From Desulfovibrio sp. JC010 (GTDB lineage: Bacteria; Desulfobacterota; Desulfovibrionia; Desulfovibrionales; Desulfovibrionaceae): a stretch of 64,000 bases of DNA. The DNA is taken from contig NZ_VOIQ01000003.1 of the NCBI RefSeq assembly GCF_010470675.1, forward strand, positions 62,001-126,000. Direction: 5' to 3'. Each line of letters starts with the position of its first letter. Positions within the stretch are counted from its first letter, which is position 1. The position numbers and the translations under genes were made by a program. This document shows, in pieces, positions 1 to 64,000 of this stretch. Below the pieces are notes generated by a model, which saw only the letters and a program-made list of their open reading frames with translations, had not been told where the DNA came from and did no database searches.

Positions 1-102
1 CAGGGCAGTGTCCTTGAGTTGCGGGCGGACGGCCCGGATGCCGTGGCGGCCCTTGATTGTCTGGAAGAACATTTTAAAAACAGATTCGGCGAGGAAAAGT
101 AA
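1..102 (+). CDS. ptsH: HPr phosphocarrier protein, C-terminal end (partial)
   Basis: An open frame enters from the left edge and ends at TAA 100-102, giving 33 residues that finish in EEHFKNRFGEEK. The Val-Leu-Glu-Leu-Arg-Ala-Asp-Gly-Pro-Asp-Ala stretch followed by an amphipathic helix is how HPr proteins end. The next gene, PTS enzyme I, starts directly after the stop, and ptsH-ptsI is the standard order. HPr carries the phosphoryl group from enzyme I to EIIA proteins. The phosphorylated histidine lies outside the window, so the identification rests on the C-terminal shape and on the neighbour. Confidence 0.75.
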   Translation, partial: QGSVLELRADGPDAVAALDCLEEHFKNRFGEEK

Positions 103-1887
103 GTGGCCAGAGCGGTCGTCAACGGAATTTCCGTCTCAACGGGTATAGCTATCGGTAAGGCTTTTTTTCTTAACCGCAGTATTTCTTCACGTCTGCCGCG
201 GCAGACCGTGCCTACCCATATGGTGGAGGACGAGAAAGAGCGGATGGAAAAAGGGTTCATCGATGCCGTGGCTGAGCTTGCAGCTGTGCGGGAAAAGGTT
301 CCCGAGGAGCTTAAGGAGCACCAGCTGATCATTGATTCCCACTTGATGATGCTCAAGGACCCCAAGCTGCAGTCCTCGGCCCTGAAATATATTGATGAGC
401 TGAAAATCAATGCCGAATGGGCACTGGATAAAGCCGTTAACGATCTTGAAAAGGCTTTCGGTGCCCTTGAGGACATCTATATTCGTGAACGCATGCAGGA
501 CGTGCGTCAGGTGGCTCTGCGGGTGCAGGCCAAGCTTATCGGCGGAGAAGCCAACCTGCGGCCGGTTGAAGGGCGCGTGGTGCTTATGGCCCATGACCTG
601 ACCCCAGCCGATACCATCGAGCTTGAAGTAAACAAGCTCATGGCCTTTGTGACCACGCTGGGCGGTAAGACTTCCCATACCGGTATTTTGGCCCGGACCC
701 TGAATATTCCCGCACTTGTCGGCGCGGAGGAATTGGAAAATTCCGTTGTGGACGGCGATCTGGTCATCATTGACGGGCTGGCCGGCAAGGTGCTGGTTGA
801 CCCGACTGATGAGGAACTGGAGGAGTATTATAAGCTCGAAACCCAGTTCGATGATTACCAGCGGACCATTATCCGCAGCTGCCAGCTTCCGGCTGAGACC
901 GAAGACGGCTACCGGGTGGAGGTTCACGCTAACATAGAACTTTTTGAAGAGGTGGCGGCGGTTATTGATAACGGCGGCGAGGGCATCGGGCTGTTCAGGA
1001 CCGAGTATGCCTACCTGAGCCGTACCGACCTGCCTACCGAGGATGAACTGGCCGAGAAATATTCCGAACTGGCGGCGATCATGTCCCCGCGCAAGGTTAC
1101 TTTGCGTACTCTTGATCTCGGTTCGGACAAGTTCATGTCCCATTTCGGCCAGCTGGATGAGGCCAACCCGGCCCTTGGTTTGCGGGCCATGCGTTTCTGC
1201 CTCAAGCATCAGGACCTGTTCCGGACCCAGCTCCGGGCAATGCTCCGGGCCAGTGTGCACGGCAATGTTTCCATGATGTTTCCTATGATCTGCGGGCTGA
1301 AAGAAGTTCTGCAGGCCAAAAGTGCCCTTGCCCGTGCGCAGCAGGAATTGCGTGACGAGGGCATCCCATTTGATGAGAACATGCCCATCGGGGTCATGAT
1401 CGAGCTGCCCGCAGCGGTCATGATTGCCGAAATTCTGGCTCAGGAAGTTGATTTCTTCAGTATCGGAACCAACGACCTGATCCAGTACAGCCTCGGTATT
1501 GACCGCACCAACCCGCATGTGTCCTATCTTTACCAGCCGTTGCATCCGGCGGTGGTGCGTTCCATCAAATACGTGGTGGACGCCGGACACCGGGCCGGTA
1601 TCGGGGTCAGTCTCTGCGGTGAGGTGGCGTCCGATCCTTATTGTGTGCCTATCCTTATGGGTATGCAGATCGACAGCCTGTCCCTTACCCCGCAGGCAAT
1701 CCCCGGCATTAAGCGCATTCTTCGGCAGTTGAATATGCAGGAATGCAAGCAGCTGCTTAAAGATGTACTCGGCTGCCGCACTGTTACCAGAATCAACCGT
1801 CTTGTTACGGAAAATATTTATAAGAAATATCCGGAAGAGCTGACGTTTTTTGCGTCGCTACTGGATAATGAAGAGATCGCAGGTTAA
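103..1887 (+). CDS. ptsI: PTS enzyme I (phosphoenolpyruvate-protein phosphotransferase)
   Basis: This cytoplasmic enzyme transfers phosphate from phosphoenolpyruvate to HPr. It has 594 residues, close to the roughly 575 usual for the family. The phospho-acceptor motif GGKTSHTGILAR places the active-site histidine at residue 192. The C-terminal PEP-binding half contains GIGLFRTEY, the SIGTNDLIQY segment and a catalytic-type cysteine at residue 505 (SLCGEV). The start is a GTG that directly follows the HPr stop, so the two genes are translationally coupled. Desulfovibrio species often have incomplete sugar PTS systems, so the role may be mainly regulatory. No EII gene is visible here. Confidence 0.95.
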   Translation: MARAVVNGISVSTGIAIGKAFFLNRSISSRLPRQTVPTHMVEDEKERMEKGFIDAVAELAAVREKVPEELKEHQLIIDSHLMMLKDPKLQSSALKYIDELKINAEWALDKAVNDLEKAFGALEDIYIRERMQDVRQVALRVQAKLIGGEANLRPVEGRVVLMAHDLTPADTIELEVNKLMAFVTTLGGKTSHTGILARTLNIPALVGAEELENSVVDGDLVIIDGLAGKVLVDPTDEELEEYYKLETQFDDYQRTIIRSCQLPAETEDGYRVEVHANIELFEEVAAVIDNGGEGIGLFRTEYAYLSRTDLPTEDELAEKYSELAAIMSPRKVTLRTLDLGSDKFMSHFGQLDEANPALGLRAMRFCLKHQDLFRTQLRAMLRASVHGNVSMMFPMICGLKEVLQAKSALARAQQELRDEGIPFDENMPIGVMIELPAAVMIAEILAQEVDFFSIGTNDLIQYSLGIDRTNPHVSYLYQPLHPAVVRSIKYVVDAGHRAGIGVSLCGEVASDPYCVPILMGMQIDSLSLTPQAIPGIKRILRQLNMQECKQLLKDVLGCRTVTRINRLVTENIYKKYPEELTFFASLLDNEEIAG

Positions 1888-1896
1888 TCCGAAATC

Positions 1897-2367
1897 ATGG
1901 CTAAGAAGAAAAAGAAGAAGAGCCCTTCATCAATTGCGCTCAATAAGCAGGCCCGCCGTAATTACGAATTCGTGGAAACCATGGAAGCCGGACTGGTGCT
2001 CAAGGGTACCGAGGTCAAATCCTTGCGTCAGGGTTTGGTCAGCTTCATGGACGGCTATATCAATTTCAAGGAAGGCGAAGCATGGCTGGTGGGGGTTCAT
2101 ATCGCACCTTACGACCATGCAGGCTACACCCAGCATGAGCCGGACCGTCCGCGTAAGCTGCTGCTGCATGCCCGTGAGATAGAAAAGCTGCAGACAAGGG
2201 TGGAGCAGAAAGGCTTGACCGTTGTTCCTGTCAGATTGTACTTCTCAAGAGGTAATATCAAGCTTGAGATTGCCCTCGCCAAGGGCCGCAATGTGCATAA
2301 CCGCAAGGAAGAGCTCAAGCGCAGGGATATAGCAAGAGATACGGCCCGTCAGCTGGCTAATTACTAG
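1897..2367 (+). CDS. smpB: SsrA-binding protein SmpB
   Basis: SmpB binds tmRNA and carries it to stalled ribosomes for trans-translation. The 156-residue product has the family signatures [25 protein letters not shown] and a middle block rich in [12 protein letters not shown]. It ends in the basic segment [23 protein letters not shown], the C-terminal tail that enters the decoding centre. It starts 9 bases after ptsI, so it may be co-transcribed. The tmRNA gene itself is not seen nearby. Confidence 0.95.
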
Positions 2368-2395
2368 CCGACCAACGAGCCGTATAAAGTTCTCA

Positions 2396-2418
2396 TCCAC
2401 CCCTTGCCGGTGGGTGGA
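2396..2418 (+). terminator. Stem-loop after smpB, weak terminator candidate
   Basis: TCCACCC at 2396-2402 pairs perfectly with GGGTGGA at 2412-2418 around a 9-base loop. It lies 29 bases past the smpB stop. No T-run follows, so it may be only an mRNA 3' end structure rather than an intrinsic terminator. Confidence 0.35.
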
Positions 2419-2463
2419 GAAAGCATGATAAGGGTATAGTAACCTTAATGAATCAAGGCTTGT

Positions 2464-2622
2464 TTACTGGAGACCGGAAACAAGAATGGTGAAAACCATT
2501 GCTGCACCGACCCAGAAAATTGTCTTAACCATTCCGGTTACGGGGTCGATTCTTTTTTCGCGGCCCATTTCGCTGTCTTCAGGGGTGAAAACTTCTGTGA
2601 CAAATGCGCTGATGCTGCTCAT
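2464..2622 (-). CDS. Small single-span membrane protein (52 aa)
   Basis: This short gene reads ATG at 2622 to TAA at 2464 and encodes 52 residues. A strong Shine-Dalgarno AGGAGAA lies 5 bases before the ATG. The N-terminal half is polar and acidic (FVTEVFTPEDSEMGREKRIDP). It is followed by one hydrophobic helix at residues 32-50 (VKTIFWVGAAMVFTILVSG). It diverges from the LysR gene. I do not recognise a family. The start, ribosome site and clean transmembrane pattern argue that it is real. Such small proteins can be subunits or regulators of membrane complexes, but no partner is evident. Confidence 0.7.
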   Translation of the reverse strand: MSSISAFVTEVFTPEDSEMGREKRIDPVTGMVKTIFWVGAAMVFTILVSGLQ

Positions 2623-2790
2623 GACGGTTCTCCTGTATTCGTGATCAAGATTTTAAAAATCACGTAGCCGATGAGTCCTTATTGCCCGTTTTCATGTTTT
2701 CAATCCAATGGGAATAATCGAAGACCCCCTTTAAGTTTTTCGATGGGGTTTTGAGATATCTAAAATGGTTTATATAGCGGGCTGAAATTA

Positions 2791-3672
2791 ATGGAATTAT
2801 ATCAGATCAAGACATTCGTGGTGGTGGCCGAGGAAGGCAATATGACCCGGGCGGCCAAGCGTCTGCACGCCAGCCAGTCCACCATCAGCCTGCATATCAA
2901 GTCCCTTGAAGAAGAATTTGACCTGCGCCTTTTTCAGCGCACCCCCAAGGGCATGAGTCTCACACCGGAAGGCGTACTGCTGCTTGAGAAAGCCCGCGAC
3001 CTGCTCGATTGCGTGGAGAAATTCGAATCCGAAGCCCGTTCCATGAAGGGCGAACTTTCCGGCGAAGCACGCGTCGGCCTGCAAACCTCTCCTGTTTATC
3101 TGCGTACCCCGCAGCTCATCAAATTACTCAAAGAAAAATTTCCCGGACTTTCCCTGCGTCTGGTTCAGATGCCCACATGGACCATCCGCAGCGACATCGC
3201 CGCCCGCAAGCTGGACGGCGGCTTCTTTTATTCCAACTGCCCGCCTGATGAAGTGGACGGCATTCTGCTCGAAAATACCATCCTGCACGTGGTCGGCCCG
3301 GCTTCGTGGAAGGGGCAGATGAAAGATGCCAGCTGGGTGGATCTTTCCAAGCTGGACTGGATCTGGACCCCGGAGGAGTGTTCTTTCAACGTCAAGCTTG
3401 AAGAGACCTTTTCCTCCCGCGATCTTGAAGTCACCAAATCAATGATCGCCGACAGCGAGGATACCCACAACGCGCTGGTCAAGTCCGGCAACGGGATTAC
3501 TGTCATGCGTGCTGATGAGGCCGCCGAAGGTGTTGAGAAGGGCGAATTTTTCATATGGCCCGGCGGGCATATCGAAGTGGGTTTATATTTCGGCTTCCCC
3601 CGTAACAAAGCCGATGATCCTGTTGTTAGAGCCTTGCTCGACTGCGTTGAAGAAGTCTGGAAAAAGGCGTAG
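2791..3672 (+). CDS. LysR-family transcriptional regulator
   Basis: This 293-residue protein has the LysR N-terminal helix-turn-helix (residues 1-60: MELYQIKTFVVVAEEGNMTRAAKR, then SQSTISLHIKSLEEEFDLRLFQR). The effector-binding domain follows from about residue 90. It lies upstream of an FAD-linked oxidase and Fe-S protein pair on the same strand, so that pair is a plausible target, but this is inference. It is divergent from the small membrane protein gene at 2464-2622, and LysR proteins often control a divergent neighbour. No strong Shine-Dalgarno precedes the ATG. The stop codon lies at the left end of a repeat element. Confidence 0.9.
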   Translation: MELYQIKTFVVVAEEGNMTRAAKRLHASQSTISLHIKSLEEEFDLRLFQRTPKGMSLTPEGVLLLEKARDLLDCVEKFESEARSMKGELSGEARVGLQTSPVYLRTPQLIKLLKEKFPGLSLRLVQMPTWTIRSDIAARKLDGGFFYSNCPPDEVDGILLENTILHVVGPASWKGQMKDASWVDLSKLDWIWTPEECSFNVKLEETFSSRDLEVTKSMIADSEDTHNALVKSGNGITVMRADEAAEGVEKGEFFIWPGGHIEVGLYFGFPRNKADDPVVRALLDCVEEVWKKA

Positions 3673-3745
3673 CCCTAATAAAAGTTTTTGAAGAGTCCAG
3701 AGAAACTTTTTCCAAAAAGTTTCTTTGGCCCCCGGAGGGTCGCCG
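3671..3745 (+). repeat. Intergenic hairpin repeat, copy 1 (type A)
   Basis: The element begins GCCCTAATAAAAG, overlapping the LysR stop. Its hairpin has perfect 10-bp arms, GAAACTTTTT (3702-3711) and AAAAAGTTTC (3714-3723), and is followed by TTTGGCCCCCGGAGGG. Near-identical type A copies are at 9032-9114 and 55954-56057. It directly precedes the FAD-oxidase start, and its GGAGG lies 12 bases before that ATG. Confidence 0.85.
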
Positions 3746-3750
3746 AAGGC

Positions 3751-5136
3751 ATGAAACAATATCCAGATCAATTATCCCGCTCCCATAAAAAATTTCTGCA
3801 AAGCCTTTTCCCCGGCAGGGAATCAAGCTTTGACGACGGCACTTTGCTCGCTTGTGGTGTAGACGCCAGCCAGCGACATGCAAAGCCGCTGGCTCTGGTG
3901 CGCCCGCAGGAAACTGCACAGGTTGCGGAACTGCTGAAATGGGCACAACAAGAGCGGATGCCTATCTATCCGCGGGCACGGGCGACCAATAAGGTCGGGA
4001 ACTGTGTCCCGGTACGCCACGGCATTGTGGTTTCCATGCTGGAGATGAATGAAATTTTGGATATCGATGGCCGCGATTTTGTGGCTGTGACCCAGCCGGG
4101 CGTAATTACCGCTGATTTGCAGAAGGCTGTGGAAACGCAGGGATTGTTTTATCCGCCAGACCCGGCAAGTATGAAAATTTCTACCATCGGCGGAAATATA
4201 GCCACCTGTGCCGGGGGTATGCGGGCCGTGAAATACGGGGTGACCCGTGACTACGTGCTGGGGCTGGAAGTGGTCCTGCCCGGCGGTGAAACTATCCGTA
4301 CCGGGGGCCGGACCCAGAAGAATGTGGTCGGGCTGGATCTGACCCGGCTCATAGTCGGTTCCGCCGGAACACTGGGGCTGGTTACCGAAGCGACCCTGAA
4401 GCTGTTGCCCCTGCCGGAAACTTCCGCTTCTGTGCTGGTGGGCTTTGCTGATCTGGACGGTTGCCTGAGGGGAGCCGAAGCTGTGTTCGGTTGCGGAATA
4501 CTGCCCACGGCCATGGAACTCATGGATCATAATACGATCCGGGCTTTGGAAATGCATTCCGATGTGCCTTGGCCTGCCGGTACCGGAGGGTTGCTGCTGT
4601 TCAAGATAGACGGCTCTGCAGAGTCCGTGAAGACCGATCTGGTACGCATTGAGGAGGCTTTGCGGAGTGTTGCGGTTACTTTTGTGGAACAGGGCAGCGG
4701 CGCGGATCAGGAACGGCTCTGGGAGCTGCGCCGGGTGATCAGCCCTGCAGCTTTTAATCTTGCGCCTGACAAGCAGGGCGAGGATGTGGCTGTGCCGCGC
4801 GGACATGTTGCCGAGGCCATCAAGGGTTATCATTCCATTGGGGAAGAGCTTGGGGTTGTTGTGCTCTGCTTCGGACATCTGGGGGACGGCAATATCCATG
4901 TCAGCACCATGTATGACAAATCTGCCGGGGACCAGGAAAAGGCCCTCAAAGCCAAGCAACAGATATTTCAATTGACACTCGAACTGGGAGGCACCCTTTC
5001 CGGTGAACACGGTATCGGTCTGACCAAGGCCAAGTACATCAACATGCAGCTGGATAAAACCAGTCAGCGGTTGATGGGAGGGATCAAGAAAACATTCGAC
5101 CCCTTGAACATCATGAACCCCGGGAAGGTGGTCTGA
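3751..5136 (+). CDS. FAD-linked oxidase, GlcD / D-lactate dehydrogenase family
   Basis: This 461-residue flavoprotein of the vanillyl-alcohol-oxidase fold oxidises a 2-hydroxyacid, probably D-lactate or glycolate. The FAD_binding_4 domain spans about residues 40-180 (MKISTIGGNIATCAGGMRAVKYG). The C-terminal FAD-oxidase domain ends with the family signature SGEHGIGLTK. ATG 3751 is chosen because a longer frame starting at 3688 is encoded by the upstream repeat element. The Fe-S gene overlaps its stop by 1 base, a pairing like the glcD/iron-sulfur pair of D. vulgaris lactate metabolism. The pair probably passes electrons to the quinone pool. The exact substrate cannot be read from sequence. Confidence 0.88.
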   Translation: MKQYPDQLSRSHKKFLQSLFPGRESSFDDGTLLACGVDASQRHAKPLALVRPQETAQVAELLKWAQQERMPIYPRARATNKVGNCVPVRHGIVVSMLEMNEILDIDGRDFVAVTQPGVITADLQKAVETQGLFYPPDPASMKISTIGGNIATCAGGMRAVKYGVTRDYVLGLEVVLPGGETIRTGGRTQKNVVGLDLTRLIVGSAGTLGLVTEATLKLLPLPETSASVLVGFADLDGCLRGAEAVFGCGILPTAMELMDHNTIRALEMHSDVPWPAGTGGLLLFKIDGSAESVKTDLVRIEEALRSVAVTFVEQGSGADQERLWELRRVISPAAFNLAPDKQGEDVAVPRGHVAEAIKGYHSIGEELGVVVLCFGHLGDGNIHVSTMYDKSAGDQEKALKAKQQIFQLTLELGGTLSGEHGIGLTKAKYINMQLDKTSQRLMGGIKKTFDPLNIMNPGKVV

Positions 5137-6272
5137 TGGCTGCTCCTAAAAGTTGCGTGCAGTGCGGCAAATGCCTTGAAGTCTGCCCGCTGTTCAAGGT
5201 TACCGGACGCGAAGAACTGACCCCCCGCGCCAAATTTTTTCTTGAGTCTCTGGAATCCGGCGAGGTCCTTAGCGAAAAGGACTTTAAATCGCTGGCTTCG
5301 CTTTGTCTTTCCTGCGGACGTTGTGCTGAAAATTGCCCGCAAAACATGTCCGGTCCGGATTTGGTTAAGGATTTGCGGTCCAAATCCAAAGACTTTACAC
5401 AGACTTGCTGGGATTTGTGGTTGCGCAGCCCCGGCCTGCTCTGGCCTATGGCGGCAGCCGGTTCCAAGCTGGTTCCTGAATTTTTGCCGGAACCATTCGG
5501 CTCGGCCCGCAAGCGCATGCAATCCCTTTTCGCCAAAAGAGTTGAGCCGTGGGCGGAACTGGGGCCGCAGACCAAATTTGAAAAGCGCAGAGTAATTCTC
5601 TTCAAAGGCTGCGTGGGCCGTTTTGCACGTAAAGACTGGGCCGTTAAGGCTGAGCAGCTCATGGATGGTATGGGCTTGCTCCGGGCGGAAGGCGCGCAGT
5701 TCAGCTGTTGCGGTTCTTCGTACGGCAGTGCCGGATTGCTGGAGCGGCAGGCTGATTCAAGGATAAAGAATATTAAAGTCTGGAAAGACGCGGACTGTCC
5801 GCTACTGATTACTTTTTGCGTCACCTGCCTGAAAGGGCTGAAAGAATATTCCCTTGAAGATTTTGCAGGTGATGCCAAGCTTTTCGATAAATGGCGGCAG
5901 GCTTTGACCCCGTTATCCTCCCTGTTGCTGGATGCTGAATTCAAATTTCTCGACAATGTTCCCGCTCAGGTTGCTTACCACCAGCCCTGCCACGCTCCCG
6001 TAGATGATACAGACCGCAAACTGGTTGAATTAATCGGTGGGGAGCGGCTGCTCCCGGTGCAGGAAGACCTCTGTTGCGGGTTCGGCGGAATCATGCAGTT
6101 GGGCGCGCCGGAACTGTCCAAGGAAGTGGGGCGCCATTGCCTTGCACAGCTTACCAAGGGCATGCAGCCGGGCGGCCAAATTCTTAGCGGTTGTTCTGCC
6201 TGTACGATTCAACTTGCCAGTCTTGTAAAAGATGAATATTTTGCTGCTCACTGGCTTGATATTTTGAAATAA
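5136..6272 (+). CDS. Fe-S oxidoreductase subunit, GlcF/GlpC-like
   Basis: This is the electron-transfer partner of the upstream flavoprotein. The 378-residue protein has two 4Fe-4S motifs near the N-terminus (Cys 7, 10, 13, 17 and Cys 57, 60, 63, 67, each followed by Pro). It then has two CCG-type cysteine domains: CCGSSYG with CVTCLKG, and DLCCGFGG with GCSACTIQL. The ATG overlaps the last base of the flavoprotein stop (TGATG), so the two are translationally coupled. The architecture matches GlcF and the Fe-S subunit of Desulfovibrio D-lactate dehydrogenases. Confidence 0.88.
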   Translation: MAAPKSCVQCGKCLEVCPLFKVTGREELTPRAKFFLESLESGEVLSEKDFKSLASLCLSCGRCAENCPQNMSGPDLVKDLRSKSKDFTQTCWDLWLRSPGLLWPMAAAGSKLVPEFLPEPFGSARKRMQSLFAKRVEPWAELGPQTKFEKRRVILFKGCVGRFARKDWAVKAEQLMDGMGLLRAEGAQFSCCGSSYGSAGLLERQADSRIKNIKVWKDADCPLLITFCVTCLKGLKEYSLEDFAGDAKLFDKWRQALTPLSSLLLDAEFKFLDNVPAQVAYHQPCHAPVDDTDRKLVELIGGERLLPVQEDLCCGFGGIMQLGAPELSKEVGRHCLAQLTKGMQPGGQILSGCSACTIQLASLVKDEYFAAHWLDILK

Positions 6273-6340
6273 AGCCTTATTAAATAACATCCGCGATTAT
6301 AAATTGCCTGTTTATCTGGAATTTTAAAATAAAGATAAAT

Positions 6341-6420
6341 ATTTAGGGATTCCAAAGGGGATTATCCCCTTTGGCCGCCGGAGGCGAAATCCCATGACAA
6401 AAGCGCGAAGCGCATCAAAG
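6341..6420 (+). repeat. Intergenic hairpin repeat, copy 2 (variant hairpin)
   Basis: Hairpin arms CCAAAGGGGA (6352-6361) and TCCCCTTTGG (6365-6374) differ in sequence from types A and B but occupy the same place before GCCGCCGGAGGCG. An outer stem GGGATT (6346-6351) with AATCCC (6388-6393) encloses the block. The right module AAAAGCGCGAAGCGCATCAAA lies at 6399-6419. The element ends 13 bases before the secA start. Confidence 0.85.
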
Positions 6421-6432
6421 TAAGGATTTTAG

Positions 6433-8946
6433 ATGTTTAATTTGATTGTTTCCAAGCTGTTCGGTTCACGAAATGAAAGATTTATTAAAAAGTTGAAGCC
6501 GCAGATTGATCAGATAGCTGCCCTTGAACCGGAAATGCAAAAGCTTACAGATGAGCAGTTTCCGCAGAAGATAGCTGAATATAAAGAGCAGGTTGCCGCA
6601 GGCACTTCCCTTGATGATATTCTGGTAGAAGTTTTCGCTCTCGTGCGCGAGGCTGGTATCCGTTCCCTTGAAATGCGCCATTACGATGTACAGATGGTCG
6701 GCGGCATGGTCCTGCACAGCGGACGTATCGCCGAAATGAAGACCGGTGAAGGTAAAACCCTTGTGGCGACCCTTCCGGCAGTCCTCAATGCTCTTTCCGG
6801 CAAAGGCGTACACCTGATTACCGTTAACGATTATCTTGCCAAGCGTGATGCCGAGTGGATGGGCCGGCTCTACAATTTTCTCGGATTGACTGTCGGAGTG
6901 GTTGTGCATGGGCTCAGTGATGAAGAGCGTCAGGAAGCTTACGGCTGCGACATCACCTACGGTACCAACAACGAATTCGGTTTCGACTACCTGCGCGACA
7001 ACATGAAGTTCTACAAAGAACAGCTGGTTCAGGGTGAACTGAATTTTTGTATCGTGGATGAGGTTGACTCCATCCTCATTGATGAAGCGCGTACCCCGCT
7101 GATTATTTCCGGTGCATCCGACGATGCCACCTCCATGTACGGCCGGGTCAACTCCATTATTCCCCTGCTTAAAAGGGATAAGGATTTTGAAGTTGATGAA
7201 AAGGGCCGTTCCATCACCATGACCGATGACGGGGTCATGAAATGCGAACAGATTCTGGGTATCGACAACCTCTACGACTCCCAGCATATTTCTTTTCAGC
7301 ACCACATCATGCAGGGCATCAAAGCCCACCACCTTTTTGGGCGTGATGTTGATTACATCGTTAAAGACGGTCAGGTGGTTATTGTTGATGAATTCACAGG
7401 CCGCCTCATGCCCGGCCGCCGCTTCTCCGACGGTCTGCATCAGGCTCTTGAAGCGAAAGAAGGCGTTAAGGTCGAGTCCGAGAACCAGACCCTTGCTTCC
7501 ATCACCTTCCAGAATTACTTCCGCATGTACAATAAACTGGCCGGTATGACCGGTACCGCGGATACCGAAAGTGTTGAATTCGCACAGATTTACGATCTGG
7601 AAGTAATCGTCATCCCCACCAACACCGCAATGATCCGTAAAGACCACCCTGACTCCATCTACAAGACTCAGCGTGAGAAATACAACGCCATTGCCGATGA
7701 TATTGCCGCCAAGTACAAGAAAGGTCAGCCTGTGCTGGTCGGTACTGTCTCCATTGAGAAGTCGGAACTGGTTTCCAGCCTGCTCAAGAAGCGCAAGATT
7801 CCCCACAACGTGCTCAACGCAAAGCACCACCAGCAGGAAGCGGAGATCGTTGCCGAGGCCGGACACAAGGGCCACGTAACCATCGCCACCAACATGGCCG
7901 GACGTGGTACTGACATCAAGCTAGGTGAAGGTGTTCTGGATGCTGGCGGTCTGCATATCATCGGTACCGAGCGTCACGAATCACGCCGTATCGACAACCA
8001 GCTGCGTGGTCGTTCCGGCCGTCAGGGTGACCCCGGTTCCACCCGTTTTTACCTTGCCCTTGATGATGATCTCATGCGTTTGTTCGGTTCCGACCGTATC
8101 GCCGGGATCATGGACAAGCTGGGCATGGAAGAAGGTGAGCCTATTGAGAACGGCATGGTCACCAAGGCCATTGAGAATTCCCAGAAGAAGGTCGAAGGCC
8201 ACAACTTTGAAATCCGTAAACAACTCCTCGATTATGACAACGTCATGAACCAGCAGCGTGAAGTAATTTACACCCTGCGCCGCGATGTCATGAACTCCGA
8301 AGATATGTCCGAGATGACCGCCGAGTTTGTGGAAGAACTTTTTGAAGATGCATTCTACCCTGTTGAAGAAGCCAAGGGTAAACCCCTTGACGAAGAGACC
8401 GAGGAAATGGTCCGTGTCCGTCTTGATGAACTCTGCGGTCTGAGCCGTAATGAGGAATTCAAGGAAGCATTGCCCACCCGTGAACAGGCCGAAGAATGGG
8501 TTCAGGAAATCCTCGGTGTACTGGCGGAAAGCGCGGGCGACCACTACCACGAGATTCAGCGTTACTTCCTGCTGGAAGCCCTTGACCGCAACTGGAAAGA
8601 GCATCTGCTGAACATGGATCACCTGCGTGAAGGTATCGGTCTGCGCGGCTACGGTCAGAAGGATCCCAAGCACGAGTACAAGCGTGAAGGTTTTGAGCTC
8701 TTCCGCGAAATGCTGGATCGCATCAAGGAAAACACCGTGCGCGCGCTCTGCCACCTGCGCATTGAAACCGAGGTTCGCGAAGATGAATTCCAGCACAAGG
8801 AAAGCAAATCCGATCTCGAATATTCCGATTCAGAGGAAACCGAGACCAAGAAAAAACCCAAACGACGCAGTGAACCCAAGGTAGGCCGCAATGATCCCTG
8901 CCCCTGCGGAAGCGGCAAGAAGTACAAGAAGTGCTGCGGTAAATAA
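6433..8946 (+). CDS. secA: Protein translocase ATPase SecA
   Basis: SecA is the ATPase motor that drives preproteins through SecYEG. The 837-residue product has Walker [14 protein letters not shown], the DEAD-type [20 protein letters not shown] region, GMTGTADTE, the helicase motif [13 protein letters not shown] and [12 protein letters not shown]. The C-terminal zinc motif [14 protein letters not shown] binds SecB or ribosomes. The Shine-Dalgarno AGGA lies just downstream of repeat copy 2, which fills most of its leader. A strong terminator follows, so it appears monocistronic. Confidence 0.98.
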
Positions 8947-8972
8947 TCCCGGCAGACACAAGCGATAATTTA

Positions 8973-9005
8973 AGCCTCCCGTGAAATGTTCACGGGAGGC
9001 TTTTT
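8973..9005 (+). terminator. Intrinsic terminator of secA
   Basis: A 13-bp perfect stem, AGCCTCCCGTGAA and TTCACGGGAGGCT, with a 3-base loop is followed by TTTTT. It begins 27 bases after the secA stop. Confidence 0.9.
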
Positions 9006-9031
9006 GTTTAAACTAGCAAGTAATTTTCATA

Positions 9032-9114
9032 CGGAGCGGCGAAGACCCGATAAGAGTTTTTGAAGAGTCCAAAGAAACTTTTTTTTCAAAAAGTTTCTTT
9101 GGCCGCCGGAGGCA
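9032..9114 (+). repeat. Intergenic hairpin repeat, copy 3 (type A)
   Basis: GGCGAAGACCCGATAAGAG is followed by GAAGAGTCCAAAG and a hairpin with 10-bp arms (9074-9083 and 9088-9097). GGCCGCCGGAGGC comes next. It lies between the convergent ends of secA and the chemoreceptor gene. It therefore does not need to sit upstream of a start codon. Confidence 0.85.
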
Positions 9115-9117
9115 TTC

Positions 9118-11154
9118 CTAAAACTTTTTAAAATCCCCATCAGAGAAATTACTGCCCATGTCCAATGCCAGACCTGCCGAACCTTCGCTTTCAGCCTGCG
9201 GTGCGGTCTGTTTCTGTCCGGGAGCTGCGTGAGCGGCAGGCAGGGCGTGGGGAACGTGTGCATTGCCGTTGTTGTTAACCCTGAAGAAGCCCATGGTCTG
9301 CTGCAGTTCTTCTGCCTGACTGGAGAGTTCTTCGGAAGTGGAAGCCATTTCCTCAGAAGCGGAGGCATTCTGCTGGGTGACCTGATCAAGTTGCTGCACG
9401 GCTTTGTTGATCTGTTCTGCTCCGCTGAGCTGCTCGCTGCTTCCTGCGGTTATTTCCTGCACCAGTTCAGCGGTGCGTTTGATATCCGGCACCAGCTGGA
9501 CCAGCATCTCCCCTGCTTTTTCGGCCATATCCACTGTTCCGGTGGACAGGTCCCCGATTTCACGGGCCGCTTCACCACTGCGTTCGGCAAGCTTGCGTAC
9601 CTCTGCGGCTACAACGGCAAAGCCTTTGCCGTGTTCTCCTGCCCGGGCTGCTTCGATGGCGGCATTCAGGGCCAGGAGGTTGGTCTGGCGGGCGATTTCT
9701 TCAATGATGGAAATTTTTTCCGCAATATTTTTCATGGCGTCCACAGCCTGAGTTACCGCATCACCGCTTTCTTCGGCCTGCTGTGCGGACTGCACGGCAA
9801 TGGATTCAGTCTGCTGGGCGTTTTCTGCATTCTGGCGGATGTTAGCAGTCATTTGTTCCATAGAGGAGGATACTTCTTCCACATTGGCAGCCTGCTCTGT
9901 GGAGGCTTGTGAAAGTGATTCGGCGGTGGCGGAAAGTTCTTCGCTACCCGAGGCCACGTTTTCAGTGGCACTGCCCACTTCGGCTACTACCACGGAAAGA
10001 CGGTTAACCATGTTGTTCAAGGCGGCGGCAAGGATTCCTACCTCATCTTTCTGATCGATATCCAGTGTGCGGGTAAAGTCTCCCTGAGCCATGCGCTGTG
10101 CAAAACGGACGCCCATCTGAATGGGGCCGGTGATGGCTTTGGTCAGGATAAATGCGGTCAGCAGGCCGAGTATGAGGGCGATGAGTGCACCGCTGAAAAG
10201 CAGCGTGCTGGAAGTTTCAATCTGGACCAGCATTTTGGCTTTCTGGTCGGCACGTGCGGCACGGCACTGTGCGTCCGCACCCCTTGCCGCTTCAACCATG
10301 ATCTTTTCAGCTTCAACCTGTTGGGCCATGAGTCCGGTATAGTTATGGAAATTAGTGTAGTATCCGGAAATGGATTTAAGCACTCCTTCTACCTGCGCGA
10401 TATTGGCCGGGTTGATAAACCTTCGTTTGAGGTCCTGAATGAGTTTTTCAATCTGAACAATGTCATCCCTGACCATTTCCAGATATTTGGGGTCGGATGA
10501 GATTATGTATTCTTTTTCATTTTTGCGGGCGGTGATGAACCATTTGATGGCTCGGTTGGCATCGTCTGCCTTGGTCAGCTTGTCTTCGATGTCCTGCTGC
10601 CCTTTATTGTAAAGAGTGCTGATAGTTCCAAATTCAGACCTGCGGATTCCGGCTACTATTTTTTGGCGGGTGTTACTGAGGATGGAGTCCAGTTGTTCTT
10701 TCTGGTCTGAACGCACCTTTTCCAGTCCGGAAAGGGCGGTACGGGCCTCTGCCCGCATCAGCTCCATGGTTTCATCTCGTTTTTTGACCAGCTCCACATA
10801 ACCGGTAAAAGCATTGTTGTATTTATCCACGGCCGCGTTCAGTTCGGTCATCTGGTCATGATTGATTTTCTGGGAGAACTTTGTGTTTGTGGTTTTTACC
10901 TGCGACTTCAAGGTGCTGATCAACTCGGCGTGTTTTTTCAGGTAATCTTCTTCTGCCCGGAGCATGTAATTTTTTTCACTCATCCGGGTTTCAAGGATTA
11001 TACGGACCATGCGGTTGACATCATCAGCCTTATCAACCCTGTCTTCAATTCCACTCATACCGTCATAGCCAACATAGGCCATGGCAGCACTGAGAAAGAT
11101 CATGAGTGCGAAACTCAATCCCAATTTCATTGCCAGCTTCATGTTTTTAAACAT
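9118..11154 (-). CDS. Methyl-accepting chemotaxis protein
   Basis: This 678-residue transmembrane chemoreceptor has a first membrane span at residues 8-28. A largely helical sensor region of about 290 residues (helical-bundle type rather than Cache) follows, then a second span ([20 protein letters not shown]) and a HAMP domain. The signalling hairpin tip is [21 protein letters not shown]. The protein ends in DFKKF, which fits the x-[HFYW]-x-x-[HFYW] pattern of C-terminal pentapeptides that tether the methyltransferase CheR. The ATG has a Shine-Dalgarno AGGAGA. A TATAAT-like box lies at 11210-11215 on this strand. The ligand is unknown. Confidence 0.93.
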
Positions 11155-11420
11155 CAGAATCTCCTGGGTGTATGTGTTGTTATTACGTTATATATAAGTG
11201 TGCTGTTGTATTATATAACATATCCGGCTGATAGACTGGAAGGAAAATCCAAAGAAAATATTATTTTAAGAAAGAAATAATTTTAGTTATGTATTTTTTT
11301 AAAAAGTGGTCATTTTTCTATTGATCGAATAATCAATGAGCGTTAGAGAGCTCCATCAAATTCAAACAAAAGGTGATCTCACCATTTAATATTAAAAATT
11401 TTAACAGTGAGTGCAAAATC

Positions 11421-12020
11421 ATGCTCGCAACTTTCTTCCAAACCTATCTGAAACTTTTCTTTGTCCTGACCCCGTTTTTCGCCATCTCAGCCTTCCTGTC
11501 CCTGACACAGGAAATGACCCCAAGTGAGCGGAAGAAAACAGCTGTGAAGGTTACTGTGGCCGTTATTATCAGCTCTGTGGTTCTTTACCTCTATGGCCGT
11601 TACATCTTCGAGCTGTTCGGGATTACTCTTGATGCTTTCCGTATCGGTGCTGGGGCGGTGCTTTTTCTTTCAGCCCTGAATATGGTTAACGGCGGGGGCA
11701 AGAAGTTCGACGCCGGTAATGAGGATGACGATATTGCTGTGGTTCCCCTTGCCATACCCATTGTGGTCGGTCCCGGAACCATCGGTGCTCTGCTGGTCAT
11801 GGGTTCATCCGTGCAGGGGTATAAAGATATGGCTTTGGCCTGCGGTGCTCTTGTTGCTGCTGTATTAACAGTAGGAATTCTGTTATTTGTATCCTCAAGC
11901 CTCAAACGGCTGCTGGGAAGACGCGGTTTGAACATCATGAGCCGCTTGACCGGGCTGTTTGTCGCGTCCATCGCTGCCCAGATATTCTTTACCGGGGTGC
12001 GTAATTTCATGCTCAACTAG
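11421..12020 (+). CDS. MarC-family integral membrane protein
   Basis: This 199-residue polytopic protein has six predicted hydrophobic segments. Family hallmarks are FFVLTPFFAISAFLSLT near the N-terminus and PLAIPIVVGPGTIGALLV in the middle. It resembles the MarC/UPF0056 family, whose function is not settled. An in-frame GTG at 11373 would add 16 residues, but the ATG at 11421 begins the hydrophobic first helix where family members normally start. The small gene at 12046 follows 25 bases later and is probably co-transcribed. Confidence 0.88.
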   Translation: MLATFFQTYLKLFFVLTPFFAISAFLSLTQEMTPSERKKTAVKVTVAVIISSVVLYLYGRYIFELFGITLDAFRIGAGAVLFLSALNMVNGGGKKFDAGNEDDDIAVVPLAIPIVVGPGTIGALLVMGSSVQGYKDMALACGALVAAVLTVGILLFVSSSLKRLLGRRGLNIMSRLTGLFVASIAAQIFFTGVRNFMLN

Positions 12021-12045
12021 TTGTTTCTGAAAGGAGGATATGCAG

Positions 12046-12267
12046 ATGGCTGGAGCTAAAAAACTGACTGAAAAATTTCTGGTTGCATTGTTCAAGAGAG
12101 GCAAGGCTGAGTATCTGCCTCTGTCGTATTTGGAGATGGAAGGCGGCAAAGTCCTTGCGCCCGGCGAAATCGGTAAGATCAAAACAATGCTTGCCGATAT
12201 GGCGGGAAAAGGGATTTTTGAAGAAAAGAACGGTGAGTATAAGTTGCTTAGTGATCCGTTTGCGTAA
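12046..12267 (+). CDS. Small winged-helix-like hypothetical protein (73 aa)
   Basis: The product, MAGAKKLTEKFLVALFKRGKA and onward, is a short lysine-rich protein. A helix-helix-strand pattern (GEIGKIKTMLADMAGKGIFEEKNGEYKL) could be a small winged-helix fold, but no family is recognised. Two ATGs are possible. AAGGAGG at 12031-12037 is only 2 bases from ATG 12040 but 8 bases from ATG 12046, so the second is preferred. It follows the MarC gene and is closed by a strong terminator. Confidence 0.7.
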   Translation: MAGAKKLTEKFLVALFKRGKAEYLPLSYLEMEGGKVLAPGEIGKIKTMLADMAGKGIFEEKNGEYKLLSDPFA

Positions 12268-12280
12268 AAACAATTTTTTA

Positions 12281-12332
12281 TTTCAAAAAAAGAGGGGGAG
12301 ATGTGTACACATCTCCCCCTCTTTTTTTGAAA
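12281..12332. terminator. Bidirectional terminator, perfect 52-nt palindrome
   Basis: The sequence is a perfect inverted repeat with 26-base arms centred at 12306/12307 (GTGT|ACAC). The stem core AGAGGGGGAGATGTG is flanked by A7 on the left and T7 on the right. It serves both the small plus-strand gene ending at 12267 and the minus-strand phosphodiesterase ending at 12340. Confidence 0.95.
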
Positions 12333-12339
12333 TTACGTT

Positions 12340-12831
12340 TTAATCCACAGGCACGAAAGAGCATTCCATGTTTTGTTCGTTGTCTACTTCTACAAATGCT
12401 ACGCAGGGCGGGCGTTCGTCGCGGGGCGAGGTCAGGCTGCCGGGATTGAGCATCTGCACTCCGTTGACGATAGACCAGTCCTGAATATGGGTATGTCCGT
12501 AGCAGACGAGATCAAAGTCAGGTCCGAAGGAATCGGCTACATTGCGGGATACTTGTGAACGCGCTCCCCAGCCGTGGGCGATGCCTATGCGCAGGCCGTG
12601 GAAATTAACGGATTCCAGCGGCTGTATATGATCGGAAAGAACCCATTCATCGCAATTGCCCAGTGCGGCGTGGAAGTTGGGATGCTGGCAGAAGAACTGC
12701 CACATGGAAAAGGTGACCATGTCCCCGCAATGCAGGAGCAGGTCCGCATCTGCAAGGTACTTATTAAAAACCTCCGTGAGCCTTTGATCAGGCTCACGGA
12801 GGTGTGTGTCAGAGATAACTGCGATTTTCAC
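12340..12831 (-). CDS. YfcE/MJ0936-type metallophosphoesterase
   Basis: This 163-residue cytoplasmic phosphodiesterase of the calcineurin-like superfamily has the metal-ligand motifs in order: SDTH (residues 7-10), CGD (about 35-37), GNCDEW (about 58-63), AHGW and GHTH. It starts at a GTG 5 bases after the mlaA stop on the same strand, so it is the last gene of the mla operon. Relatives hydrolyse phosphodiesters, but the physiological substrate is generally unknown. A link to phospholipid turnover is only suggested by position. Confidence 0.85.
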   Translation of the reverse strand: MKIAVISDTHLREPDQRLTEVFNKYLADADLLLHCGDMVTFSMWQFFCQHPNFHAALGNCDEWVLSDHIQPLESVNFHGLRIGIAHGWGARSQVSRNVADSFGPDFDLVCYGHTHIQDWSIVNGVQMLNPGSLTSPRDERPPCVAFVEVDNEQNMECSFVPVD

Positions 12832-12836
12832 GGCAA

Positions 12837-13742
12837 TTATTTTTCGGGAACCGCATCCGGGTTGGTGGTCATCTGCGGTTTGGGTTTGTTGGGGTCAATC
12901 TTAGCATCCTGAACCTGCTTGGCGCGGTAGCTCAGGTAAGCATCCCTGAGGGCAAGGTAAGGATCAATGGAGCCTTCCTTGAGGGATTCGTATTCCCCGA
13001 TGTGGAATGAAAGTTTGTTGATCTGGTTGTACGCGCCTGCGGAGGCGGAGTAGTACCAGGGAATGCCGAACCACCAGAAGGGGTTGAGCGCGAAGGTATC
13101 GATCCCTACACCCACAGCGTCACGTACGGTGGAGGGGCCGAGGAAGGGCAGCACGAAGTACGGGCCGTTGGGAATGCCCCAGACTCCGAAAGTCTGGCCC
13201 ATGTCTTCTGCTCCCATGTACAGAGGCATGGTGGATTGTGCTTCACCGGCGACGTTACCGAGTCCGCCCATTCCGAAAATGGAGTTGGCGATGAATTTGG
13301 ATGTCTCGGCACCGGCAGTATAGAATTTACCCTGCAGAACACAGCTGGTGAAACGCACAGGGTAGAGGATATTCTGGAAAAAGTTGTTGGTCCATGTTCT
13401 GGGTCTTAAGGGCACCACGTACATGTAACCCTTGGTGATGGGCTTCATGATGTTGAAGTACAGGTAATCGTTGAACTTGAACATGGCCCGGTTATAGCCC
13501 TGCCACGGATCAGAAGCGGAAGCCGCCTCGTGATGCTCGGAGTCGCCCCACATATCTTCGCTGAATTCATCGTCAGCGTATTCTTCAGGATTGTTTTTGA
13601 CTTCGCCGATTACACCTGATGCCACTTGTGCGACCATCACCGGCTCAGTGCTTTCCGCTGACCGGACCTTGGAAGGAAAGGTCAGCAGGATAACTGCGAA
13701 CACCAGAAAGGCAAGGATGGTTGTGGAGTAGTTCCGGGTCAT
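12837..13742 (-). CDS. mlaA: MlaA (VacJ) outer-membrane phospholipid transport protein
   Basis: MlaA removes phospholipids from the outer leaflet of the outer membrane and passes them to MlaC. The 301-residue protein carries the VacJ core: DPWQGYNRAMFKFNDYLY, the PVTF-like NNFFQNILYPVRF region, and GPYFVLPFLGPSTVRDAVG near residue 200. The N-terminal signal segment (residues 8-28) lacks a lipobox cysteine. Unlike E. coli VacJ, it is therefore predicted to be a cleaved soluble or peripheral protein rather than a lipoprotein. It follows mlaC closely. Confidence 0.92.
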   Translation of the reverse strand: MTRNYSTTILAFLVFAVILLTFPSKVRSAESTEPVMVAQVASGVIGEVKNNPEEYADDEFSEDMWGDSEHHEAASASDPWQGYNRAMFKFNDYLYFNIMKPITKGYMYVVPLRPRTWTNNFFQNILYPVRFTSCVLQGKFYTAGAETSKFIANSIFGMGGLGNVAGEAQSTMPLYMGAEDMGQTFGVWGIPNGPYFVLPFLGPSTVRDAVGVGIDTFALNPFWWFGIPWYYSASAGAYNQINKLSFHIGEYESLKEGSIDPYLALRDAYLSYRAKQVQDAKIDPNKPKPQMTTNPDAVPEK

Positions 13743-13754
13743 GGTTGTTTTCCG

Positions 13755-14423
13755 TTATTTCTTGCCGTTTTCAGCTGCGGCTTTGGGGTTGAATTTCAAC
13801 TCTTCGCACTTCTTTTCAAGACGGTCAAAGAGATCTTTTTTGCTGGCGGCAAAAGTTTTATCGTTGGTGGTGTCAAGAATTCCGGAAAACTGGGTCCGGT
13901 AGTTTTTGACCAGGCTGACGCCTTCAATCTTTACATCATAAACATCCCATTCACCGTCTTTAAGTTTCATACGGTAGAAAACAGGAATATCCTGCTTGCC
14001 GGTCAGCAAGCGGGTATCTACTTGGGCGTATTTTCCCTTAATTATTGTCTCTTTGTCAAATGCGACTTTTTCACCGGAATAATCTTCGATTCTTGCGAGG
14101 TAGGTCTGCTCCAGCAGATCAGTGAAAAGGCCCACGAATCTTTCCTGTTCTTCGGGGGTGAACTGCAGCCACGGGCGGCCAACAGAGCGTTTGGAAAGCT
14201 CTTCAAAATTGAAGAAATCCTTTATGGTTTCGCGGATTTTGAGAATTTGATTTTCCCGCATCTCAGGGTTCCCCTTGTACTGGGGATCGTTGAGAATTTC
14301 GATTACTCCCTGAATCCCGGACCGCAGGCGGACCATGGGGGAGTTGTCAGCTGCCGCGAAACAGGTTCCGGCAAAGCTGGAAAGGAGCAGGGCGATGATA
14401 ATTATGGATAATGTTCTTTTCAT
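13755..14423 (-). CDS. mlaC: MlaC periplasmic phospholipid-binding protein
   Basis: MlaC shuttles phospholipid between MlaA and the inner-membrane MlaFED complex. From ATG 14423 the product is 222 residues with a clear signal peptide (MKRTLSIIIIALLLSSFAGTCFAAA). The Tol-Tol-Ttg2 domain follows (DFFNFEELSKRSVGRPW, KLKDGEWDVYDVKIEGVSLVKNYRTQF). A longer frame from 14465 or 14477 would place 14-18 polar residues before the signal peptide and overlap mlaD, so the internal start is preferred. No strong ribosome site is seen, and translation may be coupled to mlaD. Confidence 0.9.
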   Translation of the reverse strand: MKRTLSIIIIALLLSSFAGTCFAAADNSPMVRLRSGIQGVIEILNDPQYKGNPEMRENQILKIRETIKDFFNFEELSKRSVGRPWLQFTPEEQERFVGLFTDLLEQTYLARIEDYSGEKVAFDKETIIKGKYAQVDTRLLTGKQDIPVFYRMKLKDGEWDVYDVKIEGVSLVKNYRTQFSGILDTTNDKTFAASKKDLFDRLEKKCEELKFNPKAAAENGKK

Positions 14424-14457
14424 TTTTGAGAACCGATTATTTATTTGAGGTTGTTTT

Positions 14458-14922
14458 TTAGACATTGCCAAAAACATACTTACTGATCAAGTCTTCAATA
14501 TCAATTGCTGACTCAGTTTCAATTATAACTCCACCCGGTTCGATGGGATCACCCACTCCTCCGGGGGTTATCTTGATATATTTGTCGCCGATCAGTCCGC
14601 TGGTCTTAACCGAGGCAATGGCGTCGTCAGTAAGTTCTATGCGGTTTTCAATGCTCAGGGTCAGCACTGCTTTCTGCTTTTCCAGGTCAAGTTCGATTTT
14701 ATTCACCCGCCCGATGGGTACACCCATCATTTCCACCGGGGAATTGACCCGCAGCCCGGTGATGTCGTTGAAGCTGGCCTGCACATGGTAATGGTCATCG
14801 GCAAACACATGGACGTCACCAAGTTTTACACTCATATATATAATACAGAGTAAACCGAGAAAGACGAAGATGCCGACCGCTGTTTCTTTAGGATATTTTT
14901 TCATGCCGAAGTCCATATGCAT
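14458..14922 (-). CDS. mlaD: MlaD, MCE-domain substrate-binding subunit
   Basis: This 154-residue inner-membrane-anchored MCE protein forms the periplasmic lipid channel of the MlaFEDB transporter. It has one N-terminal membrane helix (AVGIFVFLGLLCIIYMSV). The MCE domain starts at about residue 40 with INDITGLRV-type sequence (FNDITGLRVNSPVEMMGVPIGRV) and later SGLIGDKYIKI. The ATG directly follows the mlaF stop. An in-frame ATG at 14904 is a possible alternative start. The length equals that of short MlaD proteins. Confidence 0.92.
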   Translation of the reverse strand: MHMDFGMKKYPKETAVGIFVFLGLLCIIYMSVKLGDVHVFADDHYHVQASFNDITGLRVNSPVEMMGVPIGRVNKIELDLEKQKAVLTLSIENRIELTDDAIASVKTSGLIGDKYIKITPGGVGDPIEPGGVIIETESAIDIEDLISKYVFGNV

Positions 14923-15762
14923 TTAATTGCTGTTCAAATCGCCAATGTATTTGGCGCAATCCATTTTCATTACTGCAGGATCAAGGGGGGCCATGGTCAG
15001 ACGGGGGGCTTCCCGTTTTTCGCCTTCACGATCCAGAAACTGTCTTAAATAGGGATCTTCCGTAGCTACAAGCTCTTCTTTGTGTCCCTTGAAAAGTGTT
15101 TTTCCTTCACCGAGCACTACAACGTAGTCGGCAATGGTTTCCATGCTGGCCAGATCATGGCTGACAACGACGATGGTCATGTCGAATCGTTCTTTGAGTT
15201 CCAGCAGCAGCCCGTCCAGCTCAGCCGAGTTGATGGGATCAAGTCCGGATGTCGGCTCGTCGCAGAAGAGGATGTCCGGGTCCATGACCATGGCCCGGGC
15301 CAGTCCGGCTCTTTTGCGCATGCCGCCTGAAAGTTCGTTGGGATAATAATCCATGAATTCTTCAAGACCCACGAGACTGAGCTTTGCTTTGACCACCTCG
15401 TAGATTTCAGGCTGCTTAAGTCTGGTGTGCTCACGCAAAGGCAGGGCCACGTTGTCGAACAGGTTCAGGGCACCGAGCAGTGCGCCGTCCTGAAAGAGAA
15501 CACCGATGCGCTGCTTGAGGCAGCGGAATGCCTTGCGTTTGAGTTCGTAAATATTGTGCCTGCCAAGATAAACAGCTCCATCCATGGGAGTGTTCAGCTT
15601 GAGGATGTTCTTAAGCAGGGTTGATTTGCCGCATCCGGAACGTCCGAGAATGACCGAAATTCCCCCGCCGGGAAGGGTGGCGTTGATATTTGATACCACC
15701 GGCGTGTCGTCATAGCCGATGGTCAGGTTCTCGATTTTAATATCAGGTGCTGTGCTGCTCAT
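14923..15762 (-). CDS. mlaF: MlaF, ATP-binding subunit of phospholipid ABC transporter
   Basis: This 279-residue ABC ATPase powers the Mla transporter. Visible motifs are Walker A GRSGCGKSTLLK, the Q-loop region FQDGALLGALNLFDNVALPL, signature LSGGMRKRAGLARA, and Walker B DPDILFCDEPTSGLDP followed by a switch histidine (VVSHDL). It lies 9 bases downstream of mlaE and abuts mlaD. Confidence 0.95.
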   Translation of the reverse strand: MSSTAPDIKIENLTIGYDDTPVVSNINATLPGGGISVILGRSGCGKSTLLKNILKLNTPMDGAVYLGRHNIYELKRKAFRCLKQRIGVLFQDGALLGALNLFDNVALPLREHTRLKQPEIYEVVKAKLSLVGLEEFMDYYPNELSGGMRKRAGLARAMVMDPDILFCDEPTSGLDPINSAELDGLLLELKERFDMTIVVVSHDLASMETIADYVVVLGEGKTLFKGHKEELVATEDPYLRQFLDREGEKREAPRLTMAPLDPAVMKMDCAKYIGDLNSN

Positions 15763-15771
15763 CAGGTCCCT

Positions 15772-16584
15772 CTAGAGAAGTATGGAGGTTATGATGTAGT
15801 CGGCCACGAGGACCAGCACACAGGACATGACTACAGCGGTTGTTGTTGCCTGACTCACGCCTTCGGGGCCTTTGCCGTCTTTGCGGTGGTGGGTGAAATA
15901 ACCCTGAAAGCAGCATACGGTACAGACCAGCACAGCAAAAACAAGGGATTTGTTGAATCCGGCGGAAATATCGTCCCAGCCCAGGGCTGTGTGCACCCGG
16001 TGCCAGTATACTCCGGAATTACCGCCCAGCAGTGAGACTCCGGTCATGTAGCCGCCTGCAATGCCGATCAGGTCGAAAAGGGCGGTCAGTATGGGAAAGG
16101 AAATAAGCGATGCCAGCAGCTTGGGGCTGACCAGATAGCTCATAGGGTTGATGTCCATGAGCTCAAGGGCGTCAATCTGTTCGGAAATACGCATGACCCC
16201 GATTTCAGCGGTCATGGAAGACCCGGCGCGTCCGGTGAGCATGATGGCGGTGAGTACCGGACCTAGTTCACGGACCAGAGAAAGGGCCACTGCTGCGCCC
16301 AGGAAACCGTCGGAGCCGAATTTGGATAACGCATACTGGGTCTGGAGACCGACAACCATGCCCGTAAAAAGCCCGATCAGGGAGATGACAGTAAGAGATT
16401 TTACTCCGATGAAGTAAAGTTCTTTTACCGTTTTTTGGAAGATTCCCAGAGAACTGAATACGTGAAAAATGCCGTCCAGCAGGAAAATGAACATGGCACC
16501 TGCTTCGGAGAGCAGGTGCATACAGTATTTACCCAGCAGGTTTAAGGGCAGGAGCATTTTGTTTTCGGATTCAGCTTGGGACAT
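15772..16584 (-). CDS. mlaE: MlaE, permease of phospholipid ABC transporter
   Basis: This 270-residue membrane protein is the permease of the Mla complex. Conserved family segments are LFTGMVVGLQTQYALSKFG, LGPVLTAIMLTGRAGSSMTAEIGVMRISEQIDALELM and the final SCVLVLVADYIITSILL. It is the first gene of the minus-strand mlaE-F-D-C-A-phosphodiesterase operon. The operon has no MlaB STAS gene. Upstream (16585-16741) there is only AT-rich sequence with no clear Shine-Dalgarno for the chosen ATG. Confidence 0.95.
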   Translation of the reverse strand: MSQAESENKMLLPLNLLGKYCMHLLSEAGAMFIFLLDGIFHVFSSLGIFQKTVKELYFIGVKSLTVISLIGLFTGMVVGLQTQYALSKFGSDGFLGAAVALSLVRELGPVLTAIMLTGRAGSSMTAEIGVMRISEQIDALELMDINPMSYLVSPKLLASLISFPILTALFDLIGIAGGYMTGVSLLGGNSGVYWHRVHTALGWDDISAGFNKSLVFAVLVCTVCCFQGYFTHHRKDGKGPEGVSQATTTAVVMSCVLVLVADYIITSILL

Positions 16585-16741
16585 GGTCGTTTTATATATA
16601 AATTCTGTATAAAAAAGTTAATTCAGTAGTTACTCAGCCTAAACCGTCCACTTAGCACAGTGATCAGGAAAATAAAAGAGTGAAAAGCCTGTAACGGCAG
16701 TAATTTCATTGACCGGGTGAGTTTTTACCCGCAAACTTTTA

Positions 16742-17359
16742 TCAATCCTCATCATCAAGGCCGTTTTTGTTCTCCCACCAGCTTGGCGGAGGGCCGAGAT
16801 ACCACCAGTCCTTGTGGTCAGTTTCAGCTATTTTATCGGCCAATTGCTGTCCTTCTTCAGTGCGCAGCCGTTTTAAGGCCGATTCCAGCCATTTTCCTGC
16901 ATAGGGGTTGCCCATGTCCAGCTCTTCCTTGAGATTGAGAATGAAGTCAAGCTGGTCTGCATCCTGAGCCAGTTTTGATTCAAGGGTCTCACACTCTTCC
17001 AGTTCCTCCCAGTGGGGGAAAATTTTGTCTTCCAGCCCGGTTCCGGCCAATGTGTGGCGCAGAGCCCGGTCCCGGTAGCTGCGGTTATAGATACGGTTTA
17101 CGTAGTTGAAGTCCCCGGTGCGGGCTTCATGCAGGTCATGGAACAAACACATGAATACTGTACGGGCCATATCCGCTCCGGCCATGTCGGCCAGTACGTA
17201 ACCAAGTACCGCCACCCGGTAGGAGTGGTCGGCTACGGATTCGGAACCAGTGCCTAAGAACTGGTATCCGGTACGCGGGGTTTTGCGCAGCATGCCGACC
17301 TCAAAGAGGAAATCGGCAAGTCTGGTCATCTTGTCGCGGTTTTTAAGGTTTTTCATCAT
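16742..17359 (-). CDS. HD-domain hydrolase, HDDC2/YfbR-like
   Basis: This 205-residue metal-dependent phosphohydrolase has the HD signature in order: ESVADHSYRVAVLGY (first His), FHDLHEARTGD (His-Asp pair plus the family's E-A-x-x-G-D) and DADQLDFIL (last Asp). This matches 5'-deoxynucleotidase-like HDDC2 proteins. It ends with an acidic, Trp-rich tail (WWYLGPPPSWWENKN). It lies 36 bases downstream of argJ on the same strand and is probably co-transcribed. The substrate is likely a nucleoside monophosphate by family analogy. Confidence 0.82.
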   Translation of the reverse strand: MMKNLKNRDKMTRLADFLFEVGMLRKTPRTGYQFLGTGSESVADHSYRVAVLGYVLADMAGADMARTVFMCLFHDLHEARTGDFNYVNRIYNRSYRDRALRHTLAGTGLEDKIFPHWEELEECETLESKLAQDADQLDFILNLKEELDMGNPYAGKWLESALKRLRTEEGQQLADKIAETDHKDWWYLGPPPSWWENKNGLDDED

Positions 17360-17395
17360 ATAAATATCTGGTTCTGACAGGGGATTGTGAAATTA

Positions 17396-18580
17396 TTATG
17401 ACCTGTAGTCGGCATTGATGCTGATATATTCGCGGGTCAGGTCGGACGCCTGAAGCAGGGATGATCCTTTGCCGTCGCCGAGGGTGATGTTAACCTGAAC
17501 ATCCTGTTTGCGCATGATCGGTTCCAGTAGGGCGTCCATGTCGCCTTCCACAGGCTTACCTTTTTCAAAGACCACGATTTTGCCGAAACTTAAGGTCAGC
17601 TTTTCGGGATCAAACTCAGCTCCGCTGCGGCCTGCTGCGGCGACAATGCGGCCCCAGTTGGGGTCTTCGCCGAAGAGTGCAGTCTTGACCAGCGGAGAGT
17701 TGCCCACAGCCCGGACGATAAGCTGCGCATCTTCATCAGATGCCGCTCCGGTCACATTGATGTGCATGACTTTGGTTCCGCCTTCGGCATCCTGAACAAT
17801 CATGTAGGAAAGCTGCTGGCAGATATCCAGAAGCAGGGCTTCGATGGCATCTTTTATGTGATCATTGTCAGCCTTCACACCGGAAGCACCGTTGGCAAAG
17901 GCCATGACCGTATCATTGGTGCTGGTGTCTCCGTCTACTGTGACACAGTTGAAGCTTTTGTCGATGCAGCGGCGCAGGGCTTCCTGCCACCACAGGGGAT
18001 CGACTTCCGCATCGCAGGTCACAAAGCCGAGCATGGTGGCCATGTCCGGGGAAATCATGCCTGCTCCTTTACACATGCCGAGTATGCGCACGGGCTTGCC
18101 GTCACAGATGATTTCACCCCAGGCCAGTTTAGGAAATTTGTCCGTGGTCATGATCGCTTTGGCGGCCTTGACCGGGTCATTGTCGGACAGTGCTTTTTTC
18201 AGCCTGGGTGCTGCTTCGCGCCATCTGTCCATATTGAAACGGGGGCCGATGACTCCGGTGGATGCGGGCAGCAGGTCCCGGTCACTGATGGAAAGATATT
18301 TGGCTGCCAGTACAAGGCTTTCCCTGCAGTCTTCAATTCCTTCAGCCCCGGTGCAGGCATTGGCCAGCCCGGCATTGATAATGGCTCCGCGCACAATTTG
18401 TGATTCAGCCAGAATCTCTTTACCCACGGTCACCGGAGCGGCCTGAAATTTATTTTTTGTGAAAACGGCTGCGCCCACAGCGGGGACATCACTGATTATC
18501 AGGGCCAGATCATTGCGGCCGCTGTATTTGAATCCGGCTTCAAGAGCTGCGAATTTATATCCTTGGGGGATTTGAAGCAT
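17396..18580 (-). CDS. argJ: ArgJ, glutamate N-acetyltransferase / ornithine acetyltransferase
   Basis: ArgJ transfers acetyl from N-acetylornithine to glutamate in cyclic arginine synthesis, and often also uses acetyl-CoA. The 394-residue proenzyme has the autocleavage site Ala-Thr in SPDMATMLGF. Thr182 becomes the nucleophile at the new N-terminus of the beta chain. Other conserved pieces are GVIGPRFNMDRW, KGAGMISPDM and EDPNWGRI. The length is typical (about 390-410). It is transcribed with the HD hydrolase downstream. Confidence 0.96.
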   Translation of the reverse strand: MLQIPQGYKFAALEAGFKYSGRNDLALIISDVPAVGAAVFTKNKFQAAPVTVGKEILAESQIVRGAIINAGLANACTGAEGIEDCRESLVLAAKYLSISDRDLLPASTGVIGPRFNMDRWREAAPRLKKALSDNDPVKAAKAIMTTDKFPKLAWGEIICDGKPVRILGMCKGAGMISPDMATMLGFVTCDAEVDPLWWQEALRRCIDKSFNCVTVDGDTSTNDTVMAFANGASGVKADNDHIKDAIEALLLDICQQLSYMIVQDAEGGTKVMHINVTGAASDEDAQLIVRAVGNSPLVKTALFGEDPNWGRIVAAAGRSGAEFDPEKLTLSFGKIVVFEKGKPVEGDMDALLEPIMRKQDVQVNITLGDGKGSSLLQASDLTREYISINADYRS

Positions 18581-18706
18581 GGTCTTTCATCCTATGGTCT
18601 TTCCTACTCCTATAATAACAAGCCTTAGTGTAAAGCTGTTACTCCGTAGGAAAAAACTGTGCAAGGTAAAATAACTGTTTAAAACAAAAGTTGTTGTGTT
18701 TCGTAT

Positions 18707-18745
18707 AAAAAAACGGGTCTGTTCGACAAGAACAGACCCGTTTTT
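18707..18745 (-). terminator. Intrinsic terminator of ppiD
   Basis: ACGGGTCTGTTC pairs with GAACAGACCCGT around a 5-base GACAA loop, with A-runs on one side and T5 on the other. On the minus strand it follows the ppiD stop by about 20 bases and ends in T6. Confidence 0.9.
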
Positions 18746-18765
18746 ATGATCTTGGTGTGACCGTA

Positions 18766-20667
18766 TTAGTTCAGGAGGTCCTTGCGAATGTAGTCAACTT
18801 TCGCTTTGGATCGCAGTTCGGTAAGGAAGGAATTGAAGACTTCATTGCTGCGCTGCTGGAAAATGGCATTCATGAACATGTCCTTCTGAGCGGTCCAGGC
18901 TTCCTCCTTGGGAGGAATGCGTTCATCCACACGGGCAACGATGAAGCCGCCCGGGAATTCAAATGCTTCAGAGAGCCATTTGTCCTTGGGGGCAGCAAAA
19001 GCAGCCTGAGCCAGTCTGGGGTTCATGCCCAGACCGGGGACAAAACCGTCACGTCCGAAGGGTTCGGAAGTTTTGAGGTCTTTCTTGATGGACTTCAGGA
19101 TTTTGGCCTCAGAGTCTTTTGCCTGCAGCTGTCCCATGAGGACAGTCGCCTTGGCTTTAGCCAGCTCAATGGCGTGTTTCTGGGTCAGGAAGTTTTTGAT
19201 GTCTTCCTTAACATCTTTGAGCGGACTTAGGGACGGAGGGATATCTTCTTCTTTTTCAACGAGGAGATAGCCGCCGTCAATTGCTACAGGCATTTCTGTG
19301 GAGCTGTCTTTGGGCAGACCGATGATGGTCTGAGCTGCACTTTCAGTCATGCCGAAAGCCTGAGACAGGTTCTGGACAGTAGCCTGATCGCTTTTCTTGG
19401 AACCTATGCCCAGTTCTTCTGAAACTTTGTCCAGCTTCATGCCGGAGGCAAGCAGGTCAATGGCATGGTCGAGTTTATCGCTGATGGAATCAGCTGCCTT
19501 TTCCTGAGCAATGATGGTGCTGATTTCATCCTTGACCTGATCCAGTTCTTTCTGGCCGGCTTTACGAATGTCTTCAACCTTGATCAGGTGCCAGCCGAAA
19601 CGGGTACGTACGGGCTTGCTGACTTCACCCTTTTTGAGAGCAAAAGCTGCATCTTCAAAAGGTTTAACCATGGCTCCTTTTCCGAACCAGCCCAGCTCTC
19701 CGCCTTTGGAGCTGCTGGGGCCTTCAGAGTATTTTTCAGCCAGTTTGCCGAAATCCTGACCGGACTTGGCTTTGGCGAGAACTTTTTTGATTTTCTTTTC
19801 AGCTGCCGCAACGTCCTTGTCGGATCCGTTTTCATCCACTGCGATGAGGATGTGACGGGCTTTGACCTGCTCATCCTGCTGGAAAGAATCTTTGTTTGCT
19901 TCGTAGTAAGCCTTGACTTCGTCGGGAGTCACTGTCTCGTTGATAGAGAGTTCTTCCGGGGTGAAAGCAATGTATTTGACTACGGAGCGGGCAGGAATAG
20001 TAAACTTATCAGGATTGCTTTTGTAGAAACTTTCAATGCTCTTATCACTGATCTTTACATGCTTCACCAGGTCCGCGCTGGGAATATAGTAGTAGTCGAT
20101 CTGGACTTTTTCAGAAGCGGTGTTGAAAAGCTCACGAGCTTCGGCTTCAGAGGGCTTGACCGGCAGGGTTACGTACTGCTGAAGCTTGCGGATCAAGGCA
20201 CTGTTGCGCATGTTATTTTCAAAAGTAGCGGCAGACATGGATCTGCTCTGCAGGAAAGCCTGATAAAGATTCATATCAAACTTACCTTCCGCACCGCTGA
20301 AAGCGGGAATCTGTCTGATGCTGTAGGAAAGCTCATTGTTGGAAACAGAGAGCCCCAGCTTCCGTGCTTCAGCTTCAAGAAGCTTTTTGCTGACCATCTG
20401 CTCAAGCACTGCTTTTTTGAATTCAGGCGACTGAAGCTGGTCGGAGTCAATGTTGGGATTCTGGGCCCGCATAGCTTCGGCTGTTTCGCGGTAAACCTGC
20501 ATGAATTCCTGAGTGGGAACCGGCTCGTCGTTGACATAAGCGATAACCGGATCAGTGTTGCCGTCGAATCCGCCTGTGCTGAAGGCAAGTACAAAAACAG
20601 CGGCGATGATGAAGAGCATAAGTTTAATCAACCAGCTCTGGGAATTTTGGCGCAGAATGTCCATCAT
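18766..20667 (-). CDS. PpiD-like periplasmic peptidyl-prolyl isomerase / chaperone
   Basis: This 633-residue protein is anchored by one N-terminal helix (WLIKLMLFIIAAVFVLAF), and the remainder lies in the periplasm. A SurA-N chaperone region (residues about 40-200) precedes a parvulin rotamase domain (about 268-365: VKARHILI, FGKLAEKYSEGPSSSKGGELGWFGKG, TRFGWHLIKVEDI). A second, degenerate chaperone region follows. The order TM - SurA_N - rotamase is that of PpiD, which assists proteins leaving SecYEG. Two adjacent ATGs begin the frame. Confidence 0.9.
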   Translation of the reverse strand: MMDILRQNSQSWLIKLMLFIIAAVFVLAFSTGGFDGNTDPVIAYVNDEPVPTQEFMQVYRETAEAMRAQNPNIDSDQLQSPEFKKAVLEQMVSKKLLEAEARKLGLSVSNNELSYSIRQIPAFSGAEGKFDMNLYQAFLQSRSMSAATFENNMRNSALIRKLQQYVTLPVKPSEAEARELFNTASEKVQIDYYYIPSADLVKHVKISDKSIESFYKSNPDKFTIPARSVVKYIAFTPEELSINETVTPDEVKAYYEANKDSFQQDEQVKARHILIAVDENGSDKDVAAAEKKIKKVLAKAKSGQDFGKLAEKYSEGPSSSKGGELGWFGKGAMVKPFEDAAFALKKGEVSKPVRTRFGWHLIKVEDIRKAGQKELDQVKDEISTIIAQEKAADSISDKLDHAIDLLASGMKLDKVSEELGIGSKKSDQATVQNLSQAFGMTESAAQTIIGLPKDSSTEMPVAIDGGYLLVEKEEDIPPSLSPLKDVKEDIKNFLTQKHAIELAKAKATVLMGQLQAKDSEAKILKSIKKDLKTSEPFGRDGFVPGLGMNPRLAQAAFAAPKDKWLSEAFEFPGGFIVARVDERIPPKEEAWTAQKDMFMNAIFQQRSNEVFNSFLTELRSKAKVDYIRKDLLN

Positions 20668-20728
20668 GGCTTCTTCATTCTCCGTTTGCAGCAGATGCTG
20701 CTTTCTAATGTTAATTCTATTTACAACA

Positions 20729-20760
20729 GGCAGGAAGGGCGCAGCTGCGTCCTTCCTGCC
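20729..20760 (-). terminator. Hairpin after the aconitase gene
   Basis: GGCAGGAAGG and CCTTCCTGCC form the base of a near-perfect 32-base palindrome with an inner GCGCAGCTGCG. It lies 9 bases past the aconitase stop on the minus strand. The following TGTTGTAAAT is a poor T-tract, so termination may be partial, with readthrough into ppiD. Confidence 0.6.
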
Positions 20761-20768
20761 ATACTCAT

Positions 20769-22685
20769 TTACAATTGTTTGCCTACGTAGTTCAGCAGGC
20801 CGCCGGCTTTAATAATATCCAGCTCTTTTGCCGAAAGGTCGTTTTTGACTTTGATTTCAGCACCGTCAGCCATGGCAACGGATTCGCCGCCGGGGGTGAT
20901 GCTGGTGGTATCAATAGTCAATTTACTACCTTCAGACAATCTGTCGTAATCGCTCTTTTCAGAGAGTACAAGGGGTAGAATGCCAAAATTGATAAGATTT
21001 GCCCGGTGAATGCGGGCAAGAGACTTGGTAATAACGGCAACAACGCCCAGATGACGGGGGCCGAGAGCTGCATGCTCGCGGCTGGAACCCTGTCCGTAGT
21101 TTTCTCCACCGAGGATGATTCCGCTTTCGGCGGCTTTCATACGGCCTACAAAACCTTCATCAACCCGGCTGAAGATATATTCGCTGATGGCCGGGATGTT
21201 GGAACGCAGAGCTGTGATCTGTGCGCCCGCAGGCAGTATGTGGTCGGTGGTGATATCATCTTCCACTTTGAGGCGGATTTCTGAGGAAACCTCATCCGGC
21301 AGGGCGGAGAAAGTTTCAAGGGGAACAATGTTCGGCCCGCGCACGATTTCAATTTCGTCCCGGTTTTCCGGAGGAAAGATGAACAGGTGGCGGATGGAAG
21401 GCACATCTTCCGGGAATTCGATCTTGGCCGGCGGGGTGCCCCAAGTGGCCGGATCGGTGAATTCCCCGGCAAGTGCCAGTTTGGCAGCAGTCTGCGGGCT
21501 GGCCAGATATACCTGAGCATCCTGGGTTCCGCTGCGGCCTTCAAAGTTACGGTTGAAGGTACGCACGCTGACTCCGGCAGAGGTGGGGGAACCGCCCATG
21601 CCGATGCAGGGTCCGCAGGTACATTCCAGCAGACGTGCACCGGAATCAAGGAAATTGGCGATGAGTCCGTCGGAGGCAAGCATTTTGAGAACCTGCTTGG
21701 AACCGGGGGAGATCATCAGGTCCACGCCTTCAGGCAGCTGCTGGTCCTGCAGGATCAGCGCTGTTGTTTTCAGGTCGGAGTAGGAAGAGTTGGTGCAGGA
21801 GCCGATGGCGGACTGGTTGACCTTGAGCCCGGCAAGGGACTTTACGGTGACAACACGGTCCGGCATATGCGGCTGGGCCACCAGCGGTTCCAGCTCGGAA
21901 AGGTTGATTTCGACTACTTCGGCGTAAGTTGCGTCAGTGTCGGCAATGAGTTCGGACCAGTCTTCTTCGCGGCCCATGGCCTTAAGGAAAGCCTTGGTGT
22001 TGTCATCACTGGGGAAGATGGAAGTGGTAGCTCCCAGTTCCGCACCCATATTAGTGATAACCGCACGTTCGGGAACTGTGAGAGACTTAACGCCTTCTCC
22101 TGCGAATTCGAATACAACGCCCACGCCGCCTTTAACTGTCTTGAGCTCAAGCAGCTTGAGGATGATGTCTTTGGCTGAAGCCCATTCGGTCAGTGCGCCG
22201 GAAAGATCCACCTTGACCACCTTGGGCATGGGGATGGAGTAAGGCTGTCCGGCCATGGCCAGGGCAACGGAAAGTCCGCCCGCACCCATGGCCAGAGAAC
22301 CGAGTCCGCCTGCGGTGGGGGTGTGGCTGTCGGAGCCGATCAGGGTCTTGCCGGGCTTGGCAAAGTTTTCCAGATGCAGCTGGTGACAGATACCGGTTCC
22401 GGCCGGGGAAAAGACAACGCCGTGCTTGGCGGCGACCGTACGCAGGTACTGGTGGTCATCCGGGTTGCGGAATCCCATCTGCAGGGTGTTGTGGTCCACG
22501 TAACTTACAGAAAGTTCGGTCTGGACCTTATCAATACCCATGGCTTCAAATTGCAGATAAGCCATCGTGCCGGTGGCATCCTGAGTAAGAGTCTGATCAA
22601 TTCGTAGCCCGACTTCAGTGCCCGGCTTCATTTCGCCGTTCAAGAGATGCGCTGATATGATCTTTTCAGTTATGTTTAAACCCAT
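20769..22685 (-). CDS. Aconitate hydratase
   Basis: This 638-residue enzyme isomerises citrate and isocitrate using a 4Fe-4S cluster. Cluster ligands are visible in SCTNSSYSD and in CTCGPCIGMGG. Substrate-site segments include DSHTPTAGGLG and the swivel-domain GGENYGQGSSREHAALGPR. It is shorter than AcnA (about 890), closer to the bacterial or mitochondrial-like aconitase form of about 640-750. In incomplete-oxidising sulfate reducers the enzyme mainly supplies 2-oxoglutarate for biosynthesis. Confidence 0.93.
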   Translation of the reverse strand: MGLNITEKIISAHLLNGEMKPGTEVGLRIDQTLTQDATGTMAYLQFEAMGIDKVQTELSVSYVDHNTLQMGFRNPDDHQYLRTVAAKHGVVFSPAGTGICHQLHLENFAKPGKTLIGSDSHTPTAGGLGSLAMGAGGLSVALAMAGQPYSIPMPKVVKVDLSGALTEWASAKDIILKLLELKTVKGGVGVVFEFAGEGVKSLTVPERAVITNMGAELGATTSIFPSDDNTKAFLKAMGREEDWSELIADTDATYAEVVEINLSELEPLVAQPHMPDRVVTVKSLAGLKVNQSAIGSCTNSSYSDLKTTALILQDQQLPEGVDLMISPGSKQVLKMLASDGLIANFLDSGARLLECTCGPCIGMGGSPTSAGVSVRTFNRNFEGRSGTQDAQVYLASPQTAAKLALAGEFTDPATWGTPPAKIEFPEDVPSIRHLFIFPPENRDEIEIVRGPNIVPLETFSALPDEVSSEIRLKVEDDITTDHILPAGAQITALRSNIPAISEYIFSRVDEGFVGRMKAAESGIILGGENYGQGSSREHAALGPRHLGVVAVITKSLARIHRANLINFGILPLVLSEKSDYDRLSEGSKLTIDTTSITPGGESVAMADGAEIKVKNDLSAKELDIIKAGGLLNYVGKQL

Positions 22686-22806
22686 GATACCTCCGGAGTG
22701 ATTGTGCTTTTCATAAGCAGATTTGAAACTAAGTGTCCTGTTGTACGTCGCATACCCGCGTACTTCATAAAGTGCCCGCTAAAGCTGTTATGAGGGCGGG
22801 GGTCAG

Positions 22807-23061
22807 TTATCCTTCCATTCCGAGGCGCATTCGGTTTATTTTTCGTTGACGGATGTCAATCTCTGCTTCCAGACGTAGTTTATCCTGTTTGGATTCGAAG
22901 ATTTCATTGGCAAAAAAGATCCCTTCAGAAGGAACCTCGCTCTCCAGCAGCTTTTTAGTGCGCTGAATGCAGAGTTCCAGTTCCTTCTTAAAGTTTTCGA
23001 TTTCTACTTCGATCTCAGGGATACTAATCGATTTTGATTCTTCTTCTGGTTTTTGATTCAT
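22807..23061 (-). CDS. Small coiled-coil hypothetical protein (84 aa)
   Basis: From ATG 23061 the 84-residue product is strongly charged (MNQKPEEESKSISIPEIEVEIENFKKELELCIQRTKKL) with heptad-like leucines and isoleucines typical of a coiled coil. It overlaps the end of the AroA-fold gene by 38 bases in another frame, so the two are translationally linked. GAGG lies 12 bases before the ATG. A longer frame from 23094 is possible but less likely. No family is recognised. Confidence 0.6.
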   Translation of the reverse strand: MNQKPEEESKSISIPEIEVEIENFKKELELCIQRTKKLLESEVPSEGIFFANEIFESKQDKLRLEAEIDIRQRKINRMRLGMEG

Positions 23062-24664
23062 CTTTTTTCTTAACCTCAGGGTCTTTGAGTCCATTGATTT
23101 CCGGCAGGCTGTTGTAGAGGGTCCAGTAACGGGGCCAGAGATCAGTTACATCGCCGGGATTCTCAATGGAGATTCCGGGACGCATCCAGGCCAGAAGACC
23201 GAGAGCAATACCGAAGAAGGGGGTCGGTGCAGACCATGCTTCGTCCCATTTGAGTCTGCCGGGGATAACGGTAAGGCCGTCATCTTCACGCTCGTACTTG
23301 ATGCCGAGACGTTCAAGCAGTTCAACGCCCTGTTCGAACAGCACAGTGTCGGCAATGTTGCCGAGCTTGCATTCGGAGCGGGAGTTGACCGCAAGGGCCA
23401 GACCCACGGGGAAGAGGTCGTTTGCATTTCCGAAATCAAAGGAGAGATCAGCTGCAGCTTCACCCTTGGATGCAGTGATACTTCCTTTGGAAATTTTAAT
23501 GTCCACGCCACCTTTCTTGAGGGTTACAAGTGCATCTTCGGCAATGGCGGATTTGGGCCATTCTCCGTTGATGGTCACCTGACCGTCGCTGAAAGCGGGG
23601 ATGGAGAGCAGGGCGGCACAGAGTTCGGGTTCCAGTGCAATGGCCGGTTCTTCCGGTACGGAGATCCCCTTGGTGGCCGGAACAGAGCATTCTGTTTCAC
23701 TGAGCTTGGCTTTAACTCCGCACTTCTTGAGCACAGCAACAACTTCCTTGAGCAGGTCTTTGCCCTGCCAGTCTTCAGCGAATTTGAAGGTCAGTCCCTG
23801 CGGATAGGTCCACGCGGCCAGAGCCAGTGCAGCAACAAATCCAGCAGGAATGTCTTCAGAAATTTCAAGGGAGGAGGCCATGCGTCCGCCGCATTCGAGG
23901 CGTGCAGGCAGTCCGTGGCTCTGCAAGTCAAGGGTATTCAGCCTTGCGCCCAGCGGGGAAAGAATTTCGGCCAGAGGTCTGGAGTCGTACTGTTTAAGGA
24001 TGGGGCCGCCGGCGATTTTGAACTTGCCTACAGTCTTAAGACCGAAGGCAATGGTCAGGAACATGGTCATGGCGTCATCTCCGGCAAAGACGAGTTTTTC
24101 CTCGAATTCAATGCCGTCACCGGAACGGGATTCAACGGTCTCGCCATCCCATGAAAGATGTGCTCCGGCCTGGTTGAATGCTTTGATCAATTCGGTGATC
24201 TCGTCATTGACGCAGAGCGGACCCATTTTGGATTCAGCACCGGCAGCAGCACTCAGTGCAATCCAGAGCTTGGACTGCAGCAGGGAGCCGGGACCGTCGA
24301 AGGTCACGTTCACAGGCTTCTGGGGCGGGGAAAGAACATAAGTGGAAAGCTTGCGGTTTTCCGGTTTGGCAACACCTGCGTAAGCAAGGTTGTTAAGTTG
24401 ATCGAAAACGCGGCGTGCTGTTTTCACGTCAAACTTTTTGTTACCGGCTTCTGCGGTCCATGTTTCAAAGATACGTCTTTCCATATCCGGGTCACCGAGG
24501 GGCAGACCTTTCTGCTTGCGCTTGGATGCAGCTTTACCCATGAGGTAATTTCTGCGGGATATGAGGGAAAGAAGTCTTGCGTCCAGCTCTTTGATTTCGT
24601 CAAGCAGGGACTGTCTACGCGGTGCGGAACCGCCGGAACGGTCAAATTTTTTATATTCGGGCAT
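23024..24664 (-). CDS. Chorismate-mutase-like domain fused to a divergent EPSP-synthase (AroA) fold
   Basis: Residues about 18-95 form an AroQ-type chorismate mutase helix bundle. Counterparts of the catalytic residues can be matched (Arg in RRQSLLDEI, Arg in SRRNYLM, Lys in KRKQKG, Asp and Glu in DPDMERRIFE). Residues about 110-525 follow the inside-out barrel of EPSP synthase, but its signature motifs are eroded. DKSISHR is replaced by GPGSLLQSK, NAGTAMR by FAGDDAMTMF, and the DHR(I/M)AM loop is not recognisable. Only an RP after a Gly-Gly turn (GGPILKQYDSRP) is retained. It may be a functional but very divergent AroA, or a paralogue with another role. Confidence 0.72.
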   Translation of the reverse strand: MPEYKKFDRSGGSAPRRQSLLDEIKELDARLLSLISRRNYLMGKAASKRKQKGLPLGDPDMERRIFETWTAEAGNKKFDVKTARRVFDQLNNLAYAGVAKPENRKLSTYVLSPPQKPVNVTFDGPGSLLQSKLWIALSAAAGAESKMGPLCVNDEITELIKAFNQAGAHLSWDGETVESRSGDGIEFEEKLVFAGDDAMTMFLTIAFGLKTVGKFKIAGGPILKQYDSRPLAEILSPLGARLNTLDLQSHGLPARLECGGRMASSLEISEDIPAGFVAALALAAWTYPQGLTFKFAEDWQGKDLLKEVVAVLKKCGVKAKLSETECSVPATKGISVPEEPAIALEPELCAALLSIPAFSDGQVTINGEWPKSAIAEDALVTLKKGGVDIKISKGSITASKGEAAADLSFDFGNANDLFPVGLALAVNSRSECKLGNIADTVLFEQGVELLERLGIKYEREDDGLTVIPGRLKWDEAWSAPTPFFGIALGLLAWMRPGISIENPGDVTDLWPRYWTLYNSLPEINGLKDPEVKKKDESKTRRRIKID

Positions 24665-24778
24665 TATTTTTGTTTCCTGAAATGTGATATAGGGAAGTCC
24701 ACCTTAATAGCGCGATTTGCTTTGATGGGCAACCCCCGTCGTTTTACGTGAAAAATACCCGTGATTTTAGATTATTAC

Positions 24779-24813
24779 AAAAAAAAGGGGAGAGGCGCAA
24801 AACGCCTCCCCCC
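24779..24813 (-). terminator. Intrinsic terminator of sat
   Basis: On the minus strand GGGGGGAGGCG and CGCCTCTCCCC form an 11-base stem with one imperfect pair around a 5-base loop, followed by a run of T8. It lies about 30 bases past the sat stop. Confidence 0.9.
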
Positions 24814-24842
24814 TGAATAAGCAAGTAGTGATACTACTCAAA

Positions 24843-26123
24843 TTACATTGCGTCGCCGGAAGCTGCGCCCTGCATTTTGACTTCAACCTTTTCGGTGAGG
24901 CCTTCGTAGTATTCACGGAGCTGTACGAGTACTTCGTCACGACCGAAGTGATCCACGATCTCAGCACCGTCGGACAGAGCTTTACGCAGCTTGGTACCGG
25001 AGAGGATTACGCGGGATTCTTTTTCGTGAGGGCAGGTTCTCAGGGAAGCCATGCCGTCGCACTTGTAGCAGTAGAAGGTCCAGTCGATCTTCATGGGCTC
25101 GCAAAGGAGAGCTTTGCCGGGCTCGGGGCAAGCTTCGGTTGCGTAAGGAATCTTGTCGAAGATTTCCTGAGCTTCGAACAGACCGTAGAAGTCACCAACA
25201 CCAGCGTGGTCACGACCGATCAGCATGCGGTTAACACCGTAGTTCTGACGGAAGGTAGCGTGGAGGAGGCCTTCACGGGGACCTGCGTAACGCATATCGA
25301 GGGGGTAACCGGCCTGGATAACGTTTTCTTTAACAAAGTAGTGCTCAACGAGAGTGTCGATAGCTTTAACGCGAACATCAGCAGGAATGTCGCCGGGCTT
25401 GAGGTTACCGATCAGGGAGTGGATCAGACAACCGTCACATACTTCGATGGAGATTTTTGCCAGGAACTCGTGAGAGCGGTGCATGGGGTTACGGAGCTGG
25501 AGAGCGGAAACTGTGGACCAGCCTTTTTCGTCGAACATTGCACGGGTTTCTGCGGGACGCAGGTAAACGCCTTTGTACTGTTCGGGGTACTCACCTTCGG
25601 AGAGAACTTTAACGGGGCCAGCGAGGTTGTACTTCTTCTGAGCCATAACCATCTGTACGCCGGGGTGATCTTCGAGAGCAGTCTTCCAGAAGATGGAATC
25701 TTCGGACTCTTCACCTTCACCTTTGAAGACTTCGTAGCATTCCCACTTCTTGTCTTCTTCGGTCATTTCGTATTTTTCGGTGATCTGCATGGTTGCGTAT
25801 ACTTCACCGTCGTTTACGAGAGCGATTTCGTCGCCGACTTTAACGTCTTCATCGTCGGAGTCGAGGGTTACCGGAACAGGCCAGAAAGTGCCGTCTTCCA
25901 TCAGGAATTTTTCACAAACGCCTTTCCAGTCAGCTTTACCCATGAAGCCGTTCAGGGGAGAGAAGCCACCACATCCCATCATGATGAGGTCACCCTTTGC
26001 GCGGGCGGAAATTTCAATCTTTTTCAGACCTTCTGCTTTTTTCTGTTCAGCAGCGAGTTCTGCGCCTTCGAGCAGGCAGCATACAAGACCTTTACCACCG
26101 TGAGGGGCTACGAGCTTAGACAT
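24843..26123 (-). CDS. sat: Dissimilatory sulfate adenylyltransferase (ATP sulfurylase)
   Basis: Sat activates sulfate with ATP to adenosine phosphosulfate, the first step of sulfate respiration. The 426-residue protein has the active-site motifs [15 protein letters not shown] (QxRNPxHxxH) and [13 protein letters not shown]. Near the C-terminus, [18 protein letters not shown] contains Cys and His residues that bind zinc in homologues. [12 protein letters not shown] closes the family pattern. The Shine-Dalgarno AAGGAG stands 9 bases before the ATG. Codon use is highly biased, as for an abundant protein. Its promoter is about 210 bases upstream. Confidence 0.97.
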
Positions 26124-26334
26124 GTTTACGTCTCCTTGTAGTAATTATTTTTTCAACACCTTGGCCCTTCCGCAAGACCTCCGGATAAGAAATCTTCGGC
26201 CTCCGGGTATACTGTGGAGGCTGCGCTTCTAAAGTGAAGCGGGTCTGCGGAACGAAAATTCGTAAAAACCATTATCATGGAGTGAGCTTTCAGGATAGTC
26301 CTAAAAAGCATTTTCCCCATAAAGCTTAAAAGGG

Positions 26335-26364
26335 GTTATGAATGGTTTGTGAAAGAAATGTCAA
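26335..26364 (-). promoter_or_regulatory. Predicted sat promoter
   Basis: On the minus strand TTGACA (26359-26364) is a perfect -35 box. CATAAC (26335-26340), 18 bases later, is a 4-of-6 -10 box. Transcription would start near 26328, giving a sat leader of about 205 bases. The -35 and spacer overlap a Rex-like operator. Confidence 0.65.
26347..26364 (+). promoter_or_regulatory. Rex-like operator overlapping the sat -35 box
   Basis: TTGTGAAAGAAATGTCAA matches the Rex consensus TTGTGAA-N4-TTCACAA at 11 of 14 defined positions, with one perfect half-site. It covers the -35 and part of the spacer, where bound protein would block RNA polymerase. Rex is an NADH-sensing repressor reported to control sat in D. 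vulgaris. Confidence 0.55.
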
Positions 26365-26381
26365 GGGCAAATTTGAAAAGG

Positions 26382-26397
26382 AGTGAAATTTTTCACT
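26382..26397. promoter_or_regulatory. Second Rex-like operator upstream of the sat promoter
   Basis: AGTGAAATTTTTCACT is a palindrome with perfect 7-base arms around TT. It contains the inner core GTGAA-N4-TTCAC of the Rex operator. It lies 17 bases upstream of the -35 box, so two Rex dimers could bind cooperatively. Confidence 0.55.
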
Positions 26398-26882
26398 TGC
26401 TCTAGGTCGTCGGATTGTTGATTTTGATTTTTAGTGTTGAATTTGAATAGTAAATTCAATGGGTTTTGTGCTTTTGATGCTTGAGTTTTCGGGAAATGTG
26501 CTTGCGTGTTGGTTTTGTAGGGGAGGTTTCGGGGTGAAAACATGGGCTGCGCGAAGGTTTGGTGGCAGGGTGTGTTTTGTCTTATCATATTATATGTAGA
26601 TATGGTTTGAATTTTTTCTAGAGAAAATCAGGGGAATCTCTACGTTCTTGGCGTGTAAAATCAGTTTGTTAGAGTCGTTGTGAAGAATATCTCATAATCT
26701 GAAAAAAAGGCTTGCAATTAAAGGCTAGATTGAACTAAATACCTATCCATGATGGAACACATTATTGTTTTGCCGCAAAAGGCCGTGCCTGTTTTTAAGG
26801 TTGCGAAAACCTTGGCGGCAGTGTTTCAGAACCGTTTATTTAACGGAATTGAAATTAGCTTGTTCTAAATTTCACTTTCGTC

Positions 26883-26911
26883 TTGACACCGGGTGTGGGG
26901 CTTGATAGTTA
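26883..26911 (+). promoter_or_regulatory. Predicted aprB promoter
   Basis: TTGACA (26883-26888) is a perfect -35 box. A -10 box is less clear. TAGTTA at 26906-26911 has the right 17-base spacing but poor match, and TACTAT at 26910 is a better match at 21 bases. A weak Rex-like sequence (26860-26877, 9 of 14) lies just upstream. Confidence 0.45.
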
Positions 26912-27004
26912 CTATTTTCACGAGCCTTAAACATTAGGCAAGATTATAAATGGTTATAGGATGTCGGTGATTGATAACATTAAACCCTTTTAGGAGGACT
27001 AGGT

Positions 27005-27490
27005 ATGCCGACCTTTGTCAATCCGGAAAAGTGTGATGGCTGTAAAGGTGGAGAAAAGACCGCCTGCATGTACATCTGCCCTAACGATCTTATGATCCTG
27101 GATCCCGAAGAAATGCGGGCTTACAACCAGGAACCCGAAGGATGCTGGGAGTGTTACTCCTGCGTTAAAATTTGTCCCCAGGGCGCTATCGAAGCACGTC
27201 CCTACGGTGACTTCGCACCCATGGGTGGTACTTCCATCCCCATGCGTTCTGCTGAAGACATCATGTGGACCGTTAAATTCCGTAACGGTAACGTAAAACG
27301 CTTCAAGTTCCCCATCCGCACTACCCCTGAAGGTTCTATCAAACCTTATGAAGGTAAACCCGAGCCGACTGATTTCGACAACGAGCTGCTCTTCACCGAA
27401 ACTGAACTGGCTACCCCCAAAGAAGTTCTCGGACAGAAGTTTGACGTTGCTGAAGCAGACAAGACTACTGCTTGGAAGGATCTGGATTAA
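27005..27490 (+). CDS. aprB: Adenylylsulfate reductase, beta subunit
   Basis: AprB is the iron-sulfur subunit that feeds electrons to the FAD of AprA. The 161-residue protein has two 4Fe-4S sites, CDGCKGGEKTACMYICP and CWECYSCVKICPQG. The first has the enlarged spacing typical of AprB. The C-terminal tail wraps AprA in known structures. A strong Shine-Dalgarno AGGAGG lies 8 bases before the ATG. aprA follows after 68 bases. Confidence 0.98.
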   Translation: MPTFVNPEKCDGCKGGEKTACMYICPNDLMILDPEEMRAYNQEPEGCWECYSCVKICPQGAIEARPYGDFAPMGGTSIPMRSAEDIMWTVKFRNGNVKRFKFPIRTTPEGSIKPYEGKPEPTDFDNELLFTETELATPKEVLGQKFDVAEADKTTAWKDLD

Positions 27491-27558
27491 TCACTGCTAA
27501 GCATTTGTCTTAGGTGTATTAATTCACGCAATCTTAAAAACCTAATTAAGGAGGAAAC

Positions 27559-29550
27559 ATGCCTCTTCTCCCTAGTAAAGAAGCTTCCAAAGGTGTTGCT
27601 CTCGCAGAACCTGAGCTTATAGAAAAAGACGTGGACCTGCTCCTCGTCGGTGGTGGTATGGGTAACTGCGGTGTTGCTTATGAAGCATGCCGTTGGATCG
27701 AAAAAGCTGGTGGCGACATCTCCATCATGCTTCTCGATAAAGCTGCTATGGAACGTTCCGGTGCTATCGCACAGGGTCTTTCCGCTATTAACACCTATCT
27801 TGGCGAAAACGATGCTGATGACTACGTACGCATGGTTCGTACTGACCTCATGGGCCTCGTTCGCGAAGACCTTATTTTTGACCTCGGCCGTCACGTTGAT
27901 GACTCCGTTCACCTTTTTGAAGAGTGGGGCCTTCCCTGCTGGATCAAAAAAGACGGTAAGAACCTCGACGGTGCAGCTGCTAAAGCAGCTGGTCTCTCCC
28001 TGCGTAACGGCGACGCTTGCGTTCGTTCCGGTCGCTGGCAGATGATGATTAACGGTGAATCCTACAAGTGCATCGTTGCTGAAGCAGCTAAGCTCGCTCT
28101 CGGCGAAGATAACTACATGGAACGTATCTTCATCGTTAAAATGCTCCTCGACGCTAACGAGCCCAACCGCATCGCTGGTGCTGTAGGTTTCTCCACTCGT
28201 GAAAACAAAGTATACGTTTTCAAATGTAACGCTGCTGTTGTTGCATGTGGTGGTGCAGTTAACGTTTACCGTCCTCGCTCTACCGGTGAAGGTATGGGTC
28301 GTGCATGGTACCCCGTATGGAACGCAGGTTCCACCTACACCATGTGTGCTCAGGTTGGCGCTGAAATGACCATGATGGAAAACCGCTTCGTACCCGCTCG
28401 TTTTAAAGACGGTTACGGTCCGGTTGGTGCATGGTTCCTGCTCTTCAAAGCTAAAGCAACCAACTACAAAGGCGAAGACTACTGCGAAACTAACCGCGCA
28501 ATGCTCAAGCCTTACGAAGAGCGCGGCTACGCTAAAGGTCACATTATCCCGACCTGTCTGCGTAACCACATGATGCTCCGTGAAATGCGTGAAGGCCGCG
28601 GCCCCATCTACATGGACACCGCTACCGCACTGCAGAACACTTTCAAAGAACTGACCCCCGCTGAGCAGAAGCACCTCGAGTCCGAAGCTTGGGAAGACTT
28701 CCTCGACATGTGTGTTGGTCAGGCTAACCTCTGGGCTTGTCAGAACATCGAACCTGAAAACTCCGGTTCCGAAATCATGCCCACCGAACCTTACCTCCTC
28801 GGCTCCCACTCCGGTTGCTGCGGTATCTGGACTTCCGGTCCGGACGAAGACTGGGTTCCCGAAGATTACAAAGTTAAAGCTGACAACGGTAAAGTCTACA
28901 ACCGTATGACCACCGTTAACGGCCTCTGGACCTGTGCTGACGGTGTTGGCGCATCCGGTCACAAGTTCTCTTCCGGTTCTCACGCTGAAGGTCGTATCGT
29001 TGGTAAGCAGATGGTACGCTGGGTTGTTGATCACAAAGACTTCAAACCCGCTCTGAAAGAAAACGCTGCTGATCTCGCTAAAGAGATCTACCAGCCCTGG
29101 TACACCTACGAAGAAGGTAAAGGCATCTCTACCGACCCCGTAGTTAACCCCAACTACATCACTCCCAAGAACTTCATGATGCGCCTTGTTAAGGCAACTG
29201 ATGAATACGGTGGTGGTGTTGGTACCATGTACGTTACCTCCAAGTCCCTGCTGCACACCGGTTTCCATCTTCTCGAAATGCTCGAAGAAGACTCCAGAAA
29301 ACTGGCTGCTCGTGACCTCCACGAACTCATGCGCTGTTGGGAACAGTTCCACAGACTGTGGACTGTACGCCTGCACATGCAGCACATTGAATTCCGTGAA
29401 GAGTCCCGTTACCCCGGTTTCTACTACCGTGGTGACTTCATGGGTCTCGATGACTCCAAGTGGAAATGCTTCGTCAACTCCAAGTATGACGTTGAAAAAG
29501 GTGAAACCACCGTATTCAAGAAAGCATACCACCAGATCATCCCCACCTAA
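27559..29550 (+). CDS. aprA: Adenylylsulfate reductase, alpha subunit
   Basis: AprA is the FAD-containing catalytic subunit reducing APS to sulfite and AMP in the cytoplasm. The 663-residue length matches the family. The dinucleotide-binding segment is LLLVGGGMGNCGVAYEA, and conserved regions include ERSGAIAQGLSAINTYLG, CGGAVNVYRPRS and the C-terminal EESRYPGFYYRGDFMGLDD. The Shine-Dalgarno is AAGGAGG. Codon bias is extreme, as expected for one of the most abundant proteins of a sulfate reducer. Confidence 0.98.
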   Translation: MPLLPSKEASKGVALAEPELIEKDVDLLLVGGGMGNCGVAYEACRWIEKAGGDISIMLLDKAAMERSGAIAQGLSAINTYLGENDADDYVRMVRTDLMGLVREDLIFDLGRHVDDSVHLFEEWGLPCWIKKDGKNLDGAAAKAAGLSLRNGDACVRSGRWQMMINGESYKCIVAEAAKLALGEDNYMERIFIVKMLLDANEPNRIAGAVGFSTRENKVYVFKCNAAVVACGGAVNVYRPRSTGEGMGRAWYPVWNAGSTYTMCAQVGAEMTMMENRFVPARFKDGYGPVGAWFLLFKAKATNYKGEDYCETNRAMLKPYEERGYAKGHIIPTCLRNHMMLREMREGRGPIYMDTATALQNTFKELTPAEQKHLESEAWEDFLDMCVGQANLWACQNIEPENSGSEIMPTEPYLLGSHSGCCGIWTSGPDEDWVPEDYKVKADNGKVYNRMTTVNGLWTCADGVGASGHKFSSGSHAEGRIVGKQMVRWVVDHKDFKPALKENAADLAKEIYQPWYTYEEGKGISTDPVVNPNYITPKNFMMRLVKATDEYGGGVGTMYVTSKSLLHTGFHLLEMLEEDSRKLAARDLHELMRCWEQFHRLWTVRLHMQHIEFREESRYPGFYYRGDFMGLDDSKWKCFVNSKYDVEKGETTVFKKAYHQIIPT

Positions 29551-29568
29551 GCCGGGAATGACTATATG

Positions 29569-29602
29569 CGGCTGCGGGCTTAAAGCCCGCAGCCGTTCTT
29601 TT
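29569..29602 (+). terminator. Terminator/attenuator between aprA and qmoA
   Basis: CGGCTGCGGGCT (29569-29580) pairs perfectly over 12 bases with AGCCCGCAGCCG (29584-29595), with a 3-base loop, and is followed by TTCTTTT. It lies 18 bases past aprA. It should separate high apr transcription from lower qmo expression, unless qmo has its own promoter in 29603-29708. Confidence 0.85.
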
Positions 29603-29708
29603 ACGGCTTGCACTGAAATGGTCTGAATCCGAATTGCGACCGATGGTCGGTGTCCGGGTTTGGGCCATTTTAAGGCTCAGGGCTTCTAAGAGTTCAGGAG
29701 GATAGAGA

Positions 29709-30947
29709 ATGTCAAATAGCATACTTGTCGTAGGCGGCGGGTTCAGTGGTATCACTGCTGCACTCGAAGCCGCTGAAGTAGGCCATGAAGTCTTCATCGT
29801 GGAGAAGGCGCCGTATCTGGGTGGCCGGGTGATGCAGCTGAATAAATATTTTCCGAAGCTGTGTCCTCCTTCCTGCGGACTGGAGATTCAGTTTCAGAGA
29901 ATCAAAAACAATAAGAACGTTAAGTTCTTTACCTTGGCTGAAGTGGAATCCATCAGCGGTTCCAAAGGCGAATACGAAGTCAAGGTTCGCATCAAACCCA
30001 GATATGTGGGTCCGGGCAGTGTTGAACTGAACGATGTCATCGAGAAGTTGACCAACAACATTACCGATGAGTTCGAGTACAAACTCTGCGACCGCAAGGC
30101 TCTTTACATGGACGTTCCTTTTGCGTTCCCCGCAAGATACGTTCTTGAAAAAGAAAATTGCACCGATGAAGATCTCAAGCTTCTTGAAGGCGTCGATGTT
30201 ATCGATCTTAAAGAAGAAGAAAAGGTCATCACACTTAATGTAGGTTCCATCGTTTATGCTACCGGCTGGAAGCCTTACGATGTTACCAAGCTTTCCAACC
30301 TCGGCGCAGGTACCGTAAAGAACTGTATTTCCAACATGGCGATGGAAAGACTTGCAGCTCCCAGCGGACCTACCGACGGTCAGATTGTGCGCCCCTCAGA
30401 CGGTGCACAGCCCAAAAACATCGCATTCGTACAGTGTGCGGGTTCCCGCGATGAAAACCACCTCAATTTCTGTTCCTACATCTGTTGCATGGCTTCCCTG
30501 AAGCAGGCTGCTTATGTGCGTGAACAGTATCCCGATGCAAAGGTCACCATTTACTACATCGACCTGCGTACTCCGGGACGTTACGACAAGTTCGCCAAGC
30601 GTATTCTTTCCGATGACAAGATCAATGCCGTTAAAGGTAAGGTCGCTGAAGTTGTGGAAGAATCCGGTTCCGGCAACGTCCTCGTTACTGTTGAGGATGC
30701 TGAATCCGGTATCAAGTCCCAGAACGAGCATGATCTTCTGGTTCTGGCCACCGGTATGCAGCCCAGTCTGGCAGGAACTCCGGTTCCCTCCGGCGTGCAG
30801 GTTGACGATCAGGGCTTTATTGTCGGCGGTGAGGAACAAGGTATTTTCGCAGCCGGGTGTGCAAAGCAGCCTCTGGATGTCATGAAGACAGCCCAGTCCG
30901 GTACTGCTGCTGCTCTCAAAGCGATCCAAACGGTCATAGGGAGGTAA
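29709..30947 (+). CDS. qmoA: QmoA, HdrA-like flavoprotein of the quinone-interacting membrane oxidoreductase
   Basis: QmoA is a cytoplasmic FAD subunit of the Qmo complex, which links menaquinol to AprBA. The 412-residue protein starts with the FAD fold ILVVGGGFSGITAALEAAEVG and contains the PPSCGLEIQFQ cysteine region. It also has FVQCAGSRDENHLNFCSYICCMASLKQA, typical of HdrA-like proteins. The Shine-Dalgarno AGGAGG lies 8 bases upstream. It follows the apr genes and overlaps no other gene. qmoB begins 6 bases later. Confidence 0.96.
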   Translation: MSNSILVVGGGFSGITAALEAAEVGHEVFIVEKAPYLGGRVMQLNKYFPKLCPPSCGLEIQFQRIKNNKNVKFFTLAEVESISGSKGEYEVKVRIKPRYVGPGSVELNDVIEKLTNNITDEFEYKLCDRKALYMDVPFAFPARYVLEKENCTDEDLKLLEGVDVIDLKEEEKVITLNVGSIVYATGWKPYDVTKLSNLGAGTVKNCISNMAMERLAAPSGPTDGQIVRPSDGAQPKNIAFVQCAGSRDENHLNFCSYICCMASLKQAAYVREQYPDAKVTIYYIDLRTPGRYDKFAKRILSDDKINAVKGKVAEVVEESGSGNVLVTVEDAESGIKSQNEHDLLVLATGMQPSLAGTPVPSGVQVDDQGFIVGGEEQGIFAAGCAKQPLDVMKTAQSGTAAALKAIQTVIGR

Positions 30948-30953
30948 GTCGAC

Positions 30954-33227
30954 ATGCCCGAAAAAATCGGTGTTTATTTCGACCAAGCGAGCGTATCTCC
31001 TTACCTGAACGCTGAAGATATGGCTGAACTGGTCGGTCGCGTTTACGCGAACGAGTGTCCGGTCGTTAAGGTGCATCCGCGCCTGAACAGCGAGGAAGGA
31101 AGAAAGCTCATTCAGGAAGATATCGACGCTGGCAACGTTGACGCAGTATGTATCTGCGGCACCAGCCCTCGCGTTGACTGGGATATTTTCGACTTCGACA
31201 ATGTCGCTGTCGAACGAGTCAACCTGCGTGAACAGTGCATCAAGGTTTTCAGGAATCCCGATGGCACCATGCCAGATCCTAACGGCGAAGTTCCTGAACT
31301 CCTCAAAATGATGGCAAACGAATACGTCAAGATGGGCGTAACCAAGCTGCTCAAAACCAATGAGCAGGGATCCGAGGCTTTTGACGCTACTAAAGTTGTC
31401 ATGGTCATGGGTGGTGGTTTCACCGGTCTTACTGCAGCTCTCTACGCTGCCAAGACCAATCACGACGTAATTCTGGTGGAAAAAGAAGCCAACCTCGGTG
31501 GTAAGGCTGCCGGAATGTACAAAACATTCCCTCTTTCCTACCCTTATACTGAAGCACACGAAACCGGAATCGAAGCACTGATCTCTGAAGTTCAGTCCAA
31601 TTCCAGAATCAAAGTGCTGACCTCCGCACAGCTTGAAGCTCTCGAAGGTGCTCCCGGCAAATACACTGCTAAAGTGAAAGTCGGCGGCTCCGTTGAAGAG
31701 ATGGCTGTCGGTGCCTGTGTTCTGGCTACCGGTTGGGTACCTCAGGACACCAAATACGTAGAGCCCATGGGCTACGGTTCTTCCAAGGTTGTTACTGCTG
31801 CTGAATTTGAAGCAATGGTCAAGGAAGGCAATATGACTGCAAAGTCCGTTGCTTTCGTACTTGATACCCGCCTCAGTGAAGCAGAGTTCGCCGCACAGGA
31901 AGCCGCAGCTGCCGAGTCCACCGAAGAAGCTGAAGAAGCACCCGCTGCTGAAGAAGGTGAAGAAGAAGAGACCTTTGTCTACGAAGACATGGAATCTTAC
32001 AAGCACCTGCCTTACAGCTCCGAGCTGAACAGCCTTGTTGCTCTCAAGCAGGCCAACTACGTACGTGAAAAAGACGACGACGCTGTAGCCTACATCATCT
32101 ACGATCACATGATGGTGCCCGGCATCAACGAGCGTTACTACCGCGCAGCCCAGGATAACCCCGGTGTTATGCTGACCAAGGGTACCGTTACTTCCATCAA
32201 GGAATCCGGTGCCGGTATGGTCGTTGCCGCAAGCAACACCCTGCTCGGTGAAAATATTGAAATCGAAGCTGAACTGGTCGTAGTTCCCACCGGTATGGTT
32301 CCCACCACCGCGCATGATCCGACCATCAACCTCGTATACAGACAGGGGCCCGCATTCCCCGACCTCCAGCAGTTCGATGGTTATGCAGACTCCAACTACA
32401 TCTGCTTCCCCTACGAAACACGCCGTACCGGTATTTACGCCGCAGGTTGTGTTCGTCAGCCCATGTCCATGGGACTGGCCCGTGAGGATGCAGCAGGTGC
32501 GGTCCTGAAAGCGATCCAGTGTATCAACTCCTCCAACCACGGCGTAGCTGTACACCCCCGCTCCGGTGACTCCACCTATCCTGTTTTCAACTTCATGCGC
32601 TGCACCCAGTGTAAGCGTTGTACCGAGGAATGCCCCTTCGGCGCACTGGATGATGATGAAAAAGGAACACCAATGCCGAACCCGTCCCGTTGCCGCCGTT
32701 GCGGTACCTGCATGGGTGCCTGCCCTGAGCGCGTAATCGGTTTTGACAACTACAACATCGACATGATCGGTTCCATGATCAAGCAGGTTGAAGTTCCTGA
32801 TGATATGGAAGTCGGCGGTCCCCGTTTTATCGTACTGGCCTGTGAAAACGATGCCTACCCGGCACTCGATATGGCAGCTATGCGCGGTAAAGGCTGGTCC
32901 CCCTACGTTCGTGTCGTTCCTGTCCGTTGCCTCGGCTCCGTAAACACCATCTGGATTGCAGATGCAATGTCCAAGGGTGTTGATGGAGTTCTGCTGCTCG
33001 GTTGTAAATACGGTGAAGACTACCAGTGCCACTTTGTGAAAGGCTCTGAGCTTTGTAACCGCCGTATGGAAAACGTCGCTGATTCTCTGAACAGACTTGG
33101 CGTTGAACCCGAGCGTGTTGTCCAGGCTGAACTTGCCATCGACGAATACGACAAAGTTCCCGACATGATCGATAACTTTGTCAACGAGATGATCAAGATC
33201 GGTCCTAACCCGTTCAAGGGCTACTAG
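30954..33227 (+). CDS. qmoB: QmoB, HdrA/MvhD-like subunit
   Basis: This 757-residue protein has an FAD domain near residue 145 (VVMVMGGGFTGLTAALYAAKTNHDV). Two 4Fe-4S motifs, CTQCKRCTEECP and CRRCGTCMGACP, lie near residues 545-590. The C-terminal MvhD-like domain contains VRCLGSVN and LLGCKYGEDYQCHF. Between about residues 312 and 345 there is a very acidic, Ala/Glu-rich linker within the flavin region. QmoB is the part that probably contacts AprBA. Overall length and domain order match QmoB of Desulfovibrio. Confidence 0.95.
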   Translation: MPEKIGVYFDQASVSPYLNAEDMAELVGRVYANECPVVKVHPRLNSEEGRKLIQEDIDAGNVDAVCICGTSPRVDWDIFDFDNVAVERVNLREQCIKVFRNPDGTMPDPNGEVPELLKMMANEYVKMGVTKLLKTNEQGSEAFDATKVVMVMGGGFTGLTAALYAAKTNHDVILVEKEANLGGKAAGMYKTFPLSYPYTEAHETGIEALISEVQSNSRIKVLTSAQLEALEGAPGKYTAKVKVGGSVEEMAVGACVLATGWVPQDTKYVEPMGYGSSKVVTAAEFEAMVKEGNMTAKSVAFVLDTRLSEAEFAAQEAAAAESTEEAEEAPAAEEGEEEETFVYEDMESYKHLPYSSELNSLVALKQANYVREKDDDAVAYIIYDHMMVPGINERYYRAAQDNPGVMLTKGTVTSIKESGAGMVVAASNTLLGENIEIEAELVVVPTGMVPTTAHDPTINLVYRQGPAFPDLQQFDGYADSNYICFPYETRRTGIYAAGCVRQPMSMGLAREDAAGAVLKAIQCINSSNHGVAVHPRSGDSTYPVFNFMRCTQCKRCTEECPFGALDDDEKGTPMPNPSRCRRCGTCMGACPERVIGFDNYNIDMIGSMIKQVEVPDDMEVGGPRFIVLACENDAYPALDMAAMRGKGWSPYVRVVPVRCLGSVNTIWIADAMSKGVDGVLLLGCKYGEDYQCHFVKGSELCNRRMENVADSLNRLGVEPERVVQAELAIDEYDKVPDMIDNFVNEMIKIGPNPFKGY

Positions 33228-33241
33228 GAGGTAGACGCGAT

Positions 33242-34462
33242 ATGGAAAAAGATATTCGCATTAAACCGGATCTTCAGTTCATCAAGGAACTGCAGGAAGT
33301 CGGTGGCGATAGCCTCAAGAAGTGCTACCAGTGCGCTACCTGCTCCGTAGCATGTCCCCTGTCGCCTGCCGATAATCCTTACCCGCGTAAGGAAATGGTT
33401 TGGGCTCAGTGGGGCCTTAAAGATAAACTTGAAAGTGATATCGACATATGGCTCTGCCACAACTGCGGTACCTGCTCCGACCTGTGCCCCCGCGGCGCAC
33501 GTCCGGCTGACCTGCTCGCAGGGCTGCGCAATATGTCCTATAAGAAGATGATGACCCCCACCATTATTGGTGAGTGGATGAGCTCCCCCAAACACCTGCC
33601 CAAGCTTATTGCTATCCCGGCAGCAATCTACATGGTGATCTGGTTCATCATGGCGGGAGTTCGCGGTTCCTTCTTCCCTCTCAAAGATGGTAAAATCGTT
33701 TACGGACATCTGTTTCCCGGCGACTTCACCATTGACCCCATCTTCATGATCGCCTTCGGCTTCATGGCATGGACCTTCTACAAGGGAGTGAAGAACCTTA
33801 TTGCATCCTTCAAGGACCAGCCTAAGGTCTTTGCTGTAGGTGACAAGTCTGAAAAGCCCGGCATGCTGGAGTGTTTCATCGACGTTTGCAAAAACGAACT
33901 GTTGACCCACTCCAAGTGGAAAGAATGCGGTGAAAACGACGAAGCTGACGAACAGAAGTTCAACGGCCACCGTTTCATCATGCTCGCATTCATCTGCCTG
34001 ATGGTAGTAACCGGTGTGGTTGCTGTGACCCACTGGGGCGGAAAGATTATTCCTTTCCTCTCTCCCATTGGTCATACTCCCATGCCGCTGTGGCACCCGA
34101 TCAAGATTCTGGCCAACGTTGGCGCAGTACTGCTGATTTACTCTCTCGTGCTGCTCACCAAGCGTCGCCTGAATCAGGACCAGTCCGTACATGTATCCAG
34201 CTATTATGACTGGTACCTGCTCGGCCTGATCTGGACTATCGCCGTAACCGGCATAATGTGTGAAGTACTGCGTCTCCTCGGCGTGGCAATTCTCGCATAC
34301 CCCATGTACTATGTACACTTGATCGCCGTATTCATGATGTTTGTCTATCTGCCGTGGTCCAAGCTTGGACACCTCGTCTACAGGACCGCAGCTTTAACTT
34401 ATGCAAGATACATCGGCCGTCTGCCCATGCCGGTCCGTGAAGAAAAGACTTTTACTCTGTAA
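33242..34462 (+). CDS. qmoC: QmoC, Fe-S and heme b membrane subunit
   Basis: QmoC anchors the complex and exchanges electrons with menaquinone. The N-terminal HdrC-like region has CYQCATCSVACP and CHNCGTCSDLCP. The C-terminal part is NarI-like, with about six hydrophobic segments between residues 120 and 385 and several histidines positioned as heme b ligands. The protein has 406 residues. A GGAGG ribosome site precedes it, 14 bases after qmoB. Confidence 0.96.
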   Translation: MEKDIRIKPDLQFIKELQEVGGDSLKKCYQCATCSVACPLSPADNPYPRKEMVWAQWGLKDKLESDIDIWLCHNCGTCSDLCPRGARPADLLAGLRNMSYKKMMTPTIIGEWMSSPKHLPKLIAIPAAIYMVIWFIMAGVRGSFFPLKDGKIVYGHLFPGDFTIDPIFMIAFGFMAWTFYKGVKNLIASFKDQPKVFAVGDKSEKPGMLECFIDVCKNELLTHSKWKECGENDEADEQKFNGHRFIMLAFICLMVVTGVVAVTHWGGKIIPFLSPIGHTPMPLWHPIKILANVGAVLLIYSLVLLTKRRLNQDQSVHVSSYYDWYLLGLIWTIAVTGIMCEVLRLLGVAILAYPMYYVHLIAVFMMFVYLPWSKLGHLVYRTAALTYARYIGRLPMPVREEKTFTL

Positions 34463-34483
34463 TAGAGCAAGGAGGAACTAACC

Positions 34484-35167
34484 ATGTCTGAAGCACGCAA
34501 AACTTTCCCCATGAGCACTTTTGTGTCCTACATCAAGGGTGGCGAAAGCAACAACTCCGTACAGGAACTTCTGGGTTACATGACTCAGAAAGACATCGAT
34601 GCTGAATTCGAACCTTTTGCAGCTGCACTTGCAAAAGCATGGATCTACGAACAGCATCCTGAACTGGCTAAAATGAAAACCGGTCAGGTTACCGGCCTTG
34701 GCGACAACGTATCCGTTGGCGCACTTCCCGGCGACGTAATGACTCAGGTTGACGCTATCTTCGGAAAGCTCGCTGAATACCGTTCCACTGTTTCTGAACA
34801 GGCTGCTAAAGTTCAGGATCTGGAAACCAAACTTGCTGCTGCTGAAGGCAAACTCGGTGAAACCGAAAAAGCCATGGCTGAGTACAAAGGCAAGTGTGAA
34901 GCTTTCGAAGCTGCTGGTAAAGACGAAGGCGACAAAGTCATCGTTACTTCTCAGGAAAAAGTTGAAGAGTACATCGGCAAGGTTGATGAACTCCTCAAGA
35001 TGATCGAAGACGTTAAAAAGCACGGTGTTGTAACCGTAGCTGCCGGTGCTGTTGCTGAAGGCGCAGCTCCTGCTGCTGGCGACTCCGCTGGTGCTCCCGA
35101 AACCGGTGGTGCACCTGCTGAAGATTTCGGCTTCGGTTCCGATCCCTTCGGTGATGACAGCTGGTAG
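34484..35167 (+). CDS. Conserved coiled-coil protein downstream of qmoC (DVU0851-like)
   Basis: This 227-residue soluble protein has an N-terminal globular part (MSTFVSYIKGGESNNSVQ, then YMTQKDIDAEFEPFAAALAKAWIYEQHPE). A coiled coil follows at about residues 95-150 (VQDLETKLAAAEGKLGETEKAM). The Ala/Gly/Pro-rich linker then leads to an acidic aromatic tail, FGFGSDPFGDDSW. It has a Shine-Dalgarno AAGGAGG and closes the operon. Its counterpart after qmoC in D. vulgaris is not required for sulfate reduction. The function is unknown. Confidence 0.85.
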   Translation: MSEARKTFPMSTFVSYIKGGESNNSVQELLGYMTQKDIDAEFEPFAAALAKAWIYEQHPELAKMKTGQVTGLGDNVSVGALPGDVMTQVDAIFGKLAEYRSTVSEQAAKVQDLETKLAAAEGKLGETEKAMAEYKGKCEAFEAAGKDEGDKVIVTSQEKVEEYIGKVDELLKMIEDVKKHGVVTVAAGAVAEGAAPAAGDSAGAPETGGAPAEDFGFGSDPFGDDSW

Positions 35168-35209
35168 GCCGTTAAAAGCCTTTTAGCTTCATTCAATTGA
35201 AGTTCGTAT

Positions 35210-35243
35210 GACCCTGTCCGCATTGCGGACAGGGTCTTTTTTT
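35210..35243 (+). terminator. Intrinsic terminator of the apr-qmo operon
   Basis: GACCCTGTCCGC (35210-35221) pairs perfectly with GCGGACAGGGTC (35225-35236) around a 3-base loop, followed by T7. Confidence 0.93.
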
Positions 35244-35786
35244 ATTTAAAAGCGCACAGAATAAAATTTTTTTATAAAAATTTTACATAAGTGAGAACTC
35301 ATTTGTCAGTGTAAAAAATCCGATGTGATGCGATATGGAGAAAAACTCGAACTAAATTCACCATTAGCTGTTTTTAGGAGATGAAAAGTCAGCTAATCCC
35401 AAACGCGCGTCAGTTTGGCCTGAAATTAGCCAAATATGGAAAATAGTGCTAAATATATGGACAATTTTGTAGGCAAAAAAAGACTTTTATTAAGCATTAT
35501 AATCTGTATGATTAAATGTGAATCAGCATATGTGGATACTAATGTTAGAGAAAAGTACTAGAATACAGAATATAGTTATATTTAGATTCTGATGTTTTTT
35601 GATCTGGCAATCAACTGTATTGCTGCAAAGTAAGTAGGGGTGCTGATTCTGCAATCAGTATAGTAGTTCAAATTAAAGTAAAGCATTATTGTTGCGAATA
35701 TTAATTCTTTAGATCGGGTTAGTAAGGAATAAAAATCGCCTTCTGTCTTGATCTTAAGAAGAATAATGTGTATAGGTATGTCCAAT
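35244..35786. other. AT-rich spacer upstream of the liv genes
   Basis: No gene is supported. The region has an inverted repeat ATTAGCT (35363-35369) with AGCTAAT (35391-35397). Two related motifs, GCCAAATATGGA (35429-35440) and GCTAAATATATGGA (35448-35461), follow and may be operator-like sites for the liv operon. The base composition is markedly more AT-rich than the neighbours. No clear -35/-10 pair was identified. Confidence 0.5.
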
Positions 35787-36542
35787 ATGGCAGAACTTCA
35801 TTTACACGACGTGAGCGTCCGCTTCGGTGGGCTGCAGGCTTTGGCAGAGGTTAACTTCTCTCTCATGCCGGGGGAGATTGTGGGGCTGATCGGTCCCAAC
35901 GGCGCTGGCAAAACCACAGTCTTTAACGTGATAACCGGGGTCTATTCAGCCTCCGGCGGCCACGTGGAGTACAATGGCGAGAATCTTACCGGGCTCAAGC
36001 CGTATCAGGTGCTTCATAAAGGCATTGCCAGAACCTTTCAGAATATTCGTCTGTTCCAGAACATGACCGCCCTTGAAAATGTAATGGTCGCCCAGCATTC
36101 CCGCTCATCCTGCGGGGTCTTCGGTGCTATTTTCCGTACTCCGGCCCAGAAAAGGGAAGAGCAGCGGATCAAGGAAAAGGCCATGGACGAGCTTCGTTTT
36201 GCGGAGCTGGATGAATATGCTGACGAGGTTGCGTCCAGTCTTCCATACGGCCATCAGCGCAGGCTTGAAATTGCGAGGGCCTTGGCTTCCGAGCCGACCT
36301 CCATTCTTCTTGACGAGCCTGCTGCGGGATTGAACCCGGCGGAGAGTGCCGAGCTTATGGAAACAATCCGTAAAATCTCTGAAAGGGGCATCAATGTGCT
36401 GATGGTTGAGCATGACATGAAAGTTGTCATGGGCATCTGCCAGCGGCTGGTGGTTCTGGATCACGGAGTAATGATTGCAAAGGGTAACCCTGAAGAAATT
36501 CAGAAAAATCCTGCTGTAATTGAGGCATATCTGGGTAACTAA
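35787..36542 (+). CDS. livG: LivG, branched-chain amino-acid ABC transporter ATP-binding protein
   Basis: This ATPase, about 251 residues, belongs to a Liv-type importer. Walker A is [12 protein letters not shown], the signature is [15 protein letters not shown] and Walker B is [15 protein letters not shown], with switch VEHDMKVVM. Starts at 35748 (TTG) and 35778 (ATG) are possible. ATG 35787 is preferred because AGGT lies 10 bases before it and the protein then starts at MAELHLHDV like other LivG proteins. Here livG leads the operon rather than following livM. Confidence 0.92.
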
Positions 36543-36568
36543 CTATTCACTTTAGGGAGGCTCATTTT

Positions 36569-37702
36569 ATGAAACGTTCTATCATGACAGCTATGCTTGT
36601 GGCAGCTATTCTTATGCTGAGCGCAGGCATGGTGTTCGCTAAAACCCTCAAAGTCGGTACCATGGGACCGTTGACCGGACCCTACGCCGCTGACGGCAAT
36701 GACATCAAAAACGGCGTACTCACCGCAGTGGAAGTTGTTAAAGCGAACGGCGGAATCCCCGGTTTTGATGAAATCGAGGTCCTGCCGCAGGATACCGCAT
36801 GCGAACCCCGTCAGGCTGTTGCTACCGCAAACAAACTGATCAACGAAGAAGCAAACGCTGTTGTCGGCTCCTACTGCTCCAGCGCAACTTTGCCCGCATC
36901 TGAAGTTCTTGATGAAGAATCCATCATCATGATCACCCCGGCCTCCACCAACGAAAAAGTTACCTCCCGCGGTCTGCCCTACATGTTCCGCATGTGCGGT
37001 CGTGATGACGATCAGGGGGCTATCGCATTGAAATTTATGCAGGATAAACTTGGTGCCAAGTCCGTATACATCGTTGACGATAAGACCGCATATTCTCAGG
37101 GGCTTGCCGACGGCGTTGAAAAGATGTGCAAGGCAGCTGGAATCAAGGTTCTCGGTCACGAGCACGTCAACCAGGGCGATAAAGACTTTTCCGCCATTCT
37201 GACCAAAGTCAAGAATACCAACCCTGATGTGTTCTACATGTCCATGCAGAACTCCGCCACCGGCGCGCTGATGCTTATTCAGGCCAAGCGTATGGGAATC
37301 AAGGCTGCCCGTCTGGCACAGGACGCAGTTTACCATCCCCAGCTTATTGAAATCGCAAAAGACGCTGCTGAAGATGTTTACCTGACCTTCGGTTACATTG
37401 ATAACGAAGCTCCCGCATACAAAGAATTCTACGCCAAGTACCAGCCCAAGCACGGTGAGCCCGGCGCATACTCCGGTTATGCTTACGACTCCGCCATGGC
37501 CTATTTCAAGGCCCTCAAGGCTGCCGGTTCCACTGATCCTGAAAAGGTCAAAGCGGAACTCATGAAGCTGGACTACGATGGTGCCACCAAGCACATCAAG
37601 TTCAAGCCCAACGGAGACTCCGGCTCCAACTATATTATCCGTAAGGTTGATGGCGGCAAGTTCATCAACTACTGGAACCCTGCAACCGGCAAGCTTTACT
37701 AG
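36569..37702 (+). CDS. livK: LivK/LivJ-like branched-chain amino-acid binding protein
   Basis: This 377-residue periplasmic receptor has a signal peptide (MKRSIMTAMLVAAILMLSAG, cleavage after VFA). The type I periplasmic-binding fold follows (LKVGTMGPLTGPYAADG, QDTACEPRQAVATANKL, VVGSYCSSATLPAS). The ligand is probably Leu/Ile/Val or a related amino acid. The Shine-Dalgarno is AGGGAGG. A hairpin after the stop may stabilise this part of the mRNA so that the receptor is made in excess. Confidence 0.92.
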   Translation: MKRSIMTAMLVAAILMLSAGMVFAKTLKVGTMGPLTGPYAADGNDIKNGVLTAVEVVKANGGIPGFDEIEVLPQDTACEPRQAVATANKLINEEANAVVGSYCSSATLPASEVLDEESIIMITPASTNEKVTSRGLPYMFRMCGRDDDQGAIALKFMQDKLGAKSVYIVDDKTAYSQGLADGVEKMCKAAGIKVLGHEHVNQGDKDFSAILTKVKNTNPDVFYMSMQNSATGALMLIQAKRMGIKAARLAQDAVYHPQLIEIAKDAAEDVYLTFGYIDNEAPAYKEFYAKYQPKHGEPGAYSGYAYDSAMAYFKALKAAGSTDPEKVKAELMKLDYDGATKHIKFKPNGDSGSNYIIRKVDGGKFINYWNPATGKLY

Positions 37703-37717
37703 AAGCCTATAAATGTC

Positions 37718-37746
37718 GGCCCCTGCCCGTAACGGGCGGGGGCCTT
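37718..37746 (+). terminator. Intercistronic hairpin between livK and livH
   Basis: GGCCCCTGCCCG and CGGGCGGGGGCC form a 12-bp stem with one T-G pair and a 3-base TAA loop, followed by only TTTA. It is likely an attenuator or 3' stabiliser giving more livK than permease mRNA. Confidence 0.7.
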
Positions 37747-37768
37747 TACGAACAGCCCCCGGGAATCC

Positions 37769-38671
37769 ATGGAATATTTTTTTCAACAACTCATCAACGG
37801 TATCACCCTCGGCAGTGTCTACGCACTGATCGCGCTGGGTTATACCATGGTGTACGGCATCATCCAGCTTATCAACTTCGCCCACGGGGAGTTTTTTGCT
37901 GCTGGCGGCTATGTCGGTGTTATCTTCATGAGCTATCTGCTGTCGCAGGGTGCTCCGGCATGGGTCTGCCTGTCCGGTTCACTTATTCTGGCTATGGCCT
38001 ACTGCGCTATGCTGGCCATGGCCGTGGAGAAAGTGGCTTATAAGCCCCTGCGTAACTCCTCGAGACTGTCTGTGTTGCTTTCCGCGCTCGGTATGTCCAT
38101 CTTTCTGCAGAACGGACTCATGCTCACTCAGGGCGTTTATGACCGCGCCTACCCCACAGAACTGACTCAGGGCGGCTTTGAGTTCGGAACAGTAATGCTT
38201 TCCTACATGCAGCTGTTCATCGTCAGCCTGACCGCTTTTCTGCTGGTGGCCCTCAATTTTCTGGTTTTCAAGACCCGCATCGGTAAGGCCATGCGTTCCA
38301 CTGCTCAGGACAAGATTATGTCCGCGCTGGTGGGTATCAATTCCAACCGTATCATCAGCCTGACCTTTGCCATCGGTGCCGGACTGGCTGCTGCGGCGGG
38401 TATCATGGTTGGCCTTTATTACGGATCCGTGCGTTACGATATGGGTTTTGTGCCGGGCATCAAGGCTTTTGCCGCCGCTGTACTGGGCGGAATCGGCAAT
38501 ATTACCGGGGCAATGATCGGCGGATTCATCATCGGCATGGTCGAAATTTTTGCCGCAGGTTATATTTCCGGTGAATATAAGGATGTCTTCGCATTCCTGA
38601 TCCTTATCGGGGTGCTTTATTTCAGACCTTCAGGAATCATGGGAGAGAACGTTGACGATACCAGAGTTTAA
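37769..38671 (+). CDS. livH: LivH, branched-chain amino-acid permease
   Basis: This 300-residue inner-membrane permease has about eight hydrophobic segments. Family signatures are LINGITLGSVYALIALGYTMVYGIIQLINFAHGEFF near the start and FVPGIKAFAAAVLGGIGNITGAMIGGF in the middle. Its end overlaps the start of livM by 20 bases in another frame. Confidence 0.94.
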   Translation: MEYFFQQLINGITLGSVYALIALGYTMVYGIIQLINFAHGEFFAAGGYVGVIFMSYLLSQGAPAWVCLSGSLILAMAYCAMLAMAVEKVAYKPLRNSSRLSVLLSALGMSIFLQNGLMLTQGVYDRAYPTELTQGGFEFGTVMLSYMQLFIVSLTAFLLVALNFLVFKTRIGKAMRSTAQDKIMSALVGINSNRIISLTFAIGAGLAAAAGIMVGLYYGSVRYDMGFVPGIKAFAAAVLGGIGNITGAMIGGFIIGMVEIFAAGYISGEYKDVFAFLILIGVLYFRPSGIMGENVDDTRV

Positions 38672-39869
38672 AAAGCACTGGACTTCTTTAGGCGTTGGGA
38701 TGATCTGGCTGTTCGTCCTGCTCTGGCCCCTGCTCGGGATCAAGCCTGAAGGATTGGAAGTGGCAACCACCTTTTCGGTCTGGTGGAAGATTGCAGCGGG
38801 CTGCTCTTTTCTTCTTGTCCTAAGACAGCTGAACAGCATTGGTGCTTTTAACTTTTTCACTAAACCGATGGGGGCCGCAGCCGGAGGGGTGCAGAAGGCA
38901 GCATCAAGCGTTCCTTTTGCTCTCTGGGCTTTTGCCATACTTGCTTTTGCCTGTGCTTATCCGCATCTTTTCGGTCGCTATGCGCAGGACGTGGCCATCA
39001 ACTGCATGATTTACATCTGCCTCGGCCTCGGTTTGAATATTGTTGTCGGCCTCGCAGGCATGCTCGATCTCGGCTACATCGCTTTTTACGGTCTGGGCGC
39101 ATACACCTATGCCTTGCTTTCGGTTTCCTACAAGCTTGCTTTCTGGATCTGCCTGCCCATCAGTGCGGCAGTGGCCGGACTGGGAGCCTGCATCATCGGT
39201 TACTGCTCCATGCGTATGCGCGGTGACTATCTGGCTATTGTAACGCTGGGCTTTGCGGAAATCGTGCGTATGGTCTTCAATAACTGGATGAGCCTGACCA
39301 ACGGTCCCAACGGGATCACCGGGATTAAGGCTCCGGGAATTTACTGGCCTGATTTTGCCAATGGATTCACCCTTGAGCACCTCTGGTTGAAAAAGCTTTC
39401 CCTGATCTACTACGTGATTCTCGCCTTGGTGGTCTTCACCATCATCGCGGTCTACCGTTTGAACCATTCCCGTATCGGGCGCGCATGGGAAGCCATTCGT
39501 GAGGACGAAACTGCCGCCGAGGTTATGGGAATCCCGACTTTTTATATGAAGCTGCTGGCTTATTGTTCCGGTGCCTGCTTCGGCGGTATGGCCGGTGCTT
39601 TCTATGCGGCCCGCATGCGTTTTGTCAGCCCGGAATCATTCACCTTCCTTGAATCGGCAATGGTTCTTTCCATGGTTGTTCTCGGCGGTATGGGCTCAAT
39701 TCCCGGGGTTATCCTCGGCGCATTGGCCCTTATTGCCCTGCCGGAGATTTTCAGGGATTTTGAACTCTACCGCATGCTGGTTTTCGGTGGCGTAATGACC
39801 CTGATGATGCTCTTCAGGCCGCAGGGGCTGCTGCCTCCCAAACGCACTATGAAGGCGGAAAAGGATTAA
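38652..39869 (+). CDS. livM: LivM, branched-chain amino-acid permease
   Basis: This 405-residue permease partner of LivH has an N-terminal extension of about 100 residues with two or three hydrophobic segments. The LivM core follows: INCMIYICLGLGLNIVVGLAGMLDLGYIAFYGLGAY, MRMRGDYLAIVTLGFAEIVRM, TNGPNGITGI and the EAA-like RIGRAWEAIREDETAAEVMGI. It ends 3 bases before livF. The 20-base overlap with livH indicates coupled translation. Confidence 0.94.
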   Translation: MTIPEFKKHWTSLGVGMIWLFVLLWPLLGIKPEGLEVATTFSVWWKIAAGCSFLLVLRQLNSIGAFNFFTKPMGAAAGGVQKAASSVPFALWAFAILAFACAYPHLFGRYAQDVAINCMIYICLGLGLNIVVGLAGMLDLGYIAFYGLGAYTYALLSVSYKLAFWICLPISAAVAGLGACIIGYCSMRMRGDYLAIVTLGFAEIVRMVFNNWMSLTNGPNGITGIKAPGIYWPDFANGFTLEHLWLKKLSLIYYVILALVVFTIIAVYRLNHSRIGRAWEAIREDETAAEVMGIPTFYMKLLAYCSGACFGGMAGAFYAARMRFVSPESFTFLESAMVLSMVVLGGMGSIPGVILGALALIALPEIFRDFELYRMLVFGGVMTLMMLFRPQGLLPPKRTMKAEKD

Positions 39870-39872
39870 GCC

Positions 39873-40586
39873 ATGTCAGAACCTATTTTAGAACTTCGTG
39901 ATATCCATGCAGGATATGGCAGCATCAAGGCCCTTAAAGGAATCAGTATCAAGGTCATGGAAGGGGAGATTGTTTCCATCATCGGTGCCAACGGTGCCGG
40001 GAAATCCACAACCCTGATGACCATCTGCAACATCGTTCAGGCCACTGCCGGAGAGATTTATTACAAGGGCGAATGCATCAATAAAGTTGCATCCGACCGT
40101 CTGCCCGCCATGGGACTTTGTCAGGTTCCTGAGGGAAGGCGTATTTTTCCCCGGCTGACCATTGAGGAAAACCTCGACATGGGTGCCTTCTTTCGCAGTG
40201 ATACCGAGATTGCTGACGACATGGAACGGGTCTTTGCCATGTTCCCAATCCTGCGTGAAAGACGCAGACAGGCCGGCGGAACCCTTTCCGGCGGAGAGCA
40301 GCAGATGCTGGCCATCGGACGTGCGCTCATGAGTCGTCCCAAGGTGCTCCTTTTGGATGAACCTTCTCTTGGTCTCGCCCCGCTTATCGTTAAGCAGATT
40401 TTTGATATTATCAATGAAATTAACAAGCTGGGCACGACGATTATTCTGGTTGAGCAGAATGCAAAAGTCGCTTTGAGCATGGCTCATCGCGGTTATGTTC
40501 TGGAAACCGGAAATGTAGTTATGGAAGATGAAGCTTCCAAGCTGCTTAACAACCCGGATATTCAGAAGGCTTATCTCGGCGAATAG
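39873..40586 (+). CDS. livF: LivF, branched-chain amino-acid ABC transporter ATP-binding protein
   Basis: This 237-residue second ATPase of the importer has Walker A GANGAGKSTTLM, the conserved PEGRRIFPRLTIEENLDMGA block, signature LSGGEQQMLAIGRALM and Walker B PKVLLLDEPSLGLAP. It is the last gene of the operon and is followed by a strong terminator. Confidence 0.95.
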   Translation: MSEPILELRDIHAGYGSIKALKGISIKVMEGEIVSIIGANGAGKSTTLMTICNIVQATAGEIYYKGECINKVASDRLPAMGLCQVPEGRRIFPRLTIEENLDMGAFFRSDTEIADDMERVFAMFPILRERRRQAGGTLSGGEQQMLAIGRALMSRPKVLLLDEPSLGLAPLIVKQIFDIINEINKLGTTIILVEQNAKVALSMAHRGYVLETGNVVMEDEASKLLNNPDIQKAYLGE

Positions 40587-40608
40587 CACACATAGGATCA
40601 ATTGTTGG

Positions 40609-40643
40609 AAATCCCCTGAAAGTCATGTTTCAGGGGATTTTTT
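40609..40643 (+). terminator. Intrinsic terminator of the liv operon
   Basis: AAATCCCCTGAAA-type arms (AATCCCCTGAAA with TTTCAGGGGATT) enclose the loop GTCATG and are followed by T6. Confidence 0.93.
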
Positions 40644-40744
40644 ACGTTGTATGGCATGTAACGATTTATCGAAACTGTTTAGACAGCTTTGCATGGATAT
40701 GTTATAGCTAAGTACCTGTTGTTGCCCGGTGATAATTGAATTGT

Positions 40745-41530
40745 ATGAAGAGCAAGGTAAAGACGTTGTTAAGTATTAAATCCGCCATATTTATAATAAT
40801 TCAGCTTTTGTTTCTGTTGTCTTCTCCAGTGGATGGGTTGGCGGAAAGGAGAAGCGTTTCCCTCGCAACAGGAGAATGGCCACCGTATGTTTCTGAATAC
40901 CTGGTTGATAACGGGATGGCGGCTGAACTGGTTGCCGAGGTGTTCAAAGAAGTCGGGATTGAGGTGAGCAATACATTTTATCCTTGGACCAGAGCTTTGC
41001 TTTCAGTGGAGAAGGGCGGGTGCGCTGGCAGCTACCCCTGGCGCAAAGAGGTGGACCGGGAAGAATTCGGATTGTTTTCTGATGAATTGTTTTCAACAGA
41101 ATTTATGTTCTTTTATTATAAAAATAAATTCCAAGACAATGAATCGCTTAACGCCGAGAAAGTTTATCCTTACATAGTAGGAGTGCCTTTGGGCTACGCG
41201 CAGCTTGAGGATTTAAAAAAGCGCGGCTATCGTTGCAAAGTGATTACGAATAGTGCCAATGGGATTTTGATGCTTCTCAAAGGGCATATTGATTTTTTGG
41301 CTGAAGCCGAAGCTGTCGGAGACTTTTTGATTAGGCAATTGTTGATGGGCCGTGAAGATGAATTTGGTAAAATCAATGCCGGATTGTCCCCAAAACCGAT
41401 GCGTCTGATTATTTCTAAACATGATCCTGATGCAGAGATGTTGCTGGAGAAGTTTAATAAAGGGCTGAAGAAGATTAAAGCCAGCGGCAAATATTCCATG
41501 ATAATGGAAAAGCACGAAGCAATGTATTGA
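40745..41530 (+). CDS. Extracellular solute-binding protein, family 3
   Basis: This 261-residue exported protein has a signal peptide (residues about 1-32, hydrophobic SAIFIIIQLLFLLSS). An SBP_bac_3-type fold follows, starting VSLATGEWPPYVSEYLVDNGMAAELVAEVFKEVG. Such proteins bind polar amino acids or related solutes. No ABC permease or ATPase is adjacent, so it may be an orphan receptor or a sensor of another system. The start at 40745 has no evident Shine-Dalgarno, and a TTG at 40736 is an alternative. The base composition is more AT-rich than the flanking operons. Confidence 0.8.
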   Translation: MKSKVKTLLSIKSAIFIIIQLLFLLSSPVDGLAERRSVSLATGEWPPYVSEYLVDNGMAAELVAEVFKEVGIEVSNTFYPWTRALLSVEKGGCAGSYPWRKEVDREEFGLFSDELFSTEFMFFYYKNKFQDNESLNAEKVYPYIVGVPLGYAQLEDLKKRGYRCKVITNSANGILMLLKGHIDFLAEAEAVGDFLIRQLLMGREDEFGKINAGLSPKPMRLIISKHDPDAEMLLEKFNKGLKKIKASGKYSMIMEKHEAMY

Positions 41531-41601
41531 TTCATTTGTATGCAAAAGTCCTGATCCTGCTGCAATTAAAAGCTTGCCCAAAAGATACACTTTATGATTA
41601 A

Positions 41602-41844
<243 letters not shown>

Positions 41845-41872
41845 ATGTGTTTCCAAATATGGACTGTATGTT

Positions 41873-41900
41873 AAGACGCCTTTACGGGCGTCTTTTTTTT
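41873..41900 (+). terminator. Intrinsic terminator of the ferredoxin gene
   Basis: AAGACGCC and GGCGTCTT enclose a short TTTACG-type loop and are followed by T8. Confidence 0.93.
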
Positions 41901-42012
41901 GAGAGTAAGCAAAGAAATTGTTTTTTTGTTACATAGACAAAAAAAGCTTATTGTGGTTAATATGTATTGAGTTTTTGTATATGTCAGCAGTTTCTAAAAA
42001 GGGGTGTTTACT

Positions 42013-44106
42013 GTGAAGATTAGAACAAGAATGATTATGGCTATTGTGCTGCCCATGATAATTTCTGTTGCAGTGGTGATGTTTACCGTTTCAGTGCAGT
42101 TCGACAGTACTGCCGAAGAGTCATACCGTAAAACGGCCAGTCAAGAACTCAAGCTCATCAACAGTTACATAACTGAAATTTTGAATAAGGCTGAAAATGT
42201 CAGCAGATTCGTGGCCGGACTGGATGAAACAAAGACGGCCATGGGTAAATGGACAAAATATTTTGAGCTGGACAGAACCACAAAGCCTGCCGAGCTGGCA
42301 ACTGATCAAAGTGAAATTATGGTTAACCGTCTTGCCAATGATTTAATGAAAGCTAATCCGGCTTTTGCCTACGTCTATATGGGTTTTGAAGACGGCGGAT
42401 ATACGCAGGACGGAACAGAGGCTATGACAAATGATTATGATCCGCGCAAACGTCCCTGGTATAAAGAGGGGAAAAATTCACCTACCGAATCCACTCTCCT
42501 TTCCGCATATATAACCACTCAGGGAATTCCCAATATCGGATACGTAACAAAGATTAAGGACAGTCGCGGGAGCTTTATCGGGGTTTCCGCTGTTGATATC
42601 TCTCTTGGTGGTCTGACCAAAATCATCAACAATCTTAAGATCGGCGAAACCGGTTTTGTTGTTCTGGTACAGGGAGACGGAACAATTCTGGCTGACCCCA
42701 AAACTCCGAAGAATAATTTTAAGAAAATTGATGAAATTGATAATCCGGCCTTGAAAGTTGCTTACAATTCCAAGGAGGATTGGCTGGGCGATCTTGAGTT
42801 TCAGGGAATGAAATTTTCGGCAGAAGTCTATCGTTCCAAAGAGACCGGCTGGACCATGATCGCTTTTATTCCCCATGCCGAAATTTATGCTGCATCCAAG
42901 GAAGCCAACCTGACTATGTTGCTTATTGCCGTAGTTGCAGCTCTGGTTTTCGGGGCCCTTGGTGCGGTGCTGGTTAACAGCAGGCTGGTACGGCCTATAC
43001 ACGCCATGGGCGAGTTCGCCAGACAAATTGCCGCAGGTAACTACAAAGCAGAGCCGGAAGATGTTTCATACCGGGCCGAATTGAAGGAGCTTTTGAATAA
43101 CCTGCAAGCCATGACCGGAGAGCTGGTGAAGACAATTTCCCTTGCTGACGAAAAGACCCGCGAGGCGGAAGACAAGACTGTGCAGGCCGAAAGGGCTCTT
43201 GCAGAGGCCGAAGAAGCTACCCGCCGGGCCGAGAGCGCCAAGCGCGAGGGTATGATGCAGGCCGCCGGGCAGCTGGAGGAGATCGTGGAACGTATTTCAT
43301 CCTCATCCACCCAGCTTTCCGCCAATATTGAGGAATCAAGGAGCGGTTCGGGAATGCAGCGCGAACGGGCAGCTGAAAATGCTACAGCCATGGAAGAGAT
43401 GAATGCCACCGTTCTTGAAGTGGCAGCCAATGCTTCCAGAAGTTCGGAAGAAGCCGAGCGGGCCAAGAGTGAAGCCGGGCGTGGTTCGGAGATTGTGGAT
43501 AAGGTTGTGACCGCTGTGGGTAACCTTAAAAACGAATCTGAAAAGCTGGGTAATGAAATGGGCCAGTTGGGCGAAAAGGCTGAATCCATCAGCAGTGTCA
43601 TGAGCGTGATCACCGATATCGCGGACCAGACCAACCTGCTGGCTTTGAATGCGGCCATTGAAGCGGCTAGGGCCGGGGAAGCAGGACGCGGATTCGCAGT
43701 TGTTGCCGATGAAGTCCGCAAGCTTGCCGAGAAGACCGTGAGTGCTACTTCCGAAGTTGGCGGTGCTATCGGCTCTATTCAGCAGTCATCACGGAATTCT
43801 ATCAATACCATGGCCGAGACTGCGGAAATGGTTGATTCCACCACCGTTCTGGTTAATGAGGCCGGGGAAGCACTGACCTCCATCCTTGATATCATTGAAC
43901 TGGTAGCGGAGCAGGTTCGTTCTATCGCTACAGCTGCGGAAGAGCAGAGTGCCGCTTCCGAAGAGATCAATATGTCCACCTCGGAAATCAACCGTATTGC
44001 GGATGAAAACTTTAACGCCATGGAACAGTCGGCAGATGCCATGGCCAATCTTGCCGAGCTTTCCAATATGCTCAACAACCTGATTGATGATTTAAAGAAC
44101 TCGTAA
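42013..44106 (+). CDS. Methyl-accepting chemotaxis protein with dCache sensor domain
   Basis: This chemoreceptor, about 697 residues, has a first span at residues 6-26. A double-Cache sensor follows in the periplasm ([63 protein letters not shown]). A second span, a HAMP domain and the cytoplasmic signalling helix come next ([30 protein letters not shown]). Unlike the receptor at 9118-11154, it has no aromatic C-terminal pentapeptide. GTG 42013 is chosen because GGGG lies 8 bases before it. GTG 42004 would add three residues. Confidence 0.92.
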
Positions 44107-44129
44107 GAGCAGGAAAATATTAATTCAGC

Positions 44130-44165
44130 AGGCCGGGATGAAGATTAATTCATCCCGGCCTTTTT
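44130..44165 (+). terminator. Intrinsic terminator of the chemoreceptor gene
   Basis: AGGCCGGGATGAA (44130-44142) pairs with TTCATCCCGGCCT around GATTAA and is followed by TTTTT. Confidence 0.93.
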
Positions 44166-44433
44166 GTGACCGACGGATTACAGACAGTTGACCTTTTCCC
44201 TTCCGGCTGGCAAGTGGAGCAGTTACACGTATTCTTCCTGAATTATGGACGAACCCGCAAAGGGTATTTATTTTGCTAGTCCCGATAACAGGATGGAATT
44301 GCGTTCAGCACAGCAATCCTGCAGGTTTCCGCCATTATGTCGGGCTTGCCAAGACGCGGATTAGTGCATAAATATGAAGTACGAAAAATGAATAAAAACC
44401 CGTCGCAAACAGACGGGAAGGTGAATAGAATAT

Positions 44434-45642
44434 ATGAAAACTTCTATGGGTCTGATGTCTTTTCGGGCATTATTTCGTGCAGTTGCCCTGGTCATGGTCG
44501 CCATGGTTCCTATGCTTTTCATGGCAGCGGATGCGGAGTGTTCTTTTGGCGAAAAGAAGAAAGATAAAAAAGTATCCCTTCCGAAAGATGTTGATGCCGG
44601 ACTGAATTACCTTTTTACTTTTCTGGCCGGGAAGGATTCCAGCTTTGACGGTTCAAAGATCAAGGCTCTTATCAAGTATGTAGATGATACTCCGGAAACG
44701 GATAAGATCATTAAGCTGCCCAAGCGGGATTCCTCCAATGGCGCAGCCATGCGTTTGCAGGTAAATGCCGGGCTGAAGCGTATTCTTGAATATACCTACA
44801 ACCCTGAAATTCCCAACTATGCCCTTTATCCTTCGGTAATCCGGGTCAGCGGCTGGCATGCGGACAGCCAGTTTGCCATTGAAAAGGCTCAGCCGTGGAA
44901 ATATCTTGATGATTGCGATACCCCCAGGGTCTGGCGGGGCAAGGAATTTGAAGTCAACACTCCCGACTCTTTCGGTGGAGGGTACTACCGTTACGATCTC
45001 AATCGTCTGCTGGTGCTGCTCAAATATGAAGGTCGCGATGTATTCCTTTCCGTGTCCAAGCAGATGGATAAGTCCAGCGTGGGTATGAAGGGACTGGTGG
45101 TGGATGATAATCAGTGGAACTATTTTTACAGCGGCATCCCCGGACTGACTTCCGGCGGCATGGGCTGGATGGATACCTTCATGTACGATTCAATGGCCGT
45201 GAACCTGTTCATTCAGGATAAGAATAATCCCGCTGAGACCGTGAGTTATCTTTTCAAGTGGCTTAGTGCCGGATGGGCCGGGCTGAACGTGGTTCGCCCC
45301 AAGCATATTTTTGAAGGCAGCCAGCGTTTCGGACGCGCCTTTTCCGACCTGATGGAATCCAACGGACTGCCCACTCCTAAGGCTTTTGCTGAAAAGGTCC
45401 GTGAAATCGAAGCCATGTCCGATCAGGACATTGATCATTATATTTCCGAGTACTCAAAGCAGATCGAGCACATTGCCGCCGAGCATCCGGTCCTGTCCGA
45501 CAAATTCCCGGAAGTGTACGAGAACGGCAGGTATGCCGACAAGTTCACCCGCGAGGAGCGCATCGGCGTTCTGGTCAAGGAATATGTCAAGCAGGCCATG
45601 GGCAAGCAGTGCCTGATCTATGAGAAGGTCGTATCCAACTAG
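44434..45642 (+). CDS. Exported protein of unknown function (402 aa)
   Basis: The N-terminus has a signal sequence (hydrophobic ALFRAVALVMVAMVPMLFMAADA, likely cleavage near residue 34). A Lys-rich stretch and a soluble domain without further membrane spans follow. Notable segments are SGWHADSQFAIEKAQPWKYLDDCDTPRVWRGKEF, GGGYYRYDLNRLLVLLKYEGRDVFLSVSKQ and GLTSGGMGWMDTFMYDSMAVNLF. I recognise no family. The leader has a small hairpin (CCCGTC with GACGGG at 44400-44418) just before the ribosome site. The Cys-rich mini-protein starts 13 bases later. Confidence 0.8.
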   Translation: MKTSMGLMSFRALFRAVALVMVAMVPMLFMAADAECSFGEKKKDKKVSLPKDVDAGLNYLFTFLAGKDSSFDGSKIKALIKYVDDTPETDKIIKLPKRDSSNGAAMRLQVNAGLKRILEYTYNPEIPNYALYPSVIRVSGWHADSQFAIEKAQPWKYLDDCDTPRVWRGKEFEVNTPDSFGGGYYRYDLNRLLVLLKYEGRDVFLSVSKQMDKSSVGMKGLVVDDNQWNYFYSGIPGLTSGGMGWMDTFMYDSMAVNLFIQDKNNPAETVSYLFKWLSAGWAGLNVVRPKHIFEGSQRFGRAFSDLMESNGLPTPKAFAEKVREIEAMSDQDIDHYISEYSKQIEHIAAEHPVLSDKFPEVYENGRYADKFTREERIGVLVKEYVKQAMGKQCLIYEKVVSN

Positions 45643-45655
45643 CAGCGAGGTATCC

Positions 45656-45820
45656 ATGCTCTATTCTGAAAGCGAAGCCAAATTTAAATACTGTCCCTAC
45701 CTTATGACCAGTGATGACAAGATGAAGTTTTGTCAGGGAACCATGTGTATGATGTGGCGTTACGCAGATGAAGATAAAGGTTATTGCGGGCTGGCCGGAA
45801 AGCCCGAAGAAAAGAAATAG
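45656..45820 (+). CDS. Cys-rich mini-protein (54 aa)
   Basis: This 54-residue protein has four cysteines at positions 13, 26, 31 and 44 (KYCPYL, KFCQGTMCMMWRY, GYCGLAG). The pattern suits a small zinc- or Fe-S-binding fold, or disulfides. GCGAGG lies 6 bases before the ATG. It has no signal peptide. It sits between the unknown exported protein and fliJ, 25 bases before fliJ. The function is unknown. A longer frame from 45620 has no ribosome site and overlaps the upstream gene. Confidence 0.65.
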   Translation: MLYSESEAKFKYCPYLMTSDDKMKFCQGTMCMMWRYADEDKGYCGLAGKPEEKK

Positions 45821-45845
45821 TCCTCCACGATGATCAATTCATAAT

Positions 45846-46283
45846 ATGGCCAAGCCTTTTGTATTCAAGCTTGAAAAGGTTCTGGAGTTCAGGGAACAGG
45901 CGGAAGAGCAGGCCAAGCTTGCTCTTGCGGAAGCCCTGCGCCTGCATCAGGAGGCCAAGAAAAAACTCTGGGCTGTTGAAGAATTGGTCGTCGCCCACCG
46001 CAAGACCAGATCCGAAAACCGTACTGCAGACGAAGTCTGGCTTTGGCAGCAGTATGATATGGCCCTGCAGGAGGATCTTGTTGCTGCTCAGAACCGCCTC
46101 AAACAGTTGGCCCTTAATTTGCAAAAGTGTCGTGCAGAAGCTGTGAAAAAGTCAAAAGATCGTAAACTGCTCGAAAAGCTAAAAGAGAATCAGGCGAAGA
46201 AATATCATGAAGAAGAAAGTCTCAAAGAACAAAAAGAGTACGACGAAATGGCAACAATTCGCTTCAAACCTGAAAATTTCTAA
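45846..46283 (+). CDS. fliJ: FliJ, flagellar export chaperone
   Basis: FliJ is the cytoplasmic coiled-coil component of the flagellar type III export apparatus, acting with FliI and FliH. The 145-residue product is almost entirely charged heptads: FVFKLEKVLEFREQAEEQAKLALAEA at the N-terminus matches FliJ. Its C-terminal half is rich in Lys, Glu and Arg. The next gene, a MotE-like protein, starts 77 bases before its end. That combination is common in Desulfovibrio and other flagellated bacteria. fliI is not present in the window. Confidence 0.82.
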   Translation: MAKPFVFKLEKVLEFREQAEEQAKLALAEALRLHQEAKKKLWAVEELVVAHRKTRSENRTADEVWLWQQYDMALQEDLVAAQNRLKQLALNLQKCRAEAVKKSKDRKLLEKLKENQAKKYHEEESLKEQKEYDEMATIRFKPENF

Positions 46284-46893
46284 AATACTCTTTTGCCTGA
46301 TTTTTCTGGCACTTTTTAAACTTTCCCTCATCGGGTCCATCGGTTTCGATCTGACTGGTCATCATGATGAAGTTAAAGAGGTTGTGGAAGCGGTGGTGGA
46401 AAGCGGCAATGTTGTACGCAACGCCGTCACTCCCCCTGAAGCAGTCGCTGCTGAAGCCCAGGCCAAAGATAAAGCCAAAGAAGCTCCCAAAAAAGCTGCC
46501 AAGCCTTCCAATATGCCCGAAGCGGACTGGAAAGCCCTTAAGGCCAAGGAAGATGAACTGGCCCGCAAGGAACGCTCACTGCGCACACTTGAGCAGAGTC
46601 TGGACAAGAAGCTGGCCGAATTGAATGATCTTGAAAAGCGTCTCAAGAAGATGATCGCCGATGCCGATGTGCTCAAGGACAAGAAAATCAAGCATCTCGT
46701 AGGCGTCTACACTGCCATGAAGGCCAAGCAGGCCGCACAGGTTATCGAATCCCTAGATACAGATCTCGCTGTCAAGATTTTGTCAGGCATGCGCGGGCGC
46801 AGTGCCGGAGCCATCCTCGGGTTCGTGACTCCCAAGAAAGCTGCCAAACTTTCCGAAGAACTGACCAAGCTCCAGACTCCTCTGGAAGAATAA
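46207..46893 (+). CDS. MotE-like protein (MgtE intracellular N domain)
   Basis: This 228-residue protein has one N-terminal membrane helix (ILFCLIFLALFKLSLIGSIG) followed by an Ala/Lys-rich linker. A coiled coil at about residues 105-155 leads to a C-terminal MgtE-N-like domain (LVGVYTAMKAKQAAQVIESLDTDLAVKILSGMRGRSAGAIL). This architecture matches MotE, the flagellar motor chaperone that binds MotC in epsilonproteobacteria. It overlaps fliJ by 77 bases in a different frame. Confidence 0.82.
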   Translation: MKKKVSKNKKSTTKWQQFASNLKISKILFCLIFLALFKLSLIGSIGFDLTGHHDEVKEVVEAVVESGNVVRNAVTPPEAVAAEAQAKDKAKEAPKKAAKPSNMPEADWKALKAKEDELARKERSLRTLEQSLDKKLAELNDLEKRLKKMIADADVLKDKKIKHLVGVYTAMKAKQAAQVIESLDTDLAVKILSGMRGRSAGAILGFVTPKKAAKLSEELTKLQTPLEE

Positions 46894-46955
46894 GCGAAGA
46901 CGTTTTAGTTGTGTTTCGCAGATTATTTTCAGTGACGGTCTTCGAATTAAAAAAA

Positions 46956-47057
46956 CAGCGAAGCTTATTAAAACGTTTTGGGATTCTTAAACCCTTTTGG
47001 AAAAGGGTTTAAGCCGCCGGAGGCGAACTCTTTTTATCAAAAGCGCATAGCGCATCA
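46956..47057 (+). repeat. Intergenic hairpin repeat, copy 4 (type B)
   Basis: GCGAAGCTTATTAAAACG is followed by TTTTGGGATT and a hairpin with perfect 13-bp arms, CTTAAACCCTTTT (46986-46998) and AAAAGGGTTTAAG (47001-47013). GCCGCCGGAGGCG comes next, and the right module AAAAGCGCATAGCGCATCAAA is at 47039-47059. It ends just before truA. Confidence 0.88.
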
Positions 47058-47070
47058 AATAATTCTTAAA

Positions 47071-47883
47071 ATGCAACGAATTAAGTTGACTCTAGCCTAC
47101 GACGGCACCAATTTTTGCGGCTGGCAGTTGCAGCCCAGGCTGCGCACTGTGCAGGGCGTGCTGGAAAAGGCCATTGCGCGGGTTACCAAAACCCCGGTGC
47201 GGGTTCATGGTTCCGGGCGTACTGACAGCGGCGTGCATGCCTTGGGGCAGGTAGCCCATTTTGATGTGGATGAAAGCTTTGTTGCTGTGAAATGGCAGCG
47301 GGCACTAAATTCCCTGCTTCCTGACGATGTGACTGTGCTGGAAGCAATTTCCGTTTCTCCCGATTTTCATTGCCGCTACAGTGCGATCCGCAAAACTTAT
47401 ACTTATACCTTGTGGCTGGAGAACAGCTTTTTCCTTCCATGGCGCAGGCATTATGTCTGGAAATGCGGCCCTCTTGATCTTGTCGCTCTTGATCAGGGTA
47501 TGGAGTATTTTCTGGGCGAGCACGATTTTTCTTCCTTCCAGAATACCGGCACTTTGATCAAAACCACCGTACGTACAATCCATGAGTTCAAACGTTACCC
47601 CGGCCAGACCGAGCAGGAAATGGTTCTGGAAGTCTGCGGTTCAGGCTTCCTGAAGCAGATGGTCCGCAACATGGTCGGCTGTCTGGTACGCATCGGGCGG
47701 GGTAAAGCCCAGCCCGAAACTGTCCGATCATTATTACAGATGAAGGACAGAACTCTGGCTCCGGCCACAGCTCCTGCACAGGGGTTGTGTATGGCCGGTG
47801 TTTACTATGGAGAAACGGGTTGTGGCGGAACTGACACTGGACGGAAGCAAGCTCAGGATAGCGGAATCAACACAGAAGTCTGA
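47071..47883 (+). CDS. truA: tRNA pseudouridine synthase A
   Basis: TruA makes pseudouridine at tRNA positions 38-40. The 270-residue protein has LAYDGTNFCGWQLQP and the catalytic GSGRTDSGVHALGQVAHF, with Asp52 as nucleophile. The RKTYTYTL and CGSGFLKQMVRNMVG segments complete the family pattern. The start is at ATG 47071; the upstream 31 codons of the frame are encoded by repeat copy 4 and are not part of the protein. No clear Shine-Dalgarno is seen. Confidence 0.95.
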   Translation: MQRIKLTLAYDGTNFCGWQLQPRLRTVQGVLEKAIARVTKTPVRVHGSGRTDSGVHALGQVAHFDVDESFVAVKWQRALNSLLPDDVTVLEAISVSPDFHCRYSAIRKTYTYTLWLENSFFLPWRRHYVWKCGPLDLVALDQGMEYFLGEHDFSSFQNTGTLIKTTVRTIHEFKRYPGQTEQEMVLEVCGSGFLKQMVRNMVGCLVRIGRGKAQPETVRSLLQMKDRTLAPATAPAQGLCMAGVYYGETGCGGTDTGRKQAQDSGINTEV

Positions 47884-49612
47884 TTCCCTGAAGCAGGTCT
47901 TTCCCGGTTCATACTGGGAGGACAGGTTCAGTCGTGCCGCACTGAAAAACAAGTACGAGCTCACCGCACCCTCCGCGGCCATGGAGGTGCAGTCCAGGGT
48001 CAAATCCTTAAGCGAAACCCTTTCTTCTTTCCGCTGGCCCGGTCAGGGCTTTGGTTTGAGCAGCTCCCGGCTGGTGGTCAATGATCCCCTGCTGGATAAG
48101 AATATCAGCTCATCCCTGACCCACAAAGATGATTATCAGCGTTACTACCGTTATTATTCACGCGGCTTCAGCGGGGAAGCGGCAACCTCCCTTGATGCCG
48201 GAACTTATAAATTTGACATGACCCTCGGCTCATCCACTAAAAATTTAGAGGTGGATATTACCGGGGGGATGACCAATGATCAGTTACTGGAAGCAGTGCG
48301 CGATGCAGTCAATGAAAGCACTCTTCCGGTACAGGCTCGCATCTTCAAGCAGAATGCTGTGGGGTCCAATCCTGATGATCTGATGGGCACCGGATCGGCC
48401 CTGGCTTTTTCCGTGAACACCGCCTACGTGGTCACTGAAGAGAACCGGGGCGACAGCACGCAGGATCTGGCTGCCGCCAACAAGCTTTCCTTCAGTGACA
48501 CCAGCGGACATCTTATCTCCAATCTGGAACTTTATGCCACGCAGAAGCCCATCGGTCCGGCAGAGGAGGGGCTTTATCAACTCTCCAATGCTTCTGCCGG
48601 AGGTCCGTCACAATTTCTGACCAAAGCTTTTGACGCCAACGCAACGACCACCATTGCCGCGGGGGATTATTCTATAGGCTATTCCATCGGTACCGAGTCC
48701 GGGACCATCGATTTTTATGTGGAGGACGGCGATGATTGGGATACAGTGCTGACACGTATCGCCAATTCAGCTGCTTCCACATCAGATAAAATAGGTGCCG
48801 AGAAAGTTGATGGTAAGCTTGTCTCTCCGGTTTATACAGGTGACGATTATTATCTTATTGACGGCAAGGCGGTAAATATTACGGCGGTCAATCCCAAGAT
48901 CGGGGAAAGGCTGGTGCTGGACCCGGATTCCGGGCTGGAAGTGCTGGGTTTAAATGCCACTGCCCATCCCGGCTCAGATTCACAGATGACCATCGACGGT
49001 TATAGTGAAGTCCGTGTTGCCGGCGGTGAATTCGCTCTTGACCGGGGCAGGGTCACAGTTGAAGTGGATGGAAGCTTCGGGGACAGCCTGCCCCTGCGGG
49101 TGGTGGACGCAGTAACCGAGATGGAAAAGAATGTCGGGCTGGTTACTGACAGCTATAACGACCTGCGCAAAGCAATCCTGCCTGCGGAGGATCTTTTCCG
49201 TGAAGGTTTTGCCGACCTCTGGCGCGATCCGGTTATTGACAATGAAGTTGATCTGGAATGGATGGGCCTAAAGGAAGCTGAAAAAGACAAGCTGCTCTGG
49301 TTTGATTCCGATGCCTTCTACGATGCCCTGCTGGCTGATCCGGATAAGGTCCGCGAACTGCTGGAAGATGAGGAGGACGGCCTTTTCTCCCGCTGGCAGG
49401 AGGTCAGCGACAGGGTCATAGAGAACAAAGTCAGCTCCTACCTGATTCCGGAAACATCTTTGCCCGGACCGTGGCTGCCCGAACCTTCACCGCGAACCGA
49501 GCTGGAACTGGAAGTAAAAAAAGAACTGGTGGATACCTTTGAGGACAGTTTTGATTTCGATTTTGATGACCCGACAGATGATACCGGACGACTTGTTTCC
49601 ACCAAGGGCTGA
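47807..49612 (+). CDS. FliD-like (flagellar cap-related) protein
   Basis: This protein of about 601 residues has an acidic, Ser/Thr/Asp-rich body and no signal peptide. The C-terminal third looks like the FliD C-terminal domain (RVVDAVTEMEKNVGLVTDSYNDLRKAI, then WFDSDAFYDALLADPDKVRELLEDEEDGLFSRWQ). Repeated beta-rich segments (AGTYKFDMTLGS and AGDYSIGYSIGTESGTIDFYVEDG) resemble FliD D2/D3 insertions. It overlaps truA by 77 bases. A GTG at 47822 with GGAG 9 bases upstream is an alternative start. It may be a flagellar cap paralogue or another hook-associated protein. Confidence 0.68.
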   Translation: MEKRVVAELTLDGSKLRIAESTQKSDSLKQVFPGSYWEDRFSRAALKNKYELTAPSAAMEVQSRVKSLSETLSSFRWPGQGFGLSSSRLVVNDPLLDKNISSSLTHKDDYQRYYRYYSRGFSGEAATSLDAGTYKFDMTLGSSTKNLEVDITGGMTNDQLLEAVRDAVNESTLPVQARIFKQNAVGSNPDDLMGTGSALAFSVNTAYVVTEENRGDSTQDLAAANKLSFSDTSGHLISNLELYATQKPIGPAEEGLYQLSNASAGGPSQFLTKAFDANATTTIAAGDYSIGYSIGTESGTIDFYVEDGDDWDTVLTRIANSAASTSDKIGAEKVDGKLVSPVYTGDDYYLIDGKAVNITAVNPKIGERLVLDPDSGLEVLGLNATAHPGSDSQMTIDGYSEVRVAGGEFALDRGRVTVEVDGSFGDSLPLRVVDAVTEMEKNVGLVTDSYNDLRKAILPAEDLFREGFADLWRDPVIDNEVDLEWMGLKEAEKDKLLWFDSDAFYDALLADPDKVRELLEDEEDGLFSRWQEVSDRVIENKVSSYLIPETSLPGPWLPEPSPRTELELEVKKELVDTFEDSFDFDFDDPTDDTGRLVSTKG

Positions 49613-51574
49613 TTAAAATTTAGCCGCAACAATGGTCCGTTCGTCAGCATCAAAGCGGAATTTCATGCGTGGGGTGGGCTTGCTGATCTGCACGGTTTTG
49701 CCGCCGATCTTGATTTCAACACCGGGATGAATTTTACGGTGTACACGGATGGAGAGCTGTTCCAAGGACTTGTAGTAATCGTGCAGTTCTTTGGACAGCT
49801 GCTTGCGGATTTCTTTCAGCTTTAGCTTGATGCGTCCACGGAGCACAAGAATCTGCTTCATCTGTTCCTGCTTGGCTGCAGGAGTGGATTTAAGAATGGT
49901 TTCATCGTCCCCCTGACCTATGGCTGAATTAATCTTCATCAGCCGCGCCCGCAGGGCGTCCCTTTCTTTGATCAGCTCTTTGTTGATTTTCTGTTTGGCT
50001 GAAATTCCGACAACTGTCTTTACTCCGATTTCCGAGCCGATTTCATTGGCTTCGATGCTGACTTCCGAGCTGACAATCCCGCCTTGGATAATTCCCTTGC
50101 CGCCTAAAGCACTGACCGGTCCTTTGCAGCGAATCATGCAATTGCTCATCTCATGCTTGATGATGATTTCATCGCCGCACTCAATGCGGGCATTGGATGC
50201 GAACTGAGCGGTAATAGTTCCTTTTGCCTTGGCAAGTCCTTTGCCGGACATAACCAGTCCGCCCTTGATTTCAATATCTCCCCCGGCAGTGACATTGGCT
50301 CCTTCTATGGAGTCCTTGACCACAACGTGGGCCGGGACTTCCACTGTGAATCCTTCCCTGATGGAACCGTTGACATGTACCGAGCCTTTTTCCAGCTTGA
50401 TATTCCCGGTGGAGTAATCCACGTCACCCTTTGTTTCCAGCACATCTTTGACCGCCAGAGTGTTGTCCTGAAAGTGAACAATTCCGGTGGCCGTGGCTTT
50501 GTAGGTGATGCCATCCGGCATAGGGGCAACATGGGCTCCGGTTTTTATTTCAAGGGGATTGCCGCCGGGCGGCGGGGTCAGCCTGCCGTAAACATCCTCG
50601 CCGGCTTTGCCTTCCACGGGCGGATGGATTTTGCCGATGATATCTCCGGGACTGACCATGGGATGGACCCCGCGATCCTTGAAATCAACCCGGTCATCTT
50701 CCCCGGTGGTGCCGATGGAGCAGGAAGTTGCTTCTTCGCGGTCATATTCAAAATATCCGTCCCTGCCGGGAACCGGTTCTGTTCCGGTTGCGATGACTGC
50801 TTCCTGAGCCACACCAGTTTCGCGGGCTTTTTTTATAGCGGTCTGCCCGGCCACGTGTTGCAGCGGGCGGGAAATTTCCATTGCTTCAAGGGCCGGTTCA
50901 AGGGCACCGAGATCGTACCTGACTCCAAAGCAGTCGTGGGCATAGAGTCTGGCCGAAACTTTCATCATGTCGGCCGAGACCTTGATCAACGGCTCTACCA
51001 TGACCTGCTGGTCTTGTATTTTGACCAGGCCGTAAATATCGGCAACAAGTTTTCTGCTTTCTGCATCAAGGGTGCAGTTGCGGTTATCTGCATCTGCAAG
51101 GGCAAGCGGCTTGGGGGTATGGGTCTCTTCGGCAGGAATTTCGTCGCCATCCAGATTTCTGCCGCATGATGCAGGGATCGCCTCACTAAGGGTGCCGAAT
51201 TCCATGTCCGGCATTACCGGAAAATTCAGGTCCGCGTCAGTGATGATCTGTCCGTCTATGGCATTCTGGGGATATATGGCCCGCACAAGGGCTACATTGA
51301 TGATGCTTTTGCCTTCCCCGGCCCTTTTCAGAGCGAACATGGCTCCGTCGTGGTCCAGTTCGCCGTTTATGCCGGAACGTTCCAGTTCGGATTTCATAAA
51401 TTCAAGGGAAAGAGGAGTTCCTTCCCCTTCCGCAGGGGTGTAGGAAGAAACAAAGGCAGCCATTTTATCCGGGGTGAGCTGGAATTCCAGCACGGCATCA
51501 CGGTTTTCAACAGCAGTATTGTTCTGCTTGTTGCGAAGGTCTGCTCCCCGTGCAGATGTCGCTTGCTCAGTCAT
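49613..51574 (-). CDS. DUF342 / FapA-like protein
   Basis: This 653-residue cytoplasmic protein contains the DUF342 (FapA) core: PVPGRDGYFEYD, VSPGDIIGKIHPPVEGKAGEDVYGRLTPPPGG and GNIKLEKGSVHVNGSIREGFTVEV. A right-handed beta-helix-like run of short repeats (residues about 360-500) follows. The C-terminus is a basic coiled coil (KELIKERDALRARLMK). FapA proteins affect flagellar assembly or polar localisation in some bacteria. The stop codon directly abuts that of the FliD-like gene, and no terminator is visible between them. Confidence 0.82.
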   Translation of the reverse strand: MTEQATSARGADLRNKQNNTAVENRDAVLEFQLTPDKMAAFVSSYTPAEGEGTPLSLEFMKSELERSGINGELDHDGAMFALKRAGEGKSIINVALVRAIYPQNAIDGQIITDADLNFPVMPDMEFGTLSEAIPASCGRNLDGDEIPAEETHTPKPLALADADNRNCTLDAESRKLVADIYGLVKIQDQQVMVEPLIKVSADMMKVSARLYAHDCFGVRYDLGALEPALEAMEISRPLQHVAGQTAIKKARETGVAQEAVIATGTEPVPGRDGYFEYDREEATSCSIGTTGEDDRVDFKDRGVHPMVSPGDIIGKIHPPVEGKAGEDVYGRLTPPPGGNPLEIKTGAHVAPMPDGITYKATATGIVHFQDNTLAVKDVLETKGDVDYSTGNIKLEKGSVHVNGSIREGFTVEVPAHVVVKDSIEGANVTAGGDIEIKGGLVMSGKGLAKAKGTITAQFASNARIECGDEIIIKHEMSNCMIRCKGPVSALGGKGIIQGGIVSSEVSIEANEIGSEIGVKTVVGISAKQKINKELIKERDALRARLMKINSAIGQGDDETILKSTPAAKQEQMKQILVLRGRIKLKLKEIRKQLSKELHDYYKSLEQLSIRVHRKIHPGVEIKIGGKTVQISKPTPRMKFRFDADERTIVAAKF

Positions 51575-51704
51575 GGATCACATTACCCGTGTATGCAGCA
51601 ATTGCCGTTAAGCCGGAATTGGAAAATATTTATTTATTAATTTACCCTATATTAGATTCAGTCAATGTTCAAATACTACTGATATAAGCTTTTTCGACAG
51701 TTTT

Positions 51705-52949
51705 TTATTTTGCTTTATGCATTACCCAGACCAGTTCTTCGAGCATGGAGAGGAGTTTTGCGTAAATTCCACCTGCTCCGGGAGGAGGACCGAAAAGTCC
51801 GTTGCGTTGCTCCTGCAATGCCTTGGGGAATATAGTATCAGGCTCAAGGGTGCGCATGGTCATGGCGAAACGTTCTGCGAGAAGATATCCGGTAACCCCT
51901 TCTTCAAAGACGTCCATGTATTTCATAAATTCATCTTTGCAGCTGTTCCATAATTCAATGGAAGCATCATTGGGATTGTGGGTGGTTACTTTGCAAATAA
52001 GTGCATAGAGGCTGTTTAATGCCGCGCCGGGAATACCGCGCCTCCAGCCAAGCAGCCACGGGTTGCGCCAGAAGAGCAGAAAATGTCCCTGTCCGGTGGC
52101 GATGATCTTTTCAAGGGATTTGCGTACTGAGACAAGGTCCGGGTCTTCCCATTCAATGGGGGTGTCGGCCAGTTCCCATGCCGGAAGAGTTGGCCGTTCC
52201 TGCGTTTCCTGTCCCTGCATGCAGTCGAGAATATGTGAAAGCCAGATATTGGCCTGCGGAGATGCGGGAGTTTCAAGGTGTGGGTAGCTGAGGATGAAAT
52301 TTCCTTTCCCGGTCTGTCCGGAAATCACAGCCGGACGGTCATGCAGAAATTCCGGCAGAAGGGATATTCCGTACATGTTCCGCCAGTCATTAAGGGTGCC
52401 TTCGGGAAGTGAATTGATGCACAGGTCGGCCACCCAGAAGTCGTTGCCCGGTTCGCGGTAACGGCCCAGTGCAGTTGTAGAGTCTCGCTCATTGGGAGAA
52501 AATTGTCCCGGCCACCAGACCGGAATAAGTGCGCTTTCACCAAGACAGTCCGGTACCAGCGGATTGGACTGGTCCAACTGAACGTTGATGTGTCCGCTTA
52601 AAAAATGATGCAGCCTGTTTTCAAAACCCTTGCGCTGCCAGCAGCTTAAGCCCAATCCTCCGGCATCGGACAATCCCAGTCCGGCTCCGCCGCAAAAACC
52701 GAGGTAGTTACCGCCCTCGCCTACATATTTCTGGACTTCGAGGATTCCCGGTCCGCCGAGGCGCATGGCCTTGCCTTTGGCCCAGCCGCCGGGAACGATA
52801 AGTGCCGCCGGAGGCTTGCCTGAAAGCAGTCCTTGCGCTATTTGATGCCCACGCACCAGTTCGTGGTCGATGTTCCATGCTTCAAGGGCTCTTTTTACCA
52901 GCAGTCCCCAGATGTGGGAGTCGTCCCATAATATATAGATACTTGACAT
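51705..52949 (-). CDS. BPL_N-domain (glutamine-amidotransferase-like) protein
   Basis: This 414-residue cytoplasmic protein resembles the N-terminal domain of biotin-protein ligases and class I amidotransferases. Early motifs are IYILWDDSHIWGLLVKRALEAW and ALIVPGGWAKG. The nucleophile-elbow-like NYLGFCGGAGLGLSD carries a Cys near residue 85. A helical C-terminal region follows, rich in Trp and Leu. The actual substrate is unknown. It reads away from valS, with a shared 230-base intergenic region. Confidence 0.72.
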   Translation of the reverse strand: MSSIYILWDDSHIWGLLVKRALEAWNIDHELVRGHQIAQGLLSGKPPAALIVPGGWAKGKAMRLGGPGILEVQKYVGEGGNYLGFCGGAGLGLSDAGGLGLSCWQRKGFENRLHHFLSGHINVQLDQSNPLVPDCLGESALIPVWWPGQFSPNERDSTTALGRYREPGNDFWVADLCINSLPEGTLNDWRNMYGISLLPEFLHDRPAVISGQTGKGNFILSYPHLETPASPQANIWLSHILDCMQGQETQERPTLPAWELADTPIEWEDPDLVSVRKSLEKIIATGQGHFLLFWRNPWLLGWRRGIPGAALNSLYALICKVTTHNPNDASIELWNSCKDEFMKYMDVFEEGVTGYLLAERFAMTMRTLEPDTIFPKALQEQRNGLFGPPPGAGGIYAKLLSMLEELVWVMHKAK

Positions 52950-53012
52950 GTTCGTGTCTCTTTATAAGTGTGTGTAGCGCAAGTTGACGAGGCGGGTGCT
53001 TCTGTCTGTGAC

Positions 53013-53131
53013 CCCTGACCCGTAAATACACGGAAAATCAGGGCAGGCAAAGCACATCTTTTTTAAAAAATATTATTATAAAACCAACTTAGCATAAATT
53101 ACGCATCGGGAAGCCGGGAAACGGTGACCCG
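53013..53131 (+). other. Structured leader upstream of valS
   Basis: Two hairpins are visible. At 53013-53043, CCCTGA pairs with TCAGGG and an inner CCGT pairs with ACGG. At 53107-53131, CGGG pairs with CCCG and encloses CCG-GGAAA-CGG with a 3-by-3 internal loop. No T-box signature is present. They could be transcription attenuators or protein-binding elements in the 5' leader. Confidence 0.35.
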
Positions 53132-53179
53132 CTATGTGTTCTTTTGCTTAAGAATTTATATTTGAACAGGAGTCCTTAC

Positions 53180-55834
53180 ATGGCGGAATCAAATCTCCCC
53201 AAAGGTTATGAACCTTGGGATGTAGAAAAAAAGTGGCTTGACCACTGGGAAGAAAACAAGACCTTCACCCCCGATCCCGAAGCAGACGGCGATCCTTACT
53301 CCATCGTGATTCCGCCGCCCAACGTCACCGGTGTGCTGCATATGGGCCATGCCCTGAACATCACCCTGCAGGATATCCTCTGTCGCTACCAGCGTCAGCA
53401 GGGCAAGAACGTTCTTTGGGTTCCGGGCACCGACCATGCAGGCATCGCCACCCAGAACGTTGTTGAGCGTCAGCTCAAGACCGAAGGTAAGACCCGTGAC
53501 GACCTCGGCCGTGAGAAATTCATCGAGCGCGTCTGGGAATGGAAGGAAGAGAAGGGCGGCCATATCCTCAAGCAGATCCGCCGCATGGGCGCATCCGTAG
53601 ACTGGGACCGCGAGTGCTTCACCTTTGATGAAGATCGCGCCAAGGCTGTACGCAAGGTTTTCGTTCAGCTTTACGAAGAAGGTCTCATCTACAAAGGCAA
53701 CTACATCATCAACTGGTGTAACCGCTGCCACACCGCCCTTGCTGATGACGAAGTGGAACACTCCCCCAAACCGGGCCATTTCTACAATCTCAAGTATAAG
53801 CTTTCCGACGGTTCCGGCGAACTGACCATCGCCACCACCCGTCCCGAAACCATGCTCGGCGATACCGCCATCTGCGTTAACCCCGAAGATGACCGCTACA
53901 AGCATCTCATCGGCAAGACCGCGATCCTGCCCATCGTAGGACGCGAACTGCCCATCATCGGTGATTCCTACGTAGACATGGAATTCGGTACCGGTGCGCT
54001 GAAGGTTACTCCCGCTCACGACATGAATGACTGGGAACTGGGCCGCAAGCATAACCTTGAAGTTATTTCCGTGTTCGACGAAGACGGCAACATCAATGAA
54101 AACGGTCCTGAGAAATATCAGGGCATGTACAAGGACGATTTGCGCAAGGTTATCGTTGAGGACCTCAAAGCTGAAGGCTACCTCATCTCCATCGATGATC
54201 ACGAGCATTCCGTGGGTGAATGTTATCGCTGTAAATCCACCATCGAGCCGCATGTTTCCGAACAGTGGTTTGTGGCTATGAAGCCGCTGGCTGAAAAAGC
54301 CCGCGCCGCTGTTCCTTCCGAAACCAAAATTTTCCCTAACAACTGGGAAAAGGTCTACTACGAGTGGCTGGACAACATCCGCGACTGGTGCATCTCCCGT
54401 CAGATCTGGTGGGGACACCGTATCCCGGCTTGGACCTGTGAAGAGTGCGGCGAACTCATTGTTTCCAATGAAGATCCCAGCAAGTGTACCAAGTGCGGTT
54501 CTTCCAAGCTTACTCAGGAAGAAGACGTACTTGATACCTGGTTTTCTTCCGCTCTCTGGCCTTTCTCCACTCTGGGCTGGCCTGAAGAGACTCCGGAACT
54601 TGCCAAGTACTACCCCACATCCGTGCTGATCACCGGATTCGACATTCTTTTCTTCTGGGTCGCACGCATGATGATGATGGGTATCCACTTTCAGGACCAG
54701 ATTCCTTTCCACCACGTTTACATTCACGCCCTTGTGCGTGACGAACACGGCAAGAAGATGTCCAAGTCCACCGGTAACGTCATCGATCCGTTGGAAATGT
54801 CCGACAAGTACGGTACTGACGCCCTGCGTTTTACCCTTACTTCCTTTGCCGCCATGGGCCGCGATATCAAGCTTTCCGAGCAGCGCATTGACGGTTATCG
54901 CAACTTCGTGAACAAAATCTGGAACTCCGCACGTTTCGCGCTCATGAACCTCGACGGCAAGAAGCCTGAAGCGTCCCTCGAAGATGCATCCGGCCTCGCC
55001 AACGAGTGGATTCTGCACCGTCTCGAAGAAGTCAAGGACACCATGCGCGAAGCAGTGGAAGCCTACCGCTTCAACGAAGTGGCCCAGACCATGTACAGGT
55101 TCATCTGGAACGAGTTCTGTGACTGGTATCTCGAAATGATCAAGCCGGATCTTTACAGCGACGATGCAAGCCGCAAAGACGCAACCCTGAAGGTGCTCTG
55201 GACCGTTCTTTCCGAGACCATGGTCCTGCTGCACCCGACCATGCCTTTCGTCACTCAGGAAATCTGGTCTGTACTGCCCGGAATTGAGAACAACGACATC
55301 GCCACCGTTGCTTACCCTGAAAAGCGCGACAACTGCCGCAATGAAAAAGCCATCGCAGATATGGAACTTTTTCAGGGTCTTGTTTCCGCCGTACGTAACA
55401 TCCGTACCGAGCTGATCATTGCTCCTTCCAAGAAGCTGGAGCTCATCGTGCGCACTGCCAATGAGCAGTCCGCCGCGCTGATCAACGACAACATCGATCT
55501 GTTTAAAGCTCTGGCCCGTCTGGACAGCGTAACCGCAGGTCCCGACGCAGAAGGTCCCAGCGCATCCGGTACCGCAGTTGTGCAGGGTAACGAACTCTTC
55601 GTACCTCTCGCAGGCGCAGTGGACTTCGAGTCCGAACTTGCCCGTCTGGACAAGGAATTCGCCAAGCTGGACAAAGATCTCGTAATAATCGAAAAGAAAC
55701 TTTCCAACAAAGGCTTTGTCAGCAACGCTCCCGCAGCTGTTGTGGAAAAAGAAAAAGCCCGCTTGGAAGAGATTAACGATAAGAAAGCAAAGCTTACCGA
55801 GCTGAAAGATCGTCTCGTAAGCGTAATGGAATAG
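53180..55834 (+). CDS. valS: Valyl-tRNA synthetase
   Basis: ValS charges tRNA-Val with valine. The 884-residue enzyme has the class I motifs PPPNVTGVLHMGHALN and KKMSKSTGNVIDP. It has the editing domain signature TTRPETMLGDTAICVNPED and ends in a tRNA-binding coiled coil (LDKEFAKLDKDLVIIEKKL). A Zn-type site CEECGELIVSNEDPSKCTKCG is visible. ATG 53180 has Shine-Dalgarno AGGAG; a longer frame from 53144 is not supported. Confidence 0.97.
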   Translation: MAESNLPKGYEPWDVEKKWLDHWEENKTFTPDPEADGDPYSIVIPPPNVTGVLHMGHALNITLQDILCRYQRQQGKNVLWVPGTDHAGIATQNVVERQLKTEGKTRDDLGREKFIERVWEWKEEKGGHILKQIRRMGASVDWDRECFTFDEDRAKAVRKVFVQLYEEGLIYKGNYIINWCNRCHTALADDEVEHSPKPGHFYNLKYKLSDGSGELTIATTRPETMLGDTAICVNPEDDRYKHLIGKTAILPIVGRELPIIGDSYVDMEFGTGALKVTPAHDMNDWELGRKHNLEVISVFDEDGNINENGPEKYQGMYKDDLRKVIVEDLKAEGYLISIDDHEHSVGECYRCKSTIEPHVSEQWFVAMKPLAEKARAAVPSETKIFPNNWEKVYYEWLDNIRDWCISRQIWWGHRIPAWTCEECGELIVSNEDPSKCTKCGSSKLTQEEDVLDTWFSSALWPFSTLGWPEETPELAKYYPTSVLITGFDILFFWVARMMMMGIHFQDQIPFHHVYIHALVRDEHGKKMSKSTGNVIDPLEMSDKYGTDALRFTLTSFAAMGRDIKLSEQRIDGYRNFVNKIWNSARFALMNLDGKKPEASLEDASGLANEWILHRLEEVKDTMREAVEAYRFNEVAQTMYRFIWNEFCDWYLEMIKPDLYSDDASRKDATLKVLWTVLSETMVLLHPTMPFVTQEIWSVLPGIENNDIATVAYPEKRDNCRNEKAIADMELFQGLVSAVRNIRTELIIAPSKKLELIVRTANEQSAALINDNIDLFKALARLDSVTAGPDAEGPSASGTAVVQGNELFVPLAGAVDFESELARLDKEFAKLDKDLVIIEKKLSNKGFVSNAPAAVVEKEKARLEEINDKKAKLTELKDRLVSVME

Positions 55835-55839
55835 CTTAT

Positions 55840-55953
55840 AGCCTCCGGCGGCCCTTCGGGGACCCTGCCGGGGGCCTTAAACCCTTTTCCAAAAGGGTTT
55901 AAGAATCCCAAAACGCTTTATTAGGGCTTCGCCGCTTTAATGCGCTAAATGCG
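55840..55953 (-). repeat. Intergenic hairpin repeat, copy 5 (type B, minus orientation)
   Basis: Read on the minus strand it runs GCGGCGAAGCCCTAATAAAGCG, then GGGATT, then hairpin arms CTTAAACCCTTTT/AAAAGGGTTTAAG (55876-55903). A short GGCCCCCGGCAGGGTCCCCG insert with its own GGCCC/GGGCC stem precedes GCCGCCGGAGGC. It begins a few bases after the valS stop and faces away from copy 6. Confidence 0.88.
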
Positions 55954-56057
55954 ACAGCCTATTAAAAGTTTTTGAAGAGTCCAGAGAAACTTTTTTCAAA
56001 AAGTTTCTTTGGCCGCCGGCGGCGAAATCAATTCGTCAAAAGCGCATAGCGCATCAA
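55954..56057 (+). repeat. Intergenic hairpin repeat, copy 6 (type A)
   Basis: ACAGCCTATTAAAAG precedes GAAGAGTCCAGAG, hairpin arms GAAACTTTTT (55986-55995) and AAAAAGTTTC (55998-56007), and GGCCGCCGGCGGCG. The right module AAAAGCGCATAGCGCATCAAA lies at 56038-56058. It directly precedes cobA-hemD and is arranged head-to-head with copy 5. Confidence 0.88.
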
Positions 56058-56085
56058 ATTGCCTTTAACCAGAGAGGGTTCAAAT

Positions 56086-57594
56086 ATGGGTTTGGTATAT
56101 CTGATTGGAGCTGGACCGGGTGATCCGGGGCTGTTGACTGTTAAAGCTAAAGAAGTCTTGGAAACAGCGGATGTGCTTATCTACGACTACCTGGCAAACA
56201 TTGAATTTCTGAACTACTGCAAAGCTGATTGCGAAATTTTGTACGTAGGTAAAAAAGGCGGCGACCACACCCTGCCGCAGGATAAAATCAACGAACTCAT
56301 CGTTGAGAAAGCCAGCGAAGGCAAAGTCATCGCCCGCTTGAAAGGCGGCGATCCCTATGTCTTTGGTCGCGGCGGCGAAGAAGCTGAAGAGCTGGTCGAA
56401 GCCGGAATCGACTTTGAAGTCATTCCCGGTATCACTGCTGGTGTTGCTGCACCCGCTTACGCAGGTATCCCGGTAACCCACCGCGATTTCACCACCTCCG
56501 TATGCTTCATCACCGGACACGAAGATCCCACCAAGGAAAAGTCCGGTCACAACTGGGCCGTTTACGCTAAATCCACCAGCACCCTCGTTTTCTACATGGG
56601 CGTGAAAAACCTGCCCATGATCGCGGAAAACCTGATCAAGAACGGACGTGATCCCGAAACTCCGGTGGCCCTCGTTCGCTGGGGTACCCGCTGCAACCAG
56701 CAGTCTTTTGTCTCCACCCTCGAAAATGTTGCCGAGGAAGCAAAAGAGCGCAAGTTCAAGGCTCCTTCCATCATCGTTGTGGGCGGCGTCTGCTCTCTGC
56801 ATGACAAGTTGGCATGGTTTGAGAAGAAACCCCTGCTCGGGAAAGGCGTTGTGGTTACCCGCGCCCGTGAACAGGCCAGCGGTCTTGTTTCCACTCTCGG
56901 CAAGCTCGGTGCCTGCGTGCATGAGTTCCCGACCATCAACATCGAGCCAGTTGCTGATTACTCCGACGTTCAGGCCGAGATCAAAGGGCTGTCCAGCTGG
57001 GATTGGCTGATTTTCACTTCCGTGAACGGCGTGAAACATTTCTTCAGCCAGATGGACGAAGCAGGTCTCGACGCCCGCGCTTTTGCCGGAATCGAAATCG
57101 CCGCCATCGGACCCGCCACTGCTGACGCGCTGGTCGAAAAAGGCATCAAGCCTGATTTCGTACCTGAAAAGTACGTTGCCGAGGGCGTTGTTGCCGGGCT
57201 GCTCGAAAAGGGCATCAAGGGCAAGAAAGTACTCATCCCGCGTGCCAAGATCGCCCGCGAAGTGCTGCCCGAAGAGTTGCGCAAGGCCGGAGCAGAAGTT
57301 AAAATCCTGCCCGTCTATGAGACCGGACTTTCCGAGAACGATCCCGGTCCCATTGCCGAGGCCCTCGAAGCCGGAAAGATCGATTACCTGACTTTCACCA
57401 GCTCCAGCACAGTTGAAAACTTCTTCAATCTAATTGAGCCGGAAGTTTTCCATAAATACAAAGACAGTGTAAAAATCGCCTGCATCGGGCCCATCACCGC
57501 CAAGACCCTCGAAGGGTTTGGTTATGAGCCGGATATCCAGCCCGAAGATTACACCATCCCCGCACTGGTAGATACTCTGGTGCAGGAAGCATAG
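56086..57594 (+). CDS. cobA-hemD: Fused uroporphyrinogen-III methyltransferase / uroporphyrinogen-III synthase
   Basis: This 502-residue fusion carries two activities of siroheme, cobalamin and heme-d1-type tetrapyrrole synthesis. The N-terminal SUMT domain has VYLIGAGPGDPGLLT, RLKGGDPYVFGRGGEE and the GVAAPAYAGIPVTHR loop. The C-terminal HemD domain (about residues 250-500) has GKGVVVTRAREQASGL, WLIFTSVNGVKHFF and FTSSSTVENF. Sulfate reducers need siroheme for sulfite reductase, which fits the window. The Shine-Dalgarno GAGGG lies 6 bases before the ATG. It is flanked by two divergent repeat pairs. Confidence 0.96.
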   Translation: MGLVYLIGAGPGDPGLLTVKAKEVLETADVLIYDYLANIEFLNYCKADCEILYVGKKGGDHTLPQDKINELIVEKASEGKVIARLKGGDPYVFGRGGEEAEELVEAGIDFEVIPGITAGVAAPAYAGIPVTHRDFTTSVCFITGHEDPTKEKSGHNWAVYAKSTSTLVFYMGVKNLPMIAENLIKNGRDPETPVALVRWGTRCNQQSFVSTLENVAEEAKERKFKAPSIIVVGGVCSLHDKLAWFEKKPLLGKGVVVTRAREQASGLVSTLGKLGACVHEFPTINIEPVADYSDVQAEIKGLSSWDWLIFTSVNGVKHFFSQMDEAGLDARAFAGIEIAAIGPATADALVEKGIKPDFVPEKYVAEGVVAGLLEKGIKGKKVLIPRAKIAREVLPEELRKAGAEVKILPVYETGLSENDPGPIAEALEAGKIDYLTFTSSSTVENFFNLIEPEVFHKYKDSVKIACIGPITAKTLEGFGYEPDIQPEDYTIPALVDTLVQEA

Positions 57595-57600
57595 TTACTA

Positions 57601-57633
57601 AAATGGAGGACCCTTGCGGTCCTCCATTTTTTT
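57601..57633 (+). terminator. Intrinsic terminator of cobA-hemD
   Basis: ATGGAGGACC (57603-57612) and GGTCCTCCAT (57618-57627) pair around a 5-base loop and are followed by T7. Confidence 0.93.
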
Positions 57634-57634
57634 A

Positions 57635-57724
57635 TGCCTCCGGCGGCCCTGCCGGGAGCCTCAAACCCTTTTGGGAAAAGGGTTTAAGAATCCCAAAACT
57701 TTTTATTAGGGCTTCGCCGAGAAG
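57635..57724 (-). repeat. Intergenic hairpin repeat, copy 7 (type B, minus orientation)
   Basis: On the minus strand it runs GGCGAAGCCCTAATAAAAAG, GGGATT, hairpin arms CTTAAACCCTTTT and AAAAGGGTTTGAG (one U-G pair; 57660-57688), a CTCCCGGCAGG insert and GCCGCCGGAGGC. It lies just after the terminator and faces away from copy 8. Confidence 0.87.
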
Positions 57725-57768
57725 TTTAGAGTTAGAACCAAATATTATGACGGTCTTTGCTAACGTAG

Positions 57769-57805
57769 CGACAGCTTATTAAAAGTTTCTTTGGCCCCCG
57801 GAGGG
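57769..57805 (+). repeat. Intergenic hairpin repeat, copy 8 (deletion derivative of type A)
   Basis: ACAGCTTATTAAAAG is joined directly to TTTCTTTGGCCCCCGGAGGG, so the left hairpin arm is missing. This is what deletion between the two AAAAGTTT copies of a full type A element would give. GGAGG (57800-57804) is the ribosome binding site for purN, whose TTG starts 5 bases later. Confidence 0.8.
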
Positions 57806-57809
57806 AATC

Positions 57810-58484
57810 TTGAGTCTTCCTATTGCCGTACTTATTTCTGGTAGCGGATCAAATTTACAATCCATTATTGAAAAAATGGAAGACAACATCCTTGATGTAG
57901 ACATCAAAGTTGTTCTTTCCAATAAAGCTGATGCTTACGGCCTGAAGCGGGCCGAAGCTTACGGCATCCCCACTGCGGTTTTGAGCCATAAGGATTTCGG
58001 TCCCCGCGAGGAATTTGACGCAGAGATGGTGCGGATTCTCAAAGAGGCCGGGGTGGAAGCCGTGGTTATGGCCGGATTCATGCGCATTATTACTCCGGTA
58101 TTTCTGAATGCTTTCCCCGGTAAAATTGTGAATATCCATCCGGCAATTCTGCCCAGCTTTCCCGGTGTGGACGGGCAGGGCGATGCTGCCAAATACGGCG
58201 TGCAGCTGGCCGGGTGCACCGCCCATTTTGTGGATGAGAAAATGGACCACGGGGCCGTGATCATTCAGGCAGCGGTACCCGCCTATCCCGGCGAAGATGA
58301 GGACGAACTGCGCGAACGTATTCTTAAGCAGGAACACCGTATTCTGCCGCAGGCTGTGCAGTGGCTGGCAAAGGATAGATTGTCCGTGGAAGGGCGGTTT
58401 GTGAAGCTTGCTGAAGCTGATGTGGATTTGGCTGAGACGGATGGGTTGAGTTTGATCAATCCGCCATTGGAAGTCGGATTTTAG
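57810..58484 (+). CDS. purN: Phosphoribosylglycinamide formyltransferase PurN
   Basis: PurN adds a formyl group to glycinamide ribonucleotide in purine synthesis. The 224-residue protein has IAVLISGSGSNLQSIIE near the start and the catalytic NIHPAILPSFPGVDG. HFVDEKMDHGAVIIQ completes the family pattern. The start is the uncommon TTG 57810, with GGAGG from the preceding repeat 5 bases away. A rho-independent terminator lies at its end. Confidence 0.94.
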   Translation: MSLPIAVLISGSGSNLQSIIEKMEDNILDVDIKVVLSNKADAYGLKRAEAYGIPTAVLSHKDFGPREEFDAEMVRILKEAGVEAVVMAGFMRIITPVFLNAFPGKIVNIHPAILPSFPGVDGQGDAAKYGVQLAGCTAHFVDEKMDHGAVIIQAAVPAYPGEDEDELRERILKQEHRILPQAVQWLAKDRLSVEGRFVKLAEADVDLAETDGLSLINPPLEVGF

Positions 58485-58494
58485 AAGATTTTAG

Positions 58495-58537
58495 AGGACC
58501 ATTTTTCTGGCATCAGGAAAATGGTCCTTCGTTTTTT
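58495..58537 (+). terminator. Intrinsic terminator after purN
   Basis: AGGACCATTTT and AAAATGGTCCT form the main stem with inner CTG/CAG pairs around GCAT. TTCGTTTTTT follows. It overlaps the stop codon of the convergent gene at 58536. Confidence 0.85.
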
Positions 58538-59960
58538 ACGGCACCGAATTATTCACACAAGTTTTATACTTATCCGCCCGCACAAATCCTGTTGAGCAGC
58601 GGTAACCGTGCCAGTTTGTTTCGGTGATGGGCGAGCGCGGACTGCCTGAATAGTAATATTGGATGTAGGACGTCTTATCTTCACCGCCTAATGCCAGAGA
58701 ATTTGAAAGTGCCGCCATGCTTGGGGCTGTGGCATTGCTTAAGTTGTATTGCGTTGTGAATTTGTATTCCTGACTGAATTTTTCACTGCTTTGATCCAGC
58801 CGCAGGGCTTGCGCCGTGTAGTCCTGAAGTTCCCAGTTTTCTATATTGACGTTGAAAACCTTGTACGCGGGGTTGTTCTCAAAAACAGGTGATATGGCCG
58901 GCTGTCCCAGTACTGTGGCCGGAGTGTTGCTGCGCGCGTCGTTGTATATCAGCCGGAATTCATCCATATGCGTGTGTCCGGAAAAGAAGGTTATGCTCAG
59001 GTTTGGGTAGGCTTCCATGATGGCCAGAAAGCGGGTCTGGTATCCATCGTGCCACATATCATCCACGTCCGCGATCCTGCCCTGTGCATCCATGTGGTTG
59101 GCAATGGTGCTGTAGATGTTGGTCCCCGGCGGTACGTGGGTTACAACGTAAACCTGCTGGCCGCTGTTTTGGGCGGCGGCAAGCTGCTCTTCAAACCAGT
59201 CCAGCTGGATGTATGCCGCATCCCCGGCCACCGGGGCGGGACGGTGGGTGGTAAAGAGCACTGAATTTAAGCTGACAAGCCGGATGCTCTTTTTACTTAC
59301 GGATGCCGTGTAGTAGCCGCCTGCTTTGTAACTCTGGTTGAAAGTCGAGCTTTGTACCCAGTCGTCCAGCCATTGGTTTTTAAACAGATCCGCAGTCTCC
59401 GCCAGAAAATCCCCGCCAGCCACCAGATCATAATCTCCGGCATAGGAATCGTTATTGCCGAGGGTGAACAGCACCGGGGCGTCTATGAATCGTTCCCGGA
59501 CTTGCAGCACAAAGAAACGCACGGTTTTCATGATGAATGATTCCAGCGCATCCTGATCAACCGAGCCGTAAAGGTTGTCAAAAGTGGTTTTGAAGTTATG
59601 GCAGAGAATGTCGCCGGGGAAGATGACCACTGCAGGATTGGCATCATGACTCGTAGCGGAATCAAGGGCTTTGCTGAGCAGGGTGAAGTTGCTTTCTTCG
59701 CCGTAAGCGGGCAGTGCCGTTTTGGTCGAGCTTTGAAAAATTTCGTCCCAGTCTTCTGCCGGGGCGGCAACAAGACGGTCAAAGAGGGTTGTGTCGTCAA
59801 AAGGGTTGAAGTGGACGTCGCTGATGGCGATAAATGTTGAAGGGGCGGCTGTGCCGCAGCCTTTGTTGTTCCCCAGCAGGAAGGGCAGCAGCAAAACCAG
59901 CATTACTGCACATAAATGCAGTTTCGGCAGGGATTTTGTTGCAGCCCGGTCCGAAAACAT
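58536..59960 (-). CDS. Exported metallophosphoesterase, acid-sphingomyelinase-like
   Basis: This 474-residue protein has an N-terminal hydrophobic segment (LCAVMLVLLLPFLLG) followed by KGCGTA. The Cys is not in a standard lipobox. The calcineurin-like motifs follow in order: SDVHFNPFDDT, FPGDILCHNF, TLGNNDSYAGDYD, VTHVPPG and FFSGHTHMDEF. These match secreted ASM-like phosphodiesterases. It lies 3 bases downstream of the APH-type kinase gene. The start is ATG 59960; a TTG directly before it would only add one residue. Confidence 0.8.
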   Translation of the reverse strand: MFSDRAATKSLPKLHLCAVMLVLLLPFLLGNNKGCGTAAPSTFIAISDVHFNPFDDTTLFDRLVAAPAEDWDEIFQSSTKTALPAYGEESNFTLLSKALDSATSHDANPAVVIFPGDILCHNFKTTFDNLYGSVDQDALESFIMKTVRFFVLQVRERFIDAPVLFTLGNNDSYAGDYDLVAGGDFLAETADLFKNQWLDDWVQSSTFNQSYKAGGYYTASVSKKSIRLVSLNSVLFTTHRPAPVAGDAAYIQLDWFEEQLAAAQNSGQQVYVVTHVPPGTNIYSTIANHMDAQGRIADVDDMWHDGYQTRFLAIMEAYPNLSITFFSGHTHMDEFRLIYNDARSNTPATVLGQPAISPVFENNPAYKVFNVNIENWELQDYTAQALRLDQSSEKFSQEYKFTTQYNLSNATAPSMAALSNSLALGGEDKTSYIQYYYSGSPRSPITETNWHGYRCSTGFVRADKYKTCVNNSVP

Positions 59961-59963
59961 CAA

Positions 59964-60872
59964 TTACCCCATCACCGCCAAAAGCAGCTCCATAAATTCC
60001 AGTTCCATCTCCAGCATTTCATGATCCTTTTTACGCAGCCATTCGGAAAGCCATGCAAAGCGCAGGGAGGGTATGTAGGCGGGCAGTGATTCGTAACTGT
60101 CGTCACTGATGTCTGTGTTGTCGTAGAGGCCGTCCATGAAGGCCGGGATGAGTCCTTCGCCCAGTGCGCCGGGATTTTCAAAGGCCACGCAGCCGATCAT
60201 GTTGGCTACGTCGTAGATTTCCGGGCGCAGGCCGGAAAATTCCCAGTCGATGACCGCGCCGATTTTTTTGCCTTTCCAGAGCACGTTCAGCGGATGAAAA
60301 TCACCGTGGCAGAAAGCCTTGGGCAGTTGCGGGAATTGCTCCATTTTCGGGAAAAGGTGGGCGCAGATCGGTTCCAGCCGTTTGTAGATCTGCGGTTCAC
60401 GCTCCTTGACGGTAGCGGCAAGCTCGCGGGCGTAATTGATCAGCGCGAAAGACTGGTCCTGTCCGTGCATTTCCTTACCCTTGCTGTGCTCGCGCAATTG
60501 GGCAATAAATTTGGCCAGTTCTGTGCCCCGCTGGGCATCAAAAACATATTGCGGGCGGGGCAGTTCGTCTGATTCATAAAAAGGCGAGAGCTGCCAAGGG
60601 AAGCCCATGATCTCGGCAATGACCTGACCGTCCTTTGTCTCCTGATAAGGCAGCAGCCAGTCCATGCCGGATTTCTGCAAAGTGAGCAGGTTTTCGGCAA
60701 TGGCGGCGCGGCTTTTTTGCTGCGTCCCGGCTATACGCTCCATGAGCCAGAGTCGGTTCTCTGTATCCTCAATCACCGAGCGCGAAATTGCCCGCTCCGG
60801 GCTGCCGGGAATATTTTTATCGTTGTGGCGTTCAAGGGTAGTCAGACCCCATGGGGAGAGAGCATCGAGCAT
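59964..60872 (-). CDS. APH-family (aminoglycoside phosphotransferase-like) kinase
   Basis: This 302-residue cytoplasmic kinase-like protein has the Brenner motif FCHGDFHPLNVLW (catalytic Asp in HGD) and the metal-binding VIDWEFSGLRPE. No ATP-binding glycine loop is obvious at the N-terminus. APH-fold enzymes phosphorylate small molecules such as homoserine, choline or antibiotics, and the substrate here cannot be inferred. It forms an operon with the metallophosphoesterase. Confidence 0.82.
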   Translation of the reverse strand: MLDALSPWGLTTLERHNDKNIPGSPERAISRSVIEDTENRLWLMERIAGTQQKSRAAIAENLLTLQKSGMDWLLPYQETKDGQVIAEIMGFPWQLSPFYESDELPRPQYVFDAQRGTELAKFIAQLREHSKGKEMHGQDQSFALINYARELAATVKEREPQIYKRLEPICAHLFPKMEQFPQLPKAFCHGDFHPLNVLWKGKKIGAVIDWEFSGLRPEIYDVANMIGCVAFENPGALGEGLIPAFMDGLYDNTDISDDSYESLPAYIPSLRFAWLSEWLRKKDHEMLEMELEFMELLLAVMG

Positions 60873-60887
60873 GGCAAAACCTCACAG

Positions 60888-60934
60888 GCAAGGCGGCGAA
60901 GCCTTGATAAAAGTTTCTTTGGCCACCGGAGGCA
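60888..60934 (+). repeat. Intergenic hairpin repeat, copy 9 (deletion derivative)
   Basis: GGCGGCGAAGCCTTGATAAAAG joins directly to TTTCTTTGGCCACCGGAGGC, lacking the left hairpin arm, as in copy 8. It lies between the AMMECR1 and APH-kinase genes on the strand opposite to both. Confidence 0.78.
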
Positions 60935-60936
60935 TC

Positions 60937-61491
60937 TTAAAATACTTCTGCCTCAAACCAGAAAATATTGGTTGCCGGGTCCTGCCATGCCGTGGGTTCC
61001 ATGCCTGCTTTCTGGCAGGTCTGGGCGAGGAATTGGTCGCGGTCCCATTTCCAGTCCACGGCCACCTGCGGCAGAAGAAGTCCGGTTTGCTGGCCGCGTT
61101 GCATGATCAGGCCGTGCCGCCCGATTGTGATTTTATCTGTATCGGGACAGAGGCTGATGGGACTGAGGATGGAAATTTCTATTTCAACTTCCTCGAACTC
61201 GGCTTCGCTCAGTGGCGGAAAACGGGGGTCTTCAAAAGCGGCGGCGCGGGCCATTTTCCAGATGGTTTTGTAGAGCGGTCCGGTTCCCTGCACGTTTCCG
61301 ATGCAGCCGCGCAGATGTCCGTTTTTGTTCAGGGTCACGAAGGCCCCGAAGTTTTCGCGCAGATGTTCGGTTACAGGTTCGGGAATGGCTTCCTCCTGCT
61401 TGTTCAAGCGGCAGAGGATGGATTTGCGGACCAGACCTTTGAGGTAGTCCTTTTCTTCCTGAGTCAGGGTGAAACTGAAATTTTCTGACAT
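60937..61491 (-). CDS. AMMECR1-domain protein
   Basis: This 184-residue protein has the AMMECR1 hallmark LRGCIGN (residues 59-65) and the preceding FGAFVTLNKNGHLRGC. PRFPPLSEAEFEEVEIEISILSP and PQVAVDWKWDRDQFLAQTCQKAG follow. In many bacteria AMMECR1 is found with MEMO1 and a radical SAM enzyme, but neither is present here. The biochemical role is unknown. A Cys-rich domain gene lies 13 bases upstream on the same strand. Confidence 0.87.
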   Translation of the reverse strand: MSENFSFTLTQEEKDYLKGLVRKSILCRLNKQEEAIPEPVTEHLRENFGAFVTLNKNGHLRGCIGNVQGTGPLYKTIWKMARAAAFEDPRFPPLSEAEFEEVEIEISILSPISLCPDTDKITIGRHGLIMQRGQQTGLLLPQVAVDWKWDRDQFLAQTCQKAGMEPTAWQDPATNIFWFEAEVF

Positions 61492-61504
61492 TGGTTCTCC
61501 GGAG

Positions 61505-61750
61505 TTATTTCTCGTTGGCTTCTTTAAGCTTTTTGATGATGTAATCGTAGCCTTCGGGCCGGTGCGGAATTTTGCAGTCCGTGCAGTCTTTCACTCCTTT
61601 GGCGGTTATCTTGAACCGTCCTCCGCAATCTTCCAGCAGATAGAGCGGGCAGAAGCAGAACAGGCAGTTGAAGGATGTTTCGTCGCTGGTTTTATGACAG
61701 GGGAAGTATTTGCAATCTATATTTCTAAAAAAACGGTGACTGTTTTCCAT
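61505..61750 (-). CDS. Cysteine-rich small domain protein (81 aa)
   Basis: The protein has many cysteines and aromatic residues. It opens with HRFFRNIDCKYFPCHK, continues NCLFCFCPLYLLEDCGG and ends with DCTDCKIPHRPEGYDYI. This matches the cysteine-rich small domain family (often with cobalamin-related or AMMECR1-type genes). The cysteine pairs suggest a metal-binding fold. It is co-directional with AMMECR1. Confidence 0.8.
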   Translation of the reverse strand: MENSHRFFRNIDCKYFPCHKTSDETSFNCLFCFCPLYLLEDCGGRFKITAKGVKDCTDCKIPHRPEGYDYIIKKLKEANEK

Positions 61751-61768
61751 ATGTAGTCCTTAAAGCAA

Positions 61769-61805
61769 CCGTTGGTTTATAAACCAAAGCGGCGAAGCGC
61801 ATCAT
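61769..61805 (+). repeat. Intergenic hairpin repeat, copy 10 (partial)
   Basis: A short hairpin TTGGTTTATAAACCAA is followed by AAAGCGGCGAAGCGCATCATG, close to the right module of copies 2, 4 and 6. The GCCGCCGGAGGC block is absent. It lies between the PP2C phosphatase and the Cys-rich gene. Confidence 0.6.
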
Positions 61806-63943
61806 GCTTTGTCTTTATTGAATTTATTAACTTTAATAATAACCAGAGTAATGTCGTCTTCCTGCTCCATGCCGTCCTGAAATTTGTAGACAGCGGCTAT
61901 TACTTCCTGCTGGATTTCAGCGGCGGATCTGTGGGCATTGGCAAAGATGAGTTGGTCGAGCCGATCCCGTCCGAACATTTCATCCTTGGTGTTGCGGGCC
62001 TCCCATATGCCGTCTGTGCCGATGAAAATGATTTCCCCTTCGTGCAGTTCAATATCGAATTCATCGTACCGGGCCTCATCAAATATACCCAGTGCCAGCA
62101 TGGGCGAGCCCATTAGATCGCGTTTTTCGCCATGGGCCGGGTCGTAGATGGTGGCCGGATCGTGCCCGGCGCGGACGTATGTCGCAGCGGAATTATCCGG
62201 GGAAATTTCAAGACAGAACAGGGTCATGAACCGCCCGGTATCTCCGATGTCGGAGCAGAGCAGCCTGTTGACTTCCTCGATGCGTTCGGCCAGCGGTTCC
62301 ATGTGCCCGGAGGCATGCTTCAGGTGCGCGCGTCCGGTGGTCATGAGCAGGGCCGCGGAGACTCCGTGCCCGGTTACGTCGCCGAGCAGGATTCCGGTTC
62401 CCCCGGTCCGGGGCGGGGTGTAGTAGTCAAAGTAATCTCCCCCGGTCTCGTCACAGGAAATGCTTATGCCGGAAATATCCAGACCGCTTGTTTGCGGCGA
62501 TTCCATGGGCAGCAGGTTGGTGTGGACTTCCTGCGCCAGTTCCATGGATTTGGTGATGCGCAGGTGGTCCTGCAGCTTGGGGATCATGTGGTTGAAGGCA
62601 TTGGCGAGGGTTTCCCGTTCGTCACCGGTTTTGACGTCAACATGCACGGAAAGATCGCCTTCGGAAATTTTTTCAGCGGCATCGGTCATGGCCAGCAACG
62701 GTTTGAGAACTTTGCGGCTGCCCAGAAAAGCCACCAGCGCGACGGTGAGCAGGGTGAACAGGGAGGCTGCTCCAACGGCAACATAGAGATCTTTGCTTAA
62801 GCTCAGTGCCTGCAGGGCTGCTCTGTCCGGCACCCGGGTGATGATCCGTTCCGGGGTGATCAGCACATAGCTGCCCTCGTTGCGAAACGGCGCAAAGGCC
62901 CAGACAGAATCCACCCCGTTGCAGGGCATGCGGATTACCCCGGACTCCCCTTTGCTGATGGAGCTGATCATTTTGGCCATGGACTGTTTGTCTGCCGATT
63001 GCAGGTAGCGGGCTTTATTGGGCAGGTCGGTCTGCCATGAGATATTGGCTTCTTTGTGCCCCGCCTCAGCCCAGATGCGCAGTTCCACCCCGTTGTCAGT
63101 TTTGACCGGGCCGACCACAAAGGACTGGATGGCACTGGACCATTGTGAGGAAAGGTCATCCTTGCGCAGCAGCTCCACCAGTTGGATATCGATGGCGACC
63201 ACCCCGATGGTTTTGCCTTCGCGGTCCCGGATAGGCTTGGAAAGGGTGTAAACCTGCTGCCCGGTGGAGGCGTCGATGAATTTGTCCCAGACAATTGAGC
63301 CTGCTTTAACCGCTTCGGTAAACCAGAGCCTTTTGCGGGGATCGTAATTTTCCGGGTAGTTGCCGTGTCCGGGATAGGCAATGTGCAGCCCGGAGTTAAG
63401 ACAGATATATACGCGGTGCAATGCTGCTCCGGCCTGATTGAAAAAAGCTTTCAAATCAGGCTTGAGCAGATAAAGTCTGGTCAGGTCCGGTATATTTTTC
63501 AGCTGCTCCTGTCCCTTGGGATAGAAAAAAACGGGCTCCTCCAGACTTACTGAAGACGGTTGTTTCTGGCCTTGTTCACTGATGACAAAATATTGCGGGG
63601 AAGGCCCGAAGTCAGCAGGCTGCCTGCCTTTCGTATTGAAGTCTTCGGCAAAGTAGACTTTAGGGGTTCCTTCCACTGGATCGTTGAGCACATCCTCGGC
63701 TTCAGCACCGATGGCTTTGAGGGCGAATTCCAGCGATACGGCCTGCTGCTGCACCAGTTTGGCCGAATCTTTGGCGGATTGGTGCATCTCATCGGTCAGG
63801 ATCTTTATCATGTCCGCACGCAGGTTGTGGGACTGGACCTGCCCCAGATCCTGAATGCCCTGACGGCTGATAATGGAGACCACCAGCAGGGGGATCAGGC
63901 TGAAGGCCAGCAGCAGGATGAATAATTTAAAACGCATGCTCAT
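61802..63943 (-). CDS. Sensor protein phosphatase: Cache-HAMP-PP2C (SpoIIE type)
   Basis: This 713-residue membrane protein has one span near the N-terminus and a large extracytoplasmic Cache sensor (YDPRKRLWFTEAVKAGSIVWDK, VYTLSKPIRDREGKTIGVVAIDIQL). A second span near residue 380 and a HAMP region follow. The C-terminal SpoIIE-type PP2C domain has CDETGGDYFDYY, LLGDVTGHGVSAALLM and IIFIGTDGIWEARN with metal-ligand aspartates. Such proteins dephosphorylate anti-sigma factor antagonists in response to signals. No partner switch genes are visible in the window. Confidence 0.9.
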   Translation of the reverse strand: MSMRFKLFILLLAFSLIPLLVVSIISRQGIQDLGQVQSHNLRADMIKILTDEMHQSAKDSAKLVQQQAVSLEFALKAIGAEAEDVLNDPVEGTPKVYFAEDFNTKGRQPADFGPSPQYFVISEQGQKQPSSVSLEEPVFFYPKGQEQLKNIPDLTRLYLLKPDLKAFFNQAGAALHRVYICLNSGLHIAYPGHGNYPENYDPRKRLWFTEAVKAGSIVWDKFIDASTGQQVYTLSKPIRDREGKTIGVVAIDIQLVELLRKDDLSSQWSSAIQSFVVGPVKTDNGVELRIWAEAGHKEANISWQTDLPNKARYLQSADKQSMAKMISSISKGESGVIRMPCNGVDSVWAFAPFRNEGSYVLITPERIITRVPDRAALQALSLSKDLYVAVGAASLFTLLTVALVAFLGSRKVLKPLLAMTDAAEKISEGDLSVHVDVKTGDERETLANAFNHMIPKLQDHLRITKSMELAQEVHTNLLPMESPQTSGLDISGISISCDETGGDYFDYYTPPRTGGTGILLGDVTGHGVSAALLMTTGRAHLKHASGHMEPLAERIEEVNRLLCSDIGDTGRFMTLFCLEISPDNSAATYVRAGHDPATIYDPAHGEKRDLMGSPMLALGIFDEARYDEFDIELHEGEIIFIGTDGIWEARNTKDEMFGRDRLDQLIFANAHRSAAEIQQEVIAAVYKFQDGMEQEDDITLVIIKVNKFNKDKA

Positions 63944-64000
63944 AGTTTCTGGTATTTTTTTGCCGGATATGTATTTGGAGTCAGTTCAAAAAATAATGCG

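Follow-up and report, generated by a model that had tools for sequence, protein, structure and literature searches.

The intergenic hairpin repeats of Desulfovibrio sp. JC010 (G000) are, in our reading, probably structural repeats acting at the DNA level, with a sequence code for an intrastrand triple helix in which a leader on the 5' side of each hairpin would serve as the third strand. An earlier note on the window, i.e., the whole 64,000-nucleotide stretch that was analysed (G000:C3:62001-126000), had described at least ten copies of a mosaic hairpin family. This observation is confirmed as real, and it is larger than reported: pattern and sequence inspection found the described features at all ten sites, seven of which hold full elements, while the other three (57769-57805, 60888-60934 and 61769-61805) turned out to be deletion remnants. 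The positions given for the copies were correct as well; those at 55840-55953 and 57635-57724 lie on the minus strand. The elements and remnants of the window, labelled by the arm types introduced below, are the following:

3671..3750, plus strand: T1 element with leader, hairpin (3697-3728) and modules CCC(GGA)GGG and GCC(GAA)GGC that reach the called start codon at 3751
6341..6420, plus strand: T4 element with leader TTTAGGGATT, hairpin 6352-6374 (CCAAAGGGGA), GC module and tail GCGC(GAA)GCGC
9032..9114, plus strand: T1 element with leader, hairpin (9069-9102) and a GC module adjoining the stop codon of the convergent gene
46956..47057, plus strand: T3 element with tail; putative third strand TTTTGGGATT (46976-46985), arms AAACCCTTTT (46989-46998) and AAAAGGGTTT (47001-47010), ten ungapped triads
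55840..55934, minus strand: T3 element that makes up the left side of an inward-facing pair, with its GC modules against the valS stop codon; putative third strand TTTTGGGATT (55904-55913), arms 55891-55900 and 55879-55888
55951..56057, plus strand: T1 element, right half of this pair, with leader, hairpin (55981-56012), GC module and a tail GCGC(ATA)GCGC that precedes the cobA start region
57635..57724, minus strand: T3 element that was once the left member of a pair and lies behind a terminator-like hairpin (57600-57630); putative third strand 57689-57698, arms 57676-57685 and 57663-57672
57769..57805, plus strand: remnant whose hairpin is deleted, with the leader joined to the right arm
60888..60934, plus strand: remnant of leader plus right arm, with the same kind of deletion as at 57769
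61769..61805, plus strand: remnant in which the leader GGCGAAGC is fused to the tail GCATCATG

To size the family, we sampled 861.5 kb of the 4.39-Mb genome (C1:1-420000, the whole of C2 and the window) and catalogued 105 hairpin elements, which we sorted by arm type. Where three arm types had been distinguished before, our patterns separate seven (T3, 46; T1, 21; T2, 15; T6, 11; T4, 9; T5, 2; T7, 1), these counts resting on patterns of our own with two or three mismatches allowed. Read in its own direction, an element runs through leader, left arm, short loop, right arm and GC modules, followed in some copies by a tail such as AAAAGCGC-GAA-GCGCATCAAA. Depending on the copy, the leader takes the form GGCGAAGCC-CTAATAAAAG-TTTTTGAAGAGT, or TTTTGGGATT and others, and the GC modules are GGCCGCCGGAGGC, CCCCCGGAGGG and CGCCGAAGGC. 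A copy number above chance, which the earlier note had proposed as a check, was borne out across the 4.39-Mb genome, with 162 matches to GGCCGCCGGAGGC and 176 to the T3 hairpin TTAAACCC, compared to 0 in either reversed control. Rfam gave no match in the window at gathering score, and nothing near gathering in 55700-57900. Among the papers listed in literature searches, judged by titles and the beginnings of abstracts, none was seen to describe the family, though the ITxF database or further papers might still list it; the word 'Desulfovibrio' is absent from the main texts of PMC4666352, PMC2817692 and PMC3733652.

The proposal that structure, and not sequence alone, is under selection was supported by the pairing of the arms. 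At sites chosen by leader and GC module alone, without demanding any pairing, own arms scored 7.81 over 9 positions, compared to 6.00 for re-dealt right arms (maximum 6.28 of 200) and 5.46 for arms of other types. Thirty of the 125 anchored sites paired at fewer than 7 of 9 positions; we read 26 of these as chance anchors and four as elements with a misplaced right anchor. Among 70 non-T6 hairpins, which were found by pairing, there were 24 distinct arm pairs. Against this, the covariance fold of a MAFFT alignment (A1, 81 of 82 prepared copies) showed little covariation and gave just 6 pairs, 3 of them with double changes. We ascribe this to the misregistration of arm types in that alignment and therefore used base-anchored counts. 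The statement that every arm type pairs perfectly was nearly right, except that most T1 and T2 stems retain one G.T wobble. On the plus strand, stem wobbles were G.T in 26 cases versus A.C in 2, a count that favours G.T given that the hairpin search penalised it less, and most of these are one ancestral T1/T2 wobble. For the seventh copy (57635), the reported arm change exists on one side (A->G) and results in a T.G wobble; there is no double change.

Two-sided changes were also seen in the tails and modules when orthologous sites were compared. At the valS-cobA site, the tail reads GCGC(GAA)GCGC in G001 versus GCGT(GAA)ACGC in G003, an alignable double change, while ACGC(GAA)GCGT in G007 is reached by a one-base deletion plus a substitution and the G000 tail differs from that of G001 in the loop alone. 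Likewise, the right-end module at the moeA site is GCC(GGA)GGC in G001 and G003, and GTC(GGA)GAC in G000 and G007. Of 62 loosely anchored tail sites, many of which are chance matches in genes, 22 were GCGC/GCGC; five further tails stay paired through two-sided changes (ACGC/GCGT twice, GCAC/GTGC, GTGC/GCAC and GCGT/ACGC), and a few tails, that of G010 among them, are now unpaired. At two loci of a Pseudodesulfovibrio MAG (MC-09; L027 and L033), the tail is CCGCC(AAA)GGCGG and not GCGC(GNA)GCGC, so that the hairpin is kept with another stem.

The loops of the mini-hairpins are polar. On the plus strand, G..A loops outnumbered T..C loops by 123 to 1 among 171 right-module loops, by 41 to 1 among 60 leader mini-hairpin loops and by 31 to 0 among 55 tail loops (the search windows of right modules and tails overlap), compared to 38 versus 29 in element-free intergenic regions (n=322). 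The middle of the loop varies (GAA, GGA, GTA, GCA, GATA, GGTA, GACA, GCCA), and the window's own tails, with the loop ATA, are an exception to the G..A rule. The C(GNA)G loop family and the d(GCGAAGC)-type mini-hairpins are known from oligonucleotide chemistry. In the available part of PMC10527192, this type has the loop and closing C-G pair of the GGC(GAA)GCC and GCGC(GAA)GCGC modules; unlike these oligonucleotides, the mini-hairpins described here are conserved parts of genomic repeats.

Read backward, the leader resembles the left arm, as seen for T3 (TTAGGGTTTT and AAACCCTTTT), T1 (GAGAAGTTTTT and GAGAAACTTTTT) and T6 (GGGGTAGGGG and GGGGAAGGGG), following a code in which arm G is matched by G, C by G, A by A or T, and T by T. 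The code was drawn from the G000 types together with a few of the named loci, prior to scoring 123 distinct leader/arm pairs, which came from 78 G000 elements and, in the named loci, 106 sites. Here, own pairs reached a score of 5.93 versus 3.92 for re-dealt pairs (sd 0.16, maximum 4.38 of 300), with 7.03 versus 4.35 in G000 and 5.47 versus 4.21 in the named loci. Of the other relations between leader and arm, complement (z 6.5) and direct (z 3.6) were likewise above re-dealing, though less strongly; z was 8.5 for mirror identity and 0.0 for the reverse complement. When a single random member was kept per arm cluster (20, 9 or 7 clusters), the median p was 0.010, which is the floor of 100 shuffles, and the largest p was 0.010, 0.030 and 0.020, respectively. 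In an alignment that gave no credit for C, arm C stood opposite leader G 65 times, C twice, A twice, T once and a gap 87 times; arm G was opposite G 324 times, arm A opposite T 182 and A 157 times, and arm T opposite T 124 times. The leader T-run also equalled the right-arm A-run in 72 of 79 parsed elements, compared to a mean of 41.1 after re-dealing (maximum 53 of 2000).

As a C turned to G within a mirror repeat cannot be produced by copying, this code suggests selection on DNA structure, which distinguishes the third strand from the arms, and the mirror-symmetric leader points to an intrastrand triplex of the PIT/TM kind. The linkage of leader and arm could reflect descent, given about 7-20 independent arm clusters, but descent gives no reason for a mirror code. 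We also considered that neutral template switching at quasi-palindromes might perfect the hairpins without selection. Such switching could make the arms of inverted repeats perfect and their runs equally long, and the recurrent deletions in the family suggest slippage. Yet template copying makes direct or inverted repeats and not mirror repeats with C->G, leader and arm show no reverse-complement relation (z 0.0), and the loops hold G..A while their middle varies. We consider this explanation very improbable.

In an alternate-strand triplex, the third strand lies antiparallel over the left-arm purines in A*A.T, T*A.T and G*G.C triads (reverse Hoogsteen), and over the pyrimidine part it runs parallel to the right-arm purines in Hoogsteen T*A.T and G*G.C triads. 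G over G in the parallel orientation is a weak triad, and it is needed over the CCC part. In line with a triplex of this design, 10-11 perfect ungapped triads were found in 39 of the 46 T3 elements, including all three T3 copies of the window with ten each. Three adjacent blocks obeying the code, by which PIT/TM motifs are defined, are thus present in 39/46 T3 elements, and over all types jointly through the leader code. The 59 non-T3 elements gave no perfect ungapped run of 7 triads in our finder and fit the triad code just when a bulge, a mismatch or a longer stem is allowed: one base must bulge out in T1 and T2, and the T6 stem overruns the loop limit of the finder. In 126.6 kb of intergenic sequence, a sequence-blind search for alternate-strand motifs (at most one mismatch) returned 48 hits versus 2.3 after first-order resampling; 43 of the 48 lay in elements (39 in T3, 4 in T4) and 5 elsewhere.

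In the structure that we propose, the left and right arms would pair as a hairpin on one DNA strand, and the leader would fold from the 5' side of the hairpin into its groove as third strand, an arrangement that PMC4666352 calls class I. This strand would follow the antiparallel purine code over the left-arm purines and then cross over to the right arm (T/A, G/G). Next to the triplex lie the GC mini-hairpins, whose loops are C(GNA)G or C(GNNA)G, and part of the copies also have the GCGC hairpin tail. Such a structure may arise in single-stranded or supercoiled DNA, where it would stall replication and provoke slippage and repair, and the copies would multiply as non-autonomous elements. A simple cruciform, one of the options in the earlier note, accounts for only part of the pattern, because the leader changes together with the arms in the manner of a third strand.

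Motifs of this kind have been described before. According to the accessible text of PMC4666352 (Holder et al. 2015), BoxC, PIT and TMECO are intergenic, without strand bias and partly in inverted pairs; they are unevenly distributed between relatives, sit at unstable loci and show no promoter or terminator activity. The same text reports TMECO from 262 proteobacterial genomes and states that the E. coli TMECO triplex formed in vitro, while in vivo DMS footprinting gave no support. As far as the available text goes, PIT/BoxC/TMECO and the present family share three consecutive blocks with one-strand triplex potential, known here from sequence, as well as intergenic placement, lack of strand bias, inverted pairs, a copy number that is very uneven between close relatives, variable and often deleted loci, and the absence of a known mobile carrier. 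By that account, the differences are that the third strand lies on the 5' side here (class I), whereas TMECO is class II, and that, unlike TMECO, the present family has GNA mini-hairpins and a tail attached and comes from records of several phyla. Moreover, the arms switch strand here, purine then pyrimidine, whereas the published finder, as described there, wants a homopurine duplex strand, and for this reason the published class I rule, as re-implemented by us, misses most elements: with a stem of 8 it found four T4 elements only, and with a stem of 6 it gave 22 hits, 5 of them in elements, versus 13 after resampling. The ITxF homopurine class I definition does not cover arms that mix purine and pyrimidine blocks, as those of T1-T3 do. 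In sequence, the family is unrelated to TMECO: the published TMECO/BoxC consensus pattern had 0 exact matches in the 861.5 kb, and we file the family as a putative variant of the intrastrand triplex motif kind that is separate from TMECO.

The placement of the elements bears on whether they might act in RNA. With genes called by a simple script of our own, 1 of the 105 elements lay inside a called gene and 2 at contig edges, and the other 102 fell between convergent (34), codirectional (61) or divergent genes (7). Gaps of at least 60 bp amount to 12.8 kb (convergent), 51.7 kb (codirectional) and 30.2 kb (divergent); convergent gaps, with 13.6% of the intergenic bases, hold 34/102 elements, and divergent gaps, with 31.9%, hold 7/102. 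Among the tail-less copies, 43 of the 55 that face a stop codon have their GC end at most 11 nt from it, and 12 of the 20 that face a start codon have theirs at most 12 nt away; 27 copies have a tail and one lacks a recognised module. Both the excess in convergent gaps and the proximity to stop codons would be expected of bidirectional terminators or of 3' UTR hairpins that protect or end mRNAs. However, codirectional copies show no orientation bias (28 sense versus 33 antisense; 16 versus 20 for unpaired copies alone), terminator-like hairpins already stand beside or between many elements, orthologous sites can be empty, and the mirror code would, in its purine part, make no sense for an RNA. 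In addition, a terminator scan of 44.5-64 kb picked no full element, although it also missed the evident terminator at 57600-57630. A function in RNA is therefore unlikely. Intrinsic terminators, with a GC hairpin followed by a U tract, are an unlikely identity for the elements, with the caveat that the scan of 44500-64000 was blind to the terminator at 57600-57630. The RNA-level selection that the earlier note had allowed for found no support either, given the 28 sense and 33 antisense copies and the statement in the available text of PMC4666352 that a purine-motif triplex, which part of the code spells, cannot form in RNA. As transcription direction is random relative to the folded strand, DNA is a likelier target of the constraint than RNA. 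Local GC skew around the elements was without bias (53 versus 52), and folding energies weakly preferred the plus strand with DNA (71 versus 28) and RNA parameters (67 versus 37; n=104).

At some gene borders, the elements contribute short signals. The module GGAGG at start codons can provide a possible Shine-Dalgarno sequence, and the GGAGGG ending the 57769-57805 remnant may be the candidate Shine-Dalgarno of the next gene. At 57790-57815 of the window, the GGAGG in the start region of the gene after cobA belongs to the end of the element in G000, G016 and G001; in the element-free G011 and G006, this gene has a GGAG of its own. The TGA (61802-61804) of the neighbouring minus-strand gene lies within the element tail in G000 and is tail-borne in G007 too; in G016, which is empty at 61.8 kb, the C-terminus of this gene differs.

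Many elements are arranged in pairs. All 18 neighbours less than 400 bp apart were ordered minus-then-plus, with the leaders inward, compared to 7 of 28 neighbours at 400-3500 bp; 36/105 elements belong to close pairs. These inward-facing pairs yield inverted-repeat ends and the sites vary in presence and absence among relatives, as would be seen for a MITE, a miniature DDE-type transposon with terminal inverted repeats. Target duplication was inconsistent, though (none in 9 of 15 pairs and unlike matches of 3-7 nt in the other 6), the genes between seven wider minus/plus pairs included no transposase by eye, 69/105 elements stand outside close pairs, and the ends are modular, which makes a MITE origin improbable. 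A MITE with target duplication was rejected on the 9/15 pairs without a direct repeat and the 6/15 with unlike ones. In partial accounts of MITEs and enterobacterial intergenic repeat units, these too are short, non-coding and intergenic with inverted ends in pairs; unlike MITEs as described there, the present family has no consistent target duplication, has modular ends, and no parent element was found. In some pairs, a terminator-like hairpin tipped by AATATC..GATATT stands between the two elements, and 7 of 25 loose matches to this tip lie within 200 bp of an element. The terminator-like hairpins by C1:29074, C2:28291, C2:49945, C2:218740 and C2:348206 of G000 have the common tip AATATC....GATATT on unlike stems, and at C1:315911 the relatives carry quite different terminators.

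The earlier note had named a known transposon terminus as a possible explanation of the copy number. This is not so as far as examined, i.e., in searches for Y1 and Y2 transposases and in plasmid and phage collections. The family shares with REP sequences a high but uneven copy number, intergenic placement, an inverted-pair layout and stem changes that compensate each other (available portions of PMC2817692 and PMC3733652), and the elements might thus be palindromic repeats of the REP/BIME kind, moved in trans by a RAYT (Y1 tyrosine) transposase, with a structurally idle leader. Y1 genes do occur in 9 of 20 element-bearing genomes, but Y1_Tnp (PF01797) is absent from G000 and from 11 of the 20, and six Y1 loci (in G007, G003, G021 and G002) had no GC-core match nearby with 1 mismatch allowed, several of them being cut by contig ends, which makes this view partial. 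Of 81 hairpin feet, one carried a GT(A/G)G head and none carried CGTC, and a RAYT-driven origin leaves the leader code unexplained; we find it as unlikely as a function in RNA. RAYT-driven REP identity was rejected on the lack of PF01797 in G000 and the head motif counts of 1/81 and 0/81. The likeness to REP/BIME/REPIN, so far as the same portions of these two papers describe them, extends to small intergenic high-copy palindromes, inverted dimers and compensatory stem changes, and the differences are the near absence of GTAG (1/81) and CGTC (0/81), the lack of a RAYT found in the genome, the larger multi-hairpin layout and the third strand. An IS91-type Y2 transposase (PF04986), present in 2/20 genomes and with no match in G000, was rejected as mobiliser, as was carriage by plasmid or phage, since neither collection held a family match.

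Close kin gain, swap and lose elements quickly, and orthologous sites are empty, swapped or partly deleted. At valS-cobA, a minus-strand T3 is followed by a plus-strand T1 in G000 and G003, T2 in G007 and a T2-like element in G001; a terminator with one plus-strand T3 is present in G016 and G009, and the terminator only in G010; CobA of these six relatives is 96-99% identical. Further off, G015 has elements and G011 and G013 have T4-like relics at this site, where no element is visible in G002, G004, G005, G006, G008, G012 and G014. The moeA site holds pairs in G000 and G003, one copy in G001, GC-module remnants only in G007 and G016, and nothing in G010. As to the remnants of the window, the 57769 site is a full element with a T2-type arm in G003, the 60888 site a T3 element in G010 and a T3/T6 pair in G007 and G016, and the 61769 site is full in G007 and G003 and empty in G016 and G010. 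Hairpin loss by joining of leader and right arm was seen at G000 57769, G000 60888 and G001 cobA-purN. In genus-wide pattern counts, T3 copies numbered 176 in G000, 85 in G007, 40 in G016, 25 in G003, 23 in G015, 22 in G010, 12 in G009 (at 84% completeness), 11 in G001 and 0 in G002; across G000, G007, G016, G003, G010 and G001, the identity to the G000 CobA is 96-100%. Stalling, slippage and repair at a folded triplex would explain the hairpin loss, the in-place arm swaps and the variable gene borders, and we infer that the triplex causes the turnover.

Relatives of the family occur in records of other phyla. The exact 16-mer TTTGGCCGCCGGAGGC was found at at least 119 loci, and as this end was fixed by the query, the leader and arms alone were free to vary. 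Among the matches listed, a hairpin of at least 9 bp ends at TTTGG in 69 of 79 sites from records whose titles mostly point to relatives of Desulfovibrio, and in 27 of 38 sites of other-phylum records (Aminicenantes/Acidobacteriota, Bacillota, ADurb/UBP15/USMO, UBA2562, Lentisphaeria and SAR324), compared to 46 of 1016 independent control TTTGG sites. A class of matches expected by chance gave 0/18, but it was drawn up after seeing the sequences and is no blind control. The arms differ by lineage, with the leader following them: Lentisphaeria has the arm AAAGATGG with the leader GGAGATT, and SAR324 has AAAGGAG with GAGGATT. In 26 such whole genomes, the 16-mer occurs 1 to 132 times (reversed control at most 1), e.g., 46 and 103 times in two Aminicenantes, 25 in Selenomonadaceae, 19 in Oscillibacter and 63 in UBA2562; most of the other-phylum genomes are metagenome bins, so that some titles may be wrong. 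Seven other-phylum loci compared with Rfam matched just an SRP RNA and two tRNAs.

A wider and more speculative reading, which we hold only tentatively and regard as rather doubtful, is that of a previously undescribed cross-phylum selfish DNA. Its unit of selection would be the alternate-strand triple helix, with arms and third strand changing together, and each lineage (Desulfovibrionales, Aminicenantes, Oscillospiraceae, Selenomonadaceae, Lentisphaeria, UBA2562 and others) would have its own arm-plus-leader code under shared ends. Spread to gene borders might then occur by recombination or replication that recognises the triplex and the GNA hairpins, without a Y1 or Y2 transposase.

For the family as such, the many arm types tracked by a third strand would be evolutionary evidence for a DNA triple helix, as mirror symmetry is not made by copying, and the question whether such repeats are selected for the triplex itself becomes directly testable with short oligonucleotides. 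The family also reshapes gene borders fast, supplying a stop codon or a possible Shine-Dalgarno at some sites, with turnover between sister species.

Two minor observations concern the surroundings of the repeats. In G059, an Aminicenantes MAG, several contigs start no more than a few tens of bases away from the 16-mer, and the repeat may thus break assembly. In G000, a second repeat of the CCGTAAGACTCG...CTCGCCTAACGGC type lies in or beside elements at C2:277188-277512 and C1:228418-228752 (L163 and L141), and repeats of this type are also present at the orthologous gaps of G003 and G015.
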